Of a stretch of 64,000 nucleotides of DNA, positions 1 to 64,000 are shown piece after piece. Numbering within the stretch: position 1 is the first letter of the stretch; the number at the start of each line of letters is the position of its first letter. The notes below the pieces were generated by a model. That model ran no database searches and was not told the origin of the DNA. It worked only from the letters and a program-made list of their open reading frames with translations. The stretch covers positions 2,070,178 to 2,134,177 of the forward strand of contig GG704596.1 in assembly GCA_000161775.1 (NCBI GenBank), read 5' to 3'. This DNA comes from Ruegeria lacuscaerulensis ITI-1157. GTDB lineage: Bacteria; Pseudomonadota; Alphaproteobacteria; Rhodobacterales; Rhodobacteraceae. A program made the translations under genes and the position numbers.

Positions 1-1410
1 CTTGCAGAAGGTTTTGACCATGTCGAAGAAAGCCATGACATGCTTGCCGCCGTCCTGGGCCAGTTTGCGCCCGACCAGGTCCAGCGCCTGAACGCCGTTG
101 GCGCCTTCGTAGATCATGGCGATGCGGGCGTCGCGGGTGTATTGCGACATGCCCCATTCCTCGATGTAGCCATGGCCGCCATAGACCTGCTGGGCCTGAA
201 CGGTCATGTCATAGCCCTCGTCGGTCAGGAAGCCCTTGATGACCGGGGTCATCAGCGAGATCAGCCCGTCGGCATCCTTGTCGCCTGCGCGGTGCGCCTT
301 GTCGATCAGGGTCGCGCCCCACAGGATGAATGCCCGCGCGCCTTCCACAAAGCTTTTCTGGTCCATCAGGCTGCGGCGGATGTCGGGATGCACGATCAGC
401 GGGTCGGCCGGGCCATCAGGGTTTTTCGGGCCGGTCACGTCGCGGCCCTGAAGGCGGTCCTTGGCGTATTCCAGCGCGTTCTGATAGGCGGCTTCGGCTT
501 GTGCGAGGCCCTGCATGCCCACGCCCACGCGCGCTTCGTTCATCATGGTGAACATGGCGCGCATGCCCTTGTGTTCCTGACCCAGCAGGTAGCCCACCGC
601 GCCGTCATAGTTCATCACGCAGGTCGAGTTGCCGTGGATGCCCATCTTTTCTTCGATCTTGCCGACCGAAACGCCGTTGCGCTCACCCAGGCTGCCGTCT
701 TCGTTCACCAGGAACTTGGGGACGATGAACAACGACACGCCCTTGATGCCCTCGGGGCCGCCGGGGATCTTGGCCAGCACCAGGTGGATGATATTGTCGG
801 CCATGTCGTGATCGCCGGACGAGATGAAGATCTTCTGGCCGGTGATCTTGTAGCTGCCGTCGCCCTGCGGCTCGGCCTTGGTGCGCATCAGGCCCAGATC
901 GGTGCCGCAATGCGGCTCGGTCAGGTTCATGGTGCCGGTCCATTCGCAGCTGACCATCTTGGGCAGATAGGTGTTTTTCTGTTCGTCGGTACCATGCGCC
1001 AGGATGGTCGATGCCGCGCCGTGGGTCAGGCCCTGATACATGGTGAAGGCCTGGTTCGCGGCCGAGAACATCTCGCCCACGGCCGTGCCAAGAACATAAG
1101 GCATGTTCTGGCCGCCATATTCCTCGGGCATGTCCAGACCGGGCCAGCCGCCTTCCTTGACCTGCTCGAACGCGTCCTTGAACCCGGTCGGAGTATAGAC
1201 CACGCCGTTTTCGAACCGGCAGCCTTCCTTGTCGCCGACCACGTTCAGCGGGTGCAGCAGGTTGACGGCGACCTTGCCGGCCTCTTCCAGCACGGCGCCG
1301 GTGAAATCGGGCTCGAGCTCGGCGTAACCCGGAATATCGGATTGCGAGACCTTGAGAAACTCGTGCAGAACGAATTGCGTGTCTTTGGTAGGCGCGTTGT
1401 AGACGGGCAT
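1..1410 (-). CDS. acyl-CoA dehydrogenase, DmdC-like (3' end outside window)
   Basis: FAD-dependent acyl-CoA dehydrogenase catalysing alpha,beta-desaturation of an acyl-CoA. The visible 470 codons begin at ATG 1410, preceded by a GGGAG ribosome site. The protein has the long N-terminal extension ([19 protein letters not shown]) of the DmdC/AcdA-type enzymes, the middle-domain signature [10 protein letters not shown], and late in the visible part [13 protein letters not shown], where the Glu is the expected catalytic base. Family members are about 590-600 residues, so roughly the last fifth lies beyond the window. Two MerR regulators lie directly upstream on the same strand. DmdC acts on methylmercaptopropionyl-CoA in DMSP breakdown, but close paralogues use ordinary fatty acyl-CoAs, so the substrate is not fixed by sequence alone. 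Confidence 0.9.
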
Positions 1411-1458
1411 TTGAAGCTCCCTTAATTCAGATGTCCGGGTGGCAGGCGGCCGGGTGGC

Positions 1459-1860
1459 TTACTCGGCAGCCTTCTTTTCTTGTTTCATCGAGGCGATGAC
1501 CTTTTCGCCCCAGCGCAACTGTTCCTTCAGATCGTCGATCGCCTGGGTCAGTTCCTCGCGGCGGGCTTCCATGTCCGCCAGGCGCTCGCACGCGATTTCA
1601 TAGGTGCGGGTCATCTGGGTCAGTTGCTGGTCGCCGACATGGTACAGATCCAGAAGCTGACGAATCTCTTCCAGGCTGAAGCCAAAGCGCTTGCCGCGCA
1701 GGATCAGCTTGAGCCGCGCCCGGTCACGTTTGGTGAACAACCGTTTCTGACCTTCCCGGATCGGAAACAGAAGCTCCTTGGCCTCGTAGAACCGCAGGGT
1801 CCGCGGCGTGACGTCATACGCCTCGCACATTTCGCGGATCGTCATCAGGTCTTCGGTCAT
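1459..1860 (-). CDS. MerR-family transcriptional regulator (1)
   Basis: A 133-residue DNA-binding regulator. Residues about 6-31 form the MerR winged helix-turn-helix (TIREMCEAYDVTPRTLRFYE), followed by a second helical pair and a charged coiled-coil dimerisation region from about residue 75 to the end. It lacks the Cys residues of metal-sensing MerR proteins. It lies 48 bp upstream of the acyl-CoA dehydrogenase on the same strand, so it probably controls that gene. MerR proteins of this size beside acyl-CoA genes (LiuR/PsrA-like) sense acyl-CoA or branched-chain degradation intermediates. That role is inferred from context. Confidence 0.85.
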   Translation of the reverse strand: MTEDLMTIREMCEAYDVTPRTLRFYEAKELLFPIREGQKRLFTKRDRARLKLILRGKRFGFSLEEIRQLLDLYHVGDQQLTQMTRTYEIACERLADMEARREELTQAIDDLKEQLRWGEKVIASMKQEKKAAE

Positions 1861-1931
1861 GGGTCATCCCCCTCGTCACTGGCGTCTTGAGGTATGAGTT
1901 GCGCAGTCGATGGCCGCTTTACAACATGAGA

Positions 1932-1946
1932 GTGACGTTGACGTAA
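1932..1946 (-). promoter_or_regulatory. putative MerR/LiuR-like operator upstream of MerR (1)
   Basis: The minus strand reads TTACGTCAACGTCAC: two ACGT cores two bases apart, nearly palindromic. A further half-site (TTACGTCAA) lies at about 1971-1979. The arrangement resembles the ACGT-rich operators described for LiuR-type MerR regulators. It sits in the promoter region of the MerR gene starting at 1860, suggesting autoregulation. No start site is known. Confidence 0.4.
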
Positions 1947-2051
1947 TTCAGACGCTGCGTCATTTTCAAATTGACGTAACATCCGCTCGCGTAAAGCGCG
2001 GTTCCGGCAATTTCCTTGCCCTCGTTCAGGCCAATTCGGGCGTGGCGGCGG

Positions 2052-2086
2052 CAAAAAAGAAAGCCGCGCGGGGCGACGCGCGGCTG
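2052..2086 (-). terminator. intrinsic terminator after MerR (2)
   Basis: A perfect 8-bp GC stem (2063-2070 with 2077-2084) with a 6-base loop is followed on the minus strand by a run of six U at 2058-2053. It lies just beyond the stop codon of the MerR gene at 2111-2479. Confidence 0.8.
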
Positions 2087-2110
2087 TCTGTCACGATGAT
2101 CGGGCCCGGG

Positions 2111-2479
2111 TCAGCCCAGCATCTTGGCGGTCTGGTCGCGCAGGCTCTGCAGTTCGTCCATGGCTTCGTCCAGCTGTTGGCGCTGCTGGCGCAGCTCTTC
2201 CATTTGCCGGTCGGCCATCTCGATGAAAGTCTTCATCTGGGCCTCGTTGCCCTGATCCTCGTAGATCAGCAGCCATTGCCGGATCTCTTCCAGCGGAAAG
2301 CCGAACTTGCGGCCCCGCATGATCAGCTTCATCCGCGCCCGTTCGCGCGGGCCGTAGAATCGCGAGCGGCCTTCACGGTCGGGCTGCAGAAGCTCGATAT
2401 ATTCGTAATAGCGCAGGGTACGCGGAGTCACGTCAAACTCGGCGCACATCTCTTTGAATGACAAACGATCGTCGGACAT
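2111..2479 (-). CDS. MerR-family transcriptional regulator (2)
   Basis: A 122-residue paralogue of the neighbouring MerR protein. The winged helix-turn-helix is at residues 5-33 (FKEMCAEFDVTPRTLRYYE) and a Gln/Glu-rich coiled coil fills the C-terminal half. The start at 2479 is chosen because an AGGAG site lies 8 bases upstream; an in-frame upstream start at 2527 would run into the divergent promoter region. It is transcribed away from the thioesterase gene at 2595 and ends at its own terminator. Effector unknown; an acyl-CoA type ligand is likely from context. Confidence 0.85.
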   Translation of the reverse strand: MSDDRLSFKEMCAEFDVTPRTLRYYEYIELLQPDREGRSRFYGPRERARMKLIMRGRKFGFPLEEIRQWLLIYEDQGNEAQMKTFIEMADRQMEELRQQRQQLDEAMDELQSLRDQTAKMLG

Positions 2480-2508
2480 TCCTGTTCTCCTCGGCTGCAA
2501 CCTAGGGC

Positions 2509-2528
2509 GTTGCGCGGACAAGCGCAAC
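2509..2528. promoter_or_regulatory. inverted repeat in MerR/thioesterase divergent region
   Basis: GTTGCGC and GCGCAAC form a perfect 7-bp inverted repeat separated by six bases, midway between the divergent starts at 2479 and 2595. It is a candidate operator for the adjacent MerR protein. Confidence 0.35.
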
Positions 2529-2594
2529 AGGCGGGCTTGCCCTTTGCGTCAACACCGGACCATAAAGAAGGCGACGCAACAGGACAGAGCACCA

Positions 2595-3014
2595 ATGGTC
2601 GACAAGACAGTCCTCGCCCGCCAGTTCATCGAGGCGATCCCCCATGCACGGGCCTTGGGCCTGACCCTGACCCATATCGGCGAGGGGGAGGCCGAGATCA
2701 CCATGCCCTACAACGAGGATCTGATCGGCGATCCCCGCACCGGCGTGATTCACGGCGGGGCGGTGTCGGCCAGCCTGGATACCTGTTGTGGGGCCGCGGT
2801 CATGAGCCACCCTGCCGCGCCCGGCGGCACCGCCACCATCGACCTGCGCATCGACTACATGCGCGCCGCAACGCCCGGCCAGACGATCACCACCCGCGCG
2901 ACCTGCTATCACATCACGCGCAACGTGGCCTTCGTGCGCGCAACCGCGACGGACGACGATCAGGATCGCCCGGTGGCCACCGCCTCGGGCGCCTTCACGG
3001 TCGAGGGGAAGTGA
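2595..3014 (+). CDS. PaaI-family acyl-CoA thioesterase (1)
   Basis: A 139-residue single hotdog-fold protein likely to hydrolyse an acyl- or aryl-CoA thioester. The PaaI motif GVIHGGAVSASLDTCCG begins at residue 50, with the HGG at 53-55 and an acidic residue at 62 at the positions used for catalysis. The start at 2595 gives the normal family length; frame extension upstream to 2454 runs through the divergent MerR start. A second thioesterase begins 1 bp after its stop, so the two are probably co-transcribed and may form a heteromer. Confidence 0.85.
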   Translation: MVDKTVLARQFIEAIPHARALGLTLTHIGEGEAEITMPYNEDLIGDPRTGVIHGGAVSASLDTCCGAAVMSHPAAPGGTATIDLRIDYMRAATPGQTITTRATCYHITRNVAFVRATATDDDQDRPVATASGAFTVEGK

Positions 3015-3015
3015 G

Positions 3016-3534
3016 ATGGCAAGACCCCGTCCCGAACCGATGCAGGTGGTGAAACAGCGGCGCGACGCGGCCCTCAAGGCGCTGGTCGAGGGGGTTCCGT
3101 ATATCCGGTTCCTCAACATCAGCTTCGACCGGCGCGGAGACGAACTGACCGGCGTTCTGAATTTCGACGAAAAGCTGATCGGCAACCCATTCCTGCCGGC
3201 GATTCATGGCGGCGTCACGGCGGCCTTTCTCGAGGTGACGGCGGTGATCACGCTCAGCTGGGAGCACCTGTTCCCGCGTATCGAAAGCGGTGAGATCGAT
3301 GCCGAGGACATCATCTCGGATCACAATATCCGCTTTCCCAAGACCATCGACTTCACGGTGGACTATCTGCGCTCGGGTCTGCCGCGCGATGCCTATGCGC
3401 GCGCCTTCATCAGCCGGGCAGGGCGGCGGTATGCCTCGGTGCGCGTCGAGGCGTGGCAGGACAACCATGCCAAACTGTTCGCGCAGGCCACAGGGCATTT
3501 CCTGATGCCGCAAGAGCCTTCGGCCAAGGGCTGA
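3016..3534 (+). CDS. PaaI-family acyl-CoA thioesterase (2)
   Basis: A 172-residue hotdog-fold protein, longer than its upstream neighbour by an N-terminal helix (residues 1-30) and an insertion around residues 90-110. The motif PAIHGGVTAAFLE at residues 61-73 marks the acyl-CoA thioesterase active site. It directly follows the first thioesterase and precedes a MATE exporter by 5 bp, so the three form an apparent operon. The substrate cannot be told from sequence. Confidence 0.8.
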   Translation: MARPRPEPMQVVKQRRDAALKALVEGVPYIRFLNISFDRRGDELTGVLNFDEKLIGNPFLPAIHGGVTAAFLEVTAVITLSWEHLFPRIESGEIDAEDIISDHNIRFPKTIDFTVDYLRSGLPRDAYARAFISRAGRRYASVRVEAWQDNHAKLFAQATGHFLMPQEPSAKG

Positions 3535-3539
3535 GAAAA

Positions 3540-4856
3540 ATGCGGGACGCCTCGGCACCCATCACCCACGGACGGGTGCTGAAGATCGCGGTGCCGATCG
3601 TGCTGTCCAACGCGACGGTGCCGATTCTGGGCGCGGTGGATACCGGCGTGGTCGGCCAGATGGGACAGGCCGCCCCGATCGGCGCGGTTGGCATCGGCGC
3701 GGTCATTCTGGCCACGATCTATTGGGTATTCGGCTTTCTGCGCATGGGCACGACCGGCCTGGCCGCACAGGCCCGAGGCGCAGGAGACACGGCCGAAACC
3801 GGGGCTCTGCTCATGCGTGGTCTGCTCTTGGGCGGCGCGGCGGGCCTTTTCTTCATCGTGGCGCAGGTGGCGGTATTCGCAGGGGCCTTCGCGCTGTCGC
3901 CCGCCAGCCCCGAGGTCGAGGCACTGACGCGCGATTACCTTCAGATTCGCATCTGGGGCGCACCCGCGACCATTGCGCTCTATGCCGTGACGGGCTGGCT
4001 GATCGCGGTCGAGCGCACGCGCGGCGTGTTCGTCCTTCAGGTCTGGATGAACGGGCTGAACATCCTTTTGGACCTGTGGTTCGTGCTGGGGCTAGGCTGG
4101 GGCGTCGAAGGTGTGGCGGTGGCCACGCTGATCGCCGAGTGGACCGGTCTGGCGCTGGGCCTGTGGCTGTGCCGCGATGCGTTCGGGGGCAATCAATGGC
4201 GCGACTGGGCGCGGATCTTCGATCCCGCCCGCCTGCGCCGGATGATGCAGGTCAATGGCGACATCATGATCCGGTCGGTCCTGCTGACCGGGTCGTTCAC
4301 CACCTTTCTGTTCGTGGGCGCCGATCTGGGCGACGTGACGCTGGCCGCCAACCAGGTGCTGCTGCAGTTCCTGGAAATCACCGCCTTTGCGCTGGACGGG
4401 TTCGCCTTCTCCGCCGAGGCGCTGGTGGGCAGCGCCGTCGGGGCCAAGGACCGATACCAAGTCCGGCGCGCCTCGGTCATGGCGTCGCAATGGGGCGTCG
4501 GTGGGGCTCTGGTGCTGGGGGCCGCGTTCTTTTTGGCGGGGCCCGCATTGATCGACCTGATGTCAACCGCGCCCGAGGTCCGGATCGCGGCGCGCGAATA
4601 CCTGATCTGGGCGGCGCTGGCCCCGTTGATCGGCGTTGCCAGCTGGATGTTCGACGGCATCTACATCGGCGCCACCTGGACCCGCGCCATGCGCACCGCC
4701 ATGATCCAGTCGGTGGCAATCTATGTGGTGGCGCTGTTGCTGCTGGTGCCGACCATGGGCAATCACGGGCTGTGGGCCGCGCTGATGGTGCTGAACACCG
4801 CCCGCGCGGTGACGCTGGGCCTGCGCTATCCCCGGCTCGAGGCGCAGGTGGCCTAG
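3540..4856 (+). CDS. MATE-family multidrug/cation efflux transporter
   Basis: A 438-residue integral membrane protein with about 12 hydrophobic segments and the duplicated MATE architecture: MRDASAPITHGRVLKIAVPI opens the first repeat, and a second amphipathic repeat starts near the middle. The family couples drug or metabolite export to Na+ or H+ entry. The ATG at 3540 follows the thioesterase stop by five bases; longer in-frame starts lie inside the upstream gene. It ends overlapping the last four bases of the convergent arsC-like gene. Within MATE it resembles the DinF subfamily, but this is a loose impression. Confidence 0.85.
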   Translation: MRDASAPITHGRVLKIAVPIVLSNATVPILGAVDTGVVGQMGQAAPIGAVGIGAVILATIYWVFGFLRMGTTGLAAQARGAGDTAETGALLMRGLLLGGAAGLFFIVAQVAVFAGAFALSPASPEVEALTRDYLQIRIWGAPATIALYAVTGWLIAVERTRGVFVLQVWMNGLNILLDLWFVLGLGWGVEGVAVATLIAEWTGLALGLWLCRDAFGGNQWRDWARIFDPARLRRMMQVNGDIMIRSVLLTGSFTTFLFVGADLGDVTLAANQVLLQFLEITAFALDGFAFSAEALVGSAVGAKDRYQVRRASVMASQWGVGGALVLGAAFFLAGPALIDLMSTAPEVRIAAREYLIWAALAPLIGVASWMFDGIYIGATWTRAMRTAMIQSVAIYVVALLLLVPTMGNHGLWAALMVLNTARAVTLGLRYPRLEAQVA

Positions 4857-5200
4857 AGCAGGGTCAGCAGGTTCTCGGGCGGGCGACCGATGGCGGCCTT
4901 TTCGGAGGTGATCCCGACGGGGCGTTCGATGAGGATCGGGTTCTCGGCCATGGCCTGAACCAAGGCCTCCTCGGGTGTTTCCTTGCTCAGCCCCAGTTCC
5001 TTGAACCGCGCCTCGCCCCTGCGCATCATCTCGATCGCCGGGATGCCCAGCCGGGACAGAACCGCGCGCAGCTCATCCGCGCTGGGCGCGTCCTCGAGGT
5101 ATTTGCGAACGGTGATTTCGGCGCAGCGGTCCTGCAGCAGGGCCAGCCCGGCGCGCGATTTTGAACAGCGTGGGTTGTGCCAGTATTCGATCACAGCCAA
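4853..5200 (-). CDS. arsC: ArsC-family (YfgD-like) reductase
   Basis: A 115-residue thioredoxin-fold protein of the glutaredoxin-dependent arsenate reductase family. The active-site Cys is residue 12 in [10 protein letters not shown], and the family motif [19 protein letters not shown] is at the C-terminus. There is no arsenite exporter or ArsR gene nearby, so a general YfgD-like role is as likely as arsenate detoxification. Its start overlaps the pyrD stop by 10 bp, suggesting translational coupling with pyrD. Confidence 0.8.
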
Positions 5201-6249
5201 TCCTCTCGTTTGCTGCCGACGGCGTCAGCCACCGAATTGAACCCGTCCCGCGCCAGCAGGGCATCCAGCCCTTGCGCGATCTCGGTCGCCAGCGACAGGC
5301 CCCCATAGACCATCGCGGTATAGAACTGCACGGCCGAGGCCCCGGCGCAGATCTTGGCATAGGCCTGTTCGGCGGTGCCGATGCCGCCCACGCCGATCAG
5401 CGGAATCTGCCCGTCGGTCAACTGGCTCAGCCGAGCCAGAACACGGGTCGATTTCTCGAACAGGGGCGCGCCTGACAGTCCGCCGGCCTGATCCTTGTGC
5501 GGGCTGCGCAGCCCTTCGCGCGACAAGGTCGTGTTGGTGGCGATCACACCGTCGATGCCCGTGTCACGGGCGACGTCGGCGATGTCCCGCAGTTCGTCAT
5601 CCGTCAGGTCGGGGGCGATCTTCAGAAACACCGGGATCGGCCGCGCCAAGGCATCGCGGGTGTCCAGCACACCTGCCAACAGGGCGCTCAGCGCCTCTTT
5701 GCCCTGCAGGTCGCGCAGCTTTTCGGTGTTGGGCGACGAGACATTCACCGTGGCGAAATCCAGCCATTGCCCGCAATGGGCCAAGACCTGCGCGAAGTCT
5801 CGCGCCCGGTCGCTGCTGTCCTTGTTGGCGCCCAGGTTCAGGCCGATCACCGCGTCCTTGGGGCGGTGCGCAAGACGCCGGGCCATCGCCTCCATTCCTT
5901 CGTTGTTGAAGCCGAACCGGTTGATGGCGGCGCGGTCCTCGGTCAGGCGGAACAGGCGCGGCTTGGGGTTGCCCGGCTGCGGGCGCGGTGTGACGGCACC
6001 CACTTCGATGAAACCGAAACCCGCGCGTGACAGCGGGCCCAGAACCTCGCCATTCTTGTCGAACCCGGCGGCCAGCCCCACCGGGTTGGGCAGGTCCAGC
6101 CCGGCCAGTTGCGTGCGCAGGCGCGGCGAGGTGACGGGACCGGGCGCGGGGGTCAGCCCCGATTTCAGCGCCTTGATCGACAGGCCGTGCGCGGTTTCAG
6201 GATCCAGGCGATGCAGCGCGGCCAGGGCGAGTTTCTCGGGCAGTTTCAT
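5191..6249 (-). CDS. pyrD: dihydroorotate dehydrogenase (quinone), class 2
   Basis: Membrane-associated flavoenzyme oxidising dihydroorotate to orotate with quinone reduction, in pyrimidine synthesis. The 352-residue length and N-terminal helix ([20 protein letters not shown]) fit class 2. Visible motifs are AGFDKNGE at residues 61-68, [10 protein letters not shown] at 109-118 and the catalytic Ser in [17 protein letters not shown] at about 172, with the FMN-binding GVGGI near the C-terminus. The start at 6249 gives the normal length. It overlaps the DUF1330 stop at 6246 by four bases. Confidence 0.95.
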
Positions 6250-6677
6250 CCGAAGGACGCTCCGGTTGGGGTAGGGGCGGTGCGGATCAGACGCGAGTCG
6301 GCCACAGCCGCCTGCCGGTGAATGACCGCCGCGCGATAGGCCGGGTCGGTCACCATCTCCAGAAACGCATGGGCCGAGGGGTAACGGGCGATGAACATCT
6401 CGTCCCACGCTTCGCCCTGCGGGCCGATCAGCGTTGTCTGGAACGTGCCGCGCCAGATGATCGAGGCCCCCAGCCGAGCGACGATCGGCGCCGTTTCGGC
6501 CCCGTACCGGTGATAGGCTTCAGCGCCGCTCAGCCCCGCGTCGGCCAGGTCGTGGCCTGTGGGATAGACGGCCTTGGCGCGGAACCGGACAAGGTTCAGC
6601 ATTTCGATCGGGTGATCGCGGTCCAGCGCCTTGAACGCCTCGAACTGGGCGCGGTCGGGGTCGATATGGCCGGTCAT
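6246..6677 (-). CDS. DUF1330-like small protein
   Basis: A 143-residue soluble protein with a dimeric alpha/beta-barrel (ferredoxin-like) fold typical of DUF1330: [18 protein letters not shown] near the N-terminus, [17 protein letters not shown], and [18 protein letters not shown] with [16 protein letters not shown] towards the end. No catalytic residues are established for the family. Its ATG overlaps the DUF952 stop (ATGA) and its stop overlaps the pyrD start, so it sits in a tight four-gene operon with DUF952, pyrD and arsC. Confidence 0.7.
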
Positions 6678-7012
6678 TGCATCTCCTCGGGGAAGCGGTG
6701 CGCGCCGTTTTCCAGCGGCAGCGGCTTGGCCCAAACCACATCCGCCATGCGCATGTTGCGATAGAGATGCGGGAACAAGGCCCCGCCGCGCGAGACCTCC
6801 CATTTCAGATCATCGCCCATTTTCTGGGCATCGCAGGCCACGAGGGTCAGGTTTTCGACCCCGGCAAAGTGTTTGGCCGCGGTCTCCGCCGCCTGTTCTG
6901 CGGTGGAGAAATGCACGAACCCATCCGCCACATCCACCGGCGCGCCCCGGGTTTCGCCCTGTGCCTGCAGGGCCGCCCATTCCTCGGCCCGGAATATTTT
7001 GTAGATCAGCAT
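6674..7012 (-). CDS. DUF952 family protein
   Basis: A 112-residue protein of the DUF952 family, recognisable from MLIYKIFRAEEWAALQAQGE at the start, DGFVHFSTAEQAAETA in the first third and LFPHLYRNMRMADVVWAKPL near the end. The family adopts a fold related to ADP-ribose-binding or transferase-like proteins, but no activity is established. The short start is preferred because the extra 29 upstream codons are low-complexity and run into the 5'-nucleotidase promoter region. It is the first gene of the operon leading to pyrD. Confidence 0.75.
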   Translation of the reverse strand: MLIYKIFRAEEWAALQAQGETRGAPVDVADGFVHFSTAEQAAETAAKHFAGVENLTLVACDAQKMGDDLKWEVSRGGALFPHLYRNMRMADVVWAKPLPLENGAHRFPEEMQ

Positions 7013-7119
7013 GGCGCCGTGATGCCCCGCGCGCTGGGTAGAATCAAGCCGCATTTCCCCCTTTGACTCTTTGTCGCCCTCGGCGCACGATCCAGACAAT
7101 CAATAACAGGGAGTTTCAA

Positions 7120-8697
7120 ATGATTACCCGTTTCCTGACATCCGTGGCGGCACTTGGCCTGACCGCAGGCATGGCGGCGGCCGACTACAAGCTGACCATT
7201 CTGCACACCAACGACTTCCATTCCCGGTTCGAGCCGATCAACAAATATGACAGCGGCTGTGGCGCCGAGGACAATGCCGAGGGCAAATGCTTCGGCGGTT
7301 CGGCGCGTCTGGTCACCGCAGTCAACGATGCGCGTGCGCGGGCCGAGAACTCGATCCTCGTGGACGGCGGTGACCAGTTTCAGGGGTCGTTGTTCTATAC
7401 CTACTACAAGGGCAAGGTCGCGGCCGAGTTCATGAACAAGCTGGGCTATGACGCGATGACCGTGGGCAACCACGAATTCGACGACGGCCCCGAGGTTCTG
7501 GCGGGTTTCATCGACACCGTCGATTTCCCGGTTCTGATGTCGAACGCGAATATCGAGAACGAGGAACTTCTGAACGACCGGATCATGCCGTCGACCGTGA
7601 TCGAAGTGGGGGGCGAAAAGATCGGCCTGATCGGCCTGACCCCCGAAGACACCGACGAGTTGGCTTCACCCGGGCCGAATGTCGTGTTCTCTGATCCTGT
7701 TCCCGCGGTTCAGGCGCAGGTCGACAAGCTGACGGCCGACGGCGTCAACAAGATCATCGTGCTCAGCCATTCGGGCTATGGCGTCGACCAACGGGTCGCG
7801 CAGGAAACCACAGGCGTTGACGTGATCGTGGGCGGACATTCGAACACCTACCTGTCGAATACATCGGACAAGGCGGTCGGGCCGTACCCAACCGTGGTGA
7901 ACGGGGTGCAGATCGTTCAGGCCTATGCTTACGGCAAGTTCCTGGGCGAGCTGAACGTGACCTTCGATGACGACGGCAACGTGGTTCAGGCGGTGGGTGA
8001 ACCGCTGATCATGGACAACACCGTGACCGAGGATCAGGCTGCCCTGGACCGAATCGCAGAACTGGCCAAACCGCTGGACGAGATCCGCAACAAGGTCGTG
8101 GCCAGCGCCGCGGCTCCGATCGAAGGTGATCGGTCGATCTGTCGCGTGCAGGAATGCGAGATGGGCAACCTGGTGGCCGATGCCATGCTGGCGCGGGTCG
8201 CCGATCAGGGCGTTCAGATCGCCATTGCCAACTCGGGTGGTCTGCGCGCCTCGATCGACGCGGGCGACGTGACCATGGGCGAGGTGCTGACCGTTCTGCC
8301 CTTCCAGAACACGCTCTCGACCTTCGAGATCAGCGGGCAGGGCATCATCGATGCGCTGGAAAACGGCGTCAGCCAAGTGGAAGAGGTCAAGGGTCGCTTC
8401 CCGCAGGTGGCCGGGCTGAAATTCACCTGGGATCCGTCCGTGGCCCCCAACGAAGGCCGTATCGTCGAGGTGCTGGTGGCCGAGGGCGACAGCTATGTGC
8501 CGATCGATCCGAACAAGACCTATCTGGTGGTCACCAACAACTATGTCCGCAATGGAGGGGACGGGTACAAGATGTTCATGGGCGACGACAAGAACGCCTA
8601 TGATTTCGGCCCCGATCTGGCGGATGTGACCGCTGAATACCTGGCGGCGAATGCACCCTACACGCCTTACCTGGACGGGCGCATTCAGAAGAAGTGA
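7120..8697 (+). CDS. periplasmic 5'-nucleotidase (UshA/NadN-like)
   Basis: A 525-residue exported bimetallic phosphoesterase that dephosphorylates nucleotides, and perhaps NAD or UDP-sugars, in the periplasm. A Sec signal peptide ends near residue 21 (LTAGMAAA). The metallophosphoesterase motifs follow in order: ILHTNDFHSRFE, VDGGDQFQGS, GNHEFDDG, LSHSGYGVD and GGHSNTYL. The C-terminal nucleotide-binding domain shows GNLVADAML, NSGGLRASI and NYVRNGGDGY. The ATG at 7120 has an ACAGGGAG site upstream. It is monocistronic, with a strong terminator 16 bp after the stop. Confidence 0.92.
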   Translation: MITRFLTSVAALGLTAGMAAADYKLTILHTNDFHSRFEPINKYDSGCGAEDNAEGKCFGGSARLVTAVNDARARAENSILVDGGDQFQGSLFYTYYKGKVAAEFMNKLGYDAMTVGNHEFDDGPEVLAGFIDTVDFPVLMSNANIENEELLNDRIMPSTVIEVGGEKIGLIGLTPEDTDELASPGPNVVFSDPVPAVQAQVDKLTADGVNKIIVLSHSGYGVDQRVAQETTGVDVIVGGHSNTYLSNTSDKAVGPYPTVVNGVQIVQAYAYGKFLGELNVTFDDDGNVVQAVGEPLIMDNTVTEDQAALDRIAELAKPLDEIRNKVVASAAAPIEGDRSICRVQECEMGNLVADAMLARVADQGVQIAIANSGGLRASIDAGDVTMGEVLTVLPFQNTLSTFEISGQGIIDALENGVSQVEEVKGRFPQVAGLKFTWDPSVAPNEGRIVEVLVAEGDSYVPIDPNKTYLVVTNNYVRNGGDGYKMFMGDDKNAYDFGPDLADVTAEYLAANAPYTPYLDGRIQKK

Positions 8698-8713
8698 TCG
8701 CAGGCAAAAGAAC

Positions 8714-8744
8714 AAAGGCCGCATCCGGGGATGCGGCCTTTTTT
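8714..8744 (+). terminator. intrinsic terminator after 5'-nucleotidase
   Basis: A perfect 12-bp stem (8714-8725 with 8730-8741) with a CGGG loop, followed by a T run through 8744. The T-rich flank on the other strand suggests it may also stop transcription of the convergent sulfotransferase gene ending at 8756. Confidence 0.9.
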
Positions 8745-8755
8745 GTTGGCGGGTC

Positions 8756-10408
8756 TCAGTCGAACTCGTATTCCGGCCACAGCTCAGGGTCGAACCCGTC
8801 CAGCATGGGGCGGATGTGGTCGGCGACCTTGCGCCAGCCCCCGATCGACTTGGTCGAGATCTTCTTGCGCACCTGATCGATGCTGGCCGTACGCACCTGT
8901 TTCTTGTTCTCTTCCGGGTGCATCATGCTTTCCTGCCATTCGATCCCGCAGAACGCGGCCACCTGCTTGCTGTAGGTTTCCGGGTCGGCCACCAGGTTTT
9001 CGTATTGAACCGTCAGAATCCGATCACCGAAGATGGCATCCCAATGCTGCATGTAGCGACGGTACAGGTTCGCCGAATGCGCGATGGAATCCAAGTTTGA
9101 CGCATATCGCATTCCGCCCGCGGGAAAACGGCGGATCCATTTCGACAGCCCCACATCGCGCGGGTCGCGCAGCATGTGCACGATCTTGGCATTGGGGAAG
9201 GCCGAGAAGATGAAGCCCACGCGCTGATAGTTGTGAGGCATCTTGTCCACGAAGGCGATCGACCCGTCGGGGATCGGCGGCATCAGTTCGCGGAACTCTT
9301 CGGCGAATCTGCGAGCCTCGACGTCGTCGAACGGCTGGTTTTCATCCGAGTAGACCGCCGACAGATCGGCGGCAAGGGTCAGCTCTCCGCAACCGGCGAC
9401 ATCGGGGGCCGAGCTCAGCATCATCTCCATCAGCGTCGTGCCAGAGCGCGGCTGCCCGAGCACGAAAATCGGCAGAGGGACGTCTTCGACGCCGGAACTG
9501 GGAACGGCCTCCGGCGAGGGGAACAGCGATTTGATCCGCTCGAATTTCTTCTCCTCGGCGCCGAAATCGTATGGATTTTCCGCGTGTTGGGCGGCATTGG
9601 CGCGCGCGAACTGCGGCAGCGCGGCCTCCAGCCCCTCGATCTTCGACTCAAGCTGGGCCTTGGCGAATTCCAGCGTCGAATCCTTGTGGTCGAGCTCGGC
9701 CATCGCCGCCTCGACCTGCGGCAGCAGCGACGTGGCCTGCTCGCGGTCGACCATCGACGACAGCTGATACAAGGCGGAAATGTGGTGTGGTTCCTGTTCC
9801 AGAATGCGCCACAGAATCTCGGCACATCCCGTCTTGTCTCCCGCCTGATGCAGATCGACCGCCTTTCGGAAGGCGATCCCCATGTCGTCGGGCGCCAGTT
9901 CATAGGCCCGCGCGATGTCGCGCGAGCTTGCCTCGACAAAGCCCAGTTTGCCGTAGGCCCGGCCGCGCGAGGCCAGAAGCTTGGGATTGTCGGGGTCGTT
10001 TTTCAGCTTTTCGGTCGCGTTTTCGACGATGCTGCGCCAGTTCTGACCCTTGAGCTTGATTTCATCGATGACGCGGATGATTTCCGTGTTGCCCGGGAAT
10101 TTGTCCAACATCCGTTCGGAATAGGCCAGGGCTTGGGCGATCTGCCCGGTCTGCATCAGCGCATTGGCGATGTTTTCCACGAATTGCGGGTCATCCGGCT
10201 TCAGGCGTGACGCCTCTTGAAAATGGGGGATGGATTTCTTGTACTGCTTCATTTCGGTCAGCACGAAACCCGCGATGGCGTGAAAATCCGCATCCTTCGG
10301 GAATTTCTTGGTGCCCAGCGTCGCCTTTTTCAGGGCCTGAGGAAATTTGCCCGCCTCGAGGTCGGCCAATGCCTTGGCCTTGAGGGAATTTGGTGCTTGA
10401 GTTGCCAT
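8756..10408 (-). CDS. TPR-containing PAPS-dependent sulfotransferase
   Basis: A 550-residue protein with two parts. Residues about 10-290 are tetratricopeptide-type helical repeats. Residues about 312-550 are a sulfotransferase domain with the 5'-phosphosulfate loop VLGQPRSGTTLMEMML at 316-331, and the later 3'-phosphate motif MLRDPRDVGLSKW and a KKISTKSIGGWRKV C-terminal loop. Such proteins transfer sulfate from PAPS to polysaccharide, lipid or protein acceptors. The start at 10408 (MATQAPNS) leaves 50 bp to the divergent SRAP gene; longer starts would invade it. No polysaccharide cluster is adjacent, so the acceptor is unknown. Confidence 0.85.
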   Translation of the reverse strand: MATQAPNSLKAKALADLEAGKFPQALKKATLGTKKFPKDADFHAIAGFVLTEMKQYKKSIPHFQEASRLKPDDPQFVENIANALMQTGQIAQALAYSERMLDKFPGNTEIIRVIDEIKLKGQNWRSIVENATEKLKNDPDNPKLLASRGRAYGKLGFVEASSRDIARAYELAPDDMGIAFRKAVDLHQAGDKTGCAEILWRILEQEPHHISALYQLSSMVDREQATSLLPQVEAAMAELDHKDSTLEFAKAQLESKIEGLEAALPQFARANAAQHAENPYDFGAEEKKFERIKSLFPSPEAVPSSGVEDVPLPIFVLGQPRSGTTLMEMMLSSAPDVAGCGELTLAADLSAVYSDENQPFDDVEARRFAEEFRELMPPIPDGSIAFVDKMPHNYQRVGFIFSAFPNAKIVHMLRDPRDVGLSKWIRRFPAGGMRYASNLDSIAHSANLYRRYMQHWDAIFGDRILTVQYENLVADPETYSKQVAAFCGIEWQESMMHPEENKKQVRTASIDQVRKKISTKSIGGWRKVADHIRPMLDGFDPELWPEYEFD

Positions 10409-10458
10409 GAAACTTTGCGTCGCCCGATCCTGTTTTTCCGCTGCTAGGTTCATTGCCC

Positions 10459-11127
10459 ATGTGTGGACGGTTTGCAATAACTCTTCCCAATGATGCCATG
10501 GCGCAGCTGTTTGCCGCGCGCCCGGCCAATGACCTGCCGCCGGTCCCTAACTATAACGTTTGCCCGACAAATCCCGTCCATGTCGTTCGCGCCGGAGAGA
10601 CGGGGCGCAGGCTGGATCCGCTGCGCTGGGGCTTTCTGCCCCACTGGTACAAGTCCGAAAATGACGGCCCGCTTCTGATCAATGCGCGCGCGGAAACCCT
10701 GGCGGACAAGCCGGCCTTTCGCGAAGCCTGCCGGGATCGGCGCTGCATCGTCGTGGCAACGGGATTCTATGAATGGACCAAGGCCGCGGACGGCGTGCGC
10801 CTGCCGTGGTATTTCCACCGCCGCGACGGCGCGCCCATCGCCTTTGCCGGGATCTGGCAGGACTGGGGTCCGCCCGACGCCCGCCGCGGCACCTGCGCCA
10901 TCGTGACCACCGCCGCAAACGCGCGGATCAAGGCCATCCATCACCGAATGCCTCTGATCCTCGACCCAGATGATTGGGCGTTGTGGCTGGGCGAGGCGGG
11001 CAGAGGGGCCGCGCGCCTTCTGCGTCCCGGCGCCGAGGACCTGCTGGCGTTCCATCGGGTCAGCACTGCGGTCAATTCAAACCGGGCCAGCGGCCCAAAG
11101 CTGATCGAGCCCATCGAAACCGACTGA
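10459..11127 (+). CDS. SRAP-domain DNA-protein crosslink sensor (YedK/HMCES family)
   Basis: A 222-residue SRAP (DUF159) protein that covalently traps abasic sites in single-stranded DNA through its N-terminal Cys. The start at 10459 is fixed by the family rule that Cys must be residue 2 after Met (MCGRFAIT). The active-site Asn (LLINARAET), Glu (GFYEW) and His (IHHRMPLIL) are all present. It is divergently transcribed from the sulfotransferase and 50 bp upstream of mnmH. No SOS-type operator was recognised. Confidence 0.93.
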   Translation: MCGRFAITLPNDAMAQLFAARPANDLPPVPNYNVCPTNPVHVVRAGETGRRLDPLRWGFLPHWYKSENDGPLLINARAETLADKPAFREACRDRRCIVVATGFYEWTKAADGVRLPWYFHRRDGAPIAFAGIWQDWGPPDARRGTCAIVTTAANARIKAIHHRMPLILDPDDWALWLGEAGRGAARLLRPGAEDLLAFHRVSTAVNSNRASGPKLIEPIETD

Positions 11128-11177
11128 TGGCGCGGTCACCGCTTTCCATCGCGCATCGCTGACGATAGACCGGTGCC

Positions 11178-12281
11178 ATGGCCATTGAATTTCCAGACCT
11201 GTCGGCGTTTTATGCCCACTCCCACGACACAGTGATCGACGTGCGCAGCCCGGCAGAATATGCCGAGGATCATGTGCCGGGGGCCATCAACCTACCGGTT
11301 CTGAACAACGAAGAGCGCGCCCGGGTCGGCACCATCTATGTGCAGCAAAGCCCGTTTCTGGCCCGCAAGCTGGGCGCGGCGCTGGTGTTCCGCAATGCCG
11401 CCGATCACATCGAAAACCGCCTGAGCCATCACGGTGGCGGCTGGCGGCCGCTGGTCTATTGCTGGCGCGGGGGGCAGCGGTCGGGGTCATTCACCTGGAT
11501 GCTGCAGCAGATCGGATGGCGCGCCGAGGTGATCTCGGGCGGGTACCGCACCTATCGGCGGTTGGTGAACCGGTTTCTGTACGACGACCCGTTGCCGCAC
11601 CGGCTGGTGGCGCTGGACGGCTACACCGGCACCGCCAAGACCGAACTGCTGGACCGGTTGCGCCAGAGGGGCGTCCAGGTTCTGGACCTTGAGGGGCTGG
11701 CCAATCACCGGGGCTCGCTTCTGGGCGAACAACCGGGCGGCCAACCCAGCCAGAAGGCCTTCGAATCCGCGCTCGCCGCGGCTTTGTTCGCGTTGGATCC
11801 GGCCCGCCCCGTGGTGGTCGAGGCCGAATCCTCGAAAATCGGCACTCTGATCCTGCCGCCGTCACTGTGGACGGCGCTGCGTGCTGCGCCGCGCATCGGG
11901 ATCGCCGCACCCATCGAGGCGCGCACGGCTTATCTGGTGTCTGCCTATGATGATATCCTGTCCGACACCGAACGGCTGAAGGAACGCCTGACCCCGCTGC
12001 GCCACTACCGCGGCAACGATGTGGTGGAGGGCTGGTTCGACCTCATCACCCAGGGCGACAAGGCCGGGCTGACCCGTGCCTTGATGGAGCAGCACTATGA
12101 TCCGGCCTATGAAAAATCGCGCCGGGCGCACAAGGTGGATATGATCGCGCAGGTGCAGGCGGCTGCGTTGGATTCCGCAGCGCTGGACCGTCTGGCGGCG
12201 CGGATCGAGGGGCTGTTGGCTCAGCCCCGCAGCGTCAATCCGGGTGACTCGACCAGTTCCCCCACGACGTCGGCCGGATAG
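11178..12281 (+). CDS. mnmH: tRNA 2-selenouridine synthase
   Basis: Converts 2-thiouridine to 2-selenouridine at the tRNA wobble position, using selenophosphate and a geranylated intermediate. The 367 residues comprise an N-terminal rhodanese domain with the active Cys at 95 (LVYCWRGGQRSG) and a P-loop domain with GYTGTAKT at residues 148-155. The partner selenophosphate synthetase gene lies immediately downstream on the opposite strand, and the two coding regions overlap by 61 bp at their 3' ends. No selA or selB is in the window, so here selenium use points to tRNA modification. Confidence 0.95.
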   Translation: MAIEFPDLSAFYAHSHDTVIDVRSPAEYAEDHVPGAINLPVLNNEERARVGTIYVQQSPFLARKLGAALVFRNAADHIENRLSHHGGGWRPLVYCWRGGQRSGSFTWMLQQIGWRAEVISGGYRTYRRLVNRFLYDDPLPHRLVALDGYTGTAKTELLDRLRQRGVQVLDLEGLANHRGSLLGEQPGGQPSQKAFESALAAALFALDPARPVVVEAESSKIGTLILPPSLWTALRAAPRIGIAAPIEARTAYLVSAYDDILSDTERLKERLTPLRHYRGNDVVEGWFDLITQGDKAGLTRALMEQHYDPAYEKSRRAHKVDMIAQVQAAALDSAALDRLAARIEGLLAQPRSVNPGDSTSSPTTSAG

Positions 12282-14380
12282 CCGGCGGCCCGCAGCCGAT
12301 CGCGCACCGCCGGGGCCGCGTCGGACGGAACGGCGGCCAGCAGGCCTCCGGCGGTCTGAGGGTCGAACAGAAGATCGGCCTTGCCGCCCTCGGGCAGTTC
12401 GGGAACGATCGCACGGTTGTCGGCAAACAGGGTCGAGCGGATTCCGTCGTGGCTCAGCTCCAGCGCCCCATCCATGACCGGAACCGCGTTCAGGTCCAGA
12501 ATTGCGCCGCAGCCCGACGCCTCGCACAGCCCAGCCAAATGCCCGGCCAGCCCAAAGCCAGTGACGTCGGTCATCGCATGCGCTTCGCTCAGTATGCGCG
12601 CCGCCTGGCCTTGGGGCTGCGTCATCAGATCATATGCCGCCTGCACCCAGTCGCCGCGCGCATCACGGGACATTTCGGCGGCCATGAGGACCCCGCTGCC
12701 CAAGGGCTTGGTCAGCAACAGCGCGTCGCCCGGCCGTCCGCCGGACAGGGCGATCGGGTCGGTGTCGCACAGGCCGGTCACCGTGAAGCCGATGGTCATC
12801 TCGTCGCCCATCGAGCTGTGGCCGCCGACGATCTCGGCACCGGCCTGCCGCATGGCCAGGGTCGCGGTCTCCATGATTTCCGCCATCGTCCGGTTCTGCA
12901 GTTGCGCGGACATGCGCGGCAGGATCAGGGTTGCCGTGGCGGCGTGCGGCGCGGCGCCCATCGCCCACACGTCCCCCAACGCATGCACCGCGGCGATCCG
13001 GGTCATCAGAACCGGGTCGGCAACAAAGGCCCTGAGGTGATCGGTGGTCATGACCATCCGGGCCGTGCCGACGGTCAGCAGCGCGGCGTCATCCCCGGGC
13101 AGAGGCGTGATATCCGGGCGGTCGCTGCCGGGCAGGGCCGACAGCGCCGCGTGCAGCGCGCTGCGCCCGACCTTGGCCCCGCAGCCGCCGCACATGGGCT
13201 TGTCTCCCAACGCCTCGCGCAGGCCGGCGGCGTGGTGGCGCGGCAGGGGTGGGGCTTTCATGCGTGGCAGGTCGCGAAACCGGTCCATGAATTTCTGGTC
13301 GATATGGTCTTTCCATCTCCACATCAGCGGGCCGCTGAACGACGTTCCCAGCCGCTCGGCCAGCGCCGATTTTTCGCCCAGCGAGATGAGTTTGAGATAA
13401 TCCTTCTGCGGTTTGTACCGCCGCATTTGCCCCGCCCCCAGTGCGGCGCGCAGGTTGTCGAACAGCACCGGTGCTTCGCGGACCGCAAAGACACCCGCCT
13501 TGGGCCGGGGATCTTCGGACAGGTGCGCGCAGTCGCCGGCCGCAAAGACCGACGGGTCGCTGGACTGCAGGTGGCTGTTCACGCGGATGAACCCCTCGTG
13601 CAGGGCCAGACCGGTCTGCGCGATCCAGTCATAGGGGCGCGCGCCTGCGGCTCCGGTCACGAAATCTGCGGCGATGTGGCGACCATCTGCCAGTTCCACG
13701 TGATCCGGTCCGACGCGAAGAATGTCGGTTTGTTCGACACAGTCGATGCCAAGGCCGTGCATGGTCCGACGAAGGGTCGCCGCCGCCTTGGGGCCAACCG
13801 CCGACAGGGCTCGGTCGCGGTCGATCAGCGTCACTTGCGCCTTGCGATTTCGCGCGCGCAGGGCATGGGCCATGGCCATGACCAGTTCGACCCCGGCGAC
13901 CCCACCGCCGATGACCGCAACCGAGGCCGGACCCGGGTCATTGAGATACGCAGCCCATCGTGCGGCAAACGGACCAAGCGGTTTGGCCGGCACCGCATGG
14001 TCGGCAAAACCGGGCAGGTCGGGCATGTCGGACGTGATCCCCACGTTGACCGAGGCCACGTCAAAACCGATCTCGGGGTGGTCGGGCACCCGGATGGCGC
14101 GGCGTTCGGGATCAAGCCCGGTGGCGGGGCCAAGGATGAGCCGGGCGCCGGCGAACCGCGCCAGGCGCACCAGGTCGATATCGAGATCTTTTCGCGCATA
14201 GTGGCCGGCGACGAAGCCCGGCAGCATGCCGGAATAAGGGGCCGTCGGCCCTGGGTTGATCACGGTCACCCGAACGCCGGGCAGCGGGTTCATCCCCCAT
14301 TTCCGAAGCACCAGCGCATGGGTGTGTCCGCCGCCGATCAGTACCAGATCGCGGGTCAGGGGCAGGGGGTGACTGTACAT
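12221..14380 (-). CDS. selD: FAD-dependent oxidoreductase fused to selenophosphate synthetase
   Basis: A 719-residue fusion. Residues 1-370 are a pyridine-nucleotide-disulfide oxidoreductase (NDH-2-like) with LVLIGGGHTH at 12-21, AVIGGGVAGVEL at 155-166 and VFAAGDCAHL at 279-288. Residues about 385-719 are SelD, which makes selenophosphate from selenide and ATP; the catalytic pair is Cys400 and Lys403 in GGCGAKVG, with metal-binding Asp in PGDDAALL and ALGDVWAMG. Cys replaces the selenocysteine of some SelD proteins. The start at 14380 is 5 bp past the upstream mrpG stop; earlier starts lie inside mrpG. The oxidoreductase part may deliver reduced selenium. Confidence 0.93.
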   Translation of the reverse strand: MYSHPLPLTRDLVLIGGGHTHALVLRKWGMNPLPGVRVTVINPGPTAPYSGMLPGFVAGHYARKDLDIDLVRLARFAGARLILGPATGLDPERRAIRVPDHPEIGFDVASVNVGITSDMPDLPGFADHAVPAKPLGPFAARWAAYLNDPGPASVAVIGGGVAGVELVMAMAHALRARNRKAQVTLIDRDRALSAVGPKAAATLRRTMHGLGIDCVEQTDILRVGPDHVELADGRHIAADFVTGAAGARPYDWIAQTGLALHEGFIRVNSHLQSSDPSVFAAGDCAHLSEDPRPKAGVFAVREAPVLFDNLRAALGAGQMRRYKPQKDYLKLISLGEKSALAERLGTSFSGPLMWRWKDHIDQKFMDRFRDLPRMKAPPLPRHHAAGLREALGDKPMCGGCGAKVGRSALHAALSALPGSDRPDITPLPGDDAALLTVGTARMVMTTDHLRAFVADPVLMTRIAAVHALGDVWAMGAAPHAATATLILPRMSAQLQNRTMAEIMETATLAMRQAGAEIVGGHSSMGDEMTIGFTVTGLCDTDPIALSGGRPGDALLLTKPLGSGVLMAAEMSRDARGDWVQAAYDLMTQPQGQAARILSEAHAMTDVTGFGLAGHLAGLCEASGCGAILDLNAVPVMDGALELSHDGIRSTLFADNRAIVPELPEGGKADLLFDPQTAGGLLAAVPSDAAPAVRDRLRAAGYPADVVGELVESPGLTLRG

Positions 14381-14385
14381 GAATC

Positions 14386-14772
14386 TCAGTTCTTGCTGTG
14401 GTCCGGAACGTCTTCCATCTGCTCGACCGCGTGAGTGGCCCAAAGGCCATCTTCGCCCGGGTCGGGCAGGGTTTCGGGCCGTTCGTGCCGGTGAATGTGC
14501 CATTTGGCAATGAACAACGCCGTGATCGGGGCCGTCAGGAACAGGAACAGCGTGATGAGAAGTTCATGCATCGACAAGCGCCCCTCGATCAGGACCGAAT
14601 GGAAGATCGAGGCCAGCAGTACGCCACCCACGCCCAGCGTGGTCGCCTTGGTGGGCGCATGCAGGCGCGACATCGGGTCCTTCAGCTTGATCATTCCGAA
14701 CGAGCCGACAAAGCCGAATATGCCCGACACGATCAGGAAAAACGCGATCAGCAGTTCGAAGAAGAATTCCAT
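14386..14772 (-). CDS. mrpG: Mrp antiporter subunit G
   Basis: A 128-residue membrane subunit of the Mrp (Pha/Mnh) cation/proton antiporter with three transmembrane segments in the first 95 residues. The family motif GMIKLKDPMSRLHAPTKATT lies between the first two. The tail is hydrophilic and acidic. It is the last gene of the six-gene operon, 7 bp after mrpF. The start at 14772 (MEFFFELL) matches the family; an in-frame ATG 45 bases earlier overlaps mrpF. Confidence 0.92.
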   Translation of the reverse strand: MEFFFELLIAFFLIVSGIFGFVGSFGMIKLKDPMSRLHAPTKATTLGVGGVLLASIFHSVLIEGRLSMHELLITLFLFLTAPITALFIAKWHIHRHERPETLPDPGEDGLWATHAVEQMEDVPDHSKN

Positions 14773-14779
14773 GCCGGCC

Positions 14780-15049
14780 TCACTCGATAATGTTGCCGCG
14801 CAGCATGAAGCGCGCATAGGCCACGGTCGATACGAACCCCAGCATGGCGATGATCATCGCGGATTCAAAGAAAATCTCGGTCCCGACGGCAAGGCCATAG
14901 AGGATCATCAGGGCGATGGTGTTGATGACCATGGTATCCAGCGCCAGCACCCGGGTCCCGACGCCATCTGCGGTTATGATCCGCCAGAGGCACATGATGA
15001 TCGCGGCGCCGAAACAGGCAAAGGCAAAGTATATGGCATACTCGATCAT
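14780..15049 (-). CDS. mrpF: Mrp antiporter subunit F
   Basis: An 89-residue small membrane subunit with three hydrophobic helices; the conserved TRVLALDTMVINTIALMILYG spans helix two. MrpF is required for assembly and activity of the Mrp complex in the inner membrane. Its start overlaps the mrpE stop by four bases. Confidence 0.92.
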   Translation of the reverse strand: MIEYAIYFAFACFGAAIIMCLWRIITADGVGTRVLALDTMVINTIALMILYGLAVGTEIFFESAMIIAMLGFVSTVAYARFMLRGNIIE

Positions 15050-15546
15050 TCGAAGATCTCCTTCAGGCGACGCTCGTACCGCTGCTTGATCTGATCGCGC
15101 ACCGCGTCGGGGTCAGGCGCGTCCAGGCAGTGAACCAACAGGCAGTGCCCTTGAGCGGACAGGTCGCAGCTGACCGTGCCGGGCGTCATCGTGATGGTGC
15201 CGGCCAGAACGGTGATCGCCTCGGGGGTGCGCAGGTCAAGTGGGATCGAAACCCAGTTGGGCTGACGGTCGGCATCCGGTTTGAACAGGATGATCCGGGC
15301 AACGGTGATGTTTGCCACGACAATGTCCCACAGCACCACCAGGATGTATTCCACCACCATCGGCCAGTTGCGCAGCACCGGACGGTCGGGCCAGTAGGGC
15401 TGTGTGATGAAGGGGATGATGATTCCCAGAATCAACCCGAAGACCAGCGAATTCAGCGAGGGCGTGTTCGCCAGCAGAACCCAGACGAGGGTCAGCAGAA
15501 AGCTCAGATGCGGGTGAGGAAATATCCGGCGCAGAAGTTTCATCAC
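15046..15546 (-). CDS. mrpE: Mrp antiporter subunit E
   Basis: A 166-residue subunit with two or three N-terminal membrane helices (to about residue 65) and a cytoplasmic C-terminal domain containing the family motif TPEAITVLAGTITMTPGTVS. It overlaps mrpD and mrpF by four bases on each side, consistent with stoichiometric translation of the complex. Confidence 0.92.
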   Translation of the reverse strand: MMKLLRRIFPHPHLSFLLTLVWVLLANTPSLNSLVFGLILGIIIPFITQPYWPDRPVLRNWPMVVEYILVVLWDIVVANITVARIILFKPDADRQPNWVSIPLDLRTPEAITVLAGTITMTPGTVSCDLSAQGHCLLVHCLDAPDPDAVRDQIKQRYERRLKEIFE

Positions 15547-17102
15547 TCGTCCCCTCCCAAGACGGCCGAGATGTACTGTTCCGGCGCGAACAGTTGCGCC
15601 GCCGTGGCGCGAGTGTAGTCCAGCGCCGGCCCAGCGAACAGGGTCAGCAGGACAAGCCCCATGACGAGGCCGAAGACGGATGTGAACGCAAGGCCGGGTT
15701 GCGGCTCGGGCGGCGGCGGTGGCGCGGGGTCTGCGTCTTCGGGGGCGGTTTCCGCCTCGGGCGCCGGATCATCCTGGGTGCTGGGATCATAGCTTTTCCA
15801 GAAGATCAGAGACCCCGCGCGGGCTAGCCCCACGATTGTGACGAACGAGCCGATCAGCACTACGGCCCAGATCGCGGTGGCATCCGGAGCATCTCGTGTG
15901 GCGTCAAGTACCAGCAGCTTGCCGATGAAACCCGACAGGGGCGGCATGCCGGCCATGGCGATTGCACCGACGAAAAACAGCGCGGCGATCAGCCCGTTCT
16001 GCGGCATCGGCGGCCGCGGCGAGATTGCCCCGCCGCGGCGCTGCATGACCAGGTCGGCCACCAGAAACAGCAGCGCGGTCGCCAAAGTCGAATGATAGAC
16101 GTAGTAGAGGGCCGCAGCGGTCGCGGTCTCATCAAACAGAGAAATGGCGACCAGCAGAGTTCCCATCGAGGCAATGGCGCAGAAGGCCACCATTCGGGCG
16201 ATGTGGCGGGTTCCCAGAATGCCGATGGATCCGACCGCAAGCGTCAGCAATGCGGCAGGTTGCAACCAGTCGCCGAGCAGCCCTTCGGTCGCCGGCACAT
16301 CCGGTCCGAAGGCCAGCGTGTAGACCCGCAGGATCGAGTAGGCCCCCACTTTGGTCATGATCGCGAACAAGGCCGCCACCGGCAGTGGCGCATTGGCATA
16401 GCTGGCCGGCAGCCAGAAATGCAGCGGCAGGACGGCGGCCTTGATGCAGAAGACCAGCAGCAGCAGAACCGCGCCGACACGCAACAGAGCGGTGTCCTCG
16501 GGCGGGATCTCGGCCACGCGCAAGGCCAGGTCGGCCATGTTCAGCGTTCCGGTCACCGAATAGATCGTGCCCAGTGCGAACAGAAACAGGGTCGACCCCA
16601 GCAGGTTGTAGGTGACGTATTGCACCCCCGCCTTCAGGCGCACCGCACCTCCGCCATGGGTCATCAGGCCGTAGGATGCGATCAGCAGCACCTCGAAGAA
16701 CACGAACAGGTTGAAGGCGTCCCCCGTCAGGAAGGCGCCGCAAACCCCCATCAGCTGAAATTGGAACAGGGGGTGGAAATGATCTCCGCGCTCGTCCCAT
16801 CCGGACGCGATGGCATAGAGCACCACCGGCAAGGCCAGCAACGCGGTCAGCAGAACCATCATCGCCGACAGACGATCCAGTACCAGCACGATGCCGAAGG
16901 GCGCGGGCCAGTTGCCAAGCTCGTAGACATGGATGTCGCCACCCGCCGCCTGCGCGGTGATGGTCAACGCGATGCCCAGCAGGCCCACCACGCCCGCCAC
17001 CGAAAAGATGCGCTGAAGGTCCAGATGATAGCGCAGGACCATGATGATGAACGGGGCCAGGATCGCGGGCAGGACGATCGGCGCAACGATCCAGTGGTTC
17101 AT
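15543..17102 (-). CDS. mrpD: Mrp antiporter subunit D
   Basis: A 519-residue proton-translocating subunit related to the antiporter-like subunits (NuoM/N) of complex I, with about 14 transmembrane helices. Recognisable pieces are FFEVLLIASYGLMTHGG, with the conserved membrane Glu, and LPLHFWLPASYANAPLPVAA, followed by KVGAYSILR with the conserved Lys. A Pro/Glu-rich insert near residue 450 precedes the last helix. It starts four bases inside mrpC. Confidence 0.94.
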   Translation of the reverse strand: MNHWIVAPIVLPAILAPFIIMVLRYHLDLQRIFSVAGVVGLLGIALTITAQAAGGDIHVYELGNWPAPFGIVLVLDRLSAMMVLLTALLALPVVLYAIASGWDERGDHFHPLFQFQLMGVCGAFLTGDAFNLFVFFEVLLIASYGLMTHGGGAVRLKAGVQYVTYNLLGSTLFLFALGTIYSVTGTLNMADLALRVAEIPPEDTALLRVGAVLLLLVFCIKAAVLPLHFWLPASYANAPLPVAALFAIMTKVGAYSILRVYTLAFGPDVPATEGLLGDWLQPAALLTLAVGSIGILGTRHIARMVAFCAIASMGTLLVAISLFDETATAAALYYVYHSTLATALLFLVADLVMQRRGGAISPRPPMPQNGLIAALFFVGAIAMAGMPPLSGFIGKLLVLDATRDAPDATAIWAVVLIGSFVTIVGLARAGSLIFWKSYDPSTQDDPAPEAETAPEDADPAPPPPPEPQPGLAFTSVFGLVMGLVLLTLFAGPALDYTRATAAQLFAPEQYISAVLGGDE

Positions 17103-17458
17103 GCGTCTTCTCCCGCGCCGTCCACGCTGTCGCGCGCGGCCATGTCGATGTGGTCATCCTTGGCCGAGAGATAGGCGCCCAACGCGATCATCACGATCAC
17201 CGCCGTCATCCCGAACGAGATCACGATGGCCGTCAACACCAACGCCTGCGGCAGCGGGTCGGTATAGGGAACCTGTTCGTATTTGTTCAGAACTGCAGGT
17301 GCATTCACGGCCAGCCGACCCGTGGCGAACAGGAACACGTTGACCGCATAAGTCAGCAGAGACAGGCCCAGGATGACCGGAAAGGTCCGGCGGCGCAGGA
17401 TCAGAAATATTCCGGCGGCGGTCAGGACGCCAACGGCCGAGGCGACGAGTGCTTCCAT
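17099..17458 (-). CDS. mrpC: Mrp antiporter subunit C
   Basis: A 119-residue NuoK-like subunit with three membrane helices (for example AVGVLTAAGIFLILRRR and ALVLTAIVISFGMTAVIVMI). The family motif DPLPQALVLTAIVI is present. Its ATG overlaps the last base of the mrpAB stop codon (TGATG). Confidence 0.93.
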   Translation of the reverse strand: MEALVASAVGVLTAAGIFLILRRRTFPVILGLSLLTYAVNVFLFATGRLAVNAPAVLNKYEQVPYTDPLPQALVLTAIVISFGMTAVIVMIALGAYLSAKDDHIDMAARDSVDGAGEDA

Positions 17459-20331
17459 CAGCCCTGCTCCTTCGCTTTTTCTTGTTCTTCTGCAAGATCA
17501 TCCCGCAACGGGTTGATGTCCATCGGGAATTCCTGAGCCATGCCCGGCCGCCACGCAAAGCGCGACAGGCTGTCCAGAGCAAGCATCACAGCGCCCAGAA
17601 CCGCCAGGAACACGCCTGTGTCGAACAGCATGGCCGTGGCCCATTCGAACTCTTCCAGTGGTGGCCAATGCAGATAGCCGAAATCGCTTGTCAGGAAGGG
17701 CCGCTCGTTGAACCAGGCGCCCAGACCCGTGGCCGCAGCGATCAGAACGCCCCAGCCGATAGTGCCGTGATAGTAGAACCGCTGTCGCTCGATCGCCCAG
17801 GTATAGCCGCTGGCCATGTACTGCATCAGGAAGGCGATCGCGACCACGAGACCGGCGATGAACCCGCCTCCGGGTTGGTTGTGGCCGCGGAAGAAGATGT
17901 AGGCGCCCACCATCAGGGCGATCGGCATCATCACGCGGGTCACGACCACCATCATCAGCGGATGCGAGTCCCCCGATTGCGGCCAGTGCGGTTTGCGGTT
18001 CAGCAGGTAGGCACGGACACTGGTGCCCAGCACGGCCTCGGTCAGGGCATAGATGATCAGGGCCGCGATCCCCAGCACGATGATCTCGCCAAAGGTATCG
18101 AAGCCGCGGAAATCCACCAGGATCACGTTGACGACATTGGTGCCGCCGCCGCCCTTGTAGGAATTGGCCAGGTGGAATTCGGAAATCGTCGGGAAGGCGA
18201 AATCGCGCAGCATCAGCGCATAGATCAGCCCGCCCGTACCCAACCCGGCCACCACCGAAATGGCCGCGTCGCGCCAACGCCGCGCCGCGCTGCTGTCCCA
18301 CGGGGTCTCGGTCGGCAGGAAGTTCAGCGACAGCAGCAGCAGGATCATCGTGACGACTTCGACCGAGATCTGTGTCAGGGCAAGATCAGGCGCGGACAGA
18401 TAGTTGAAGGCCATCGACACGATCAGGCCGACGACGCCGATCAGAACAAGCGACAGCAGCCGGTTGCGGTGGAACCACATGATGCCCATCGTCGCCACGA
18501 TCAGGCATAGCCAACCAATGATCGGAATGATGGGGGCCTCCAGCGGGACCCGCGTTTCCAACCCGATGGTGCCGGTCGCGAAGGCGTAATACCCCAGCCC
18601 GACGGTGAAGGTGATCAGGATGATCGCATAGCGGCTGATGACACCGTTGTGTAGCTCGTCCGTGATCCATCGGCTGGCTTCAGTCATGGCGCTGATCACG
18701 GCATCGAAGATGGCCTTGGCCTCGGGCCGGGGCAGGGCATTCCAGATGGCCTCGCCGCGCCGATGCAGGGCCAGCAGAAACAGACCGCCCAGCGTGGCGA
18801 CAACCGACATGTACAGCGCGGGAGTGAACCCGTGCCACAGTTTCAGTGAATAATAGGGCAGTTTCTCGCCGCCGATCACGGCCGAGGACACGACAGCCAC
18901 CAAAGGCCCGACCAGAGTGGCCGAATTCAGGCCGATCAGGACGACCAGAACCACCAGAAAAGCCGGGGCCAGCCACAGGCCGGCGGGCGGGTCGTGCGGA
19001 TGTGCGGGATAGTCGTCACGCGCGGGGCCCAGAAACACATGGCTGATGAAGCGGAAGGAATAGGCCGCCGAAAAGACCGCAGCCAGCAGCGCCAGCCCCG
19101 GCACCAGATAGTGGGAATTGCGCCAGACGGTGTGGACCGCCTCTTCCAGCATCATTTCTTTTGACAGGAAGCCGTTCAGCGGCGGAATGCCGGCCATCGA
19201 CAGCGCGGCGATGGTGCCGATGGTGAAGGTAAGCGGCATCAGGTGGCGCAATCCTCCCAGCCGCTTGATGTCGCGAGTACCGGTTTCGTGGTCGACGATC
19301 CCGGCGGTCATGAACAGGGCGGCCTTGAAGGTGGCATGGTTGATGATGTGGAACATGGCGGCAACGACACCGATTTTGGTGCCAAAGCCCAGCAGCATCG
19401 TGACCAGCCCCAGATGCGACACCGTCGAAAAGGCCAACAGCGCCTTGAGGTCATCCTTGAACAGCGCGATCACCGCGCCGATCAGCATGGTCACCAGCCC
19501 GGTGGTAGCGACGATATAGAACCATGCCTCGGTCCCTGCCAGAACCGGCCACATGCGCGCCATCAGAAACAGGCCGGCCTTCACCATCGTGGCCGAGTGC
19601 AGATAGGCCGAAACTGGCGTCGGCGCGGCCATGGCATGCGGCAGCCAGAAATGGAACGGGAACTGGGCCGACTTGGTGAAACACCCCAGCAGGATCAGTA
19701 TCAACGCCGGCAGGTAGTAGGGCGAAGACTGGATCAGCTCCCGGTTCTGCAAGATCACGCTCAGGTCATAGGACCCCACGATATTGCCGAGGATCAGCAT
19801 CCCCGCGATCATCGCCAGCCCGCCGGACCCTGTGACCGCCAGCGCCATACGCGCGCCCTGGCGCCCTTCGGGCAGGTGTTTCCAATAGCCGATCAGCAAG
19901 AACGAACTGAGCGAAGTCAGTTCCCAAAAAATCAGCAAAAGCAGGATGTTGTCAGACAGAACGATACCAACCATCGCGCCCTGGAACAGCAGCAGATAGG
20001 TATAGAACTGCCCCATCGGATCCTCGCGCGACAGGTAGAACCGCGCGTAGAGGATGATCAGCAGGCCGATGCCAAGGATCAGCAGGGCAAACAGGAACCC
20101 CAGCCCGTCCAGCATGAAATTGGCGTTCAGCCCCAGCCCGGGAATCCAGTCGAACCGCGCGGTCACGACCTCGCCCCGCATGACGGCTGGGATGTGGATC
20201 AAAAGGCCCATCAGCGCCAGAAAGGTGGTCAGCCCGGCCGCCGAGGCCGCAGCATTGCGCCCGGCCCGGATCAGCAGCGCCGGAAAGACAGCGCCAAGAA
20301 ATGGAAGGGCCGCGATGAGGAATAGGGACAA
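17458..20331 (-). CDS. mrpAB: Mrp antiporter fused subunits A and B (PhaAB type)
   Basis: A 957-residue membrane protein combining MrpA (NuoL-like, residues about 1-770) and MrpB (about 780-930), as in the rhizobial Pha K+/H+ system. MrpA hallmarks include FWELTSLSSFLLIGYW, KSAQFPFHFWLPHAMAAPTP and MVKAGLFLMAR; the MrpB part shows GHNQPGGGFIAGLV. The start is a TTG at 20331, giving MSLFLIAALPFLGA, with GGAG eight bases upstream; no ATG is suitably placed. It is the first gene of the operon. The complex exports Na+ or K+ in exchange for protons. Confidence 0.92.
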   Translation of the reverse strand: MSLFLIAALPFLGAVFPALLIRAGRNAAASAAGLTTFLALMGLLIHIPAVMRGEVVTARFDWIPGLGLNANFMLDGLGFLFALLILGIGLLIILYARFYLSREDPMGQFYTYLLLFQGAMVGIVLSDNILLLLIFWELTSLSSFLLIGYWKHLPEGRQGARMALAVTGSGGLAMIAGMLILGNIVGSYDLSVILQNRELIQSSPYYLPALILILLGCFTKSAQFPFHFWLPHAMAAPTPVSAYLHSATMVKAGLFLMARMWPVLAGTEAWFYIVATTGLVTMLIGAVIALFKDDLKALLAFSTVSHLGLVTMLLGFGTKIGVVAAMFHIINHATFKAALFMTAGIVDHETGTRDIKRLGGLRHLMPLTFTIGTIAALSMAGIPPLNGFLSKEMMLEEAVHTVWRNSHYLVPGLALLAAVFSAAYSFRFISHVFLGPARDDYPAHPHDPPAGLWLAPAFLVVLVVLIGLNSATLVGPLVAVVSSAVIGGEKLPYYSLKLWHGFTPALYMSVVATLGGLFLLALHRRGEAIWNALPRPEAKAIFDAVISAMTEASRWITDELHNGVISRYAIILITFTVGLGYYAFATGTIGLETRVPLEAPIIPIIGWLCLIVATMGIMWFHRNRLLSLVLIGVVGLIVSMAFNYLSAPDLALTQISVEVVTMILLLLSLNFLPTETPWDSSAARRWRDAAISVVAGLGTGGLIYALMLRDFAFPTISEFHLANSYKGGGGTNVVNVILVDFRGFDTFGEIIVLGIAALIIYALTEAVLGTSVRAYLLNRKPHWPQSGDSHPLMMVVVTRVMMPIALMVGAYIFFRGHNQPGGGFIAGLVVAIAFLMQYMASGYTWAIERQRFYYHGTIGWGVLIAAATGLGAWFNERPFLTSDFGYLHWPPLEEFEWATAMLFDTGVFLAVLGAVMLALDSLSRFAWRPGMAQEFPMDINPLRDDLAEEQEKAKEQG

Positions 20332-20539
20332 GTGCGATACTCCGGGCTGGGCGGTCAGTGTAGGCTTGAATTTGTAAGGATAATTTATTGGGTGTCCAGC
20401 TATTGCAAGTCTTTCGCCGTGCCCTAGCCGGTGCCGGTTTTGTTGTTCCAGATGCGAAAAAATGACGCAAACTTGAACGTCGGGGCTGATTTTGGCGCGG
20501 GCGGCACCAGCGCCCCTGTGATAGAAACAGGGCGAAGCG

Positions 20540-21025
20540 ATGGGAGGTTTCGAATTGTCAGGCCACAGGGTGCAGGGTCGCCGATGGGTGCTGCTGGGCG
20601 GTGCGGCTGCTCTGGCTGCGGGGTTCGCGATCCGTGAATACCGGCTGATCCCCGAGGATTTTTCCGGCGGCAAGCTGAGCGTCGCGCAGGCGCAGGCCGG
20701 GGCCGCGTCCGGCGACATTCTTCTGATCGACATCCGCACGCCGCGCGAATGGCGGGCGACGGGTATCGGACGGGGCGCGATCCCATTGGACATGCGGCGC
20801 GACGATTTCGTGCCCGCACTCGACCGGCTGACCGGCGGCGACCGCAGCCGCCCGGTTGCCCTGATCTGCGCGCGGGGTATCCGGTCGGCCCGGCTGAGCA
20901 ATGCCCTGACCCGCGCCGGGTTCTCCAACATCATCGACGTCCCCGAAGGCATGTTGGGCTCGGCGGCCGGGCCGGGCTGGATCCGGGCCGGATTGCCGGT
21001 CGACTCCTACGAGGTGCAATCATGA
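20540..21025 (+). CDS. rhodanese-like protein with N-terminal membrane anchor
   Basis: A 161-residue protein with one hydrophobic segment (residues about 16-31, RWVLLGGAAALAAGFA) followed by a rhodanese domain with IDIRTPREW at 63-71 and the active-site Cys at 110 (ALICARGIRSAR). It probably acts in sulfur transfer or redox on the periplasmic side. Its TGA overlaps the ATG of the downstream esterase, so the two are coupled. The 208-bp gap to the divergent mrpAB start shows no clear operator. Confidence 0.85.
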   Translation: MGGFELSGHRVQGRRWVLLGGAAALAAGFAIREYRLIPEDFSGGKLSVAQAQAGAASGDILLIDIRTPREWRATGIGRGAIPLDMRRDDFVPALDRLTGGDRSRPVALICARGIRSARLSNALTRAGFSNIIDVPEGMLGSAAGPGWIRAGLPVDSYEVQS

Positions 21026-21840
21026 GTGCCCTTGCCCGGTGGCTGTTGGTCTGGGCCGTGTTGCTTGCCGGACCGGCGCTGGCGGCCTGCGATGGGGCCG
21101 ACGGGGCGTGTGAAACCGCGCGGGGGACCTACCTGATTGAGGTCCCGGACCAGGCCCATCCGCCCATGGTGGTGTTCCTGCATGGTTACGGCGGCAGCGC
21201 GTCGGGAACCCTCAAAAACCGGGGAATGGTCGAACCGCTGCTGGCGCGCGGATACGCGGTAATGGCGCCGGAAGGCGCGCTGCGCAACGGGCGCAAAAGC
21301 TGGAATTTCTATCCCGGTTGGGAGGGCCGCGACGAATCCGCTTTCCTGGCCGAAGCGGTCCGCGACGCCGTCCGCCGATTTGACATCGACCCCGACCGCG
21401 TCATCCTTGGCGGGTTCTCGGCCGGCGGGTTCATGGTGAACTACCTGGCCTGCGCCACGCCCGACGCGTTTTCGGCCTATGTCCCGGTATCGGGCGGGTT
21501 CTGGCGCCCGCATCCCGATGGCTGTGATGGGCCTGTCCGTCTGTTCCACACCCACGGATGGACCGACAACGTGGTGCCGCTCGAGGGGCGGGAGCTGGGC
21601 GGCGGCCGGTTCCTGCAGGGTGATATCTTTGCTGGTCTGGAAATCTGGCGGCAGGCCAATGGTTGCGCCGACAACCGCCCCGACGGGTTTTCCACCAACG
21701 GGCCATTCCTGCGTCGCCACTGGACCCGCTGCGCCGATGGCAGCGCGCTTGAATTCGCCCTGTTCCCCGGAGGCCACACGTTGCCCGCAGGCTGGGCCGA
21801 CATGATGCTGGATTGGTACGAAGGCCTGCCCGGCGGCTGA
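21022..21840 (+). CDS. secreted polyhydroxybutyrate-depolymerase/feruloyl-esterase family hydrolase
   Basis: A 272-residue alpha/beta hydrolase of the LpqC/PHB depolymerase class. The signal segment ends with LAAC at residues 20-23, which could serve as a lipobox. The oxyanion region is VVFLHGYGGSASG, the nucleophile Ser133 lies in GGFSAGGFM, and the likely acid and His are in HTHGWTDNVVP and PGGHTLPAG. It probably hydrolyses short polyester or aryl-ester substrates outside the cytoplasm. Its stop abuts the stop of the convergent opgH. Confidence 0.85.
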   Translation: MSALARWLLVWAVLLAGPALAACDGADGACETARGTYLIEVPDQAHPPMVVFLHGYGGSASGTLKNRGMVEPLLARGYAVMAPEGALRNGRKSWNFYPGWEGRDESAFLAEAVRDAVRRFDIDPDRVILGGFSAGGFMVNYLACATPDAFSAYVPVSGGFWRPHPDGCDGPVRLFHTHGWTDNVVPLEGRELGGGRFLQGDIFAGLEIWRQANGCADNRPDGFSTNGPFLRRHWTRCADGSALEFALFPGGHTLPAGWADMMLDWYEGLPGG

Positions 21841-23712
21841 TCATTCCGCCGGGGTCAGGGTGCCTTTGCCCTCGATCAGGCGCTTCAGCTCGTTGCGATG
21901 GGCGCGGGCGGCGCGGCTGATCGCCGGTTCCTTGACATCCTCGGGCATCCGCAGCAGGCGCCGCGCCCCGGCCGCCGAAACCCCGCTGAGCGCCGACAGC
22001 GGAACCGCGAAGGTCAGGCTGATGGCGATCGGGGCAAGCCAGACCGAGACCAGCCCGGACAGGATACCGGCACTCAGCGCCAGACCACTGACCGTCTCCA
22101 ACGCGTGACACAGGATCAGCGTGCGCAACCCATAGCGCCCGCCCTCGCGCGCCTGCGGAGACCATCCCTTTTGCACACCGAAGATCGTGCGCAACACCGC
22201 GATCATCTGCTGCACCATCAGGATCGGGGCATAGAGGATGGAGAGGATCACTTCGAAAAGGAAGGACGCAAGGAACCGGCCCGTTCCGCCGAACTCGGAA
22301 TACCGCACCCCGCCCAGGGGCAGGGCCAGAGCGCCAAGGATCTTGGGGGCCAGCAGCATCGCGTACATCACGAGGATGATCAGAACGTGGCGTGTTTCAG
22401 TCATTTCGGGCCACTGCGGAAACATCGGATTGTCCGGGCTGAAATAATGCAGGACCGAGGCCTCCTTGCCCTGGCCGATCAGCGCCCACATGAGCAGCAG
22501 CGCGAACCAAAGGGGTGACATCAGATATCCGACGGCACCATGGAACAGGTGAAAGCGGGATATGGCCCTGAAGCCGGTCGACCCCAGCAGACGCAGGTGC
22601 TGCAGGTTGCCCTGGCACCAGCGCCGGTCCCGCAGGACATGATCGATCAGGGTCGGGGGTGTTTCTTCATAGGATCCGCGAATGCGGGGCAGGAACCGAA
22701 CGCCCCATCCCGCCCGACGCAGCAGGCCGGCCTCGACGAAATCGTGGCTCATGATCAACTGCTCGCGCCCGTTGACGGTGCGCAGCTTGGGCAGGCCCGC
22801 GCAGGCGGCGAAGGCCTTGGTGCGGATGATCGCGTTGTGGCCCCAATAATTGCCTTCCTGCCCGCACCATCTGGCCAGACCCTCGGCAAAGGCGATGCCG
22901 TAGACGCCATTGGCAAACTGCTGCATTCGGGCAAAGACCGACTGGGCGCCGATCAGTTGCGGATAGCTCTGGATCAGTCCGGCGCCGGGGTCGCGGGCCA
23001 GAGCGTCGGTCAGGCGCGCGATGGCGCGCCCGGTCATCAGGCTGTCGGCATCCAGAACCAGCATCGCGTCCCAGCCGCCGCCCCAGCGGCTGACCCAGTC
23101 GGTGATGTTGCCCACCTTGCGGTCGGTGTTTTTGGCGCGGCGGCGGTAATACAGTTCGAGCCCCGGAGCCAGCGTGGTGCGCAGGGCCTCGACGCTGGCC
23201 TGTTCCTGCGCGGCGATATCCGGGTCGCGCGTATCGGATAGGATGAACATCGCATAGTGATGCTGACCGCCGCGCGCGCGCAGGTCTTCCAGCATCGTGC
23301 GCGCATTGCCCAGAACGTTCCACGGCACTTCGTTGTAGACCGGCATCAGCAGGGCCACCCGCAGCGGCTGCGGCCGGACCGCGCGCTGGGGGCGGTTCTG
23401 TCGGGACAACGAGACCATGCCCAGCAGAACCGTGCTGACGGTGAAGGCGATCCAGAAAAAGTTGAATGAAATCAAAGTCAGCAAAACGGCTTCGACAAGG
23501 TTGATCCCCTCGGCGTCGAACCAGTCCACGAGAAACCACAACAGCGCCAGGGTCGCGGCCATGGCTGGCGAAAATGCCAGTGTGCGCCACAAGCCCACCG
23601 ACCTGTCGTTGGTCTGCGCCAGCACCTGCGCGTCGTGGAATTCAGCGCGGAAGTCCTGAGCAGGCATCGGCAGAGGGGCCTGAGGCGGCATGATATGCAG
23701 GTCGGGGCTCAT
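21841..23712 (-). CDS. opgH: glucans biosynthesis glucosyltransferase H
   Basis: Inner-membrane family 2 glycosyltransferase that polymerises the linear beta-1,2-glucan backbone of osmoregulated periplasmic glucans from UDP-glucose. The 623 residues carry two N-terminal helices, a catalytic domain with MLVLDADSLM and a later DRRWCQGN (QxxRW-type motif), then several C-terminal helices. The length is short compared with enterobacterial OpgH (about 850) but normal for alphaproteobacteria. The ATG overlaps the opgG stop (ATGA). Confidence 0.92.
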   Translation of the reverse strand: MSPDLHIMPPQAPLPMPAQDFRAEFHDAQVLAQTNDRSVGLWRTLAFSPAMAATLALLWFLVDWFDAEGINLVEAVLLTLISFNFFWIAFTVSTVLLGMVSLSRQNRPQRAVRPQPLRVALLMPVYNEVPWNVLGNARTMLEDLRARGGQHHYAMFILSDTRDPDIAAQEQASVEALRTTLAPGLELYYRRRAKNTDRKVGNITDWVSRWGGGWDAMLVLDADSLMTGRAIARLTDALARDPGAGLIQSYPQLIGAQSVFARMQQFANGVYGIAFAEGLARWCGQEGNYWGHNAIIRTKAFAACAGLPKLRTVNGREQLIMSHDFVEAGLLRRAGWGVRFLPRIRGSYEETPPTLIDHVLRDRRWCQGNLQHLRLLGSTGFRAISRFHLFHGAVGYLMSPLWFALLLMWALIGQGKEASVLHYFSPDNPMFPQWPEMTETRHVLIILVMYAMLLAPKILGALALPLGGVRYSEFGGTGRFLASFLFEVILSILYAPILMVQQMIAVLRTIFGVQKGWSPQAREGGRYGLRTLILCHALETVSGLALSAGILSGLVSVWLAPIAISLTFAVPLSALSGVSAAGARRLLRMPEDVKEPAISRAARAHRNELKRLIEGKGTLTPAE

Positions 23713-25208
23713 GCCGTCCACCGGTACAGCCAAACCTCGGAGGCCGGGGCCTCGCCCAGACGCAGCTGTGCCCGCAATTCAACATGGTCGCGGTCGCCCG
23801 GCTGGAAGGAAAACGCCAGCCGCAGGCCGCCGGTGTCCGGGTTGCGCTGCAACACCCCGTCCGAGTTTTCCGCATGGGGCGACTGCACGAAGACGCTCAG
23901 GGCGTCGGGGTCGTCGAACAATTCGCTGGGCTCGAAATCGATCACGGCCAGCCGGCCCTCGCCAAAGGTGTTTTCACCCATGGCCGTGCGGATCACCCGC
24001 GGCATGGCCGTGCGCTGCGGTGCCTCGCCCCAGGTCAGGCGATAGGCCAGATCGACCTGCGTGCCCGCCGCCATCGGCTCGGCCGGGCGCCAATAGGCGA
24101 CGATGTTGTCATAGATCTCTTGGTCCGCCGGAATTTCCACCAGCGTCACGGTGCCCTTGCCCCAGTCGCCGATCGGTTCGACCCACAGGCCCGGGCGTCT
24201 GTGGTATTGCGCCTCGAGATCGGCATAGTCGGAAAAGGCGCGCTTGCGCTGCATCAGGCCAAAGCCGCGCGGGTTATTGTCGACGAAGGACGAAATCTGC
24301 AGCCGCGTGGGGTTGGCCAGTGGCCGCCAGATCACCTCGCCCGAGCCATTGCGGATCATCAGCCCGTCGCTGTCATGCACGGCGGGGCGGAAATCGTCGA
24401 ACCGGTTGTGGTTGGTCTGGTCGAACAGGAACATCGAGGTGCCCGGCGCGATGCCCACATGGGTCAGGTCGGTGCGTGGGAACAGGGTTGCCTCGACCTG
24501 CATCTGGCAATCTTCGCCGGCGGTGATGTCAAACCGATAGGCCCCGGCCACGCTGGGGCTGTCCATCAGCGCGTGCACGATCATGTTGCGTTGGCCGGGC
24601 TTGGGCCGTTCCAGCCAGAACCGGATGAATTCGGGGAATTCCTCGCCCTCGGGGTCGCCGGTCTTCAGCGCCAGGCCGCGCGCCGACAGGCCATAGACCT
24701 CGTGCAGGCCGATGGCGCGGAAATAGCTGGCGCCCTGGAACACGCAGAACTCGTCGGTCTTGCCGGGGCGGTGCATCTCGGTGCGCAGGCGAAAGCCCGA
24801 AAACCCAAGCGTGTCGCTGACAGGCAGGGGCGGGACGTCCTCGGCCCGGTCGAACATCTCGAGATCGAAGGGCACGGGCTCGGTCCGGCCGCCCTCGACG
24901 GTCGAGATCTGGACCGGACGGGGGAAATACAGGCCGGGTGCAAAGAAATCGACGTTGAACGGGGTGTCGGACCCGAACCAAAGCCCGTGATCCAGCCGGA
25001 ACCGGATCGACCGGTACTGTTCATAGGTCAGGTCCAGCCACTCTTGCGGAACCTGGGCGCGCGCCTGATAGGGGCGGCTGGCCAGGTCTCGGGCCATGGC
25101 GATGACATCAGCCCGGTCAAACGCAACGTCGCCGCCCGTCGCCCATGCGGACGGGGCGAAGGCAAGCGCCGTTGTCGACGCCAGAAAGGAACGACGCGTA
25201 AGCTTCAT
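23709..25208 (-). CDS. opgG: periplasmic glucan biosynthesis protein G
   Basis: A 499-residue periplasmic protein needed for branching or release of the periplasmic glucan. It begins with a Tat-type signal (TRRSFLAST, then a hydrophobic stretch ending at SAWATG). Family motifs are PYQARAQVPQEWLDLTYEQY, FRLDHGLWFGSD, and further on PEFIRFWLERPKP and DQTNHNRFDDFRPAVHDSDG. Its start overlaps opgC and its stop overlaps opgH. Confidence 0.93.
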   Translation of the reverse strand: MKLTRRSFLASTTALAFAPSAWATGGDVAFDRADVIAMARDLASRPYQARAQVPQEWLDLTYEQYRSIRFRLDHGLWFGSDTPFNVDFFAPGLYFPRPVQISTVEGGRTEPVPFDLEMFDRAEDVPPLPVSDTLGFSGFRLRTEMHRPGKTDEFCVFQGASYFRAIGLHEVYGLSARGLALKTGDPEGEEFPEFIRFWLERPKPGQRNMIVHALMDSPSVAGAYRFDITAGEDCQMQVEATLFPRTDLTHVGIAPGTSMFLFDQTNHNRFDDFRPAVHDSDGLMIRNGSGEVIWRPLANPTRLQISSFVDNNPRGFGLMQRKRAFSDYADLEAQYHRRPGLWVEPIGDWGKGTVTLVEIPADQEIYDNIVAYWRPAEPMAAGTQVDLAYRLTWGEAPQRTAMPRVIRTAMGENTFGEGRLAVIDFEPSELFDDPDALSVFVQSPHAENSDGVLQRNPDTGGLRLAFSFQPGDRDHVELRAQLRLGEAPASEVWLYRWTA

Positions 25209-26422
25209 GTCTTTGACTTCCACGGGTGCGATTTGAACCAGGCGGCCAGATAGGCAACGCCGATCAGCATTGCAAATCCAAAAAGATTGGCGATCAGGAC
25301 AGTGGCGAAATCCCGCCCGAATTCGTCCAGGAAAACGCCGATAAGTCGTGCTGCTGCCATCGAAAATACGAACACGGCAAGCGATTGCTGGCCGACCTTT
25401 GTGATCAGCTTCAAGACCACCTGCCAGACCCGCGCTCCGGCGCCGTGCCCGGTAGCGATCAGCCGGTGTCCGTGGGTGCCCGCCGCAACCCAGCCCAGAT
25501 AGGCCAGTGACAGAAAATGCACATAGCGGAACAGGCCGAAATCCGTTTTCTCGCGCAGTTCGGCCGTCAGCGGCCAGACCTTGCGGATTTCGGCGGCCAG
25601 ATCGGGGGCTGCGGACTGAACCCACAGAAACACCTTCCATGATCCAAAGGGCGCCGACAGGACCAGAAACGCCACCGCCGCCCAGATCAGGGTTTTGGAC
25701 ACCGGAGGCGCCGGCAGCCAGCCGCGCATGAAGGCAAAGCCGGTGAAGAACAGAAGCTGCCAGCCGAACGGGTTGAAGAACCACTGCCGGTCCGACCATG
25801 GCTCGGCCGGCAAGGCCAGCGCGCCGGTCTGCGCGACCAGCCAGATTGCGACCGAAACCAGCCCGACTGCCCAGACCCCGACCCGAGACAGCCCCATGAA
25901 CAGCGGCATCATCGCCAGAACCACCAGGTACATGGGCAGGATATCGAAATAGTTCGGAACATATGTCAGCGTGAACACCCCCACCATCTGCGGCATCGGG
26001 TCGTTGAAGAAATGCTGCAGGTTCAGCGCGTTGACATAGCTTTTGTCGAAAGCGCCCGACAGGTCCAGGGCCGCAATGGACATCGCGACGAAGAAGAACA
26101 GGCAGATATGCGCCCAGTAGACCTGCCAGATGCGGAAGCTGACCCGCGCGGTGCCCATCCACCAGCCCTTGCGCAGGAACGCGCCGCCAAAGGCAATGGC
26201 CGAAGCCATGCCCGAACAGAAGACGAAGATCTCGGTGGCGTCGGAAAAGCCGAACCGCGCCGGAATCCAGCGCGACCACGGGTTGTTGGGAATATGTGCG
26301 ATCAGGATGATGAACATCGCGATGCCGCGATAGAAATCCAGCCGCGGGTCCCGCGTCGTGGGGCGGGCCGCGGCGGGGGTTTCCACCGGAGCGAAATCGG
26401 AAACGGGCGATGCGGTCGCCAT
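25205..26422 (-). CDS. opgC: OpgC-family membrane acyltransferase
   Basis: A 405-residue membrane protein with about ten hydrophobic segments, belonging to the OpgC group that adds succinyl substituents to periplasmic glucans. The N-terminal motif DPRLDFYRGIAMFIILIAHI carries the family's conserved RLDFxRG element. It lies between the TPR gene (29 bp upstream) and opgG (ATGA overlap), which supports the glucan-modification role. Confidence 0.88.
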   Translation of the reverse strand: MATASPVSDFAPVETPAAARPTTRDPRLDFYRGIAMFIILIAHIPNNPWSRWIPARFGFSDATEIFVFCSGMASAIAFGGAFLRKGWWMGTARVSFRIWQVYWAHICLFFFVAMSIAALDLSGAFDKSYVNALNLQHFFNDPMPQMVGVFTLTYVPNYFDILPMYLVVLAMMPLFMGLSRVGVWAVGLVSVAIWLVAQTGALALPAEPWSDRQWFFNPFGWQLLFFTGFAFMRGWLPAPPVSKTLIWAAVAFLVLSAPFGSWKVFLWVQSAAPDLAAEIRKVWPLTAELREKTDFGLFRYVHFLSLAYLGWVAAGTHGHRLIATGHGAGARVWQVVLKLITKVGQQSLAVFVFSMAAARLIGVFLDEFGRDFATVLIANLFGFAMLIGVAYLAAWFKSHPWKSKT

Positions 26423-26451
26423 GCGGTCTCGGGTCCTTCTTGGTCTTGTCG

Positions 26452-27822
26452 TTATTCCGCCGGTACGCTGTGCGCATCCGACTGGTCGCGCGCAGCGTCG
26501 ATCAGCGCACGCCGGGCCAGGGCATAATTGTCCTCGGCGCCTCCGCGCTTGGCCCGCCGATCGTCCAGAATGCGCTCGACCGTGTCGAGCCGCCCCGCGC
26601 GCAGGCCGGAATCGATGGTGATGCGTTCGAAGACGTCGCGTTGCGCGTGGCTGCCGCCCGCCAGCTGCATGCTGTTGCGCGCGGCCAGCAGATGGTCGAA
26701 GGCGCGAGCATGGTCGCCGTCTCCGAACGCCTCGAGCCCCTTGGCCGCCGCCAGGCCGGGATCGGCCATGCGCCTTGCCGTGTCGGTCTTGGGGGTCTGG
26801 GCATCCTTGTGAATGCGCCCCAGCAGTTTCGCCGTGGCATCGGCGCGGCTGTCTCCGGTGAGGGCCAGCAGATAGTGCAGATCGGCGAAGATCAGGCATC
26901 CGTCCTCGGTGCGCGCCGCGCTCAGATCGGCCAGTTCTTCCCAACGGGACCCGACATCGACGCCCTCCAGTTCGAGCCGCGACAGCAGCGACGTCGCGTT
27001 CGAGATGTCACGGTAGTCATCCGTTTTGTCCTTGCGGATCTCGTGGTCGTAGAGCGCGAACACCTGATCGACCTGACCCAGATCCAGATGCATCAGCGCC
27101 TTGTGCCACCAGACGTGATAGCGGAAATTGTTGCAATGTGCCCAGGCCGCCTCGCGCCCCGCGAACCAGTCCAGACCAGCCTTGGCGTTGCCGGTCATCT
27201 CGTGCACATGCGCCACCGCGTGCAGGCCCCAGGCGTCGTCCGACACCATCCACAGCGCCTGCCGGCCTGCGATCTCGGCCTTGTCATAGTCGCCGGTTTC
27301 CTCGAGCGCGAAGGAATGGCAGCCCAGCAGGTAGCCCCGGCCCGGATGATCGGGCGCGTAGGCGGGCAGCACCCGCTCGATCGAGCGGCGCATACCGGCC
27401 GCGTCGCCCAGAACGAACCGGGTGGCGTGGCCAAGCTTCATGGCCAGCGAATCCTCGGGGTGGGCGCGCAGGATGGTCTCGAACGTCTGGACCGCGCGCG
27501 ACGGATGACCCTCCAGCCAGTGATTCAGGGCGTCCAGATACAGCGCCTCGCGCGGGGTGATCGGCTGCTGATCGGCGGCGGCGCGGGCGTTTGCGGCGGC
27601 CTCTCGCGCAACGGCCGTCATCTCGCGCCGGCCCAACAGCACCATGAACAGCCCCTTGACCGCATGGCCCAGCGCAAAACCCGGCTCCAGTTCCAGCACT
27701 CTGCCCAGATGCTGGGGTGTGACGGCCGCGTGGGCCAGGAAACCAAGCAGCACACCGTTCCAGGCCTCGGCCGCAGCCGGGTCGGTCAGGGTGTTCATCT
27801 GTCCAAAAAGGTCTTGTTTCAT
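26452..27822 (-). CDS. TPR repeat protein, TTC38-like
   Basis: A 456-residue soluble helical-repeat protein resembling the bacterial TTC38 family, recognisable from AWGLHAVAHVHEMTG, HVWWHKALMHLDLGQ and the repeated pattern of paired helices. The HAVAHVHEMTG and CNNFRYHVWWHKA elements are conserved in the family, whose function is unknown. Start at 27822 (MKQDLFGQM); an alternative Met at 27798 is possible. It is first in a minus-strand run TTC38-opgC-opgG-opgH, although a glucan role for it is only positional. Confidence 0.65.
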   Translation of the reverse strand: MKQDLFGQMNTLTDPAAAEAWNGVLLGFLAHAAVTPQHLGRVLELEPGFALGHAVKGLFMVLLGRREMTAVAREAAANARAAADQQPITPREALYLDALNHWLEGHPSRAVQTFETILRAHPEDSLAMKLGHATRFVLGDAAGMRRSIERVLPAYAPDHPGRGYLLGCHSFALEETGDYDKAEIAGRQALWMVSDDAWGLHAVAHVHEMTGNAKAGLDWFAGREAAWAHCNNFRYHVWWHKALMHLDLGQVDQVFALYDHEIRKDKTDDYRDISNATSLLSRLELEGVDVGSRWEELADLSAARTEDGCLIFADLHYLLALTGDSRADATAKLLGRIHKDAQTPKTDTARRMADPGLAAAKGLEAFGDGDHARAFDHLLAARNSMQLAGGSHAQRDVFERITIDSGLRAGRLDTVERILDDRRAKRGGAEDNYALARRALIDAARDQSDAHSVPAE

Positions 27823-28121
27823 GCTTGGGTCCAATCCGGTTGCGCAAAGTGACACCCATGGGCTTAGCAGAGTGTTCGGGTGCGACGTACCAGTATTGGG
27901 GCTGCTCTCGAATTGGTGAAAGTCCGTGTGCGGCAAACGCGAAAAAATCCGCCTGTTCAGGCAGATGTTTCAGCAACTTGCCGCCGAAGCCAGCACAAGT
28001 GTTTCAGGTATCGGTTGCCGCGTTCCGGGATCGGCGGCAGGGGGGGAAGATCCGCGATTGCGTTTTCGGCTTCCTGCCGCCACAGTCTGACGGGTCGAAA
28101 AGCCGAACCCGGAGAAGCCGA
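27823..28121. other. divergent intergenic region
   Basis: This 299-bp gap lies between the divergent TPR and inositol-monophosphatase genes. The only structure noted is GCCTG-TT-CAGGC at 27951-27962, a 5-bp inverted repeat. A GGAG ribosome site for the plus-strand gene is at about 28111-28114. No gene was found. Confidence 0.5.
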
Positions 28122-28913
28122 ATGACCGATAATCTGGAACGCAGGGAGTTTGCCGTCGCAGTCTGCAGTCAGGCCGGTGAACTGGCAGCCCGGTATTTTG
28201 CGGATCGTGACGCGCTTGTCGTTGACCGGAAGGGCGCGCAGGATTGGGTCAGCGAAGCCGACCGGAATGTCGAGACTTTCATTCGCGACAGGATCGCCGA
28301 GGCATGGCCCGAGGATGGCATCGTGGGCGAGGAGCATGGCCGCAAGTCAGGGACCAGCGGGTTTGACTGGGTGATCGACCCGATCGACGGGACCACGAAT
28401 TTCGTCAATGGGATTCCGGCCTGGACGGTCGTTCTGGCGGGTGTCTCGGGCGGGCGGACGCAGGTTGGCGTGATCCATGATCCGAATGTGGACGAAACCT
28501 ATGTTGCCCTGCGCGGCGGTGGCGCCACGTTGAATGACGCCCCGATGCGGGTCGCTGCGGGGGTTGCGTTGAATTCGGGCACGGTGGCCGTCGGCTACTC
28601 GAACCGGATCGAGGCGCGCCATGTGCTGCCGATCGTGGCGGACCTGATTGCGCGCGGGGCGATGTTTCATCGCAATGCCAGTGGGGCCTTGTCTTTGGCC
28701 TATGTCGCGGCGGGGCGGTTGCTGGGCTATGTCGAGGAACACATGAACGCCTGGGATTGTCTGGCCGGGCAATTGATGATCGCCGAGGCCGGTGGCTGCA
28801 TCGAGGATCAGGACGCCGATACAATGATCCGTCAGGGCGGCCGGGTGATCGCTGGAACGCCCGACGTGTTCGACACCCTGCGCGAGATTGCCGAGCGGGT
28901 ATGGGCGGATTGA
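28122..28913 (+). CDS. inositol monophosphatase family phosphatase
   Basis: A 263-residue Mg2+-dependent sugar-phosphate phosphatase. The family metal and catalytic motifs are all visible: GEEHG, DPIDGTTNFVNGIP and NAWDCLAGQLMIAEAGG. The ATG at 28122 follows GGAG by seven bases. The family includes inositol-1-phosphatase (SuhB), histidinol phosphatase (HisN) and CysQ-type enzymes, and the sequence alone does not decide between them. It converges on the histidine phosphatase gene, with 4 bp between stops. Confidence 0.88.
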   Translation: MTDNLERREFAVAVCSQAGELAARYFADRDALVVDRKGAQDWVSEADRNVETFIRDRIAEAWPEDGIVGEEHGRKSGTSGFDWVIDPIDGTTNFVNGIPAWTVVLAGVSGGRTQVGVIHDPNVDETYVALRGGGATLNDAPMRVAAGVALNSGTVAVGYSNRIEARHVLPIVADLIARGAMFHRNASGALSLAYVAAGRLLGYVEEHMNAWDCLAGQLMIAEAGGCIEDQDADTMIRQGGRVIAGTPDVFDTLREIAERVWAD

Positions 28914-28917
28914 CCCT

Positions 28918-29484
28918 CTAGCCGATCGCGCGCCACCCGGTTCGCGGTCGCAAGGTGGCCAGATCCGCATGCCAGAAATGCCCTTGGAACGGTTGGTCGA
29001 ATTGTCGGTCGATGGGCCGATGCGACAAGGCGCACCACAACAGCGTACCGACGGCCCCATGTGTCACGATCGCAAGATCCGCCCCGTCATGAGTCGCGAC
29101 GATCCGGGAAACGGCACCGCGTATCCGGGCCTGAGCGTCGCGGGCCGTTTCCCATCCACAAAAGCTATGATCGGGCTGAGCAAAGAACGCGTCCGCTGCC
29201 GCCTCGAACTTGTTTTTGGGCAGGTATCCTGTTGCGCTGCGGTCATTTTCGCCCAGGGCTGCGTCGCAGTCCACTGGCAAGGCGCGGGTCGCCGCAAGGA
29301 TCGCGGCGGTCTCGCGGGCCTTTCTTTCGGCGCTGGTCCAGATCTGCGACACGTCGGCCATTGCGTCGCTGGCCGCGAAAGTCCGAGCCCTGTGGCGGCC
29401 CTGTTCATGCAGGGGCCAGTCCACCACCGGGATGTCGGGATCGACGGTGACTTCGGGATGCGTGATCACCAGAAGGACCGACAT
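28918..29484 (-). CDS. histidine phosphatase superfamily protein with altered RHG motif
   Basis: A 188-residue protein of the phosphoglycerate-mutase-like fold. The nucleophile His is residue 9, but the usual RHG/RHGE motif reads THPE (LLVITHPEV). The later motifs are intact: TSAERKARETA and the second His in LAIVTHGAVGTLLW. Loss of the phosphate-binding Arg beside the catalytic His suggests altered substrate or weak activity. Its ATG directly abuts the stop of the ABC ATPase gene, so it is the last gene of that operon and its substrate is probably linked to what the transporter imports. Confidence 0.75.
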   Translation of the reverse strand: MSVLLVITHPEVTVDPDIPVVDWPLHEQGRHRARTFAASDAMADVSQIWTSAERKARETAAILAATRALPVDCDAALGENDRSATGYLPKNKFEAAADAFFAQPDHSFCGWETARDAQARIRGAVSRIVATHDGADLAIVTHGAVGTLLWCALSHRPIDRQFDQPFQGHFWHADLATLRPRTGWRAIG

Positions 29485-30558
29485 TTATTCCTCGGGCAGC
29501 AGAACCGGGCCTTTTTCGGCGAAGGCCATGCGTATCTGGGTGCCCGGCGCCAGAGGAGCGTCCACGTCTTCGTGCACCGCGAAGACTTGCCCGAAATTGC
29601 CGGTCAGCGTGTATTCCATCCGCACACCCACATAGGTCGCCTTGGCGACGGTCGCCGGAATTCCCCGTTCCTTGCCGATCACCAGGCGCGACGGGCGGAC
29701 GGCAATAGTGGCCGGGCCTGCGGGCAGGCCGCGTGACGGCAGCGTGTGGCGATAGCCTTCGATCTCGATCGTGGCGGTATCGCCCTCGACGGCCACGATC
29801 TGACAGTCCAGCAGGTTGGCCTCGCCGATGAAATCGGCCACGAAGCGGTCGTTGGGGGCGTCATACAGCTGCCGGGGCGTTCCGATCTGGGCAATGGCGG
29901 CGTTGCGCATCACCACGATCTCGTCCGATACGGCCAGCGCCTCTTCCTGGTCATGGGTGACATAGACGACCGTCAGGCCGAGATCCTGCTGGATGGCGCG
30001 GATGTCCTCGCGCACCTGGCGGCGCAGTTTGGCATCCAGGTTCGACAGCGGCTCGTCGAACAACAGCACCTGCGGTTCCAGCACCAGCGCACGCGCCACG
30101 GCGACCCGCTGCTGCTGCCCCCCCGACAGTTCCGACGGCAACCGCGCGTCAAACCCCTTGAGGCCCACCAGATCCAGCCCTTGCAACGCGCGGCTGCGGG
30201 CCTCGTCCTTGCCGAAGCCCGAAAAGGTCAGGCCGTACATGACGTTTTCCAGTACGCTCATATGCGGGAACAGGGCATAGGACTGGAACACCATCGACAC
30301 GTCGCGATCGGTGGCCGGCAGCTTGGTCACGTCGCGGTCGCCGATCAGGATGCGGCCCGAACTGGCCATCTCGAGCCCCGCGATCATGCGCAGGGTCGTG
30401 GTCTTGCCGCAGCCTGACGGACCCAGCAACGTGACCAGCTTGCCCGCCTCGACATGCAGGTCGATGGCGTCGACGGCGACGACATCCTTTCCGAAAACCT
30501 TGGACACGCGTTCAAAGCGGACCGGGGCGGCCTTCGAGCCGATGTGAGTGTCGGTCAT
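29485..30558 (-). CDS. ABC transporter ATP-binding protein (AfuC/FbpC/PotA-like)
   Basis: A 357-residue ABC ATPase with Walker A GPSGCGKT at 46-53, Q-loop FQSYALFPHMSV, signature ELSGGQQQR, Walker B LLFDEPLSNLDAKL, the switch His in VTHDQEEAL, and a C-terminal TOBE-type domain from about residue 240. It energises the fused permease encoded just upstream (4-bp overlap). Ligand specificity is set by the binding protein, not this subunit. Confidence 0.9.
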   Translation of the reverse strand: MTDTHIGSKAAPVRFERVSKVFGKDVVAVDAIDLHVEAGKLVTLLGPSGCGKTTTLRMIAGLEMASSGRILIGDRDVTKLPATDRDVSMVFQSYALFPHMSVLENVMYGLTFSGFGKDEARSRALQGLDLVGLKGFDARLPSELSGGQQQRVAVARALVLEPQVLLFDEPLSNLDAKLRRQVREDIRAIQQDLGLTVVYVTHDQEEALAVSDEIVVMRNAAIAQIGTPRQLYDAPNDRFVADFIGEANLLDCQIVAVEGDTATIEIEGYRHTLPSRGLPAGPATIAVRPSRLVIGKERGIPATVAKATYVGVRMEYTLTGNFGQVFAVHEDVDAPLAPGTQIRMAFAEKGPVLLPEE

Positions 30559-32771
30559 GGCGATGTCTCCGTTTCGTGCACAGTGCGCCGCCCGATGCGG
30601 ACCCGGCCCACCAGAAGTTGCAGCAACCCGACCGCCGCCAGCATCACGAAGATCAGGGTCGTGGAATAGGCGATGGCCAGGCCGTAATCGTTGTTCTCGA
30701 CCCGCCCGATGATATAGCTGGTGGCCATGTCATATTCGGCGCTGACCAGAAAGATCACGGCCGAGATGGCGGTCATCGCGCGGACGAAGCTGTAGACCAG
30801 CGCGGCCAGGATCGCCGGCCGCAGCAGCGGCAGGATGATGCGCCGGAAAGTCTGCCAGGAATTCGCCCCCAGCGTCAGCGAGGATTCATCCAGGCTGCGG
30901 TCCAGCTGTGACATGCTGGCGATGCCGGCGCGCACGCCCACGGGCATGTTGCGGAAGATGAAGCTGACCACCAGGATGACGCCAGTTCCCGTGATCTCGA
31001 TCGGGGGCACGTTGAATGCCAGAATATAGCTGACGCCGATCACCGTGCCGGGAATGGCAAAGGACAGCATGGTGCCGAATTCGAAGGCGTTCTTGCCCGC
31101 GAAATTCTGCCGGGTCAGAAGATAGGCCGTCACCAGACCCACGGCTGCGGTCAGCGGGGCGGCGATGGCGGCGATGGTGATGGTGGTCCAGAAACTGTCC
31201 CAGGCGGCGCCGGTCCAGCGGATGCCTTCCGCATCCAGCCGCACCGAGAAGGCGGTGACGTAGTGCTTGAAAGTCAGCGTGTTGTTGACCCCCCACAGCT
31301 CGACCACGCTGCCATAGGCGATCATCGCATAGATCACCACCGTGAACAGCGCCCAGCCCAGCGCGATCACCGCCACCGGGATCGACAGGCCCTTGGGCAT
31401 CAGCGGGTGCACACCGGAATCGCCCTTGCCGGTCACGGTGGTATAGCTTTTCTTGCCCAGCCAGGCGCGCTGCGCGTAGAAGGCCGACAGGGTAAAGAAC
31501 AAAAGCACCATCGCCAGCACCGCCGCGCGGCCCTGATCGTACTGGGCGCCGACGATGGCAAAGAAGATCTCGGTCGACAGCACGTCGAAATTGCCGCCCA
31601 GAACCAGCGGGTTGCCGAAATCGGCCATGCTCTCGATGAAGCCCAGCAGAAAGGCGTTGGCCAGGCCCGGTCGCATCAAGGGCAGCGAGACGGTTCGGAA
31701 GGTCTGCCACCGGTTGGCCCGCAAGGTCTGGGCGGCCTCTTCCATCGAGGGCGAGACGCCCTCGACCACGCCGATCAGCACCAGGAAGGCGATGGGCGTG
31801 AAGGCAAGGGTCTGGGCGATCAGGATGCCGGGCATCCCGTACAGCCAGCGCGTGGGCTGGGTGCCGAACAGCTCGGCGATGAATCGCGTTACCGATCCGG
31901 ACAGGCCGAACAGCAGGATCAGCGCCAGGCCGATGACGAAGGGCGGGGTGATGATCGGCAGCACCGTCAGGGCGCGCAGCGCCCGTTTGTAGCGAAAGCC
32001 CGACCGGGTGACGACCAGCGCGAAACACAGGCCCAACGCGGTTGTGAGCAGCCCGACCAGAACCGCCAGCACCAGCGAATTCCAGGCCGCACCGCATTTC
32101 GCGCCCCACAGGCACCCCAGCCCCCACAGCCGGTCGTCGAAGAATTTCGAAAAGAAGACCGCCACCGAATAGGCCCCGTCCTCGGTCACGAAGGCGGCAA
32201 ACAGCATTCTGGCGATCGGGAAGAAGACAAAGGCGGTGACGATGGTGATGACGCCGCCGATGGCGCTGACGACGAACACGTCTCCGTTCACGGCGCCGCG
32301 CGCGGCGATCCCCTGGGTCAGCAGAAACAGAAAGCTCGAGGCGCAGATCATCGCGCCATAGCCCATGCCGAACTGCCGGTCGCCCAGCTCTCCGAACAGG
32401 GCGGTCAGCCAGTCGAAATTGAACCCGCGGATGCCAATGCCGAACCCTTGCGCGATCAGCCAGGCAAAGCCGAACGCCCCCGACAGGATCAAAATGCGGG
32501 CGTGCAGCGGATCAGATTTCGGCCGGCCCAGCGCCAGCAGCGGCAAGGCCAGCGCAAGGACCATCGGCGCCAGCCAAAGCTTCTTGCCCTGCGCAAGCAG
32601 AAAGGCCGCGGGCGCATAGTCGTCGTCAAACGGATAGCCATCGACCAGCCAGTGGAACGACCAGAAGCCGTCCTCGACCATGTACCAGGGCAGCAGGCAA
32701 TAGCCGACCCACCCGGCGGCGATCCAGAAGATCAGCACCGAATGGGCCGTTTTTGTGGTGGAACGTTTCAT
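30555..32771 (-). CDS. ABC transporter permease, two fused domains (AfuB-like)
   Basis: A 738-residue membrane protein holding two permease domains, each with an EAA-type loop: EEAAQTLRANRWQTFRTVSL near the middle and ESSLTLGANSWQTFRRIILP near the end. About 200 N-terminal residues with several extra hydrophobic segments precede the first domain. FbpB iron permeases are near 500 residues, so this longer layout is closer to AfuB-type (sugar-phosphate) permeases. It abuts the binding-protein gene with no gap and overlaps the ATPase gene. Confidence 0.85.
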   Translation of the reverse strand: MKRSTTKTAHSVLIFWIAAGWVGYCLLPWYMVEDGFWSFHWLVDGYPFDDDYAPAAFLLAQGKKLWLAPMVLALALPLLALGRPKSDPLHARILILSGAFGFAWLIAQGFGIGIRGFNFDWLTALFGELGDRQFGMGYGAMICASSFLFLLTQGIAARGAVNGDVFVVSAIGGVITIVTAFVFFPIARMLFAAFVTEDGAYSVAVFFSKFFDDRLWGLGCLWGAKCGAAWNSLVLAVLVGLLTTALGLCFALVVTRSGFRYKRALRALTVLPIITPPFVIGLALILLFGLSGSVTRFIAELFGTQPTRWLYGMPGILIAQTLAFTPIAFLVLIGVVEGVSPSMEEAAQTLRANRWQTFRTVSLPLMRPGLANAFLLGFIESMADFGNPLVLGGNFDVLSTEIFFAIVGAQYDQGRAAVLAMVLLFFTLSAFYAQRAWLGKKSYTTVTGKGDSGVHPLMPKGLSIPVAVIALGWALFTVVIYAMIAYGSVVELWGVNNTLTFKHYVTAFSVRLDAEGIRWTGAAWDSFWTTITIAAIAAPLTAAVGLVTAYLLTRQNFAGKNAFEFGTMLSFAIPGTVIGVSYILAFNVPPIEITGTGVILVVSFIFRNMPVGVRAGIASMSQLDRSLDESSLTLGANSWQTFRRIILPLLRPAILAALVYSFVRAMTAISAVIFLVSAEYDMATSYIIGRVENNDYGLAIAYSTTLIFVMLAAVGLLQLLVGRVRIGRRTVHETETSP

Positions 32772-33797
32772 TTACTGCGGCAGAACCGAAACCTCTTCGT
32801 CCCATTTCTGCAGCAGGCGTTTGCGTTCGTCGGACGAGCCGTATTTCTTGAAGTCATAGTCGATCAGCTTGATCTGGCTCATGTCCGGCGCGCTGTCCGA
32901 GGTCTTGGCCGCCTTGTTCGACGGTACCTGGAAGGCGTTGACCTCGAGCGCCAGGTTCTGCGCCTCGGCGCTCAGGGCCCAGTCATAGAATTTCTTGGCC
33001 TCTTCGACATTGCGGGCGCCGTCGATGATCGACATCGACCCGATCTCGTATCCGGTGCCCTCGCACGGGGCGACCACCTTGATGGGAAAGCCTGCCACGG
33101 CCTGTTTCACCGCGTCATGCATGAACACGATGCCGATGGTCGTCTCGCCGCGGGCCGCCGCCTTGATCGGGGCCGAGCCCGACTTGGTGTACTGGTTGAT
33201 GTTCTTGTGCAGGCCCTTCATGAACTCGAACCCTTCGTCCTCGCCGAAGATCTGAACCATCGAGGCCAGCGTCGTGTAGGCGGTCCCTGACGAGTTCGGG
33301 TTCGCCATCTGGATATGGCCCTTGTATTCAGGCTTCAGCAGATCCTTCCAGCAGGACGGCTCGGGCAGGTTGTTGGCTGCCAGCAACTCGGTGTTGTAGC
33401 CATAGCCGAGCGCGCCCGAATAGATCCCGATCGTCCGGTTCCCGGCGCTTTCGGCCTGCGAGATCGCCCAGTCATGCAGTTGATCGCGCATGGGCGAAAT
33501 GTATTCCATCGTCAGGCCTTCTTCGGCCGCTTGCAGATGCGGATCACCCGTACCGCCCCACCACACGTCGCCCTTGGGGTTGGACGCTTCGGCGCGGATC
33601 TGGGCAAAGGTCTCGCCCGAGGATTTGCGGGTCATGTTGACATCGATGCCGGTGGCGTCCTCGAAGCTGCGCGCCATCAGCTGGCACCAGTCCTCTTGCG
33701 CCGAGCAGTACAGGGTCAGCTTGTCCGCGTAGGACGCCGAGACCGAGGTGGTCAGGGCCACGAGTGAACCTGCGAATGTCAGTGTGAGTCGTTTCAT
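32772..33797 (-). CDS. periplasmic ABC substrate-binding protein, AfuA/FbpA family
   Basis: A 341-residue exported binding protein (signal peptide to about residue 24, SASYA). After the signal comes KLTLYCSAQEDWCQLMARSF, typical of the FbpA/AfuA class, with the ligand-binding region NPKGDVWWGGTGDPHL. The adjacent Tyr-Tyr pair used by ferric-binding FbpA proteins is absent. Instead a His-Asp pair (227-228, VFMHDAV) is followed 24 residues later by Glu251; from memory, AfuA hexose-phosphate binders use a His-Asp/Glu set with that spacing. A phosphorylated organic ligand is therefore favoured over iron. Automatic annotation would probably say iron(III). Confidence 0.7.
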   Translation of the reverse strand: MKRLTLTFAGSLVALTTSVSASYADKLTLYCSAQEDWCQLMARSFEDATGIDVNMTRKSSGETFAQIRAEASNPKGDVWWGGTGDPHLQAAEEGLTMEYISPMRDQLHDWAISQAESAGNRTIGIYSGALGYGYNTELLAANNLPEPSCWKDLLKPEYKGHIQMANPNSSGTAYTTLASMVQIFGEDEGFEFMKGLHKNINQYTKSGSAPIKAAARGETTIGIVFMHDAVKQAVAGFPIKVVAPCEGTGYEIGSMSIIDGARNVEEAKKFYDWALSAEAQNLALEVNAFQVPSNKAAKTSDSAPDMSQIKLIDYDFKKYGSSDERKRLLQKWDEEVSVLPQ

Positions 33798-33890
33798 GTC
33801 TTTCCTCCCAGTTGCATGTCGGTGGCCGGGTCGGCCGCCTCGTACTCGTCCTCACACGGTCTTGCGCCGCTTTGATTTATTCCGTTCCCG

Positions 33891-35552
33891 TCAGGATGCG
33901 CCTCCGATCTTGCGGGGGTGGGCCAGCCGGCTACGCAGCAGATCGCCGGTTTCCTCGGCAATCGGATAGGCCACGAAGGCCAGCGCCGCATTCACCTGCT
34001 TGAGCAGGCGCAGTGTCTCCTGGTGGATGTTGGTGGTTTCGATGCTGGCGGATGCCCCGTTTTGCAGTCGCTTCAGATGGCGTTCCTGCAGTTTCTGTTC
34101 TTCGATGCGAATGCGATCCTTCTCGGCCACAAGCTGACGTGCCGCCTCGGCGTCTCCGGTGGTCAGGACACTCAGCGCCAGTTGACCGTTCGTCACGACC
34201 TGATCGTGAAACTGCTCGATGTCGTCCAACCCTTCTTTCGAGAAGGTCACTGCCTCGTCCGCCAATTTCCGCGCCAGCCCGACAAGGTTCACGGCAATCC
34301 GGTCGGCGGCTTCTTCCAGGTTGTTGGCCATAGCCACGATGCCAAGCGATTTCTTTTCCTGTTCCGGCGTCAGGTCGTTTTCACCCATGCGCGAGATGTA
34401 GATCTTGATGGCGAAATGCATCCGATCAACCTCGTCCTCGCGCAGCTGGATGGTTCGGGCCAGATCTGGGTCCCAGTTGCGGAACAGGTGAATGACCGGC
34501 ACCAGCATGGCCTGTACGGTTTCCGCCATGCGCAGCAATTCCCGTTGCGCGCAGGCCAGTGCCAGCGGCGGGTGATCCAGCGCGCTGGAATCCAGCGCCG
34601 AAACGCTTTCGGGCTCGGTTGGCGAATGTCGGGGCAGAACCGCATCGACCAATCGCACCAGCGGGCCGGTCAGCGGCAGAGCCAGCACAAGTAGTGCGAT
34701 GTTCAGCAGAATGTGCAGCGCGACGACTTGCTGCCCGGGCACCGGGCCGAGCACCCCCATCTGAACGACGCCCGCAAGCAGCAGAGCGAGTGCGATCAAG
34801 GTGACGCAGGCCCGCGCGGCAAGGTTGGACAGGACGACCAGACGGGCCGGGCGCTCCTGCCCCCACAACAGCGCCACCGGAATTGCCGCCCCGCCCAGGT
34901 TTGCCCCGATCACCAGCGCGGCCGCCACCGGACTTGCGACCAGCCCCGAGGCGGCGAAGGTTGCAAAGGTCAGCACTGCGGCCAGGCTGGAATGCATCAC
35001 CCACGCCAGAACGGCGCCGATGACATAGGCGCTGAGCAGGTCGTTCTGGAAATAGGTGGCGATGCTTTGCACGATCGGATTTGATCCGATTGAAACTGTT
35101 GCGTCGCGGATCATGCCCAACGACATAAGGACCAGCGCAAAGCCGATCACGATCCGACCGATTTGCTTGGCCTTGCGCCGGCGCGCCTTGAGGAAGGTCA
35201 CGACGCCGGCCAGCAGGGCAAAGGGGATTACCGCCTGAACCGGCAGAAACAGGACCTGCGCCATCAGCGCCGATCCGACCTCGGCCCCCAGGATCACGGC
35301 CAGCGCGGATTGCGGCGCCAGCATCCCCGACACCGCGAACCCCGCCCCGATCAGGGCTACCGCTGTTGCGCTTTGCATGAGCATGGCAGTCAGCCCTCCG
35401 CCCAGGGCGGCCGTCAGGCTCCGGTCTGACAGGACTTTCAGCCCGCGCTTGAGTTCCGGCAGAAAGGCCCGTTCGACGCCGGTGCGGATCAGCCGGACCG
35501 ACCAGAGCAGCAGCGCCACCGCGGCCGCCAGATGCGTTGCCATCACGATCAT
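33891..35552 (-). CDS. Na+/phosphate cotransporter family protein with PhoU-like domain
   Basis: A 553-residue NptA/PNaS-family carrier. Residues 1-310 contain about eight hydrophobic segments and the paired signature motifs LMQSATAVALIGAG (58-71) and VMHSSLAAVLTF. Residues about 330-540 form a helical PhoU-like cytoplasmic domain with coiled-coil character. The family imports inorganic phosphate with sodium. It is 93 bp upstream of the AfuABC-like genes on the same strand and divergent from a DeoR regulator, which places phosphate handling at this locus. Confidence 0.88.
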   Translation of the reverse strand: MIVMATHLAAAVALLLWSVRLIRTGVERAFLPELKRGLKVLSDRSLTAALGGGLTAMLMQSATAVALIGAGFAVSGMLAPQSALAVILGAEVGSALMAQVLFLPVQAVIPFALLAGVVTFLKARRRKAKQIGRIVIGFALVLMSLGMIRDATVSIGSNPIVQSIATYFQNDLLSAYVIGAVLAWVMHSSLAAVLTFATFAASGLVASPVAAALVIGANLGGAAIPVALLWGQERPARLVVLSNLAARACVTLIALALLLAGVVQMGVLGPVPGQQVVALHILLNIALLVLALPLTGPLVRLVDAVLPRHSPTEPESVSALDSSALDHPPLALACAQRELLRMAETVQAMLVPVIHLFRNWDPDLARTIQLREDEVDRMHFAIKIYISRMGENDLTPEQEKKSLGIVAMANNLEEAADRIAVNLVGLARKLADEAVTFSKEGLDDIEQFHDQVVTNGQLALSVLTTGDAEAARQLVAEKDRIRIEEQKLQERHLKRLQNGASASIETTNIHQETLRLLKQVNAALAFVAYPIAEETGDLLRSRLAHPRKIGGAS

Positions 35553-35627
35553 GCAGGCAGGACCGATTTCTTGGTGCGTTGGTACATCATTCCTCAGTTC
35601 GCAGAAGTGGTATTGGATTTGGTAATT

Positions 35628-35667
35628 CTCAACACTCAGTTGAGGTCAATGCAACAAAATAATTGCA
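35628..35667. promoter_or_regulatory. inverted repeats in the nptA-like/deoR divergent promoter region
   Basis: Two candidate operators lie in the AT-rich 170-bp gap between divergent starts at 35552 and 35723: CTCAAC-N5-GTTGAG (35628-35644) and TGCAA-N8-TTGCA (35650-35667). Either could bind the DeoR protein encoded alongside. No Pho box was recognised. Confidence 0.35.
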
Positions 35668-35722
35668 AAAATGCCCGAAACGCCACAACGTGACTCGGGC
35701 ATGGGACGAGTCGGATCGTGAG

Positions 35723-36538
35723 ATGTCGAAGACCAAGACACGAAGCAAACATGCCGAGAAGGCAGCCGGCCGGATCAAGAAAGCCGAGCGGCGGCGGCAG
35801 ATCCTGCTCGAACTGAAGTTGCGCCCGCATGTCCGGATCAGTGACCTTGCCCGCAGTTTCAACGTGTCGACCGAAACCGTCAGGCGGGATTTCGACGCCT
35901 TGGCCCAAGACGGTCTGGTGGCGCGCGCGCATGGCGGGGCCTCGGCGGCGGCACAGGGGCACTATCCCAGTCTCGACGAGCGCACCGCCGACCGCGCCGC
36001 CGAGCGCGAGAGGATCGGCGGAAAGGCGTCGGAACTGGTGAATGACGGCGATACCGTGATGATCGACTCGGGTTCGACGACGATCCAGCTGGCCCGTGCG
36101 TTGGCGGTGAATGGCACGCGGTGCACGGTCATCACCAACTCGATACCCGTGGCAACGACACTGGGGGACGGCGCCGCCGACGTGATCCTGTGCCCGGGGG
36201 AATACCTGGCCACTGAATCCGCCGTGATCGGCGCAGACACGCTCGAATACCTGTCACGATTCAATGTGGATCGATGCATGATCGGCGCGTCGGGGTTGTC
36301 CGAAGAGGGGCCCTCGGAGGCGATCAGCGGTTTCGCTGCGGTCAAGCGCGCGATGCTGCAGCGCGCGGCCAACCGGCATCTTCTGATAGATGCCCAGAAA
36401 TACGGCGCCAGGGGTCTGGTCCGGGCGGGCACCCTGTCTGACCTGGACAGTATCGTGGTCGATGCCGCACCCGATGGGACATTGCGCGCGGCGCTCGAGG
36501 CGTCGAAGGTCGCCGTGATCGTCGCGGATACGGGATAA
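35723..36538 (+). CDS. DeoR/GlpR-family transcriptional regulator
   Basis: A 271-residue repressor-type protein. A basic, Lys-rich N-terminus precedes the DeoR helix-turn-helix at about 38-60 (RISDLARSFNVSTETVRRDF). The C-terminal sensor domain shows GDTVMIDSGSTTIQLARAL, VITNSIPVA and IGASGLSEEG, the ribose-5-phosphate-isomerase-like fold that binds phosphorylated sugars. It lies 50 bp upstream of phnD and probably controls the phn-HAD genes and possibly the divergent Na/Pi gene. The ATG at 35723 is chosen for length; an upstream in-frame start at 35663 is possible. Confidence 0.88.
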   Translation: MSKTKTRSKHAEKAAGRIKKAERRRQILLELKLRPHVRISDLARSFNVSTETVRRDFDALAQDGLVARAHGGASAAAQGHYPSLDERTADRAAERERIGGKASELVNDGDTVMIDSGSTTIQLARALAVNGTRCTVITNSIPVATTLGDGAADVILCPGEYLATESAVIGADTLEYLSRFNVDRCMIGASGLSEEGPSEAISGFAAVKRAMLQRAANRHLLIDAQKYGARGLVRAGTLSDLDSIVVDAAPDGTLRAALEASKVAVIVADTG

Positions 36539-36588
36539 GAATAATGCTCGCGGTGGAGGAGCCGCATTTCAAGGGAGGACTAAATAAC

Positions 36589-37563
36589 ATGAAATCAGAT
36601 TTCAAACTGCTCATCTCCGCTTCGGCGGTCGCAGTGATGTCATGGGCCACAGGCGCTGCGGCCCAAGACTGCCCGCGCGGAGATCTTGACGAACGGTTCT
36701 GCGACGTGGATGGCGATCTGGTCGCGGATATCCCGACGGACGAAAGCCAGTGGCTTGATCCCGACCCGTTGATTTTTGCCTATACACCGGTCGAGGATCC
36801 GGCCGTCTACAAGACAGCATGGTCCGATTTCATCGACTATCTCAGCGAGAAGACCGGCAAGGATGTCGTGTTTTTCCCAGTCCAGTCGAACGCCGCCCAG
36901 ATCGAGGCGATGCGTTCGGGGCGTCTGCACATCTCGGGGTTCAACACCGGGTCGAACCCGCTTGCCGTGAACTGCGCGGGCTTCCGGCCCTTTACGATCA
37001 TGGCGTCGGCGGATGGCAATTTCGGCTATGAAATGGAGATCATCACCTATCCCGGTTCCGGCATCGAAAAGGTCGAGGATATCCGCGGAAAACAGCTGGC
37101 CTTTACCTCGCCGACGTCGAATTCGGGCTTCAAGGCGCCCTCGGCGATCCTGAAGGCGGATTACGACATGATCCCCGAACGCGACTTCGAGCCGGTGTTT
37201 TCGGGCAAGCATGACAATTCGATCCTCGGTGTCGCCAACAAGGACTATATGGCTGCCTCGATCGCCAACTCGGTGCTGCACCGGATGATCGACCGCGATG
37301 TCATCGAGCCCGAACAGGTGGTTTCGATCTACAAGTCGCAGACCTTCCCGACCACGGGGTTCGGCGTCGTCTACAACCTCAAGCCCGAGCTGCAGGATCA
37401 GATCCGCGATGCCTTCTTCAGCTTCGAGTGGGAGGGCACGACCCTGGAAGAGGAATTCTCGAAGTCCAACGAGGCTCAGTTCATCGAGATGAACTACAAG
37501 GATTTCTGGGAGGTCATCCGCAAGATCGATGCCGCCAACGGCGTCAGCTACGCCTGTCAGTAA
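36589..37563 (+). CDS. phnD: PhnD-like periplasmic binding protein of a phosphonate-type ABC transporter
   Basis: A 324-residue exported protein with a signal peptide ending near residue 24 (TGAAAQ). PhnD-family features include PLIFAYTPVEDP near the N-terminus of the mature protein, FFPVQSNAAQIEAMRSGRLH, and FTSPTSNSGFKAPSAILK with the Ser/Thr-rich loop that binds the phosphonate or phosphate group. The mature N-terminus carries an unusual acidic, Cys-containing extension (CPRGDLDERFCDVDGD). An AGGGAGG ribosome site precedes ATG 36589. The ligand may be a phosphonate, phosphite or phosphate ester. Confidence 0.85.
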   Translation: MKSDFKLLISASAVAVMSWATGAAAQDCPRGDLDERFCDVDGDLVADIPTDESQWLDPDPLIFAYTPVEDPAVYKTAWSDFIDYLSEKTGKDVVFFPVQSNAAQIEAMRSGRLHISGFNTGSNPLAVNCAGFRPFTIMASADGNFGYEMEIITYPGSGIEKVEDIRGKQLAFTSPTSNSGFKAPSAILKADYDMIPERDFEPVFSGKHDNSILGVANKDYMAASIANSVLHRMIDRDVIEPEQVVSIYKSQTFPTTGFGVVYNLKPELQDQIRDAFFSFEWEGTTLEEEFSKSNEAQFIEMNYKDFWEVIRKIDAANGVSYACQ

Positions 37564-37573
37564 ACCGTCAACA

Positions 37574-37606
37574 GCCGGGCAGATACTTGTGAGGGATCTG
37601 CCCGGC
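37574..37606 (+). other. strong intercistronic hairpin between phnD and phnC
   Basis: A perfect 11-bp stem (37574-37584 with 37596-37606) with an 11-base loop lies 10 bp after the phnD stop. There is no following T run, so it is more like an mRNA-stabilising element that raises binding-protein output over the membrane components than a full terminator. Confidence 0.7.
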
Positions 37607-37625
37607 CGGCCATCAAGGGCTTCAA

Positions 37626-38423
37626 ATGCTGCAACTCGAAAAACTGACCAAGACCTACAAGACCGGCGACAAGGCCTTGCAGGGGATCGATCTCGAGGTT
37701 CCCTCGGGCCAGGTTCTGGCCTTGATCGGTCCGTCCGGCGCTGGCAAATCGACGATGATCCGGTGCATCAACCGGCTGGTCGAGCCGACCGGCGGAGCGG
37801 CCATTCTGGACGGCGTGAACCTGACCCGGCTGGGCAGCGGAGCATTGCGGCGGGCGCGGCGGGAAATGGGCATGATCTTTCAGGAATATGCCCTGGTCGA
37901 GCGCCTGACGGTGATGGAGAACGTGCTGTCCGGGCGGCTGGGCTATGTGGGGTTCTGGCGCAGCTTTCTGCGCCGCTATCCGCAATCCGACGTGGACGAA
38001 GCCTTTCGCCTGCTGGATCGCGTGGGCCTTCTGCACATGGCCGACAAGCGCGCCGACGAACTGTCGGGTGGTCAGCGTCAGCGGGTCGGGATCTGCCGAG
38101 CCCTGATCCAGCAGCCAAAGCTGTTGTTGGTCGATGAACCCACGGCATCGCTGGACCCCAAGACCAGCCGCCAGATCATGCGGCTGATCACCGAGTTGTG
38201 CCGCGAACGCGGGCTGGCCGCGATCATCAACATCCATGATGTTGCGCTGGCCCAGATGTTCGTTCCGCGCATCGTCGGGCTGCGGTTCGGAGAAATCGTG
38301 TTCGACGGACCGCCAGATGCGCTGACCTCCGAAAAGCTGACGGAAATCTACGGCGAGGAGGATTGGGAGGCGACCATCGAGAAGGTCGAGGGCGAAGACA
38401 CAGACATCGAGGCCGCGGAATGA
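37626..38423 (+). CDS. phnC: phosphonate-type ABC transporter ATP-binding protein
   Basis: A 265-residue ABC ATPase with Walker [10 protein letters not shown] at 35-43, signature [20 protein letters not shown], Walker [17 protein letters not shown] and switch His in [12 protein letters not shown]. The [28 protein letters not shown] segment after the Q-loop is typical of PhnC. Its stop overlaps the ATG of the first permease gene. Confidence 0.9.
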
Positions 38424-39235
38424 GCCATCGTGAACTGGATGACATGCTGGGCAAAGGCTGGCGCAAGCCGCATTTCATCGCCAATCCCGCGTTACGCTGG
38501 GGCCTGATCGTCGGGTTTGCGGCTTACCTGGTGGCGGCGGTGATGACGATCGAGGTGGACTGGGCCCGGGTCTATGCCGGGCTGGACCGGGGGGGGCAGT
38601 TCATCCTGTCCTTCACCCGCCCCGATTTCGTGACCCGCGCCGGAGACATCTGGAGCGGACTTCTGGAAAGCATCGTGATGACGGTGGCGGCTTCGGTCGT
38701 CGGCATCCTGATTTCGATTCCCATCGGCCTTGGCGCCGCGCGCAACATCGCACCGCTGCCCGTCTACGTCATCTGCCGCGGCATCGTGGCCATCAGCCGC
38801 GCCTTGCAGGAAATCATCGTGGCGATCCTGCTGGTCGCGATTTTCGGCTTTGGCCCGCTGGCCGGTTTCCTGACCCTCTCCTTTGCGACCATCGGTTTCC
38901 TGTCAAAGCTTCTGGCCGAGGACATCGAGTCGATGGACAAGGTTCAGGCCGAGGCGATCCGGGCCTCGGGGGCGCGGTGGATGCAATGGATCAACTACGG
39001 CGTGCAGCCGCAGGTGATGCCGCGTCTGGTCGGCCTGTCAATGTATCGTATCGACATCAATTTCCGCGAAAGCGCGATCCTGGGGCTGGTGGGGGCCGGT
39101 GGCATCGGGGCGACGCTGAACACTGCCTTCGATCGATATGAATACGACACGGCCGCCGCGATCCTGATTTTGATCATCGGCATCGTGATGGCTCTGGAAT
39201 ACCTGTCGGGAATCATTCGCGCGAGGGTTCAGTGA
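38420..39235 (+). CDS. phnE: phosphonate-type ABC transporter permease (1)
   Basis: A 271-residue membrane protein with about six helices and the PhnE permease loop [19 protein letters not shown] followed by [19 protein letters not shown]. The start at 38420 overlaps the phnC stop (ATGA). It likely forms a heterodimeric pore with the second permease. Confidence 0.9.
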
Positions 39236-40050
39236 TGCCGGTATTGGAAAAGGAAGGCACACAGGTCTGGCGCCGCCGGACAGCGTCCGAGACACTGATC
39301 CGTTGGTTCGGCTGGCTGATCGGCGTCGCGGTCTTCATGCTGTGCTGGCAGAGGATATCCGAGGCGACCACCTGGTTCTTCGTCTGGGATGCCCCGCGCA
39401 TCGCCAGTGACATCTGGAACCGGGCAACCCCGCCGCGCTGGGAATACATCACTCAGTTGGGGCGCCCGATCTGGGATACGCTGAACATCGCCACGCTGGG
39501 AACGCTGATCGCCCTGTGCCTGGCCGTGCCGGTGGCTTTTCTGGCAGCCCGCAACACCACGCCTTCGGCCCTGTTCGTTCGTCCCTTTGCCTTGCTGATC
39601 ATCGTGGCGACCCGGTCGATCAACTCGCTGATCTGGGCGCTGTTGCTGATTGCGATCATCGGTCCGGGCGTATTTGCCGGCGTAATCGCCATCGCAATCC
39701 GTTCGATCGGCTTCTGCGCCAAGCTTCTGTATGAGGCGATCGAAGAGATCGACCATGGCCAGGTCGAGGCGATCACGGCCACCGGCGCCTCCCGTTGGCA
39801 GGTGATGGCCTATGGGATCGTGCCGCAGATCCTGCCGGCCTTCGCGGGAATTGCCGTGTTCCGCTGGGACATCAACATCCGTGAGTCGACGGTTCTGGGC
39901 CTTGTCGGGGCCGGGGGGGTCGGTCTTCAACTTTCTGCGTCGCTCAACGTTCTGGCCTGGCCGCAGGTCAGCCTGATCCTCATCGTCATCCTCGTGGCCG
40001 TTGTGATCAGCGAATGGGTTTCGGCCAAGGTCCGCGGAGCGATCATTTGA
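39235..40050 (+). CDS. phnE: phosphonate-type ABC transporter permease (2)
   Basis: A 271-residue paralogue of the preceding permease, with EEIDHGQVEAITATGASRWQ and [19 protein letters not shown]. Its ATG overlaps the last base of the preceding stop (TGATG). It is the last transporter gene before the HAD hydrolase. Confidence 0.9.
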   Translation: MPVLEKEGTQVWRRRTASETLIRWFGWLIGVAVFMLCWQRISEATTWFFVWDAPRIASDIWNRATPPRWEYITQLGRPIWDTLNIATLGTLIALCLAVPVAFLAARNTTPSALFVRPFALLIIVATRSINSLIWALLLIAIIGPGVFAGVIAIAIRSIGFCAKLLYEAIEEIDHGQVEAITATGASRWQVMAYGIVPQILPAFAGIAVFRWDINIRESTVLGLVGAGGVGLQLSASLNVLAWPQVSLILIVILVAVVISEWVSAKVRGAII

Positions 40051-40952
40051 TCCCCCTGACCGCCGAGGCCGCGTTCAGGGGCTATGAGGCCGTGCGCCAT
40101 CGCTTGCCGGATGCAAGTGGCCCGACCCGCACGCCGCGACACTGCGATACGCTTGAGGATATCGCGGACGATTTCGATGTCTTTCTGCTGGATGCGTTCG
40201 GCGTTCTGAACATCGGCGAGACGGCGATTCCGGAAACGCCCGAACGTGTCGAGCGGTTGCGGGCGGCGGGCAAGCGGGTGCTGGTGGTGTCGAATGCGGC
40301 AAGCCTGCCGCACGCGTCGCTGGTCGCAAAGTACCAACGGTTGGGCTATGCGTTTGCACCGCAGGAGGTGGTCACCAGCCGCGCGACCCTGGTGGCCGCC
40401 ATGAAAGACCGGCGAGGATTGCATTGGGGGCTCATGGCCTCCCGCGGGGCGGGCCTTCACGATCTGGGTGATCTCGAGGTCAGCTATCTGGAAGACGATC
40501 CTGCAATCTATGATGCGGTGGATGGCTTTCTGATGATCGGCAGTTCCGGTTGGACCGAGCACAGGCAGGCGCTGCTTGAGGCCGCATTGAATCGGCGGCG
40601 GCGCCCGGTCCTGGTGGGAAACCCTGACATCGTCGCACCGCGCGAAACCGGGTTCAGCGCGGAGCCGGGCTATTTTGCCCATCGTCTGGCCGACCGGACC
40701 GGGGTCACGGTGGAATTCTTCGGCAAACCTTTCGCCAATATCTATGATCTTGCGTTTGCGCGTCTGGGCGAAGTTGACCGGTCTCGGGTCGTCATGGTCG
40801 GAGACAGCCTGCATACTGACATCCTTGGTGCACATGCTGCCGGCGTGGCTTCGGCCTTGATCACGGGCTATGGATTCTTTGCCGGCCAGGACGCCGCGCG
40901 CGCCGTGGCCGCTGCGGGCATCGCCCCCGACTATCTGGTTCGGCGACCCTGA
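40047..40952 (+). CDS. HAD superfamily class IIA hydrolase (TIGR01459-like)
   Basis: A 301-residue HAD phosphatase. The start is taken as TTG at 40047, overlapping the phnE stop (TTGA), because it begins right at the family's N-terminus (LIPLTAEAAFRGYEAV). Motif I reads FLLDAFGVLN: the nucleophile Asp is present, but the usual second Asp two residues later is Phe. Motif II is VLVVSNAAS and the C-terminal metal motif VVMVGDSLHTDILGAHAAG is intact. Translational coupling to the transporter suggests it acts on the imported phospho-compound, but the changed motif I leaves activity uncertain. Confidence 0.8.
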   Translation: MIPLTAEAAFRGYEAVRHRLPDASGPTRTPRHCDTLEDIADDFDVFLLDAFGVLNIGETAIPETPERVERLRAAGKRVLVVSNAASLPHASLVAKYQRLGYAFAPQEVVTSRATLVAAMKDRRGLHWGLMASRGAGLHDLGDLEVSYLEDDPAIYDAVDGFLMIGSSGWTEHRQALLEAALNRRRRPVLVGNPDIVAPRETGFSAEPGYFAHRLADRTGVTVEFFGKPFANIYDLAFARLGEVDRSRVVMVGDSLHTDILGAHAAGVASALITGYGFFAGQDAARAVAAAGIAPDYLVRRP

Positions 40953-41011
40953 CAAAAAGCGTGCCCGCTGTGCCAACAGCCTTGGGCGGCGTGCGTGCAT
41001 GTGACAGGGTC

Positions 41012-42199
41012 TCAGTCCTCGAAGGGATCGTCCGCATCCAGAACGGCCTGGGTATCCGCCCCAAAGGTTGGAGGTGCCGCACGATAGGTCACCGGCGTGC
41101 GCGACAGTTTCAGCGGGTTCCCGATCAGTTTGACGGGAGCGGGGTCGGCCTGCATGTCGATCTGCATCTGCCGCGCGGCCACCTGATCCGAGGCAAAGAC
41201 CTGATCCAGCGTCTGAACCGGCCCGACGGGCACTTTCAGCGCCTCGAGGCCTTCGATGACGGCCTTGGTCTCCAGCCGCCGAAGCGCGGGCCGCAGAACG
41301 GCGTTCAATGCGTCGCGGTGTTCCAGCCGGGCCGGGTTGGTTGCAAACCGCGCATCATCGGACAACTGATCGAGGTCAAGAAACCCGCAGAAGCGCCGGA
41401 ACTGGCCGTCATTTCCCACGGCCAGAATGACGTGTCCATCGGCGGCTTCATAAACATCGTAGGGCACGATGTTGGGGTGCCCATTGCCGCGCCGCTGCGG
41501 AACCTGGCCCGAGGTCAGATAGTTCACGCCCTCGTTGATCAGCCATGCGATCTGGCTGTCGACCAGTGCGATGTCGATCTGCTGGCCTTCGCCGGTCTGA
41601 TCCCGGTGGCGCAGTGCGGCCAGAATGCCGACGGTCGCGTACATGCCGCACATCACGTCGGCGATGCCCACGCCCACTTTCATCGGGGCTCCGTCCGGCT
41701 CGCCGGTCAGCGACATGATCCCGCCATAGCCCTGCGCCATCAGGTCATAGCCCGGCTTGGCCGCGTTCGGGCCGGTCTGGCCGTAGCCCGAGATCGAACA
41801 GTAGATCAGCCCCGGAAACTCCCGCGAGAGGGTTTCATGGTCCAGCCCGTATTTGGCCAGCCCGCCGGGTTTGAAATTCTCGATGAGGATGTCGGCATGA
41901 GAGGCCAGCCACCGAATCTGTTCCTGCCCCTCTGGCGTGGCGATATCGATGGCGACGGACTTCTTGTTGCGGTTCGCGGCCATGAAATAGGCGCTCAGAT
42001 CGGTCGGGTTGCCATCCGCGTCGGTGACATAGGGCGGCCCCCACTGGCGGGTATCGTCGCCACCGGTCGCCGGGTTTTCCACCTTGATCACGCTGGCGCC
42101 CAGATCGCCCAACAGCTGCGTGCAGGTCGGGCCGGCCAGAATGCGCGACAGATCCAGAACCTTGACGCCCTTCAGCGGCCCGTCAGATGCGGCCATCAT
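41012..42199 (-). CDS. CaiB/BaiF (class III) CoA-transferase
   Basis: A 395-residue family III CoA-transferase moving CoA between organic acids through an aspartyl-CoA thioester. The catalytic Asp is expected at residue 181 (GVGIADVMCGMYATVG). N-terminal LKGVKVLDLSRILAGPTCTQ and the FMAANRNKKSVAID and ENFKPGG segments are typical. It overlaps the upstream TPP-enzyme gene by 17 bp, so the two are translated together. The acid substrate is not evident. Confidence 0.9.
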   Translation of the reverse strand: MMAASDGPLKGVKVLDLSRILAGPTCTQLLGDLGASVIKVENPATGGDDTRQWGPPYVTDADGNPTDLSAYFMAANRNKKSVAIDIATPEGQEQIRWLASHADILIENFKPGGLAKYGLDHETLSREFPGLIYCSISGYGQTGPNAAKPGYDLMAQGYGGIMSLTGEPDGAPMKVGVGIADVMCGMYATVGILAALRHRDQTGEGQQIDIALVDSQIAWLINEGVNYLTSGQVPQRRGNGHPNIVPYDVYEAADGHVILAVGNDGQFRRFCGFLDLDQLSDDARFATNPARLEHRDALNAVLRPALRRLETKAVIEGLEALKVPVGPVQTLDQVFASDQVAARQMQIDMQADPAPVKLIGNPLKLSRTPVTYRAAPPTFGADTQAVLDADDPFED

Positions 42200-43802
42200 A
42201 GCCTCCGCGGTCGATCTCGGCGGCGATCACGGTGAACGTGTCGGCGGCCAGCGCGGCCTTCAGCGCCGCGCGCAGTTCGGCGCGGTTGCGCGCGGTGTGG
42301 CCGTTGCCGCCGAACGCCCGGCCCATCGCGGCATAGTCATGCCGGTCGAAATCGACGCCCCGGTTGCCCATCTGGCGCTGGCGCTGTTTCAGCTCGATCA
42401 GTGCCAGGCTGGCATCGACAAAGACCAGAAAGATCGGGTTTCCGCCCATTTCCGCGGCGGTCGACAACTCACCGGCGACCATCAGGAACCCGGCATCGCC
42501 GGAAAAGCTGATGACCGGGCGGTCGGGTTCGGCCAGTTTCAGGCCGATCGCCATCGGAACGGCGCAACCCATCGTGCACAGCGCCGAAGACTGGATCAGG
42601 CCGCGCGGCTCCAGGCACTGCCACATCTGGCTGAGAAGGATGCGGTGCGCGCCGCTGTCGGCGGTGGCCAGTGTTTCGGGGGGCAGGGTGGCGCGGGTCT
42701 CGGCGATCACGGCGGCGGGGCCCCAGTCGTCATCGGTGGGAAAGGCCGACGCCAGCGCTGCCTTGACCTGCGCCGGTTGGCCTTGGGGCCAGGTCGGTCG
42801 GGCGGGGTTGCCCTTGGCGATCGCTTCAAGCGTGGCGCCGGTATCGGCCACCAGGTTCAGCCCCGCTTGGTGCATGTAGTGGTCATTCACCACGGCCGAG
42901 ATGTCGATCACGCGTTTCTCGTCCGGGTCCCAGATCTCGCGCCAGCCGGGGCGCATTTCGATCGGGTCGTAGCCCAGACACAGGATCAGGTCGGCCTGTT
43001 CGACCAGCGGCACAAGCTGCGCGTCGGCCAGGGGCGACAGGCCCGCGCCGCCCAGGCACAGCGGGTGATCCTCGGGCACCACGCCCTTGGCCTTGTAGGT
43101 CGTGACGAACGGGATGCCGAAATGTTCCAGAAACGCCCGCACCACGCTGCGCGAGTCGTCATACAGCACGTCCAGCCCGATGATCGCCAACGGACGCTCG
43201 GCCTCGGCCACCCAGCGGCGGGCTTTCTCCAGGCATGTGCCCTCGGGCGCGACGCGGGCGGCTCGGGTCAGCCGTCGTCGCTTGGCGACCGACACCCGGG
43301 TATCGGCGACCGAGATCGGCACGTCGATATGCACCGGCCCCGGTCGCGCCTGCGTGGCCAGTGACACGGCCTTGTCGGCGATGATGTCGGCGCCCTTGGC
43401 CGTCAGGGTGAATGTGCCCTTGGTGATCGAGCGGTAGACCTGCGCGTGATCCATGACCTGATGGGTATAGGTCAGCGCCTCGTCGGCATCGACGCAGCCG
43501 GTCAGCACGATCATCGGCACCCGGTCCTGCAGCGCGTTGGCCACGACATTGATGCCGTTCATGGCCCCCGGGCCCAAGGTCGCCACCAGAATCGCCGGCG
43601 CACCATCGCGATGGTGCACCGCCTCGGCCATGAAACCGGCCGAGTTTTCGTGCTTGGTCAGGTGAAAGGTGATCCCGGCCTGTTCCAGCGCATCGACCAG
43701 GGTCAACACCTCGCCTCCGGGCATGCCGAAGGCGTGGCGGCACCCGGCCTCGTACAGGCGTTGCGCCAGAAGATCCGCAGCGCGGGGGGACAGGTCCTGC
43801 AT
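42183..43802 (-). CDS. thiamine pyrophosphate-dependent enzyme, acetolactate-synthase-like
   Basis: A 539-residue three-domain TPP enzyme. The catalytic Glu is residue 52 (KHENSAGFMAEA). The Mg-TPP motif starts normally (SFSGDAGF), but its end reads VFVDASLALIEL, where most relatives have Asn-Asn. Family candidates are acetolactate synthase, sulfoacetaldehyde acetyltransferase, benzoylformate or oxalyl-CoA decarboxylases; none is a clear match. There is no regulatory ilvH partner. Coupling to a CoA-transferase suggests a CoA-thioester or 2-oxoacid route. The start at 43802 is chosen over an upstream frame extension to 43976 that lacks family similarity. Confidence 0.8.
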   Translation of the reverse strand: MQDLSPRAADLLAQRLYEAGCRHAFGMPGGEVLTLVDALEQAGITFHLTKHENSAGFMAEAVHHRDGAPAILVATLGPGAMNGINVVANALQDRVPMIVLTGCVDADEALTYTHQVMDHAQVYRSITKGTFTLTAKGADIIADKAVSLATQARPGPVHIDVPISVADTRVSVAKRRRLTRAARVAPEGTCLEKARRWVAEAERPLAIIGLDVLYDDSRSVVRAFLEHFGIPFVTTYKAKGVVPEDHPLCLGGAGLSPLADAQLVPLVEQADLILCLGYDPIEMRPGWREIWDPDEKRVIDISAVVNDHYMHQAGLNLVADTGATLEAIAKGNPARPTWPQGQPAQVKAALASAFPTDDDWGPAAVIAETRATLPPETLATADSGAHRILLSQMWQCLEPRGLIQSSALCTMGCAVPMAIGLKLAEPDRPVISFSGDAGFLMVAGELSTAAEMGGNPIFLVFVDASLALIELKQRQRQMGNRGVDFDRHDYAAMGRAFGGNGHTARNRAELRAALKAALAADTFTVIAAEIDRGGYDGRI

Positions 43803-43881
43803 CGAACAAGCTCCGTAAGTTCCGTTGCGCAGCAGATTGCGGAGGTTCCGGGCCGGCGCAAGCCGCATCACGTCAGTGTGA

Positions 43882-44343
43882 CTATTTGACAGCCAGTTCG
43901 GCGATGACGGCGAATTTGGCGTCCAACTCTGCGGCGATCGCGGGCAAGGCGTCACTGCCTTCGACATACGGGGCAAAAACCAGACTGGGCGTCTTGTAGG
44001 ACAGCGTCGCGGTGCCGTCCTCGTTTTCCGTGACGTACAGGCGGATCGGCGCCTCGATCATCGCGGGCACCGATTGTTCCAGAACCCGCACCGCGTAGTC
44101 GTTGTTGAAGACGCCGATCACACGGTTGCCCGGAATGGTGATGCCGCGGGCGGCGGCGGCCTTGGTCGGCCCGGCTTGCGTGACCACGGCCATCCCGTTT
44201 GCCTTGACCGCTGCGATCGTGTCGGCCACCAGCGCGTCATGGGTCTTGGTCGTCGGGTGGACGGCCCAACCCGGCCGCGGTTCGATATCGGCAGCAAGCG
44301 CGGGCAGCGCCAGCAGGCCGAGGAACAACACAAGATATTTCAT
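43882..44343 (-). CDS. DUF302 family exported protein
   Basis: A 153-residue protein with a Sec signal peptide (cleavage near ALPALAA, residue 18) followed by a DUF302 domain: GMAVVTQAGPTKAAAARGIT and RVIGVFNNDYAVRVLEQSV. A GTG one codon earlier could be the start; GGAG lies just upstream of both. Function of the family is unknown; some members sit near sulfur or metal genes. No obvious operon partner. Confidence 0.75.
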   Translation of the reverse strand: MKYLVLFLGLLALPALAADIEPRPGWAVHPTTKTHDALVADTIAAVKANGMAVVTQAGPTKAAAARGITIPGNRVIGVFNNDYAVRVLEQSVPAMIEAPIRLYVTENEDGTATLSYKTPSLVFAPYVEGSDALPAIAAELDAKFAVIAELAVK

Positions 44344-44487
44344 CACGGGTTCTCCAGGTCATGGGTGGCCCGAGTCTTCCCGAAATCCCGGCTGCGTACA
44401 GTCACAATATCGTGGGTGGCGGGCTTGCGCCGGGAGGGCGAAACCCGCACAAGCGACAGTGAGAAACGAAAAAGGCAGGCGAGGGGC

Positions 44488-44832
44488 ATGCGTGTTTTGA
44501 TCTGCAGCAGCTGCGCGGGCGAGCGCGACTTGCCGGCCGAGCGTCAGGCTGTATCGAGCGCCCTGCGCGCTGCGGCACTGGACGGGCAGGTCGAGGTTGC
44601 CGAGCACGCCTGTTTCAGCGGCTGCGACGAGCCGACCGTGGTGGCGATGCAGGGGGAAAGCCTGGCGTCTTACGTGTTTTCAGGGATCGATCCGGTTGCC
44701 GATGCCGATGACATTGCGGCGACCTGCCGGACCATTCTGAACAGCCCGAATGGCTGGATCGAAGACGCCCGGCCCTGCGGGCGGCTTCGCTTGTGTCTGC
44801 GGGCGCGGATACCCGCGTTTCAGTCCACCTGA
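44488..44832 (+). CDS. DUF1636 (thioredoxin-like 2Fe-2S type) protein (1)
   Basis: A 114-residue small protein with Cys pairs arranged CxxC (6 and 9, LICSSCAG) and CxxxC (42 and 46, HACFSGCDEP), the layout of thioredoxin-fold [2Fe-2S] ferredoxins. The DUF1636 family occurs in cobalamin and metal loci. A second, diverged copy at 59971-60354 heads the cob operon. GAGGGG precedes the ATG at 44488. Its last 13 bases overlap the convergent His-rich gene. Role unknown; electron transfer or metal handling is a reasonable guess. Confidence 0.75.
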   Translation: MRVLICSSCAGERDLPAERQAVSSALRAAALDGQVEVAEHACFSGCDEPTVVAMQGESLASYVFSGIDPVADADDIAATCRTILNSPNGWIEDARPCGRLRLCLRARIPAFQST

Positions 44833-45314
44833 ACCGTAACCGAGGCGCTGACCGGCACCCCATCAACGGCCAGCGGGCTGTGGCTGTTGGCGTTCAGCGA
44901 GACCTCGATGGTGGTTTCGCCCTTGGGCAGGTCCGGGATGTGCATCCAGTTGCCATAAAGCCGGGCCAACTTGACGCCGTTTACATAGACATGCGCATGG
45001 CCTTCGCCGGGCTTGTCGTCCAGCGAGGCGTTCTCCGGCGAAAAGCGGAAGTTTTTTGGCATCACATGCAGGTTCCAACCCGCCATCGGGTCGGGGGTGA
45101 CGGCGATCTCCAGCCCCGGCGCATCCGTTCCGGCGGGCAGGTTGATGGCAGTGCCGTGGTCATGGGCCATGGCCTCGGCGTGGTGGCCGCCATGTTGAGC
45201 GGGGTCGGAATGGACGTGGCCGTCGAAGGTGACGCCGTTGGCCGCGGCCAGCACGAACCCGGCGCCCCCGCCAAAGACCAGACCGATCGCGAAAAGAGCA
45301 AGCGAGCGTGTCAT
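44820..45314 (-). CDS. His-rich exported protein next to cobalt transporter genes
   Basis: A 164-residue protein with a signal or anchor segment (residues 1-24), a His-rich stretch at 33-53 (His at 33, 35, 41, 44, 45, 51, 53), and a conserved C-terminal domain with WNLHVMPKNFRFSPENAS, GEGHAHVYVNGVKLARLYGNW and ANSHSPLAVDGVPV. No named family was recognised with certainty. It follows cbtA, separated by a terminator-like hairpin, and has its own AAGGAA ribosome site. A periplasmic cobalt-binding or delivery role is inferred from the His cluster and position. Confidence 0.7.
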   Translation of the reverse strand: MTRSLALFAIGLVFGGGAGFVLAAANGVTFDGHVHSDPAQHGGHHAEAMAHDHGTAINLPAGTDAPGLEIAVTPDPMAGWNLHVMPKNFRFSPENASLDDKPGEGHAHVYVNGVKLARLYGNWMHIPDLPKGETTIEVSLNANSHSPLAVDGVPVSASVTVQVD

Positions 45315-45336
45315 CTTGTTTCCTTGAAAAGCAAAT

Positions 45337-45363
45337 GACCCGCCGGTTGGGCGCCGGCGGGTC
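45337..45363 (-). terminator. hairpin between cbtA and the His-rich gene
   Basis: A perfect 10-bp GC-rich stem (45337-45346 with 45354-45363) with a 7-base loop, followed on the minus strand by the T-rich ATTTGCTTTT. It would act as a partial terminator that reduces expression of the distal His-rich gene. Confidence 0.65.
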
Positions 45364-45378
45364 GTTGGAATTCGGGAA

Positions 45379-46077
45379 TCAGGCCGCGGCTTCGACGCGC
45401 TTGCCCTCGTTTTGCCAGAAATACCCGGCAAACGAACCCAGCAGCACCCAGGCCACAAGGCCCACACCGAAGGCGCGCGCGGCGAACAGGGCCCCGATCT
45501 CGGTCGGAACCGGCCCGGTGAACACGTCGGGTTCCGGCGCGCCGATCAGGTGCGGGGCCATCAGCAGCACGGCCGCAACCAGATAGCTGACGATGTTGCC
45601 ACCGAAAGCGATCAACCACATGGCCACACCAGCAGCCGCGACGGTTGCCCACCACCAGATCTGCCGCGCAAACACATCCGCTGCGGCAACGCCCGGAACC
45701 TCGGGGGCCAAGGTGAAGCCCGGCGCAAGGTGAAAGGCGATGAAACCGGCAAGCCCCCACAGCACGCCCGTGCGCCCGTCAACCGGGTGGCCTTGCGCTT
45801 CGGCCAGCGACATCAGGGCCACCAGAACCAGCGCATAGCCGGTATAGGTCAGCATGGTGAACACCACGCTCAACCCGTCGCGGGTCAGGTCCGAGAACAT
45901 GCCCGGCAGCTCGGGATGGGCCGAGACGGCTTCGGCTCCGAAATGCACCAGCTCTCCGGATTCATACAGTTCAGCATGCAGCAACACGGGCTGCACGAAT
46001 ACCAACTGCAGCAGGGCGACGATCAACCCGGCTGCAGCACCAGCGAACAACGCGCTGGTCAGAATGCGACTGAACAT
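45379..46077 (-). CDS. cbtA: cobalt transporter subunit CbtA
   Basis: A 232-residue membrane protein with five or six hydrophobic segments, matching CbtA: SRILTSALFAGAAAGLIVAL at the start, GLAGFIAFHLAPGFTLAPEVPG in the centre and ARQIWWWATVAAAGVAMWLI. CbtA with CbtB forms a predicted B12-regulated cobalt uptake system. It directly follows cbtB and lies under the cobalamin riboswitch. Confidence 0.93.
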   Translation of the reverse strand: MFSRILTSALFAGAAAGLIVALLQLVFVQPVLLHAELYESGELVHFGAEAVSAHPELPGMFSDLTRDGLSVVFTMLTYTGYALVLVALMSLAEAQGHPVDGRTGVLWGLAGFIAFHLAPGFTLAPEVPGVAAADVFARQIWWWATVAAAGVAMWLIAFGGNIVSYLVAAVLLMAPHLIGAPEPDVFTGPVPTEIGALFAARAFGVGLVAWVLLGSFAGYFWQNEGKRVEAAA

Positions 46078-46081
46078 TGGT

Positions 46082-46252
46082 TTAGTGGCAGGGGAAGCCG
46101 GTTGCGTGGCGCACGTCATGCGCGGCGTCATGCAGCGCCGATGCCTGAACGTGACCGGCCAGGGTGATGATCCCCAGGCCCAGAGCTGCCGCGAACACTG
46201 CCGAAAGAATGCCAGCGCGTGCCGTTGATGCGGTTTGCGTTTGTGTCGTCAT
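46082..46252 (-). CDS. cbtB: cobalt transporter subunit CbtB
   Basis: A 56-residue single-span protein. One hydrophobic helix (residues 14-34) is followed by a short His-rich tail, HDAAHDVRHATGFPCH, the C-terminal metal-binding signature of CbtB. AGGAGG lies just before the ATG at 46252. It is the first gene after the riboswitch and is followed by cbtA. Confidence 0.92.
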   Translation of the reverse strand: MTTQTQTASTARAGILSAVFAAALGLGIITLAGHVQASALHDAAHDVRHATGFPCH

Positions 46253-46299
46253 TTTCTGTCCTCCTGTGCCGCCGCACCCGACGGCCGGTGTTTCAATGT

Positions 46300-46485
46300 T
46301 CGCCTGGCAGGTCTCCTGGCTTGCGGGTCAGCGCCTCTGTTCGCCTTCCCCCCGAACGGGTCGGGAGTGGCTGGTTGAACAGGGCTCACCGCTTACAGTC
46401 GCGGGGGCGGCTTTGGATTTGACCTGCGCGCAGGCCGCACCAAATTCCCTCTTAGCATCCGGATGTCTCCGGCAGGACCAGACCC
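46300..46485 (-). ncRNA. cobalamin riboswitch upstream of cbtB
   Basis: Read on the minus strand, the segment carries the B12-riboswitch conserved blocks in order: AAGAGGGAAT and GGTGC at the 5' side, GCCGCCCCCGCGACTGTAAG in the core, GGGGGAAGGC, and the B12 box AGCCAGGAGACCTGCC at the 3' end near 46306-46322. It ends about 50 bases before the cbtB start, leaving room for a ribosome-site-sequestering hairpin, so cobalamin would switch cobalt uptake off. Confidence 0.95.
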
Positions 46486-46540
46486 GTCCATTTAGACGTG
46501 AATGCCGCTTTGGCGCAATCGCCATTTGCGACCTTTCGCG

Positions 46541-47284
46541 TCAATTCTCGCGCTTTTTCAGAACATAGATATCCATGATCCACCCGTGCCGGGCGCGGGC
46601 CTCGGCGCGGGTGCGCAGAATCTCGTCGGCCACATCGGCCAGCGGACCTTTTATCAGGATCTGCTCGGGCATGCCCACGTAAGCCCCCCACCAGATGTCA
46701 AAATCGGCCATGTCCAGCGTCTGGAACGAACATTCGCCATCCAGCATCACCGCAACCGTATCGGCATCGCTGGGCCAGCCCTCGTCGCGGATGCGCCGGC
46801 CGGTGGTCACCAGATAGGGTGCGCCGATCTCGTTGATCGGCATGGCATGGGCCGCCGTCAGCGCCTGCAGCGCCGTGATGCCGGGGATCACCGTTGTGTT
46901 CGGATGCGGGTCCAGCCGCGCCGCGATTCGCAGCGAGCTGTCGTAGAGCGAGGGGTCGCCCCAGATCAGCAGGGCGACGGTGCGCGCCTCGGGGTGGCGG
47001 GCCACCGCTTCCTGCCAGCGCAGGGCGATTGCGTCGTGCCATTCATCCACACCGCGCAGGTAGCCATCCTGCGATCGTCGCTCGGGGATGTCGAAATAGG
47101 CGATTTGGGGCGGTGTGTCGGTGACCTTGCGAATGATTTCCTCGCGCACGCCGGCCAGATCAGCCTTGTTGGTGCCCTTGCGCGGGATCAGGATCAGATC
47201 GGCCGCGCGGATCGCCTGCGCGCCCTGAAAGGTCACGTGGTCCGGGTTGCCGGTGCCGATCCCGATCAAGACCAGATCAATCAT
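46541..47284 (-). CDS. cobF: precorrin-6A synthase (deacetylating)
   Basis: A 247-residue SAM-dependent methyltransferase (precorrin-5 C1-methylation with loss of acetate), specific to the aerobic cobalamin route. The tetrapyrrole-methylase opening is LVLIGIGTGNPDHVT, with LLIWGDPSLYDSSLRIA and VIPGITALQALTAAHA further on. The start at 47284 overlaps the cobA stop by 8 bp. It is the last gene of the long cob operon, 56 bp before the edge of the cbtB riboswitch. Confidence 0.92.
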   Translation of the reverse strand: MIDLVLIGIGTGNPDHVTFQGAQAIRAADLILIPRKGTNKADLAGVREEIIRKVTDTPPQIAYFDIPERRSQDGYLRGVDEWHDAIALRWQEAVARHPEARTVALLIWGDPSLYDSSLRIAARLDPHPNTTVIPGITALQALTAAHAMPINEIGAPYLVTTGRRIRDEGWPSDADTVAVMLDGECSFQTLDMADFDIWWGAYVGMPEQILIKGPLADVADEILRTRAEARARHGWIMDIYVLKKREN

Positions 47285-48005
47285 CGTCGAACTCCGCCAG
47301 CGGACCATAGAGGATCAGCGCCGGTGCGGTACCGATCTCGGAGCCCAGACGCTCGGCCAGTGCGCCGACGGTGGACCGGTGCAGCGATTGCTCAGGCGTC
47401 GAGACCGACTCGGCCATCAGCGCTGGGGTGTCCAGCGGCAGCCCATGTGCGTGCAGCGCGTCCGCAAGCAGGGGAAAGGTGCGCTTGCCCATGAACACCA
47501 CGGTCGTCGCACCCGGGTCGGCCAGCGCGGGCAGGTTCAGGTCCTTGGGTAGCTTGCCGCTGACATCGTGGCCGGTGACGAATTGCACCCGCCGCGCGGT
47601 CAGCCGGCGGGTCAGCGGGATGCCCGCCGCCGCAGCCGCCGCAATGGCCGAGGGGATGCCCGGAATGATCTCGTACGCGATCCCGGCAGCGCGCAGGGCC
47701 ACCAGTTCCTCCTCGAGGCGTCCGAACAGGCCGCCGTCGCCCGATTTCAGCCGCACGATCCGCTGGCCGGTCTGGGCGTACTCCACCAGCAGGCGGCTGA
47801 CATGGTCCTGCTTGGGCGAGGGCCGCCCGGCGCGTTTGCCCACGCCCACAAGGTCGGCCTCCTTGCGCGCATGGCTCAGGATCGGCCCGCTGCTGAGGTC
47901 GTCGAACAGAACCGCGTCGGCTTTTTGCAGCCGGTCCACGGCCTTGAGTGTCAACAATTCCGGGTCGCCGGGGCCGGACCCGATGAAGGAAACGAAACCG
48001 CTCAT
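47277..48005 (-). CDS. cobA: uroporphyrinogen-III C-methyltransferase
   Basis: A 242-residue SAM-dependent enzyme that methylates uroporphyrinogen III at C2 and C7 to give precorrin-2, the entry point to B12 and siroheme. Motifs: VSFIGSGPGDPELLTLKA at the N-terminus, VGKRAGRPSPKQDHV, RLKSGDGGLFGRLEEE and EIIPGIPSAIAAAAAAGIP. No fused CysG oxidase part. The ATG overlaps the cobB stop. Confidence 0.94.
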   Translation of the reverse strand: MSGFVSFIGSGPGDPELLTLKAVDRLQKADAVLFDDLSSGPILSHARKEADLVGVGKRAGRPSPKQDHVSRLLVEYAQTGQRIVRLKSGDGGLFGRLEEELVALRAAGIAYEIIPGIPSAIAAAAAAGIPLTRRLTARRVQFVTGHDVSGKLPKDLNLPALADPGATTVVFMGKRTFPLLADALHAHGLPLDTPALMAESVSTPEQSLHRSTVGALAERLGSEIGTAPALILYGPLAEFDDD

Positions 48006-49317
48006 GCGCTGGCCTCTGCGATCAGATGGAAGAACGTACCGGTGACATGCCCGCGCCGCGATCCGGTCTGCGGGCCTTCTGCGCCTTCGGCGTCAAAAAC
48101 CCGTGCCAGGGGCGCGTCGGGCTGCTCGACGATCGAGGAATAGTGGAACTCGTGCCCGCGCAGCGCGGTCCCGGCAGAAAAGCCGGGCATGTCAGCCAGC
48201 AACTCGGCCCGGCGATAGCCCAGGTTGAACTTGCGCTTCTCGTACGAAGTGACAAGGCCCAGCAGCCCAGCCATCCGGTGGCGGGTGCCGTCCTTGTCGA
48301 TCAGCCCTTCGCCCAGGGCCATGTAGCCGCCGCATTCGCCATGCACGGGCCGCGTTTCGGCATGTTTGCGCAAGCCGGTCAGAACCGCTCTGCCGCTGCC
48401 AGGGTTCCGGCGTGTAGTTCGGGGTACCCGCCGGGCAACCAGACCAGATCGGCATCCGGGTCCGGCGCCTCGTCCGCCAGCGGAGAGAAGGGCAGGATCT
48501 CGGCCCCGGCCGCGCGCCAGCCTTCGAGAAGATGCGGGTAGGTAAAGGAAAACGCCGCGTCCCGGGCCAGTGCGATCCGTTGCGCCGGAGGGCGCGGCAG
48601 CGCGGCCGACGACGGCCCCGCGGGGCCCGAGGAGGCCGCCCGCTTGATCGCCTCCAGATCCACATGCGCGCGCAGAAATTCCGCGTAGCCGGCAATCGCA
48701 CTTTCCAGATCGGGGTGCTCGACCGCCTGGATCAGACCCAGATGCCGCTCAGGCAGGGTCAGGTCGCCGCGCCGGGGCAGGACGCCCAGAACCGGCAGGC
48801 CCGCGCGCTCCATCCCCAGACGGGTCAGGCGTTCGTGGCGCGGGCTGGCGCAGCGGTTCAGAATCACGCCGGCAAAGGGCAGGTCGGGGTTATACATCCG
48901 GAACCCCAGCGCCGTTGCGGCGGCCGATTGCGCCTGACCACCCACATCCAGCACCAGAACCACCGGCCAGCCCATGCGCAGCGCGGTCTCGGCGCTTGAC
49001 CCGTGGCCCAGTTCTCCCGGCTTGGCGACTCCGTCGAACAGGCCCATCGACCCTTCGGCCACCACGATGTCGGCGCCCTTGGCCTGCGCCGCAATCGCGC
49101 CCAGCAACGGCGCGCCCATCGCCCAGCTATCCAGGTTGAACGAGGCCCGCCCTGCCGCTGCCCGGTGAAAGGCCGGGTCGATGTAGTCCGGCCCGCTCTT
49201 GAAGGGCTGCACCGTGAGCCCGTCCTCGGCCAGCGCGCGCAGCAGGCCCAGCATCACCGTGGTTTTGCCCGTTCCTGAGGACGGGGCCGAGATCAGCAGT
49301 CCGGGCGGGTTAGTCAT
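48002..49317 (-). pseudogene. cobB: hydrogenobyrinate a,c-diamide synthase, interrupted by a frameshift
   Basis: CobB amidates the a and c side chains of hydrogenobyrinate using Gln and ATP. The first part (49317 to 48379, 312 residues) has the dethiobiotin-synthetase-like P-loop SAPSSGTGKTTV, FKSGPDYIDP and GSMGLFDG, and runs to LPGGYPELHAGTLAAAERF before an in-frame TGA at 48381-48379. The remaining glutaminase part continues in another frame from about 48390 to 48002, with the catalytic Cys in RPVHGECGGYMALGEG. One missing base between TTC and TGACC (TTCNTGACC expected) explains everything. Either a recent mutation or a sequence error; neighbours overlap in the normal ATGA manner and no other decay is seen. 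Confidence 0.9.
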
Positions 49318-50104
49318 CGCCGTGGCTCCAGCTCGACCACGGGCTGTCGGTGCTTTGCGGGCGATAGCGACGGTCATAAGTCTTGGAATACAAACAGCTT
49401 TCGTCGAAGCCTTCACCAGCCAGCGCCGGCCCGACCAGGATCAGCGCGGTGCGCGAGATGCTCTCGTCCAGCGAGTCCTTCAACGTGCCCAGCGTCGCGC
49501 GGATGATCCGCTCATCCGGCCAGCTGGCGCGGTACACCACGGCCACGGGGCAATCGGCGCCATAGGCAGGGGTCAGGTCGGCCACCACCTTGTCCAGATT
49601 GCCGATCGACAGGTGGATGGCCAGTGTCGCGCCGGTGCGGGCGAAGTTGGTCAGCGTTTCGCCCTCGGGCATGGACGAGGCGCGCCCCGGGGTCCGCGTC
49701 AGCACCACCGATTGCGCCAGCCCGGGCAGGGTCAGCTCGGTGCCCAAAGCGGCGGCGGCGGCGGCAAAGGACGGAACGCCGGGGGTCACGCTGACGGGAA
49801 TGCCCATATGCTTCAGGCGCCGGATCTGTTCGCCCATCGCCGACCAGACCGACAGGTCGCCCGAATGCAGGCGGGCCACGTCCTGACCGGCGTCATGGGC
49901 GGTTTTGATTTCGGCCATGATCTGATCCAGATCCATCGGCGCGGTGTTCACGATGCGCGCGCCTTCGGGGCAGTGCGCCAGGATCTCCTCGGGTACCAGC
50001 GACCCGGCATACAGGCACACCGGGCAAGCGGCGATGATGTCGCGCCCGCGCAGGGTCAGAAGGTCGGCGGCGCCCGGTCCGGCGCCGATGAAATGAACGG
50101 TCAT
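49310..50104 (-). CDS. cobM: precorrin-4 C11-methyltransferase
   Basis: A 264-residue SAM-dependent methyltransferase making precorrin-5. Motifs: [48 protein letters not shown] and [20 protein letters not shown]. The C-terminal tail ([12 protein letters not shown]) is hydrophilic. Overlaps cobE (ATGA) upstream and cobB (8 bp) downstream. Confidence 0.95.
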
Positions 50105-50469
50105 GTCTGTCCTCCGATGGCGACCGCGCAGGTGGCAAGCCGGTCGTCCGAGATCTGTCGGGGTGAAAGCAGCCGCGCGCCCGGTCCGGCGGCGGCAAGG
50201 GCGGAAGCTTCGGCCACGCTGCCGGTGCCATGACTGGCGCGGCTGCGGGGCGAGCAGGTGAGGGTGCGTTGCCCGGCCAGATCGGCCGATTCCGCGAAAT
50301 GCAGGGGCAGGGCGCAGGCGGCGGCAAATTCGGCCAGCGCCGGGTGGCCGGCCTTGTCGGCGGCCGTGGCCAGCGCGTCCACCGCCTGTCCGGCGGTGGC
50401 GCGGTCGAACGCGGCCCGCAGGCTGGCGCAGGTCGCGGTGGACGAAAACCCAAGCCCGGCCACGATCAT
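50101..50469 (-). CDS. cobE: cobalamin biosynthesis protein CobE/CbiG C-terminal family
   Basis: A 122-residue protein corresponding to the C-terminal domain of CbiG. It begins [19 protein letters not shown] and includes [20 protein letters not shown] and [20 protein letters not shown], the CobE pattern. In aerobic producers CobE is needed for efficient B12 synthesis, but its reaction is not settled. Overlaps cobL by ATGA and cobM by ATGA. Confidence 0.88.
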
Positions 50470-51665
50470 AGTGTCACGCTCCACTGCACGACCGGATAGG
50501 CCGATTTCCAGCCACGCCGCGGGCCGAGGTCGCCGGCCTGCGCCAGCTCGATCCGCAGCAGGTCGCCGCCCAGCTTGGCGTGCCATTGGCTCAGCACTGC
50601 TTCGCTTTCCAGCGTCACGGCGTTGGCCACCAGCCGGGTGCCCGAGGGCAGGTTGGCCGCAACCCAGTCCAGCAGCGCGTCGCTCAGCCCGCCGCCGATG
50701 AACACCACGTCAGGCAGGGGCAAGCCGTCCAGCGCATCGGGCGCCCGGCCATGGATGACCTGCAACCGATCCTGTCCCAGCGCGTCCGCATTGGCGCGGA
50801 TGCGCGCGGCGCGGTCTGCGCGCGGCTCGATCGTGGTGGCGGTCAGGGACGGGTCGCACATCAGCCACTCGATGCCGATCGAGCCGCTGCCGCCGCCGAT
50901 GTCCCACAGATGCTCGCCCCGCGCGGGCGCCAGCGCCGACAGGGTCAGCGCGCGCACCGGCCGTTTGGTGATCTGCCCGTCGGTTTCGAAAATCTCGTCG
51001 GGTTTGCCCGAGGCCAAGGGCAGCGGACGCCCGCCGCCCGAAACCTCGAGCGCGACGCAGACCGGATGCTCGAACGATCCCAGCAAGGCTTCGGTCAGGG
51101 ACATGCTGCGCGCGCGTTCCCGAGGGCCGCCGAGGGCCTCCATCACGTGAAGGGTCGTGTCGCCGAACCCGGTCTCGGTCAGATAGCGGGCCAGCTCGGC
51201 CACCGCGGCCCCGTCGCGCAGCAGGATGATGGCGCGCAGGCCGCGTGACAGATGCGGACGCAGGCGGGTCAGAGGGGCAGCGTGCAGGCCGAAGGTGGCA
51301 GTGCTTTCCAACGGCCAGCCCAACCGCGCGGCGGCCAGCGAGAAGGTCGACTGGCCCGGCCGTGCCGCCCACTCCCAAGGGGCGAAATTGCGCGCGATCA
51401 CCGACCCGGCGCCAAACCAGAACGGATCACCCGAGGCCAGCACCACCGTGCGCCGGCCCTTCAGCCCCTGCAGGATGGGTAGCCCGTCGGCGAACGGCAC
51501 CGGCCATTCGATGCGTTCGGCTCCGGTTTCGGGAACCAGCGATAGGTGCCGGGGCGGGCCCATGATGACCTCGGCGCGCTCCAGCTCTTGACGGCTTGCG
51601 GCCGACAGGCCATCCAGTCCATCCTCGCCCAGGCCCAGAATGGTCAGCCACGGAGTTTCAGACAT
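50466..51665 (-). CDS. cobL: precorrin-6B C5,15-methyltransferase (decarboxylating)
   Basis: A 399-residue bifunctional enzyme. The N-terminal half is a tetrapyrrole methylase ([31 protein letters not shown]). The C-terminal half is a CbiT-type Rossmann methyltransferase/decarboxylase with [17 protein letters not shown]. Its start codon at 51665-51663 shares the CATG palindrome with the start codon of cobK on the other strand. Confidence 0.95.
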
Positions 51666-52413
51666 GCCCAACCTCCTGATCCTTGGCGGCACGACCGAGG
51701 CCAACGCATTGGCCCGCGCCGTGGCGGATTTGGGTGTGGCGGCAACCTATTCCTATGCGGGCCGGGTCGACAACCCGCGGCCGCAACCGCTGCCTACGCG
51801 CGTGGGTGGCTTTGGCGGGGCCGAGGGGCTGGCGCGTCACATCCTGGACACCGGCGTGACCCATGTGATCGACGCCACCCATCCCTTTGCCGCGCAGATG
51901 AGCCGCAACGCCATCGCCGCCTGTCAGCAGACGCAGACCCCTTTGGCCGCGTTGACCCGCCCGGAATGGACGGCCGCGTCCGGCGACCGGTGGCAACGCG
52001 TGCCCGACATCGCCAGCGCCGTCGCCGCGCTGGCCGGGCCGCCGCGTCGGGTGTTCCTTGCGGTGGGGCGCATGCATCTTGAGGATTTCGCGGCGCAGCC
52101 CCAGCACCACTATCTTCTGCGTCTGGTCGATGAACCCGGCCCGCTGCCCTTTGCCGAATGCGATGTCGTCGTGTCGCGCGGGCCGTTCACCATTGAAGAC
52201 GACACGGCGCTGATGCGCCGGCACCGCACCGAACTGGTGGTGTCCAAGAACGCCGGCGGAACCGGCGCGCGCGCCAAGCTGGACGCCGCGCGAGCGTTGG
52301 GCATCCCGGTGCTGATGATCGACCGGCCCAGGCTGCCCCGCCGGGTCGAGTTGACAAGCGTGCCGCAGGTTCTGGACTGGCTGGCTCATTCCGGCGTGGA
52401 CCTTGGCGTATAG
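51664..52413 (+). CDS. cobK: precorrin-6A reductase
   Basis: A 249-residue NADPH-dependent reductase giving precorrin-6B. It starts NLLILGGTTEANALARAV and contains VIDATHPFAAQMSRNA, LAVGRMHLEDF and ELVVSKNAGGTGARAKLDAA. Unlike every other gene in this cob block it is on the plus strand: its ATG (51664-51666) interlocks with that of cobL and its 3' end overlaps cobJ by 28 bp. It must therefore be transcribed from a promoter inside cobL. Confidence 0.95.
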   Translation: MPNLLILGGTTEANALARAVADLGVAATYSYAGRVDNPRPQPLPTRVGGFGGAEGLARHILDTGVTHVIDATHPFAAQMSRNAIAACQQTQTPLAALTRPEWTAASGDRWQRVPDIASAVAALAGPPRRVFLAVGRMHLEDFAAQPQHHYLLRLVDEPGPLPFAECDVVVSRGPFTIEDDTALMRRHRTELVVSKNAGGTGARAKLDAARALGIPVLMIDRPRLPRRVELTSVPQVLDWLAHSGVDLGV

Positions 52414-53138
52414 ACGATGGGGCCGATGGGCCGGTCGATGACGCGGGTCAGCGACGAGCCGACGATCACCACCGTCTGCATGTCGGCCATGTCGGGCGTT
52501 GCCTCGGCCAGGGTCGCGATGCGGATCGCCTCGTCTGGGCGCGATACGGCGCGGGCGAACAGGATCAGGCGCTCGGGCTCGCATTCCTGTCGCAGGATTT
52601 CCAGCGTCTTTACAAAACCTTCGGGCCGAGACTTCGAGCGCGGATTGTAGAAGGCCATCGCGAAATCCGCCTGCGCGGCCAGCCGCAGGCGTTTCTCGAT
52701 CACCGCCCAGGGCTTGAGGTTGTCACTGAGGTTGATGGCGCAGAAATCATGGCCCAGCGGCGCGCCCGCCCGGGCTGCGGCGGCCAGCATGGCGGTGATG
52801 CCGGGCAGAACCTCGACAGGGATCTCGCGCCAGGCGTCGGGGCCGTTTTCCAGCGCCTCGAACACGGCGGCGGCCATGGCGAACACGCCCGGATCGCCCG
52901 ATGAGACCACGACCACCCGCTTGCCCTCGGCCGCCATGCGCAGCGCGTGCTGCGAGCGGTCGATCTCGACCCGGTTGTCGCTGGCGTGCAGGGTCAGGCC
53001 CGGCCGTTCGGCCACCCGCGCGACGTAGGGAATATAGCCCACCACATCGGTCGCCTCGGCCAAGGCGGCGGTCACCTCGGGGGTCACCAGCGCCTCGTTT
53101 CCTGGGCCAAGCCCGGCGATCTTGACCCAGCCGCTCAT
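52386..53138 (-). CDS. cobJ: precorrin-3B C17-methyltransferase
   Basis: A 250-residue SAM-dependent ring-contracting methyltransferase producing precorrin-4. Motifs: VKIAGLGPGNEALVTPEV, DVVGYIPYVAR, VVVSSGDPGVFAMAAAVFEA and VLPGITAMLAAAARAGAPLG, with FYNPRSKSRPEGF in the C-terminal half. ATGA overlap with cobI. Its stop lies inside the 3' end of the convergent cobK. Confidence 0.95.
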   Translation of the reverse strand: MSGWVKIAGLGPGNEALVTPEVTAALAEATDVVGYIPYVARVAERPGLTLHASDNRVEIDRSQHALRMAAEGKRVVVVSSGDPGVFAMAAAVFEALENGPDAWREIPVEVLPGITAMLAAAARAGAPLGHDFCAINLSDNLKPWAVIEKRLRLAAQADFAMAFYNPRSKSRPEGFVKTLEILRQECEPERLILFARAVSRPDEAIRIATLAEATPDMADMQTVVIVGSSLTRVIDRPIGPIVYTPRSTPE

Positions 53139-53863
53139 GGCCGCCGCCCCTGTCCGTGCACGATGATGATCGAGAAATAAGGCGTGACCTCGGTGCAGGC
53201 GTCGCTCAGCTTGCGGACGGTCTGGTTGGGCATCTGCGCGTATTCCACGATCCAGGCCCGGTCATACAGGCCCGCCGTTTTCAGCGCGCGTTTCACCTTG
53301 TCGATGTTGCGGCCGATCTTCATCACCACCAGCGCATCGGTGCGCGCCATGCGGTCGGCCAGAACCTCTTCGGGGAGGGTGCCCATCAGCACCGTGAGGA
53401 TGTCGTCGCCCCAGGTGATCGGATCACCCGAGGCCGTCCAAGCGCCTGACATGCCGGTGATCGCCGGCACCACCTCGACGGGCACCACGTCGCGCAGGCG
53501 GGTGTAGAGATGCATGAACGAGCCATAAAAGAACGGGTCTCCCTCGCACAGCACCACCACGTCCTCGCCCTGATCGGCCAGTTCTTTCAGGCGCGCGGTG
53601 CAGCGTCCGTAGAACTCGGCGAGCAGTGCGTTGTAGCGCGGATCGGAGACCGGGATCTCGGTCGTGACGGGGTATTCCATGGGAAACTCGACCGCATCAT
53701 CGCGGATCATCCCGTTGACGATCTTGCGGGCCTGCCCGGTTCGGCCGGGCTTGCGGAAATAGGCCACGTGTTTCGCGCCGCGCAACAGGCGGTCGGCCCG
53801 GACGCTCATCAAATCGGGATCGCCGGGGCCAAGGCCTAGGCCATAGATCGTGCCCATACTCAT
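53135..53863 (-). CDS. cobI: precorrin-2 C20-methyltransferase
   Basis: A 242-residue SAM-dependent methyltransferase making precorrin-3A. The start MSMGTIYGLGLGPGDPDLMS is typical, as are CEGDPFFYGSFMHLYTRL and VVPAITGMSGAWTASGDPIT. The ATG at 53863 overlaps the cobH stop (ATGA); a second Met two codons on is an alternative. Confidence 0.95.
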   Translation of the reverse strand: MSMGTIYGLGLGPGDPDLMSVRADRLLRGAKHVAYFRKPGRTGQARKIVNGMIRDDAVEFPMEYPVTTEIPVSDPRYNALLAEFYGRCTARLKELADQGEDVVVLCEGDPFFYGSFMHLYTRLRDVVPVEVVPAITGMSGAWTASGDPITWGDDILTVLMGTLPEEVLADRMARTDALVVMKIGRNIDKVKRALKTAGLYDRAWIVEYAQMPNQTVRKLSDACTEVTPYFSIIIVHGQGRRP

Positions 53864-54489
53864 TCCGCCCGGCTTGCGATGGCGTTGATCGCGGCAACGG
53901 TGATGGCGCTGCCGCCCAGGCGGCCCTTGACGATGCAGCTGGGGACGGGCTGGGCCTCCCACAGGGCGTCCTTGGATTCGACCGCGCCGACAAAGCCCAC
54001 CGGGCAGCCGATGATCGCGGCCGGGCGGGGGCAGTCGGGGTCCTCGAGCATGTTCAACAGGTGAAACAGCGCCGTGGGCGCATTGCCGATGGCCACCAGC
54101 GCGCCCTCCAGATGCGGGCGCCACAGTTCCAGCGCGGCGGCGGATCGGGTGTTGCCCATCTTCTCGGCCAGCGGGCGCACGCGCTCGTCATGCAGGGTGC
54201 AGATGACCTGATTGTCGGCGGGCAGGCGAAAGCGGGTGACGCCTTCGGACACCATCCGCGCGTCGCACAGGATCGGCGCGCCGTTTTCCAGCGCGGTGCG
54301 GGCGGTGCGCACGAATCCGTCCGAGAAATGGATGAATTCTTCCAGCCCGACCATCCCGGCGGCATGGATCATGCGGACGGCGACCTGCTCTTCGTCGGGG
54401 TCGAAACGGGCCAGATCGGCCTCGGACCGGATCGTGGCGAAGGATTGCTTGTAGATCGCCGCGCCGTCGGTTTCGTATTCATAGGGCAT
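53860..54489 (-). CDS. cobH: precorrin-8X methylmutase
   Basis: A 209-residue enzyme moving the C11 methyl to C12 to give hydrogenobyrinic acid. Motifs: YKQSFATIRSEADLARF, AGMVGLEEFIHFSDGF, with the probable catalytic His in the latter, then ILCDARMVSEGV, AIGNAPTALFHLL and IIGCPVGFVGAVESKDAL. Starts on the last base of the cobG stop (TGATG). Confidence 0.96.
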   Translation of the reverse strand: MPYEYETDGAAIYKQSFATIRSEADLARFDPDEEQVAVRMIHAAGMVGLEEFIHFSDGFVRTARTALENGAPILCDARMVSEGVTRFRLPADNQVICTLHDERVRPLAEKMGNTRSAAALELWRPHLEGALVAIGNAPTALFHLLNMLEDPDCPRPAAIIGCPVGFVGAVESKDALWEAQPVPSCIVKGRLGGSAITVAAINAIASRAE

Positions 54490-55616
54490 CAGGTCAGGTC
54501 CATGGTCTTCAGTGTTTCGGGGTCCAGCCCGCGCTGGAGGGGCTCATCCCCCGCGCGGCCGTGTTTTACAAGATCAAATCGCCCGTCGCGGCCCACCAGC
54601 GTCAGGTCCGCCGCGGCCATGCGTGCGCAGCCCTTGGCGCAGCCCGAGACATGCAGGCTGCCGGACACGCGCGGGGCCAGCGCGCGGGCGATGGCCCGGG
54701 TTTCGGCCTGCGCCTGCGGGCAGAATGGCGCGCCGGGGCAGGCGTCGGTGGTCAACAGGGGGTCGGCGCCGTCCGTCACGAAGGCCGGGGCGGGGATTGC
54801 CGCCCCGCCTTCCAGCAGGAACAACCGCCAGGGCGTGACGCGCAGGGCGGCGGCGCCCGAGGTCTCGACCAGCGCGCGCAGGTCGTCGGCGGGCAGTTGC
54901 CCGAAGGCCGCGCCATAGATCAGGCCGATTGCGCTGTTGCCGGGGTGCAGCGCCGGTGCCGTGGGTCCGGGGGTGTGGCCCTGCCATTCGTCGGGCAGAG
55001 CCTGCACCGCGATCAGGCGGGCCATGCGGCGGGTGTCGGAATTGAAGCGCTCGGCGAACCACCGGGCCAGATCGATCACGCGGTCAATCGCCTCATCTTC
55101 GGTCACCAAACGGCCGGTCTCGGCCCCGTCGGCCCGCAGGATCAGGCCCGAAGCTCCCCGCTCCAGCCGGATATCGGCCGAGTCCCCGGCCAGCAGCCGT
55201 GCCGCGCCGGTATCCACCGCAAAGCCGAACTTGGCGGGCAGGGCGGGCAGTTCACCCAGCCGGTCCATCAGTGCCTGAGACAGACGCGCGGTCAGGTCGC
55301 CCGGTTGGTATAGCGGTGACACAAGGATGTTGCGTCGGGTTTCGATGCCCGGTTCGGCGTCCAGCAGGTTCAGCGCCGACAGCTCGGCCAGCAGCGCCCG
55401 ATGGTCTTCCTCGGCCACGCCGCGTAGTTGCAGGTTGGCGCGGTTCGTCAGGTCGATGGTGCCGTTGCCGAAGCGCAGCGCCAGATCGCACAGCCCCAGC
55501 GTCTGCGCGGCGGTCAGCCGGGCCAGACGCGGGCGCACCCGCACCACCAACCCGTCGCCGGACATCATCGGGCGATGCGCGCCGGGGCACCAGCCCTGAA
55601 CGACCGGGGCGCTCAT
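54489..55616 (-). CDS. cobG: precorrin-3B synthase
   Basis: A 375-residue nitrite/sulfite-reductase-fold oxygenase that hydroxylates precorrin-3A with O2, marking this as the aerobic pathway. Iron-sulfur ligands are visible as CPGAPFCPQ and SGCAKGCARM near the C-terminus, and the substrate region IDLTNRANLQLRG near residue 65. The start at 55616 (MSAPVVQGWCPGAHRPM) overlaps the cobN stop. Confidence 0.92.
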   Translation of the reverse strand: MSAPVVQGWCPGAHRPMMSGDGLVVRVRPRLARLTAAQTLGLCDLALRFGNGTIDLTNRANLQLRGVAEEDHRALLAELSALNLLDAEPGIETRRNILVSPLYQPGDLTARLSQALMDRLGELPALPAKFGFAVDTGAARLLAGDSADIRLERGASGLILRADGAETGRLVTEDEAIDRVIDLARWFAERFNSDTRRMARLIAVQALPDEWQGHTPGPTAPALHPGNSAIGLIYGAAFGQLPADDLRALVETSGAAALRVTPWRLFLLEGGAAIPAPAFVTDGADPLLTTDACPGAPFCPQAQAETRAIARALAPRVSGSLHVSGCAKGCARMAAADLTLVGRDGRFDLVKHGRAGDEPLQRGLDPETLKTMDLT

Positions 55617-58600
55617 CCCAACCCCTCCAGATCGGCGCGGATCGAGTTGCGGCGTGTGTTCCACAGCCCGGCCTCTAGCAGCGCGCGGAACCGGTCCTGC
55701 ATGGCTTGGTGGGCCTGCGGGTTGGCCTGCTGCAGGAACGCGTCCACCTCGGGGTTGCCCAAGGTCGCATCGTGATAGAGGTCGAACAGATGCGGTGCGA
55801 CGCTGCCCGACAGATGCGCGAAAGACGCCATGTGATCCAGCGTCGCCGCGATCTCGGCCGCACCGCGGAAACCGTGGCGCTGCATCCCGGCGATCCAGTC
55901 GGGATTGGCGGCGCGGGCGTGGACCACGCGGCTGATTTCCTCGGGCAGGGTGCGGGCGCGGGGTGTTTCTGGCCGAGTATTGTCCAAATGGTACAACTGC
56001 GCCTGCCCGCCGGTCAGCTTTTTGGCGGCGGCAAATCCGGCCTCATGCGTGGCATAGTCATTGGCCAGCAGAAGGTCGTTCTCGGTCAGGTCCTGCAGGT
56101 GCACGAAGCTGTCGGCCTGCGCCACGCGCTGGGTGATCCCGTCGGGGTCGTGGGCGATGTGCTCGCCTTCGAAGGCGAAGGCGCTGGCGTCCAGCCAGGC
56201 CTGACCGGCCTGCGCGCGGGCCTCGTCGGTATAGGTCTCGGCCAGGTGAGTCATGTTCAGCCCATAGCTGCCCGGCGCCGGGCCATAGACGCGGGCGGCG
56301 GGCGGCTGGCCCGCATAGGGGTTCCAGTCGGGCGCCTCGTCGCGTTCCGACAGCGCCCGGACCGCCTGACCGAACAGCGCCGAAAGGGTCGGGAACACGT
56401 CGCGGAACAAGCCCGAAACGCGCAGAGTCACGTCCAGCCGGGGGCGCTCCAAGTCAGTGATCGGCAGAACCTCGATCCCGCTCACGCGCTCCGACCCCGG
56501 ATCCCAGACCGGTTTGACGCCCAGCAAGTGCAACGCCATGGCGAATTCCTCGCCCGCCGTACGCATCGTGGCCGAGCCCCACAGATCGACGATCAGACCC
56601 TTGGGGTAATCGCCTTCCTCCTGCAGGTGGCGGCGCACCAGTTCCTCGGCCAGCTTCACGCCCTGCGCATAGGCCGCGCGAGTGGGAACGGAGCGCGGAT
56701 CGGTGGTGAACAGGTTGCGCCCCGTGGGCAGCACGTCGGTACGCCCGCGATAGGGCGAGCCGGACGGCCCGGCCTCGATCCGTTTGCCCGCCAATGCATC
56801 CAGCAGGGCCTGCCGTTCGGCCCGAGCCGACGCGGCGGCGTCGAAGTTGCCCGCACCCTGCGGCGCGCGGCCAAAGACGTGCAGCCCGTCGCCGAACTGG
56901 CTTTCCTTGATGTCGCAGACAAAGCGGTCGATGCGGGTGATGGCCTCGGCGGTGCTGGTGGCCTGATCCAGCCCCAGATCGGCCTCGAGCCCGATGGCCT
57001 GCGCCTCGTCGCGGATATCGGCCTGCAACCGGTCGCGTCGCTTGGGGTCCAGCCCGTCGGCGTTCGAGAACTCGTCCAGCAGGGATTCCAGCCGCACCAT
57101 GCGGTCGGGCGTGCTGCTCTGTTTCATCGGTGGCGGGATGTGGCCCAGCGTAACGGCCCCGATCCGGCGCTTGGCCTGCGCGGCCTCGCCTGGGTCGTTC
57201 ACGATGAACGGATAGATCACCGGCAGATCGCCGATCAGCGCCTCGGGCCAGCATTCCGCCGAGAGCGCCACCGATTTGCCCGGCAGCCATTCCAGCGTTC
57301 CGTGGGCGCCGATATGGATCAGCGCATCCGCACCTAACCCGTGCCTCAGCCATAGGTAGAAGGCCACATAGCCGTGCCGGGGCGTGCGCGACAGGTCGTG
57401 ATACTCGTCGTCCCGCAACTCGGGCGTGCCGCGTTCGGGCTGCAGCGCCACCAGCGCCTTGCCGCGCCGCAGGGCGGTGAAATGAAATGCCCCATCGGCG
57501 CAGGCCGGGTCATCCTCGGGCTTGCCCCAGACGGTTTCCAGATCGGCGCGCAACGTCTCGGGCAGCTGCGCCAGCGCCGCGCGGTAAGCATCGACCGGCC
57601 ACGAAATCCGGGCGTCCAGCAGCGTGTCTGCAATCGGCTCGGCGGGGGCCATGTCATACCCCGCGCCCTGCAGGTCGGACAGCATCGCCTCGGCCGAGGC
57701 AAGCGCGTCCAGCCCCACCGCATGGGCCATCTGCCAGTCCTTGCCGGGATAGGTGGAGAGGACCAGCGCAGGGACCTGTTGCGCCTTTGGTTTCTCGGCC
57801 AAGTCCACCCAAGCCATCGCCCGGTCTACGATGGCGGCGATCCGGTCGGGCTCGGGGCGGTGGGCAAAGCGGGAATATTCCAGATGCGGGTCGCGCTTGC
57901 CCGGTTCCTTGAACGAGGCGACACCGGCCGAGATGCGCCCGTCCACCTCGGGCAGGACCACATGCATGGCCAGATCGGCGGGCGACAGGCCGCGTTCGGC
58001 CTCGGCCCAGGCCTTGCGGCGCGAGGTCGCCAGCGCGACCTGGAATACCGGAACGCCCGCCACGTCCAAGGGCGATTTGCCCGACGCGCCTTTGCCTGAA
58101 AACGAGGTGGCATTGATGATCGCCGAGGGCGCCATCGCGGGGATATTCTCGGCCAGCCATTTGGCCGCCGCAGGCGCCTTGAGCGAGGGTGCGAACAGCC
58201 CGACTGCCTGATGGCCTCGCGCGCGTATTTCCCGAATCAGGGCCGCGACCGGCGCGGTATCGGCCGAGGTCAGGTAGGCGCGATAAAAGGTCACTATGAT
58301 GCGCCGGCCTTGGCCCGCGAACGCGTCCTCGGGCGCGATCACACCGCGATCGGGGCACCACGCGCCGCAATCGGGCAGGGTCTTGGCCCCCATCACCGGC
58401 CCGGCATAGAGCCCCGCCGCCAGCGCCATCTGCCCCAGTGCGGCCTGGGCCGCGACCTCGCCGCCGGTGTCGCACAGATGCGCCAGCCGCCGCAGGGTCG
58501 AGACCGGCAGGGTGGAATAGTCGTCCAGCCGCGTATCCTCGCGCCCGTCGGCAGGCAGGACCGCCAGCGCGATGCCCTTGGACTGCGCCAGCGCCAGCAC

Positions 58601-58906
58601 CTGCTGCAACCCGTAGGACCAGTAGGGCACCCCGCCGATCAGCCGGATCAGGATGCCCTTGGCGCCCTCCAGCGTTTGTTCGACATAGGTATCGACCGAC
58701 AGAGGGTGTTTCAACGCCGTCAGGTTGGCCAGCCGCAACGAGGGCATCCGCCCCTCGGGCCCGCCGCCGCGATGCCAGCCGGCCGCGAAAGCACCTAGGT
58801 CGCTGTCCGAAAAGGACAGCACCACCAGATCCGCCGGGCTCTGGCCCAGGTCGGTCGGGGTCTCGGTTTCCTCGAGCCCGTGGCTTTCGCGGAAGACGAC
58901 GTGCAT
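55613..58906 (-). CDS. cobN: cobaltochelatase subunit CobN
   Basis: The 1097-residue large subunit of the ATP-dependent aerobic cobaltochelatase, which inserts Co2+ into hydrogenobyrinate a,c-diamide. CobN/magnesium-chelatase-H features include HIGAHGTLEWLPGKSVALS, PFIVNDPGEAAQAKRRIGA, KGLIVDLWGSATMRTAGEE and SGLFRDVFPTLSALFGQAVR. The AAA+ subunits CobS and CobT are not in the window and must be elsewhere. It begins 6 bp after cobW. Confidence 0.95.
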   Translation of the reverse strand: MHVVFRESHGLEETETPTDLGQSPADLVVLSFSDSDLGAFAAGWHRGGGPEGRMPSLRLANLTALKHPLSVDTYVEQTLEGAKGILIRLIGGVPYWSYGLQQVLALAQSKGIALAVLPADGREDTRLDDYSTLPVSTLRRLAHLCDTGGEVAAQAALGQMALAAGLYAGPVMGAKTLPDCGAWCPDRGVIAPEDAFAGQGRRIIVTFYRAYLTSADTAPVAALIREIRARGHQAVGLFAPSLKAPAAAKWLAENIPAMAPSAIINATSFSGKGASGKSPLDVAGVPVFQVALATSRRKAWAEAERGLSPADLAMHVVLPEVDGRISAGVASFKEPGKRDPHLEYSRFAHRPEPDRIAAIVDRAMAWVDLAEKPKAQQVPALVLSTYPGKDWQMAHAVGLDALASAEAMLSDLQGAGYDMAPAEPIADTLLDARISWPVDAYRAALAQLPETLRADLETVWGKPEDDPACADGAFHFTALRRGKALVALQPERGTPELRDDEYHDLSRTPRHGYVAFYLWLRHGLGADALIHIGAHGTLEWLPGKSVALSAECWPEALIGDLPVIYPFIVNDPGEAAQAKRRIGAVTLGHIPPPMKQSSTPDRMVRLESLLDEFSNADGLDPKRRDRLQADIRDEAQAIGLEADLGLDQATSTAEAITRIDRFVCDIKESQFGDGLHVFGRAPQGAGNFDAAASARAERQALLDALAGKRIEAGPSGSPYRGRTDVLPTGRNLFTTDPRSVPTRAAYAQGVKLAEELVRRHLQEEGDYPKGLIVDLWGSATMRTAGEEFAMALHLLGVKPVWDPGSERVSGIEVLPITDLERPRLDVTLRVSGLFRDVFPTLSALFGQAVRALSERDEAPDWNPYAGQPPAARVYGPAPGSYGLNMTHLAETYTDEARAQAGQAWLDASAFAFEGEHIAHDPDGITQRVAQADSFVHLQDLTENDLLLANDYATHEAGFAAAKKLTGGQAQLYHLDNTRPETPRARTLPEEISRVVHARAANPDWIAGMQRHGFRGAAEIAATLDHMASFAHLSGSVAPHLFDLYHDATLGNPEVDAFLQQANPQAHQAMQDRFRALLEAGLWNTRRNSIRADLEGLG

Positions 58907-58912
58907 CGGTGC

Positions 58913-59968
58913 TTACTCGGCGGCCTCGGTGACGCCCGTCAGGATGCCGCGGATAGCGTCGGCGTCGATGTCGTCATGCTCGGCGATGACCACAAGGCGC
59001 GAGCGGCGCTCCTCGTCCGGTTTCCACGGGCGGTCATACTGATGCCGGACCCGCGCGCCGACCGCCTGGACCAGAAGGCGCATCGGCTTGCCCTGAACGG
59101 CGGCATAGCCCTTGACGCGCAGGATGTTCAGCTCATTCGCCAGACGCTCGATATTGGCGACCAGCTGCGCCGGGTCGGTCTGTTCGGGCAGCTCGACCAC
59201 GATGCTTTCGAAATCGTCATGTTCATGGTCGTCGTGGCCATCGTGATGCGAGGGGCGGGCGTCCATGTCATCCTCGGCCGCAGCCTCGAGCCCCAGAACA
59301 ACGCGCACATCCACCGCGCCCTCGGCCACTTCGACCACGGGCAGGGGGCGCGGCGCCTCGGCGGCGATGATCTCACGCGCCTTGGCCACGCCTTCGGGGC
59401 CGGCCAGATCGGGCTTGGTCAGCAGGATGATGTCGGCGCACGAGATCTGATCCTCGAACACCTCGGACAGGGGCGTTTCATGGTCGATCGAGTCATCGGC
59501 CATGCGCTGGGCGTCCACGGCCGCGACATTCGGGGCGAAACGACCGGCGGCGACAGCTTCGGCATCGGCCAGCGCGATCACGCCGTCCACGGTGATCTTG
59601 GAACGGATATCGGGCCAGTCGAACGCCTTGAGCAGCGGTTTCGGCAGGGCCAGACCGCTGGTTTCAATCAGGATGTGGTCGGGGCGCGGGTCCAGCGCCA
59701 TCAGCGCCTCGATCGTGGGGATGAAGTCATCGGCCACGGTGCAGCAGATGCAGCCATTGGCCAGTTCCATGATGTTTTCCGCCGGGCAATCGGGGATGGC
59801 GCAGCTTTTCAGGATCTCGCCATCGACGCCCACATCGCCGAATTCGTTGACCACCACCGCCAGCCGCTTGCCCTGCGGGTTCTGCATCAGGTGGCGGATC
59901 AGCGTGGTCTTGCCCGAGCCGAGAAAGCCGGTGATGACGGTGACGGGAAGTTTTTCGAGGGTGCTCAT
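58913..59968 (-). CDS. cobW: CobW GTPase (G3E family)
   Basis: A 351-residue G3E GTPase implicated in cobalt delivery for corrin synthesis. It has Walker A GFLGSGKT at 14-21, the metal-binding CICC motif at 73-76 (ANGCICCT), and LTKPDL for guanine recognition. A His/Asp-rich loop near residue 240 (SHHDGHDDHEHDD) could hold extra metal. It starts 2 bp after the DUF1636 stop and precedes cobN. Confidence 0.95.
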   Translation of the reverse strand: MSTLEKLPVTVITGFLGSGKTTLIRHLMQNPQGKRLAVVVNEFGDVGVDGEILKSCAIPDCPAENIMELANGCICCTVADDFIPTIEALMALDPRPDHILIETSGLALPKPLLKAFDWPDIRSKITVDGVIALADAEAVAAGRFAPNVAAVDAQRMADDSIDHETPLSEVFEDQISCADIILLTKPDLAGPEGVAKAREIIAAEAPRPLPVVEVAEGAVDVRVVLGLEAAAEDDMDARPSHHDGHDDHEHDDFESIVVELPEQTDPAQLVANIERLANELNILRVKGYAAVQGKPMRLLVQAVGARVRHQYDRPWKPDEERRSRLVVIAEHDDIDADAIRGILTGVTEAAE

Positions 59969-59970
59969 GC

Positions 59971-60354
59971 TCAGGCTCCAATCGGGGGAATGCGGGCGGC
60001 GCAGTTCTTGCGGAAATGTTCGGGGCGGTCGCGCCATTTCACAAGGCCATCATCGGCGGCCAGGTACTTGGTGGCGCCTTCGACGATGATCTCGACATGG
60101 TCGGATTCGTTGAGGTTCTCATAGACGAAGGTCCAGCGCGACGGCCCGCCGCGCAGAACGATCGAGCAGCCCTGATCGCAGTTCGACAGGCATTCGACCG
60201 GCTTCAGGGTGATGCCTTCGGGCAGGTCGGCGGCGGCCAGCGCCTTGTGCAGCAGCGTGCCGGGGCGCTGGGCGTCATCCTCGATGGGCAGCCCGCGTCG
60301 GCAGGTGGTGCAAACCAGCAGTTCAACTGGTGTGGTCTCGGTCACGTCTCTCAT
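59971..60354 (-). CDS. DUF1636 (thioredoxin-like 2Fe-2S type) protein (2)
   Basis: A 127-residue protein, first gene of the cob operon under its own cobalamin riboswitch. Cysteines at 15 and 18 (LVCTTCRRG) and at 55, 59 and 63 (VECLSNCDQGCS) give the CxxC...CxxxC pattern of thioredoxin-fold [2Fe-2S] proteins. Position before cobW and cobN, and B12 control, suggest a role in cobalt or corrin chemistry, perhaps as reductant for CobG or for the Co(II) step. No direct function is known. It is a distant paralogue of the protein at 44488-44832. Confidence 0.8.
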   Translation of the reverse strand: MRDVTETTPVELLVCTTCRRGLPIEDDAQRPGTLLHKALAAADLPEGITLKPVECLSNCDQGCSIVLRGGPSRWTFVYENLNESDHVEIIVEGATKYLAADDGLVKWRDRPEHFRKNCAARIPPIGA

Positions 60355-60449
60355 CCCCCCTCACTCGGTTGTCGGGGGACGGGGTATGCGCGGGCCACGT
60401 TGCGGACATGGGCCCGACACCGGAACACCCCGTCCGGTTTGTCTTCGGG

Positions 60450-60612
60450 CGTTGGCAGGTCTCCCGGCTTGCGGATGTCAGAGCGGCGCTCTGTCGGATG
60501 TCCCGCCTTCCCGGCCTGCGGCCAGTGGCATTTGGGCACCCTCTCCGGTCACGGTCGCGGGGGCGGCTGCGTTTGACGGAAAACCGCTGACGCATTCCCT
60601 TTTCATCTGCTT
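60450..60612 (-). ncRNA. cobalamin riboswitch upstream of the cob operon
   Basis: Minus-strand reading gives AAAGGGAATGCG at the 5' side, GCCGCCCCCGCGACCGTGAC in the core, CCGGGAAGGCGGGA, and the B12 box AGCCGGGAGACCTGCC at about 60454-60470. It ends about 95 bases before the DUF1636 start. It would repress the whole operon down to cobF when cobalamin is plentiful. Confidence 0.95.
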
Positions 60613-60713
60613 GCACAGACACCAACGCAAGCGACATGCGGCACGGGCAGGGGGGTTGTCAAGCGCGCGGGGCCAAGTGCCTTGCGTCGGATCGAAAAAC
60701 CGACTTGCCGGGG

Positions 60714-61589
60714 TCAATCCGCGGCATCATCGGCCAGCCGGTCGCGCAACCACGCGAGGAACAACTGGGCGGGGATGGACGGAGGCGCCGCGCTGACGCT
60801 GCGGATCAGGTAGTGCGACTGGGCAAAGGGAATCGCCGGCCCCGCAACCCGGATCGGCGCGCCCTGCGCGATGGCGTTGCGCGCGAACCGCTCCAGAACG
60901 GTGGCATAGCCCGCGCCGGCCATCACCAGTTGCAGCGCGGTGACGGTCGTATCCGCCGAATGGCGCGCGGGTCGGTCGGGCAGGTCGGTGTCCGTGGCCT
61001 CGAAGTACCGCGCCCAGTTGTCCTCATACCCCAGAATGTGGATCAAGGGGCCGTTTTGCAGGTCTGGCGCCGGGTCCTGCGCCCGGCAGACGGGCACCAG
61101 CCGTTCCGAGCACAGCCGGTCGGCCGCAACACCGGGCCAGTCGCCATGGCCCAGCCGGATTTCCACGTCCACATCCGCAGGCGCGGCCGAGTCGTTCCAG
61201 ATATGCGACACCAGCCGCACCGGGATCTCGGGGTGCTGGGCGCTGAACGCGGGCAGCTCGGCGGCGATCCAGTAGGTCATCGTCGATATCGCCGCCCGGA
61301 TGGTCAGCGCCTGCCGCGAGGCGGGGCCGAACAGGCTGTTGGTGGACAGCGCAATATCCGACAATGCCCGGCGCACGGTCAGCGCATAGGACTGGCCCAG
61401 CTCGGTCAGCGACAGGTGTCGGGCGTTGCGGGCAAAAAGCGGCTGCCCGAGGTCCGCCTCGAGCGAGCGGATATGTAGCGACACCGCCGTCTGGGTCAGG
61501 CCCAGTTCCTGCGCGGCGGTTGTGAAATTCAGGTGGCGGGCAGCGGCCTCGAAGCTGCGCAGCCAGGCCGGATTGGGCAGGCGGTCCAT
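60714..61589 (-). CDS. LysR-family (GcvA-like) transcriptional regulator
   Basis: A 291-residue LysR regulator. The helix-turn-helix is at about 20-45 (FTTAAQELGLTQTAVSLHIR), then a linker helix and a periplasmic-binding-like effector domain (LTIRAAISTMTYWIAAELPA; VEIRLGHGDWPG). The opening LPNPAWLRSFEAAARHLNFT matches the GcvA subgroup. It is divergent from the dehydrogenase gene at 61697 and probably controls it; a perfect palindrome lies 8 bp before its start codon. Confidence 0.92.
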   Translation of the reverse strand: MDRLPNPAWLRSFEAAARHLNFTTAAQELGLTQTAVSLHIRSLEADLGQPLFARNARHLSLTELGQSYALTVRRALSDIALSTNSLFGPASRQALTIRAAISTMTYWIAAELPAFSAQHPEIPVRLVSHIWNDSAAPADVDVEIRLGHGDWPGVAADRLCSERLVPVCRAQDPAPDLQNGPLIHILGYEDNWARYFEATDTDLPDRPARHSADTTVTALQLVMAGAGYATVLERFARNAIAQGAPIRVAGPAIPFAQSHYLIRSVSAAPPSIPAQLFLAWLRDRLADDAAD

Positions 61590-61596
61590 TCATCAC

Positions 61597-61608
61597 CAAA
61601 ATATTTTG
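61597..61608. promoter_or_regulatory. palindromic LysR-type operator
   Basis: CAAAATATTTTG is a perfect 12-bp palindrome in the 107-bp gap between the divergent LysR and dehydrogenase genes, with LysR-type AT-rich dyad symmetry. It abuts the LysR start, consistent with autoregulation. Confidence 0.55.
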
Positions 61609-61696
61609 CATCTAGCCCGACTTTTTATTCGTTTCTTTTGTTGGTGCCAACGGAAATACTCGGGCCAACGAAAACGCGCCTGCGGGAGGGCAGAAC

Positions 61697-62653
61697 ATGA
61701 AGGTCGGGTTCATCGGTTTGGGCAATGTGGGGGGCAAGCTGTCGGGGTCGCTGCTGCGCAACGGTATCGACCTGACGGTATACGATCTGAACCCCGATCT
61801 TGTGGCGGAGTTCTCCGCCAAGGGGGCAAAAGCCGGCGAAAGCCCGGCCCAGATGATGCGCGATTGCGATGCGGTCATCACCTGCCTGCCATCGCCCGCC
61901 GCCTCGGACGCGGTGATGCAGCAGATGCTGCCCGAGGTGACCCACGGCAAGATCTGGATGGAGATGTCCACCACCGACGAGGCCGAGGTCAAACGCCTGG
62001 GAGCCATGGTGATCGAACGCGGCGGGGCGGCGGTGGACTGCCCGGTTTCGGGCGGGTGCCACCGGGCGGCGACGGGCAATATCTCGATCTTCGCGGGCTG
62101 CGACCGGGCCACGTTCGAGCGCATTCTGCCGTTCCTGACGACGATGGGCCGGCGCATTCTGCATACCGGCGATCTGGGCACGGCCTCGGTTCTGAAGGTG
62201 CTGACCAACTATCTGGCCACCGCCAACCTGATCACCTGCGCCGAGGCGCTGGTGACCGCAAAGGCCGCCGGGATGGACCTGAACACCACCTACGAGGCGA
62301 TCAAGATCTCGTCTGGCACGTCCTTCGTGCATGAAACCGAAAGCCAGGTGATCCTGAACGGTTCGCGCGATATTTCCTTCACCATGGACCTGGTGAAAAA
62401 GGATATCGGCCTGTTCCAGGAGGTCGCCGACCGCGCCGGCGTGCCGTTGGAGATGAATCCGTTGATGATCAAGATCTTCGACGACGCCATCGCCCGCTAT
62501 GGTGAGCGCGAGCTGTCGCCCAACGTCATTCGACGGCTCGAGGATGCAACCGGGCTGAGCATTACCGCGCCCGGTTTTCCGGCCGAGATGCAGGACGATG
62601 AACCGGAAGAGCCGGGATACGAGGTGATTCCGCAAGGCCGGCGCGCGGTCTGA
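61697..62653 (+). CDS. 3-hydroxyisobutyrate-dehydrogenase-family NAD(P)-dependent oxidoreductase
   Basis: A 318-residue beta-hydroxyacid dehydrogenase. Residues 3-13 (VGFIGLGNVGG) form the dinucleotide-binding motif; DCPVSGG at about 115-121 is the substrate-binding signature and the catalytic Lys is in SVLKVLTNYLATANLI. The C-terminal 25 residues (QDDEPEEPGYEVIPQGRR) extend the usual fold. Family substrates include 3-hydroxyisobutyrate, tartronate semialdehyde and similar acids; none is fixed here. A LysR regulator is divergent. Confidence 0.88.
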   Translation: MKVGFIGLGNVGGKLSGSLLRNGIDLTVYDLNPDLVAEFSAKGAKAGESPAQMMRDCDAVITCLPSPAASDAVMQQMLPEVTHGKIWMEMSTTDEAEVKRLGAMVIERGGAAVDCPVSGGCHRAATGNISIFAGCDRATFERILPFLTTMGRRILHTGDLGTASVLKVLTNYLATANLITCAEALVTAKAAGMDLNTTYEAIKISSGTSFVHETESQVILNGSRDISFTMDLVKKDIGLFQEVADRAGVPLEMNPLMIKIFDDAIARYGERELSPNVIRRLEDATGLSITAPGFPAEMQDDEPEEPGYEVIPQGRRAV

Positions 62654-63861
62654 AGCGGTCATCAGGTCCTGAAATCTCGGCCCGAAACTCTGTGATGCCA
62701 TGTGGGTTTTGATACCGGGGGCGTGCCTTCTCGCGCAGACATCCAAGCCGCGTGATGACCGCGGCAGATGGACCTGTCAGGGTTCGCAGTTGCTCCGATT
62801 TCTTGCTGGAGCGGCCTTTCTTCTGAAAGCCAAGGGGCTCTACATCTTGGTCCAGAGTTTCGACCTCACGGATTTTTTTGAACCCGTTGATCGTTTCGAA
62901 GACCGCCACCGCAGCCTGTCGCCGGGTTTCCCATGGCCTTTGCCAGATCAACTCGGCCTGTTGGTTTTCAAGATGGCTTCGACGACCGAGTGGAAGGGCG
63001 TCAGGCTTGGTCTGATGGACACCCCAGCGAACGGGGTTGAGAGTGGGTTTGTGGCTGTCCCGATCTGTGTCGTGTTTACAACCCTTTGGCGGTTGCCTGC
63101 ATGCGACGGCCATCTTCATCGTTCGGATCCTCGCCAAGTTCCGCCTCATGCGAGTGTTGCACCACTGCCCGACATTCATTTCGTGCGCAGCAATGCCATG
63201 AGAGAGGGTCAGACGATCCCCGGGCGTAACCGCAGATCGAGAATGACAGCCAGTCACAGCCATCCGCCACCGGTCCCTGCAAAGCTGAATTCACCCGCTC
63301 CATTTTGGTCGGGCCGATCCGGATGGAAGTTGCGCTTCAACGGGTTCGGCGTGGTTGCTGCCTGTCGAGAACTTGTTTCTCTTCGATTTTGTCTTCGATC
63401 GCTCGGCCAACCCACCGATGGCCAGCGTCCGGGACGAGCGCCTTATGGTCTTTGGTCATTCGGGGCTGCCGTAGCCGCCCAAACCGAGCTGGGACTGTTC
63501 CTTGATGTATGCCGGACCGATTCAGCCTGTACGCCGCCATCGGCTTGCCGGTCGGCTGCACGAGGGCCGCGGGCGCTGACGTCCATAACGTCACACATCC
63601 AGTTGGGGGCAAAAGGCGACACGACGTTCTTCAATGACCTGGAGTCTCGTGGTTTTTGCTGTGCGAGGAACTGAGTTGCGTTCCCCGACGTCTTTTCTGG
63701 TCCGGCTTCCATTCAAGATCTCCCTCTCCCGACCAGGAACGCGGCTCTGTCGTTGAAACCGTTCATTTCCTTTGATGCAATGGCTGCTATCCAAGGAACG
63801 TCATCGAACCGAGACAGGTCCGCGCCGGTCTTCACGCGACCGAGCATGGGATGCAACGGGT
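62654..63861. other. 1.2-kb region without an intact gene
   Basis: No open frame here has convincing codon structure or a recognisable full-length product. Base composition is visibly less GC-rich and third-position bias disappears compared with flanking genes. It contains the IS3-like transposase remnant described separately and otherwise looks like decayed, probably mobile-element-derived sequence. Confidence 0.6.
62814..63035 (-). pseudogene. remnant of an IS3-family transposase (OrfB C-terminus)
   Basis: About 74 codons on the minus strand resemble the end of IS3-family OrfB: AELIWQRPWETRRQAAVAVF and then ETINGF, where intact copies read roughly ELI-x-RxWxTRxQAxxAIFEYINGFYNPRRRHSAL. The downstream part is scrambled, and upstream catalytic DDE segments were not found in frame. 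No terminal inverted repeats were identified. Confidence 0.55.
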
Positions 63862-64000
63862 TCACTCCGCTGCCAGTGACTTTTCCGAAACGGCTGTCTT
63901 TCCCTCGATCACGAGCGTTCGGGTCGGGAACGGGATATCGATATCGGCGGCGTCCAGCGCCTCTTTGACCTTGCGCTTCATGTCTGCCTGATACTGGAAA
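63862..64000 (-). CDS. MscS-family mechanosensitive channel, C-terminal fragment (continues beyond window)
   Basis: Only the last 46 codons are inside the window, ending at the TGA complement of 63862-63864. The translation QADMKRKVKEALDAADIDIP followed by FPTRTLVI is the conserved end of the small-conductance mechanosensitive channel cytoplasmic domain. The rest of the gene lies to the right. Identification rests on this tail only. Confidence 0.75.
   Translation of the reverse strand, partial: FQYQADMKRKVKEALDAADIDIPFPTRTLVIEGKTAVSEKSLAAE

Follow-up and report, generated by a model that had tools for sequence, protein, structure and literature searches.

Glycerol-1-phosphate (G1P) is the backbone of archaeal lipids. 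The first report of a bacterial G1P importer appeared in December 2025 (PMC12718374); according to the part of that report available, its binding protein, GpxB, binds G1P and glycerol-3-phosphate (G3P), and the importer was discovered via growth with G1P as sole carbon source. For the sugar-phosphate importer AfuABC, the ligand residue positions of the binding protein AfuA have been described, and H205, D206 and E229 are the three essential for glucose-6-phosphate (PMC4546632). The name "afuA" has also been used for RSP_2913 of Rhodobacter sphaeroides, given as iron-regulated in the available parts of PMC4176601 and PMC4618611. E. coli YjbB has been described as an exporter of phosphate (Pi). 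In the DxD of HAD motif I, the second Asp is the general acid/base (PMC8069645).

The locus compared with these systems lies in a 64,000-nucleotide stretch of Ruegeria lacuscaerulensis ITI-1157 DNA, analysed as a whole and termed the window. All genes listed in a preliminary description of this DNA (the carrier, both importers, the DeoR regulator and the phosphatase-like genes) were found where they had been placed, at positions 28122–40952 (Table 1). It is probable, though well short of assured, that they form an island for taking up and using organophosphates, with a single divergent promoter. The coupled plus-strand starts proposed earlier hold at the two permeases and the HAD gene, where overlaps occur, but 62 bases separate gpxB from the ATPase gene. 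From the sequence, the gpxB start at ATG 36590 is preceded by AAGGGAGGA, and the ORF could open at 36544. A sigma-70 promoter scan found 1 site against 2.4 in shuffles and a terminator scan 11 against 9.0 (sd 3.8), both within the shuffle range.

Table 1. Features of the locus, with coordinates in the window
Feature	Coordinates	Strand	Basis and remarks
Inositol-monophosphatase-family (IMPase) gene	28122..28913	+	PF00459, 175.7 bits; convergent with the AfuABC-type operon
Histidine-phosphatase-superfamily gene, branch 1	28918..29484	-	PF00300, 75.8 bits; THP in place of RHG motif
AfuC-type ABC ATPase	29485..30558	-	ABC_tran + TOBE_2
AfuB-type two-domain permease, 738 aa	30555..32771	-	2 BPD_transp_1 stretches
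AfuA-type binding protein, predicted sugar-phosphate binder	32772..33797	-	325 bits to AfuA 4r72-4r75
YjbB-type Na/Pi carrier, likely to export Pi; contains a PhoU domain	33891..35552	-	PF02690 + PF01895
Candidate DeoR operator TGCAACAAAATAATTGCA, divergent promoter region	35650..35667	.	TGCAACA conservation; spaced pattern once in genome
DeoR/GlpR-family regulator	about 35690..36538	+	DeoRC, 137.1 bits; start GTG 35690 or ATG 35723, uncertain
GpxB-type (PhnD-like) binding protein, predicted glycerol-1-/3-phosphate binder	36590..37563	+	517 bits to PDB 9lf9/9lfb
GpxA-type ABC ATPase (PhnC family)	37626..38423	+	TIGR02315, 323.2 bits, above cut-off
PhnE-family permease, copy 1	38420..39235	+	TIGR01097, 265.4 bits, above cut-off
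PhnE-family permease, copy 2	39232/39235..40050	+	TIGR01097, 268.7 bits, above cut-off
HAD-IIA protein	40047 (probably TTG start)..40952	+	TIGR01459, 112.7 bits, above cut-off

Automatic annotation would pair an importer for phosphonate with one for iron. PhnD/PhnC/PhnE and ferric ABC transporter do occur as family names among the NCBIfam matches, and the equivalog cut-offs of PhnC and PhnE are both reached, but the reading is very improbable in view of both binding proteins. The PhnD-like protein misses the PhnD equivalog cut-off (TIGR03431, 140.8 of 261.1 bits), aligns without gaps to PDB 9LF9 over 293 residues, and keeps 9/9 GpxB ligand-contact residues (T111, G112, Y138, S168, N169, S170, H199, R223 and T247). 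The PhnD-type pair for the amino group, Glu177/Asp205, is absent, and Arg223 and Thr247 of the GpxB positions are present instead. Throughout the genome (99.99% complete) there is no PhnJ of C-P lyase (PF06007), and the best matches to phosphonatase (PhnX, 37.5 of 220 bits) and PhnW (69.1 of 400.8 bits) fall below the family cut-offs, in line with the earlier remark that neither C-P lyase nor phosphonatase accompanies the phn transporter. A phosphonate importer was rejected on account of the missed binding-protein cut-offs and the retained GpxB residues. The PhnDCEE half, judged by these matches, is of the described GpxB kind (PMC12718374), and its binding protein is predicted to bind G1P/G3P.

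Iron binders score at most 48 bits against the second binding protein, which also misses the cut-off of the 2-aminoethylphosphonate binder phnS2 (TIGR03261, 237.7 of 392.75 bits) and keeps all of the AfuA residues S37, T150, H205, D206 and E229. The iron-importer reading was rejected on the scores and residues, which place the AfuABC-like importer in the AfuA sugar-phosphate type, neither the iron nor the 2-aminoethylphosphonate type; its binding protein is predicted to bind sugar phosphate. The two proteins carry the ligand residues of a glycerol-phosphate and a sugar-phosphate binder, which speaks against the outcome named beforehand as refuting the preliminary description (binding of iron and of an ordinary phosphonate), and their relatives support the uptake of phosphorylated organics that it proposed. 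Alternatively, the AfuABC-type importer might carry inositol (or other polyol) phosphate, to be dephosphorylated by the neighbouring IMPase. Of the 48 AfuA-type loci, 35 have an IMPase gene at most five genes downstream of afuA (34 of these IMPase genes being on the opposite strand), inositol would suit a theme of lipid-breakdown products, and iolE is present in the genome (411.5 bits). This is unlikely given that all five AfuA glucose-6-phosphate residues tested are kept and that the association of iolE with the importer is not significant (25/56 genomes, 19.0 expected, two-sided p = 0.06).

Conservation of the two halves across relatives, proposed earlier as a check, was borne out. Both importers occur in 28 of the 295 family genomes against 15.2 expected, so the grouping is not due to chance, and in 14 of these 28 they lie at most 15 kb apart. 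No linkage was seen in 66/80 gpxB genomes and 42/56 AfuA-type genomes, some cases possibly being concealed by draft contigs; the two halves are modules and can also be found separately. For comparison of loci, 60 of 83 gpxB matches were taken with their flanks and the best 80 of 594 relatives were used in a contig scan, a set that overlaps the family genome set; no gpxB gene of at least 45% identity was called in 3 of the 60 and 4 of the 80, respectively. Removal of identical GpxB C-termini gave 126 loci, among which near-identical relatives remain, so they are not independent. To the AfuA-type loci, 18 further places of at least 50% identity and 2 distant ones were added. Genes were called with a simple codon-score script that short genes can escape, and absences are therefore soft.

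The divergent promoter region beside the DeoR gene holds a conserved repeat, TGCAACAAAA..TTGCA, which occurs once in the genome. TGCAACA was present in 22 of 29 DeoR-divergent regions and in 7 of 195 control regions. Allowing one mismatch, TGCAACAAAA alone is at chance level in the window (1 found, 1.94 expected), so the support for the repeat lies in its conservation, which suggests that DeoR binds there. A structure search with DeoR returned a single weak PDB relative.

Some members of the Na_Pi_cotrans family are able to import Pi. The carrier of this locus aligns with E. coli YjbB from end to end (33% identity over 538 alignment positions), is of similar length (553 and 543 aa) and has the same arrangement, Na_Pi_cotrans followed by a PhoU domain; no PDB relative was found at E 0.01. 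It is likely to export Pi, and its match to a Pi exporter makes surplus phosphate from carbon use likelier than phosphorus acquisition. Were the island to serve phosphate starvation instead, the importers would supply phosphorus and the carrier would bring in Pi. Both importers do carry phosphorus-containing molecules, Pi released inside the cell would ease starvation, and a Pho-box-like site with 3 mismatches lies within the island at 37554–37571, at the end of gpxB; but such sites are at chance level in the window (3 found, 3.15 expected), and the local DeoR with its own conserved repeat, the end-to-end alignment of the carrier with YjbB and the route by which Gpx was found, growth on G1P as the only carbon (PMC12718374, available part), make phosphorus scavenging a rather poor prospect. 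From the preliminary description, organophosphate import, the co-occurring halves and the carrier's role in phosphate balance are retained, the last fitting YjbB-type homology; that same homology makes phosphorus acquisition the less likely purpose. The organophosphates would serve as a source of carbon and not of phosphorus, and such use, coupled to the export of Pi, is more probable than phosphonate use or phosphorus scavenging.

The HAD-IIA gene follows gpx in 81 of the 126 distinct loci. Of 20 HAD matches not beside gpxB that were taken with flanks (the HAD itself being missed by the gene caller in 1), 5 lie in ugp operons without gpx and the other 15 outside ugp operons, several of them near other ABC importers. 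Because it occurs beside gpx and also in gpx-less ugp operons, the HAD is the best candidate glycerol-phosphate phosphatase, though without the usual second aspartate. Its AlphaFold2 model (pLDDT 92.1) has a C2-cap HAD fold; motifs II, III and IV are intact, and it retains the nucleophile Asp, the Ser/Thr, the Lys and both metal-binding Asp. Motif I reads DAFGVL, with the second Asp replaced by Phe, and among the 106 homologues whose motif could be read none carries Asp at this place, Phe or Tyr being found instead. L-2-haloacid dehalogenases likewise have no Asp there. Another substrate, very slow turnover or a regulatory role is thus a real possibility, and the otherwise retained catalytic residues and the genomic company of gpx and ugp operons leave it the less favoured one. 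RHG is the canonical motif of histidine phosphatase branch 1. The histidine-phosphatase-like protein has THP, as does its nearest solved relative, Atu0299 (PDB 2qni); the gene occurs in 5/48 AfuA-type loci, with THP in 5/5. With catalytic motifs altered in two of the three phosphatase-like proteins, we can only infer phosphate splitting by them, as the earlier proposal had it for the HAD and histidine phosphatases.

In the proposed scheme, DeoR would occupy the TGCAACAAAA..TTGCA repeat and be released by a phosphorylated substrate, Gpx would import glycerol phosphates and Afu hexose phosphates. The HAD would dephosphorylate glycerol phosphate, chiefly being needed for G1P, which should not enter the stereospecific G3P route; glycerol kinase, identified in the genome, would pass the freed glycerol to metabolism, and the carrier would expel surplus Pi. 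At the level of sequence the analysis establishes what the importers are, which ligand residues they keep, the homology of the carrier, the co-localisation, the conserved repeat and the presence of glycerol kinase. Two genes match PF13685 (glycerol-1-phosphate dehydrogenase) above cut-off (41.1 and 36.5 bits), a family that also matches 13 of 14 control genomes and so does not discriminate. A bolder reading, offered tentatively, is that the HAD works as a glycerol-phosphate phosphatase despite lacking the second Asp and provides the first, hitherto missing step in the use of G1P by bacteria, in a dedicated island of up to three ABC importers (for archaeal, bacterial and sugar organophosphates), one DeoR switch and a YjbB-type Pi exit, turning organophosphates into cell carbon and free phosphate in the water. 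The intracellular fate of G1P is not treated in the available part of PMC12718374, and the locus supplies concrete candidates for the enzyme, the regulator, its operator and the way out for phosphate. Should the carrier work as an exporter, these bacteria would set phosphate free as they consume organophosphates, a point of relevance to the recycling of phosphorus in seawater. Two likely misannotations, as phosphonate and as ferric-iron transporter, are corrected.

The importers are of known kinds, while the island, the operator and the HAD assignment were not found in the literature searched; the earlier statement that the combination is not a described system stands for the grouping but not for the PhnDCEE half (GpxB, PMC12718374). 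The phosphate islands of HIMB59 differ in that their phn islands contain C-P lyase (PMC10734472, available part). The G3P importer UgpBAEC, which joins gpx loci in 12/126, is absent from the window, unlike the gpx loci of those relatives; a UgpB-like gene, whose 376.8 bits fall short of the cut-off of 411, lies outside it on the second contig. Rv1692 (PDB 4I9F/4I9G), a glycerol-phosphate phosphatase, is another HAD-IIA protein with only 24% identity to the HAD of the window, in which the second motif-I Asp is Phe. In contrast to YjbB of E. coli and Salmonella (yjbB of E. coli K-12 sits between metH and pepE), the carrier is linked to organophosphate importers. AfuABC of Actinobacillus pleuropneumoniae (PMC4546632, PDB 4R72-4R75) shares the binding protein, permease, ATPase and five residues, whereas the copy in the window, known here from sequence, adjoins gpx and is accompanied by an IMPase and a YjbB-type carrier. 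In the GpxB importer of Phaeobacter sp. MED193 and Marinobacter (PMC12718374, PDB 9LF9, 9LFB), the ATPase and two permeases likewise come after the binder, according to the MED193 figure legend. The main text of that report, in the part available, makes no mention of DeoR, phosphatase, hydrolase or Afu; to the importer it describes, the present locus adds a co-directional DeoR, a HAD-IIA gene and, linked to it, an importer of the AfuABC type.

Gene-by-gene family matching in the window bore out the preliminary description of the island, whose gene list was correct in place, strand and family throughout. The left half, all on the minus strand, comprises in order the carrier, binding protein, permease, ATPase and histidine-phosphatase-like genes, and the right half, all on the plus strand, DeoR, gpxB, an ATPase, two permeases and HAD, with one divergent promoter region common to both. 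Only 93 bases separate the carrier and binding protein genes and a ribosome-binding-like GGGAGGA lies 5' of the latter, so the left-half genes are likely read as a single transcript; the HAD start is most likely a TTG overlapping the permease stop. Immediately after the island lie a CoA-transferase family III gene and a thiamine-diphosphate enzyme gene, a pair seen beside it in none of the relatives mapped. The window also holds a 494-aa reading frame (called at about 456 aa) that matched no Pfam or NCBIfam family at E 0.001.

In profile searches the PhnD-like protein scored above the broad phosphate/phosphite/phosphonate model and well below the PhnD equivalog; the right-half ATPase passed the PhnC model and the permeases the PhnE model. 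Among solved structures, the PhnD-like protein matched PDB 9lf9/9lfb far better than any other (517 bits), the runner-up being a phosphite binder (91). The nine published contact residues of GpxB are kept in the window protein (9/9). Of 59 aligned proteins, the window's among them, 57 have the full set; the other two differ at T247 and are the most distant of all. By these kept residues the protein is a member of the GpxB kind, and binding of glycerol-1- or glycerol-3-phosphate (G1P/G3P) is predicted.

The left binding protein scored 325 bits to AfuA and 258 to its pyridoxal-phosphate relative among solved structures, whereas neither the ferric binders nor the 2-aminoethylphosphonate binder exceeded 48. 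Residues essential or helpful for glucose-6-phosphate in AfuA, as identified in PMC4546632, are every one kept in the window protein. The set is exact in 29 of 30 proteins of at least 50% identity (S37 is Thr in the remaining one), and two more distant paralogues carry FR instead of HD; the positions that differ in the pyridoxal-phosphate binder are stated in PMC8427247. From these scores and residues, a sugar phosphate is the best reading of the predicted substrate. The importer may possibly carry inositol phosphate, since in 35 of 48 loci an IMPase gene adjoins the AfuA-type operon. No significant association was seen, however, between this importer and iolE, a gene of inositol catabolism.

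The HAD enzyme is the point of interest in the island. At L071, L073, L177 and L179 a second HAD with the canonical DLDGT follows the DAFGVL HAD; the L177 copy matches phosphoglycolate phosphatase at 161 bits, short of the cut-off of 180. The single paper matching TIGR01459 in the literature searched is a genome annotation. In the histidine-phosphatase-like protein THP replaces RHG, which is a clade trait since THP is shared with the nearest solved relative, Atu0299 (2qni), and five neighbours.

Over residues 7-534 of its 553, the carrier is 33% identical to E. coli YjbB. YjbB promotes Pi export according to PMC11389368 and PMC11850910, the latter noting that overexpression was used to show it, and by analogy the island's carrier would export Pi. 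Of 126 distinct loci, 33 have a carrier homologue close to gpxB, and in the ugp (glycerol-3-phosphate importer) operons L149 and L152 one follows the HAD. Many relatives (L065, L066, L076, L081, L088, L090, L091 and others) have a NUDIX-family gene inserted next to the carrier or to DeoR, which the window lacks; when scanned, two copies were above the PF00293 cut-off and a third, shorter as called, had no match at 1e-5.

Among 295 family genomes, GpxB was present in 80, an AfuA-type protein of at least 50% identity in 56, and both in 28, against 15.2 expected (one-sided Fisher 3.9e-5). In 14 of these 28 no more than 15 kb separates the pair, far above chance expectation from rough genome size; in the others they are on different contigs (13) or 874 kb apart (one). 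Thirteen close pairs are on opposite strands and one (L103, genome G124) on the same strand, so order is variable; at L103 and L217 the AfuABC genes are downstream of gpx in the same direction. The modules also occur separately (no linkage in 66/80 gpxB and 42/56 AfuA-type genomes). UgpBAEC is also present at L175, L177, L197, L221 and L069, where three organophosphate importers thus sit together, and a UgpBAEC-like operon with a run of N in ugpA was seen elsewhere in the window's own genome. A two-component system, with a hybrid sensor kinase and a regulator of OmpR type, adjoins gpx at L108 and L112, and AfuABC at L142, a stretch holding no gpx.

Features located; organisms with the linked arrangement include those listed
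Feature	Source	Locus or coordinates	Remark
Linked arrangement	Ruegeria lacuscaerulensis	L172	
Linked arrangement	Ruegeria conchae	L176	
Linked arrangement	Marivita cryptomonadis	L221	
Linked arrangement	Marivita geojedonensis	L180	
Linked arrangement	Antarctobacter heliothermus	L195	
Linked arrangement	Maliponia aquimaris	L194	
Promoter repeat	window	35650-35667	reads TGCAACAAAATAATTGCA
Reading frame	window	26452-27936	
Histidine-phosphatase-like gene	window	28918-29484	minus strand
CoA-transferase family III gene	window	41012-42199	minus strand
Thiamine-diphosphate enzyme gene	window	42183-43976	minus strand
UgpBAEC-like operon	smaller contig, same genome	G000:C2:260000-279900 (L256)	

TGCAACA occurs in 22 of 29 distinct DeoR-divergent regions versus 7 of 195 other divergent regions at the same loci (500 shuffles: mean 1.64, maximum 5), and the longer TGCAACAAA in 18/29 versus 0/195; the motif was discovered in the regions used for counting, and kinship among loci inflates the count. 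The gpx loci with DeoR near, for which the upstream stretch scanned was longer, carried TGCAACA in 31/40 and TGCAACAAA in 21/40, versus 9/87 and 0/87 without DeoR. The repeat follows the presence of DeoR. The spaced pattern has no further exact match in the genome besides the window copy, which looks like a candidate DeoR operator for both halves.

An organophosphate uptake-and-use island with one divergent promoter is the best explanation, favoured by a modest margin over even odds; the result of a glycerol-1-phosphate dehydrogenase search, counted against it, lowered that confidence slightly. Glycerol and sugar phosphates would probably serve as carbon, with phosphate exported. In Ruegeria pomeroyi beside an alga, ugp and phn-type transporter genes (as named there) are listed as induced in PMC9870897. 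Neither the island combination nor a HAD-type G1P phosphatase was found in the literature searched, most subscription papers lying outside its reach. The island is real and conserved, and is assembled from known importer kinds, as both Gpx and Afu are.
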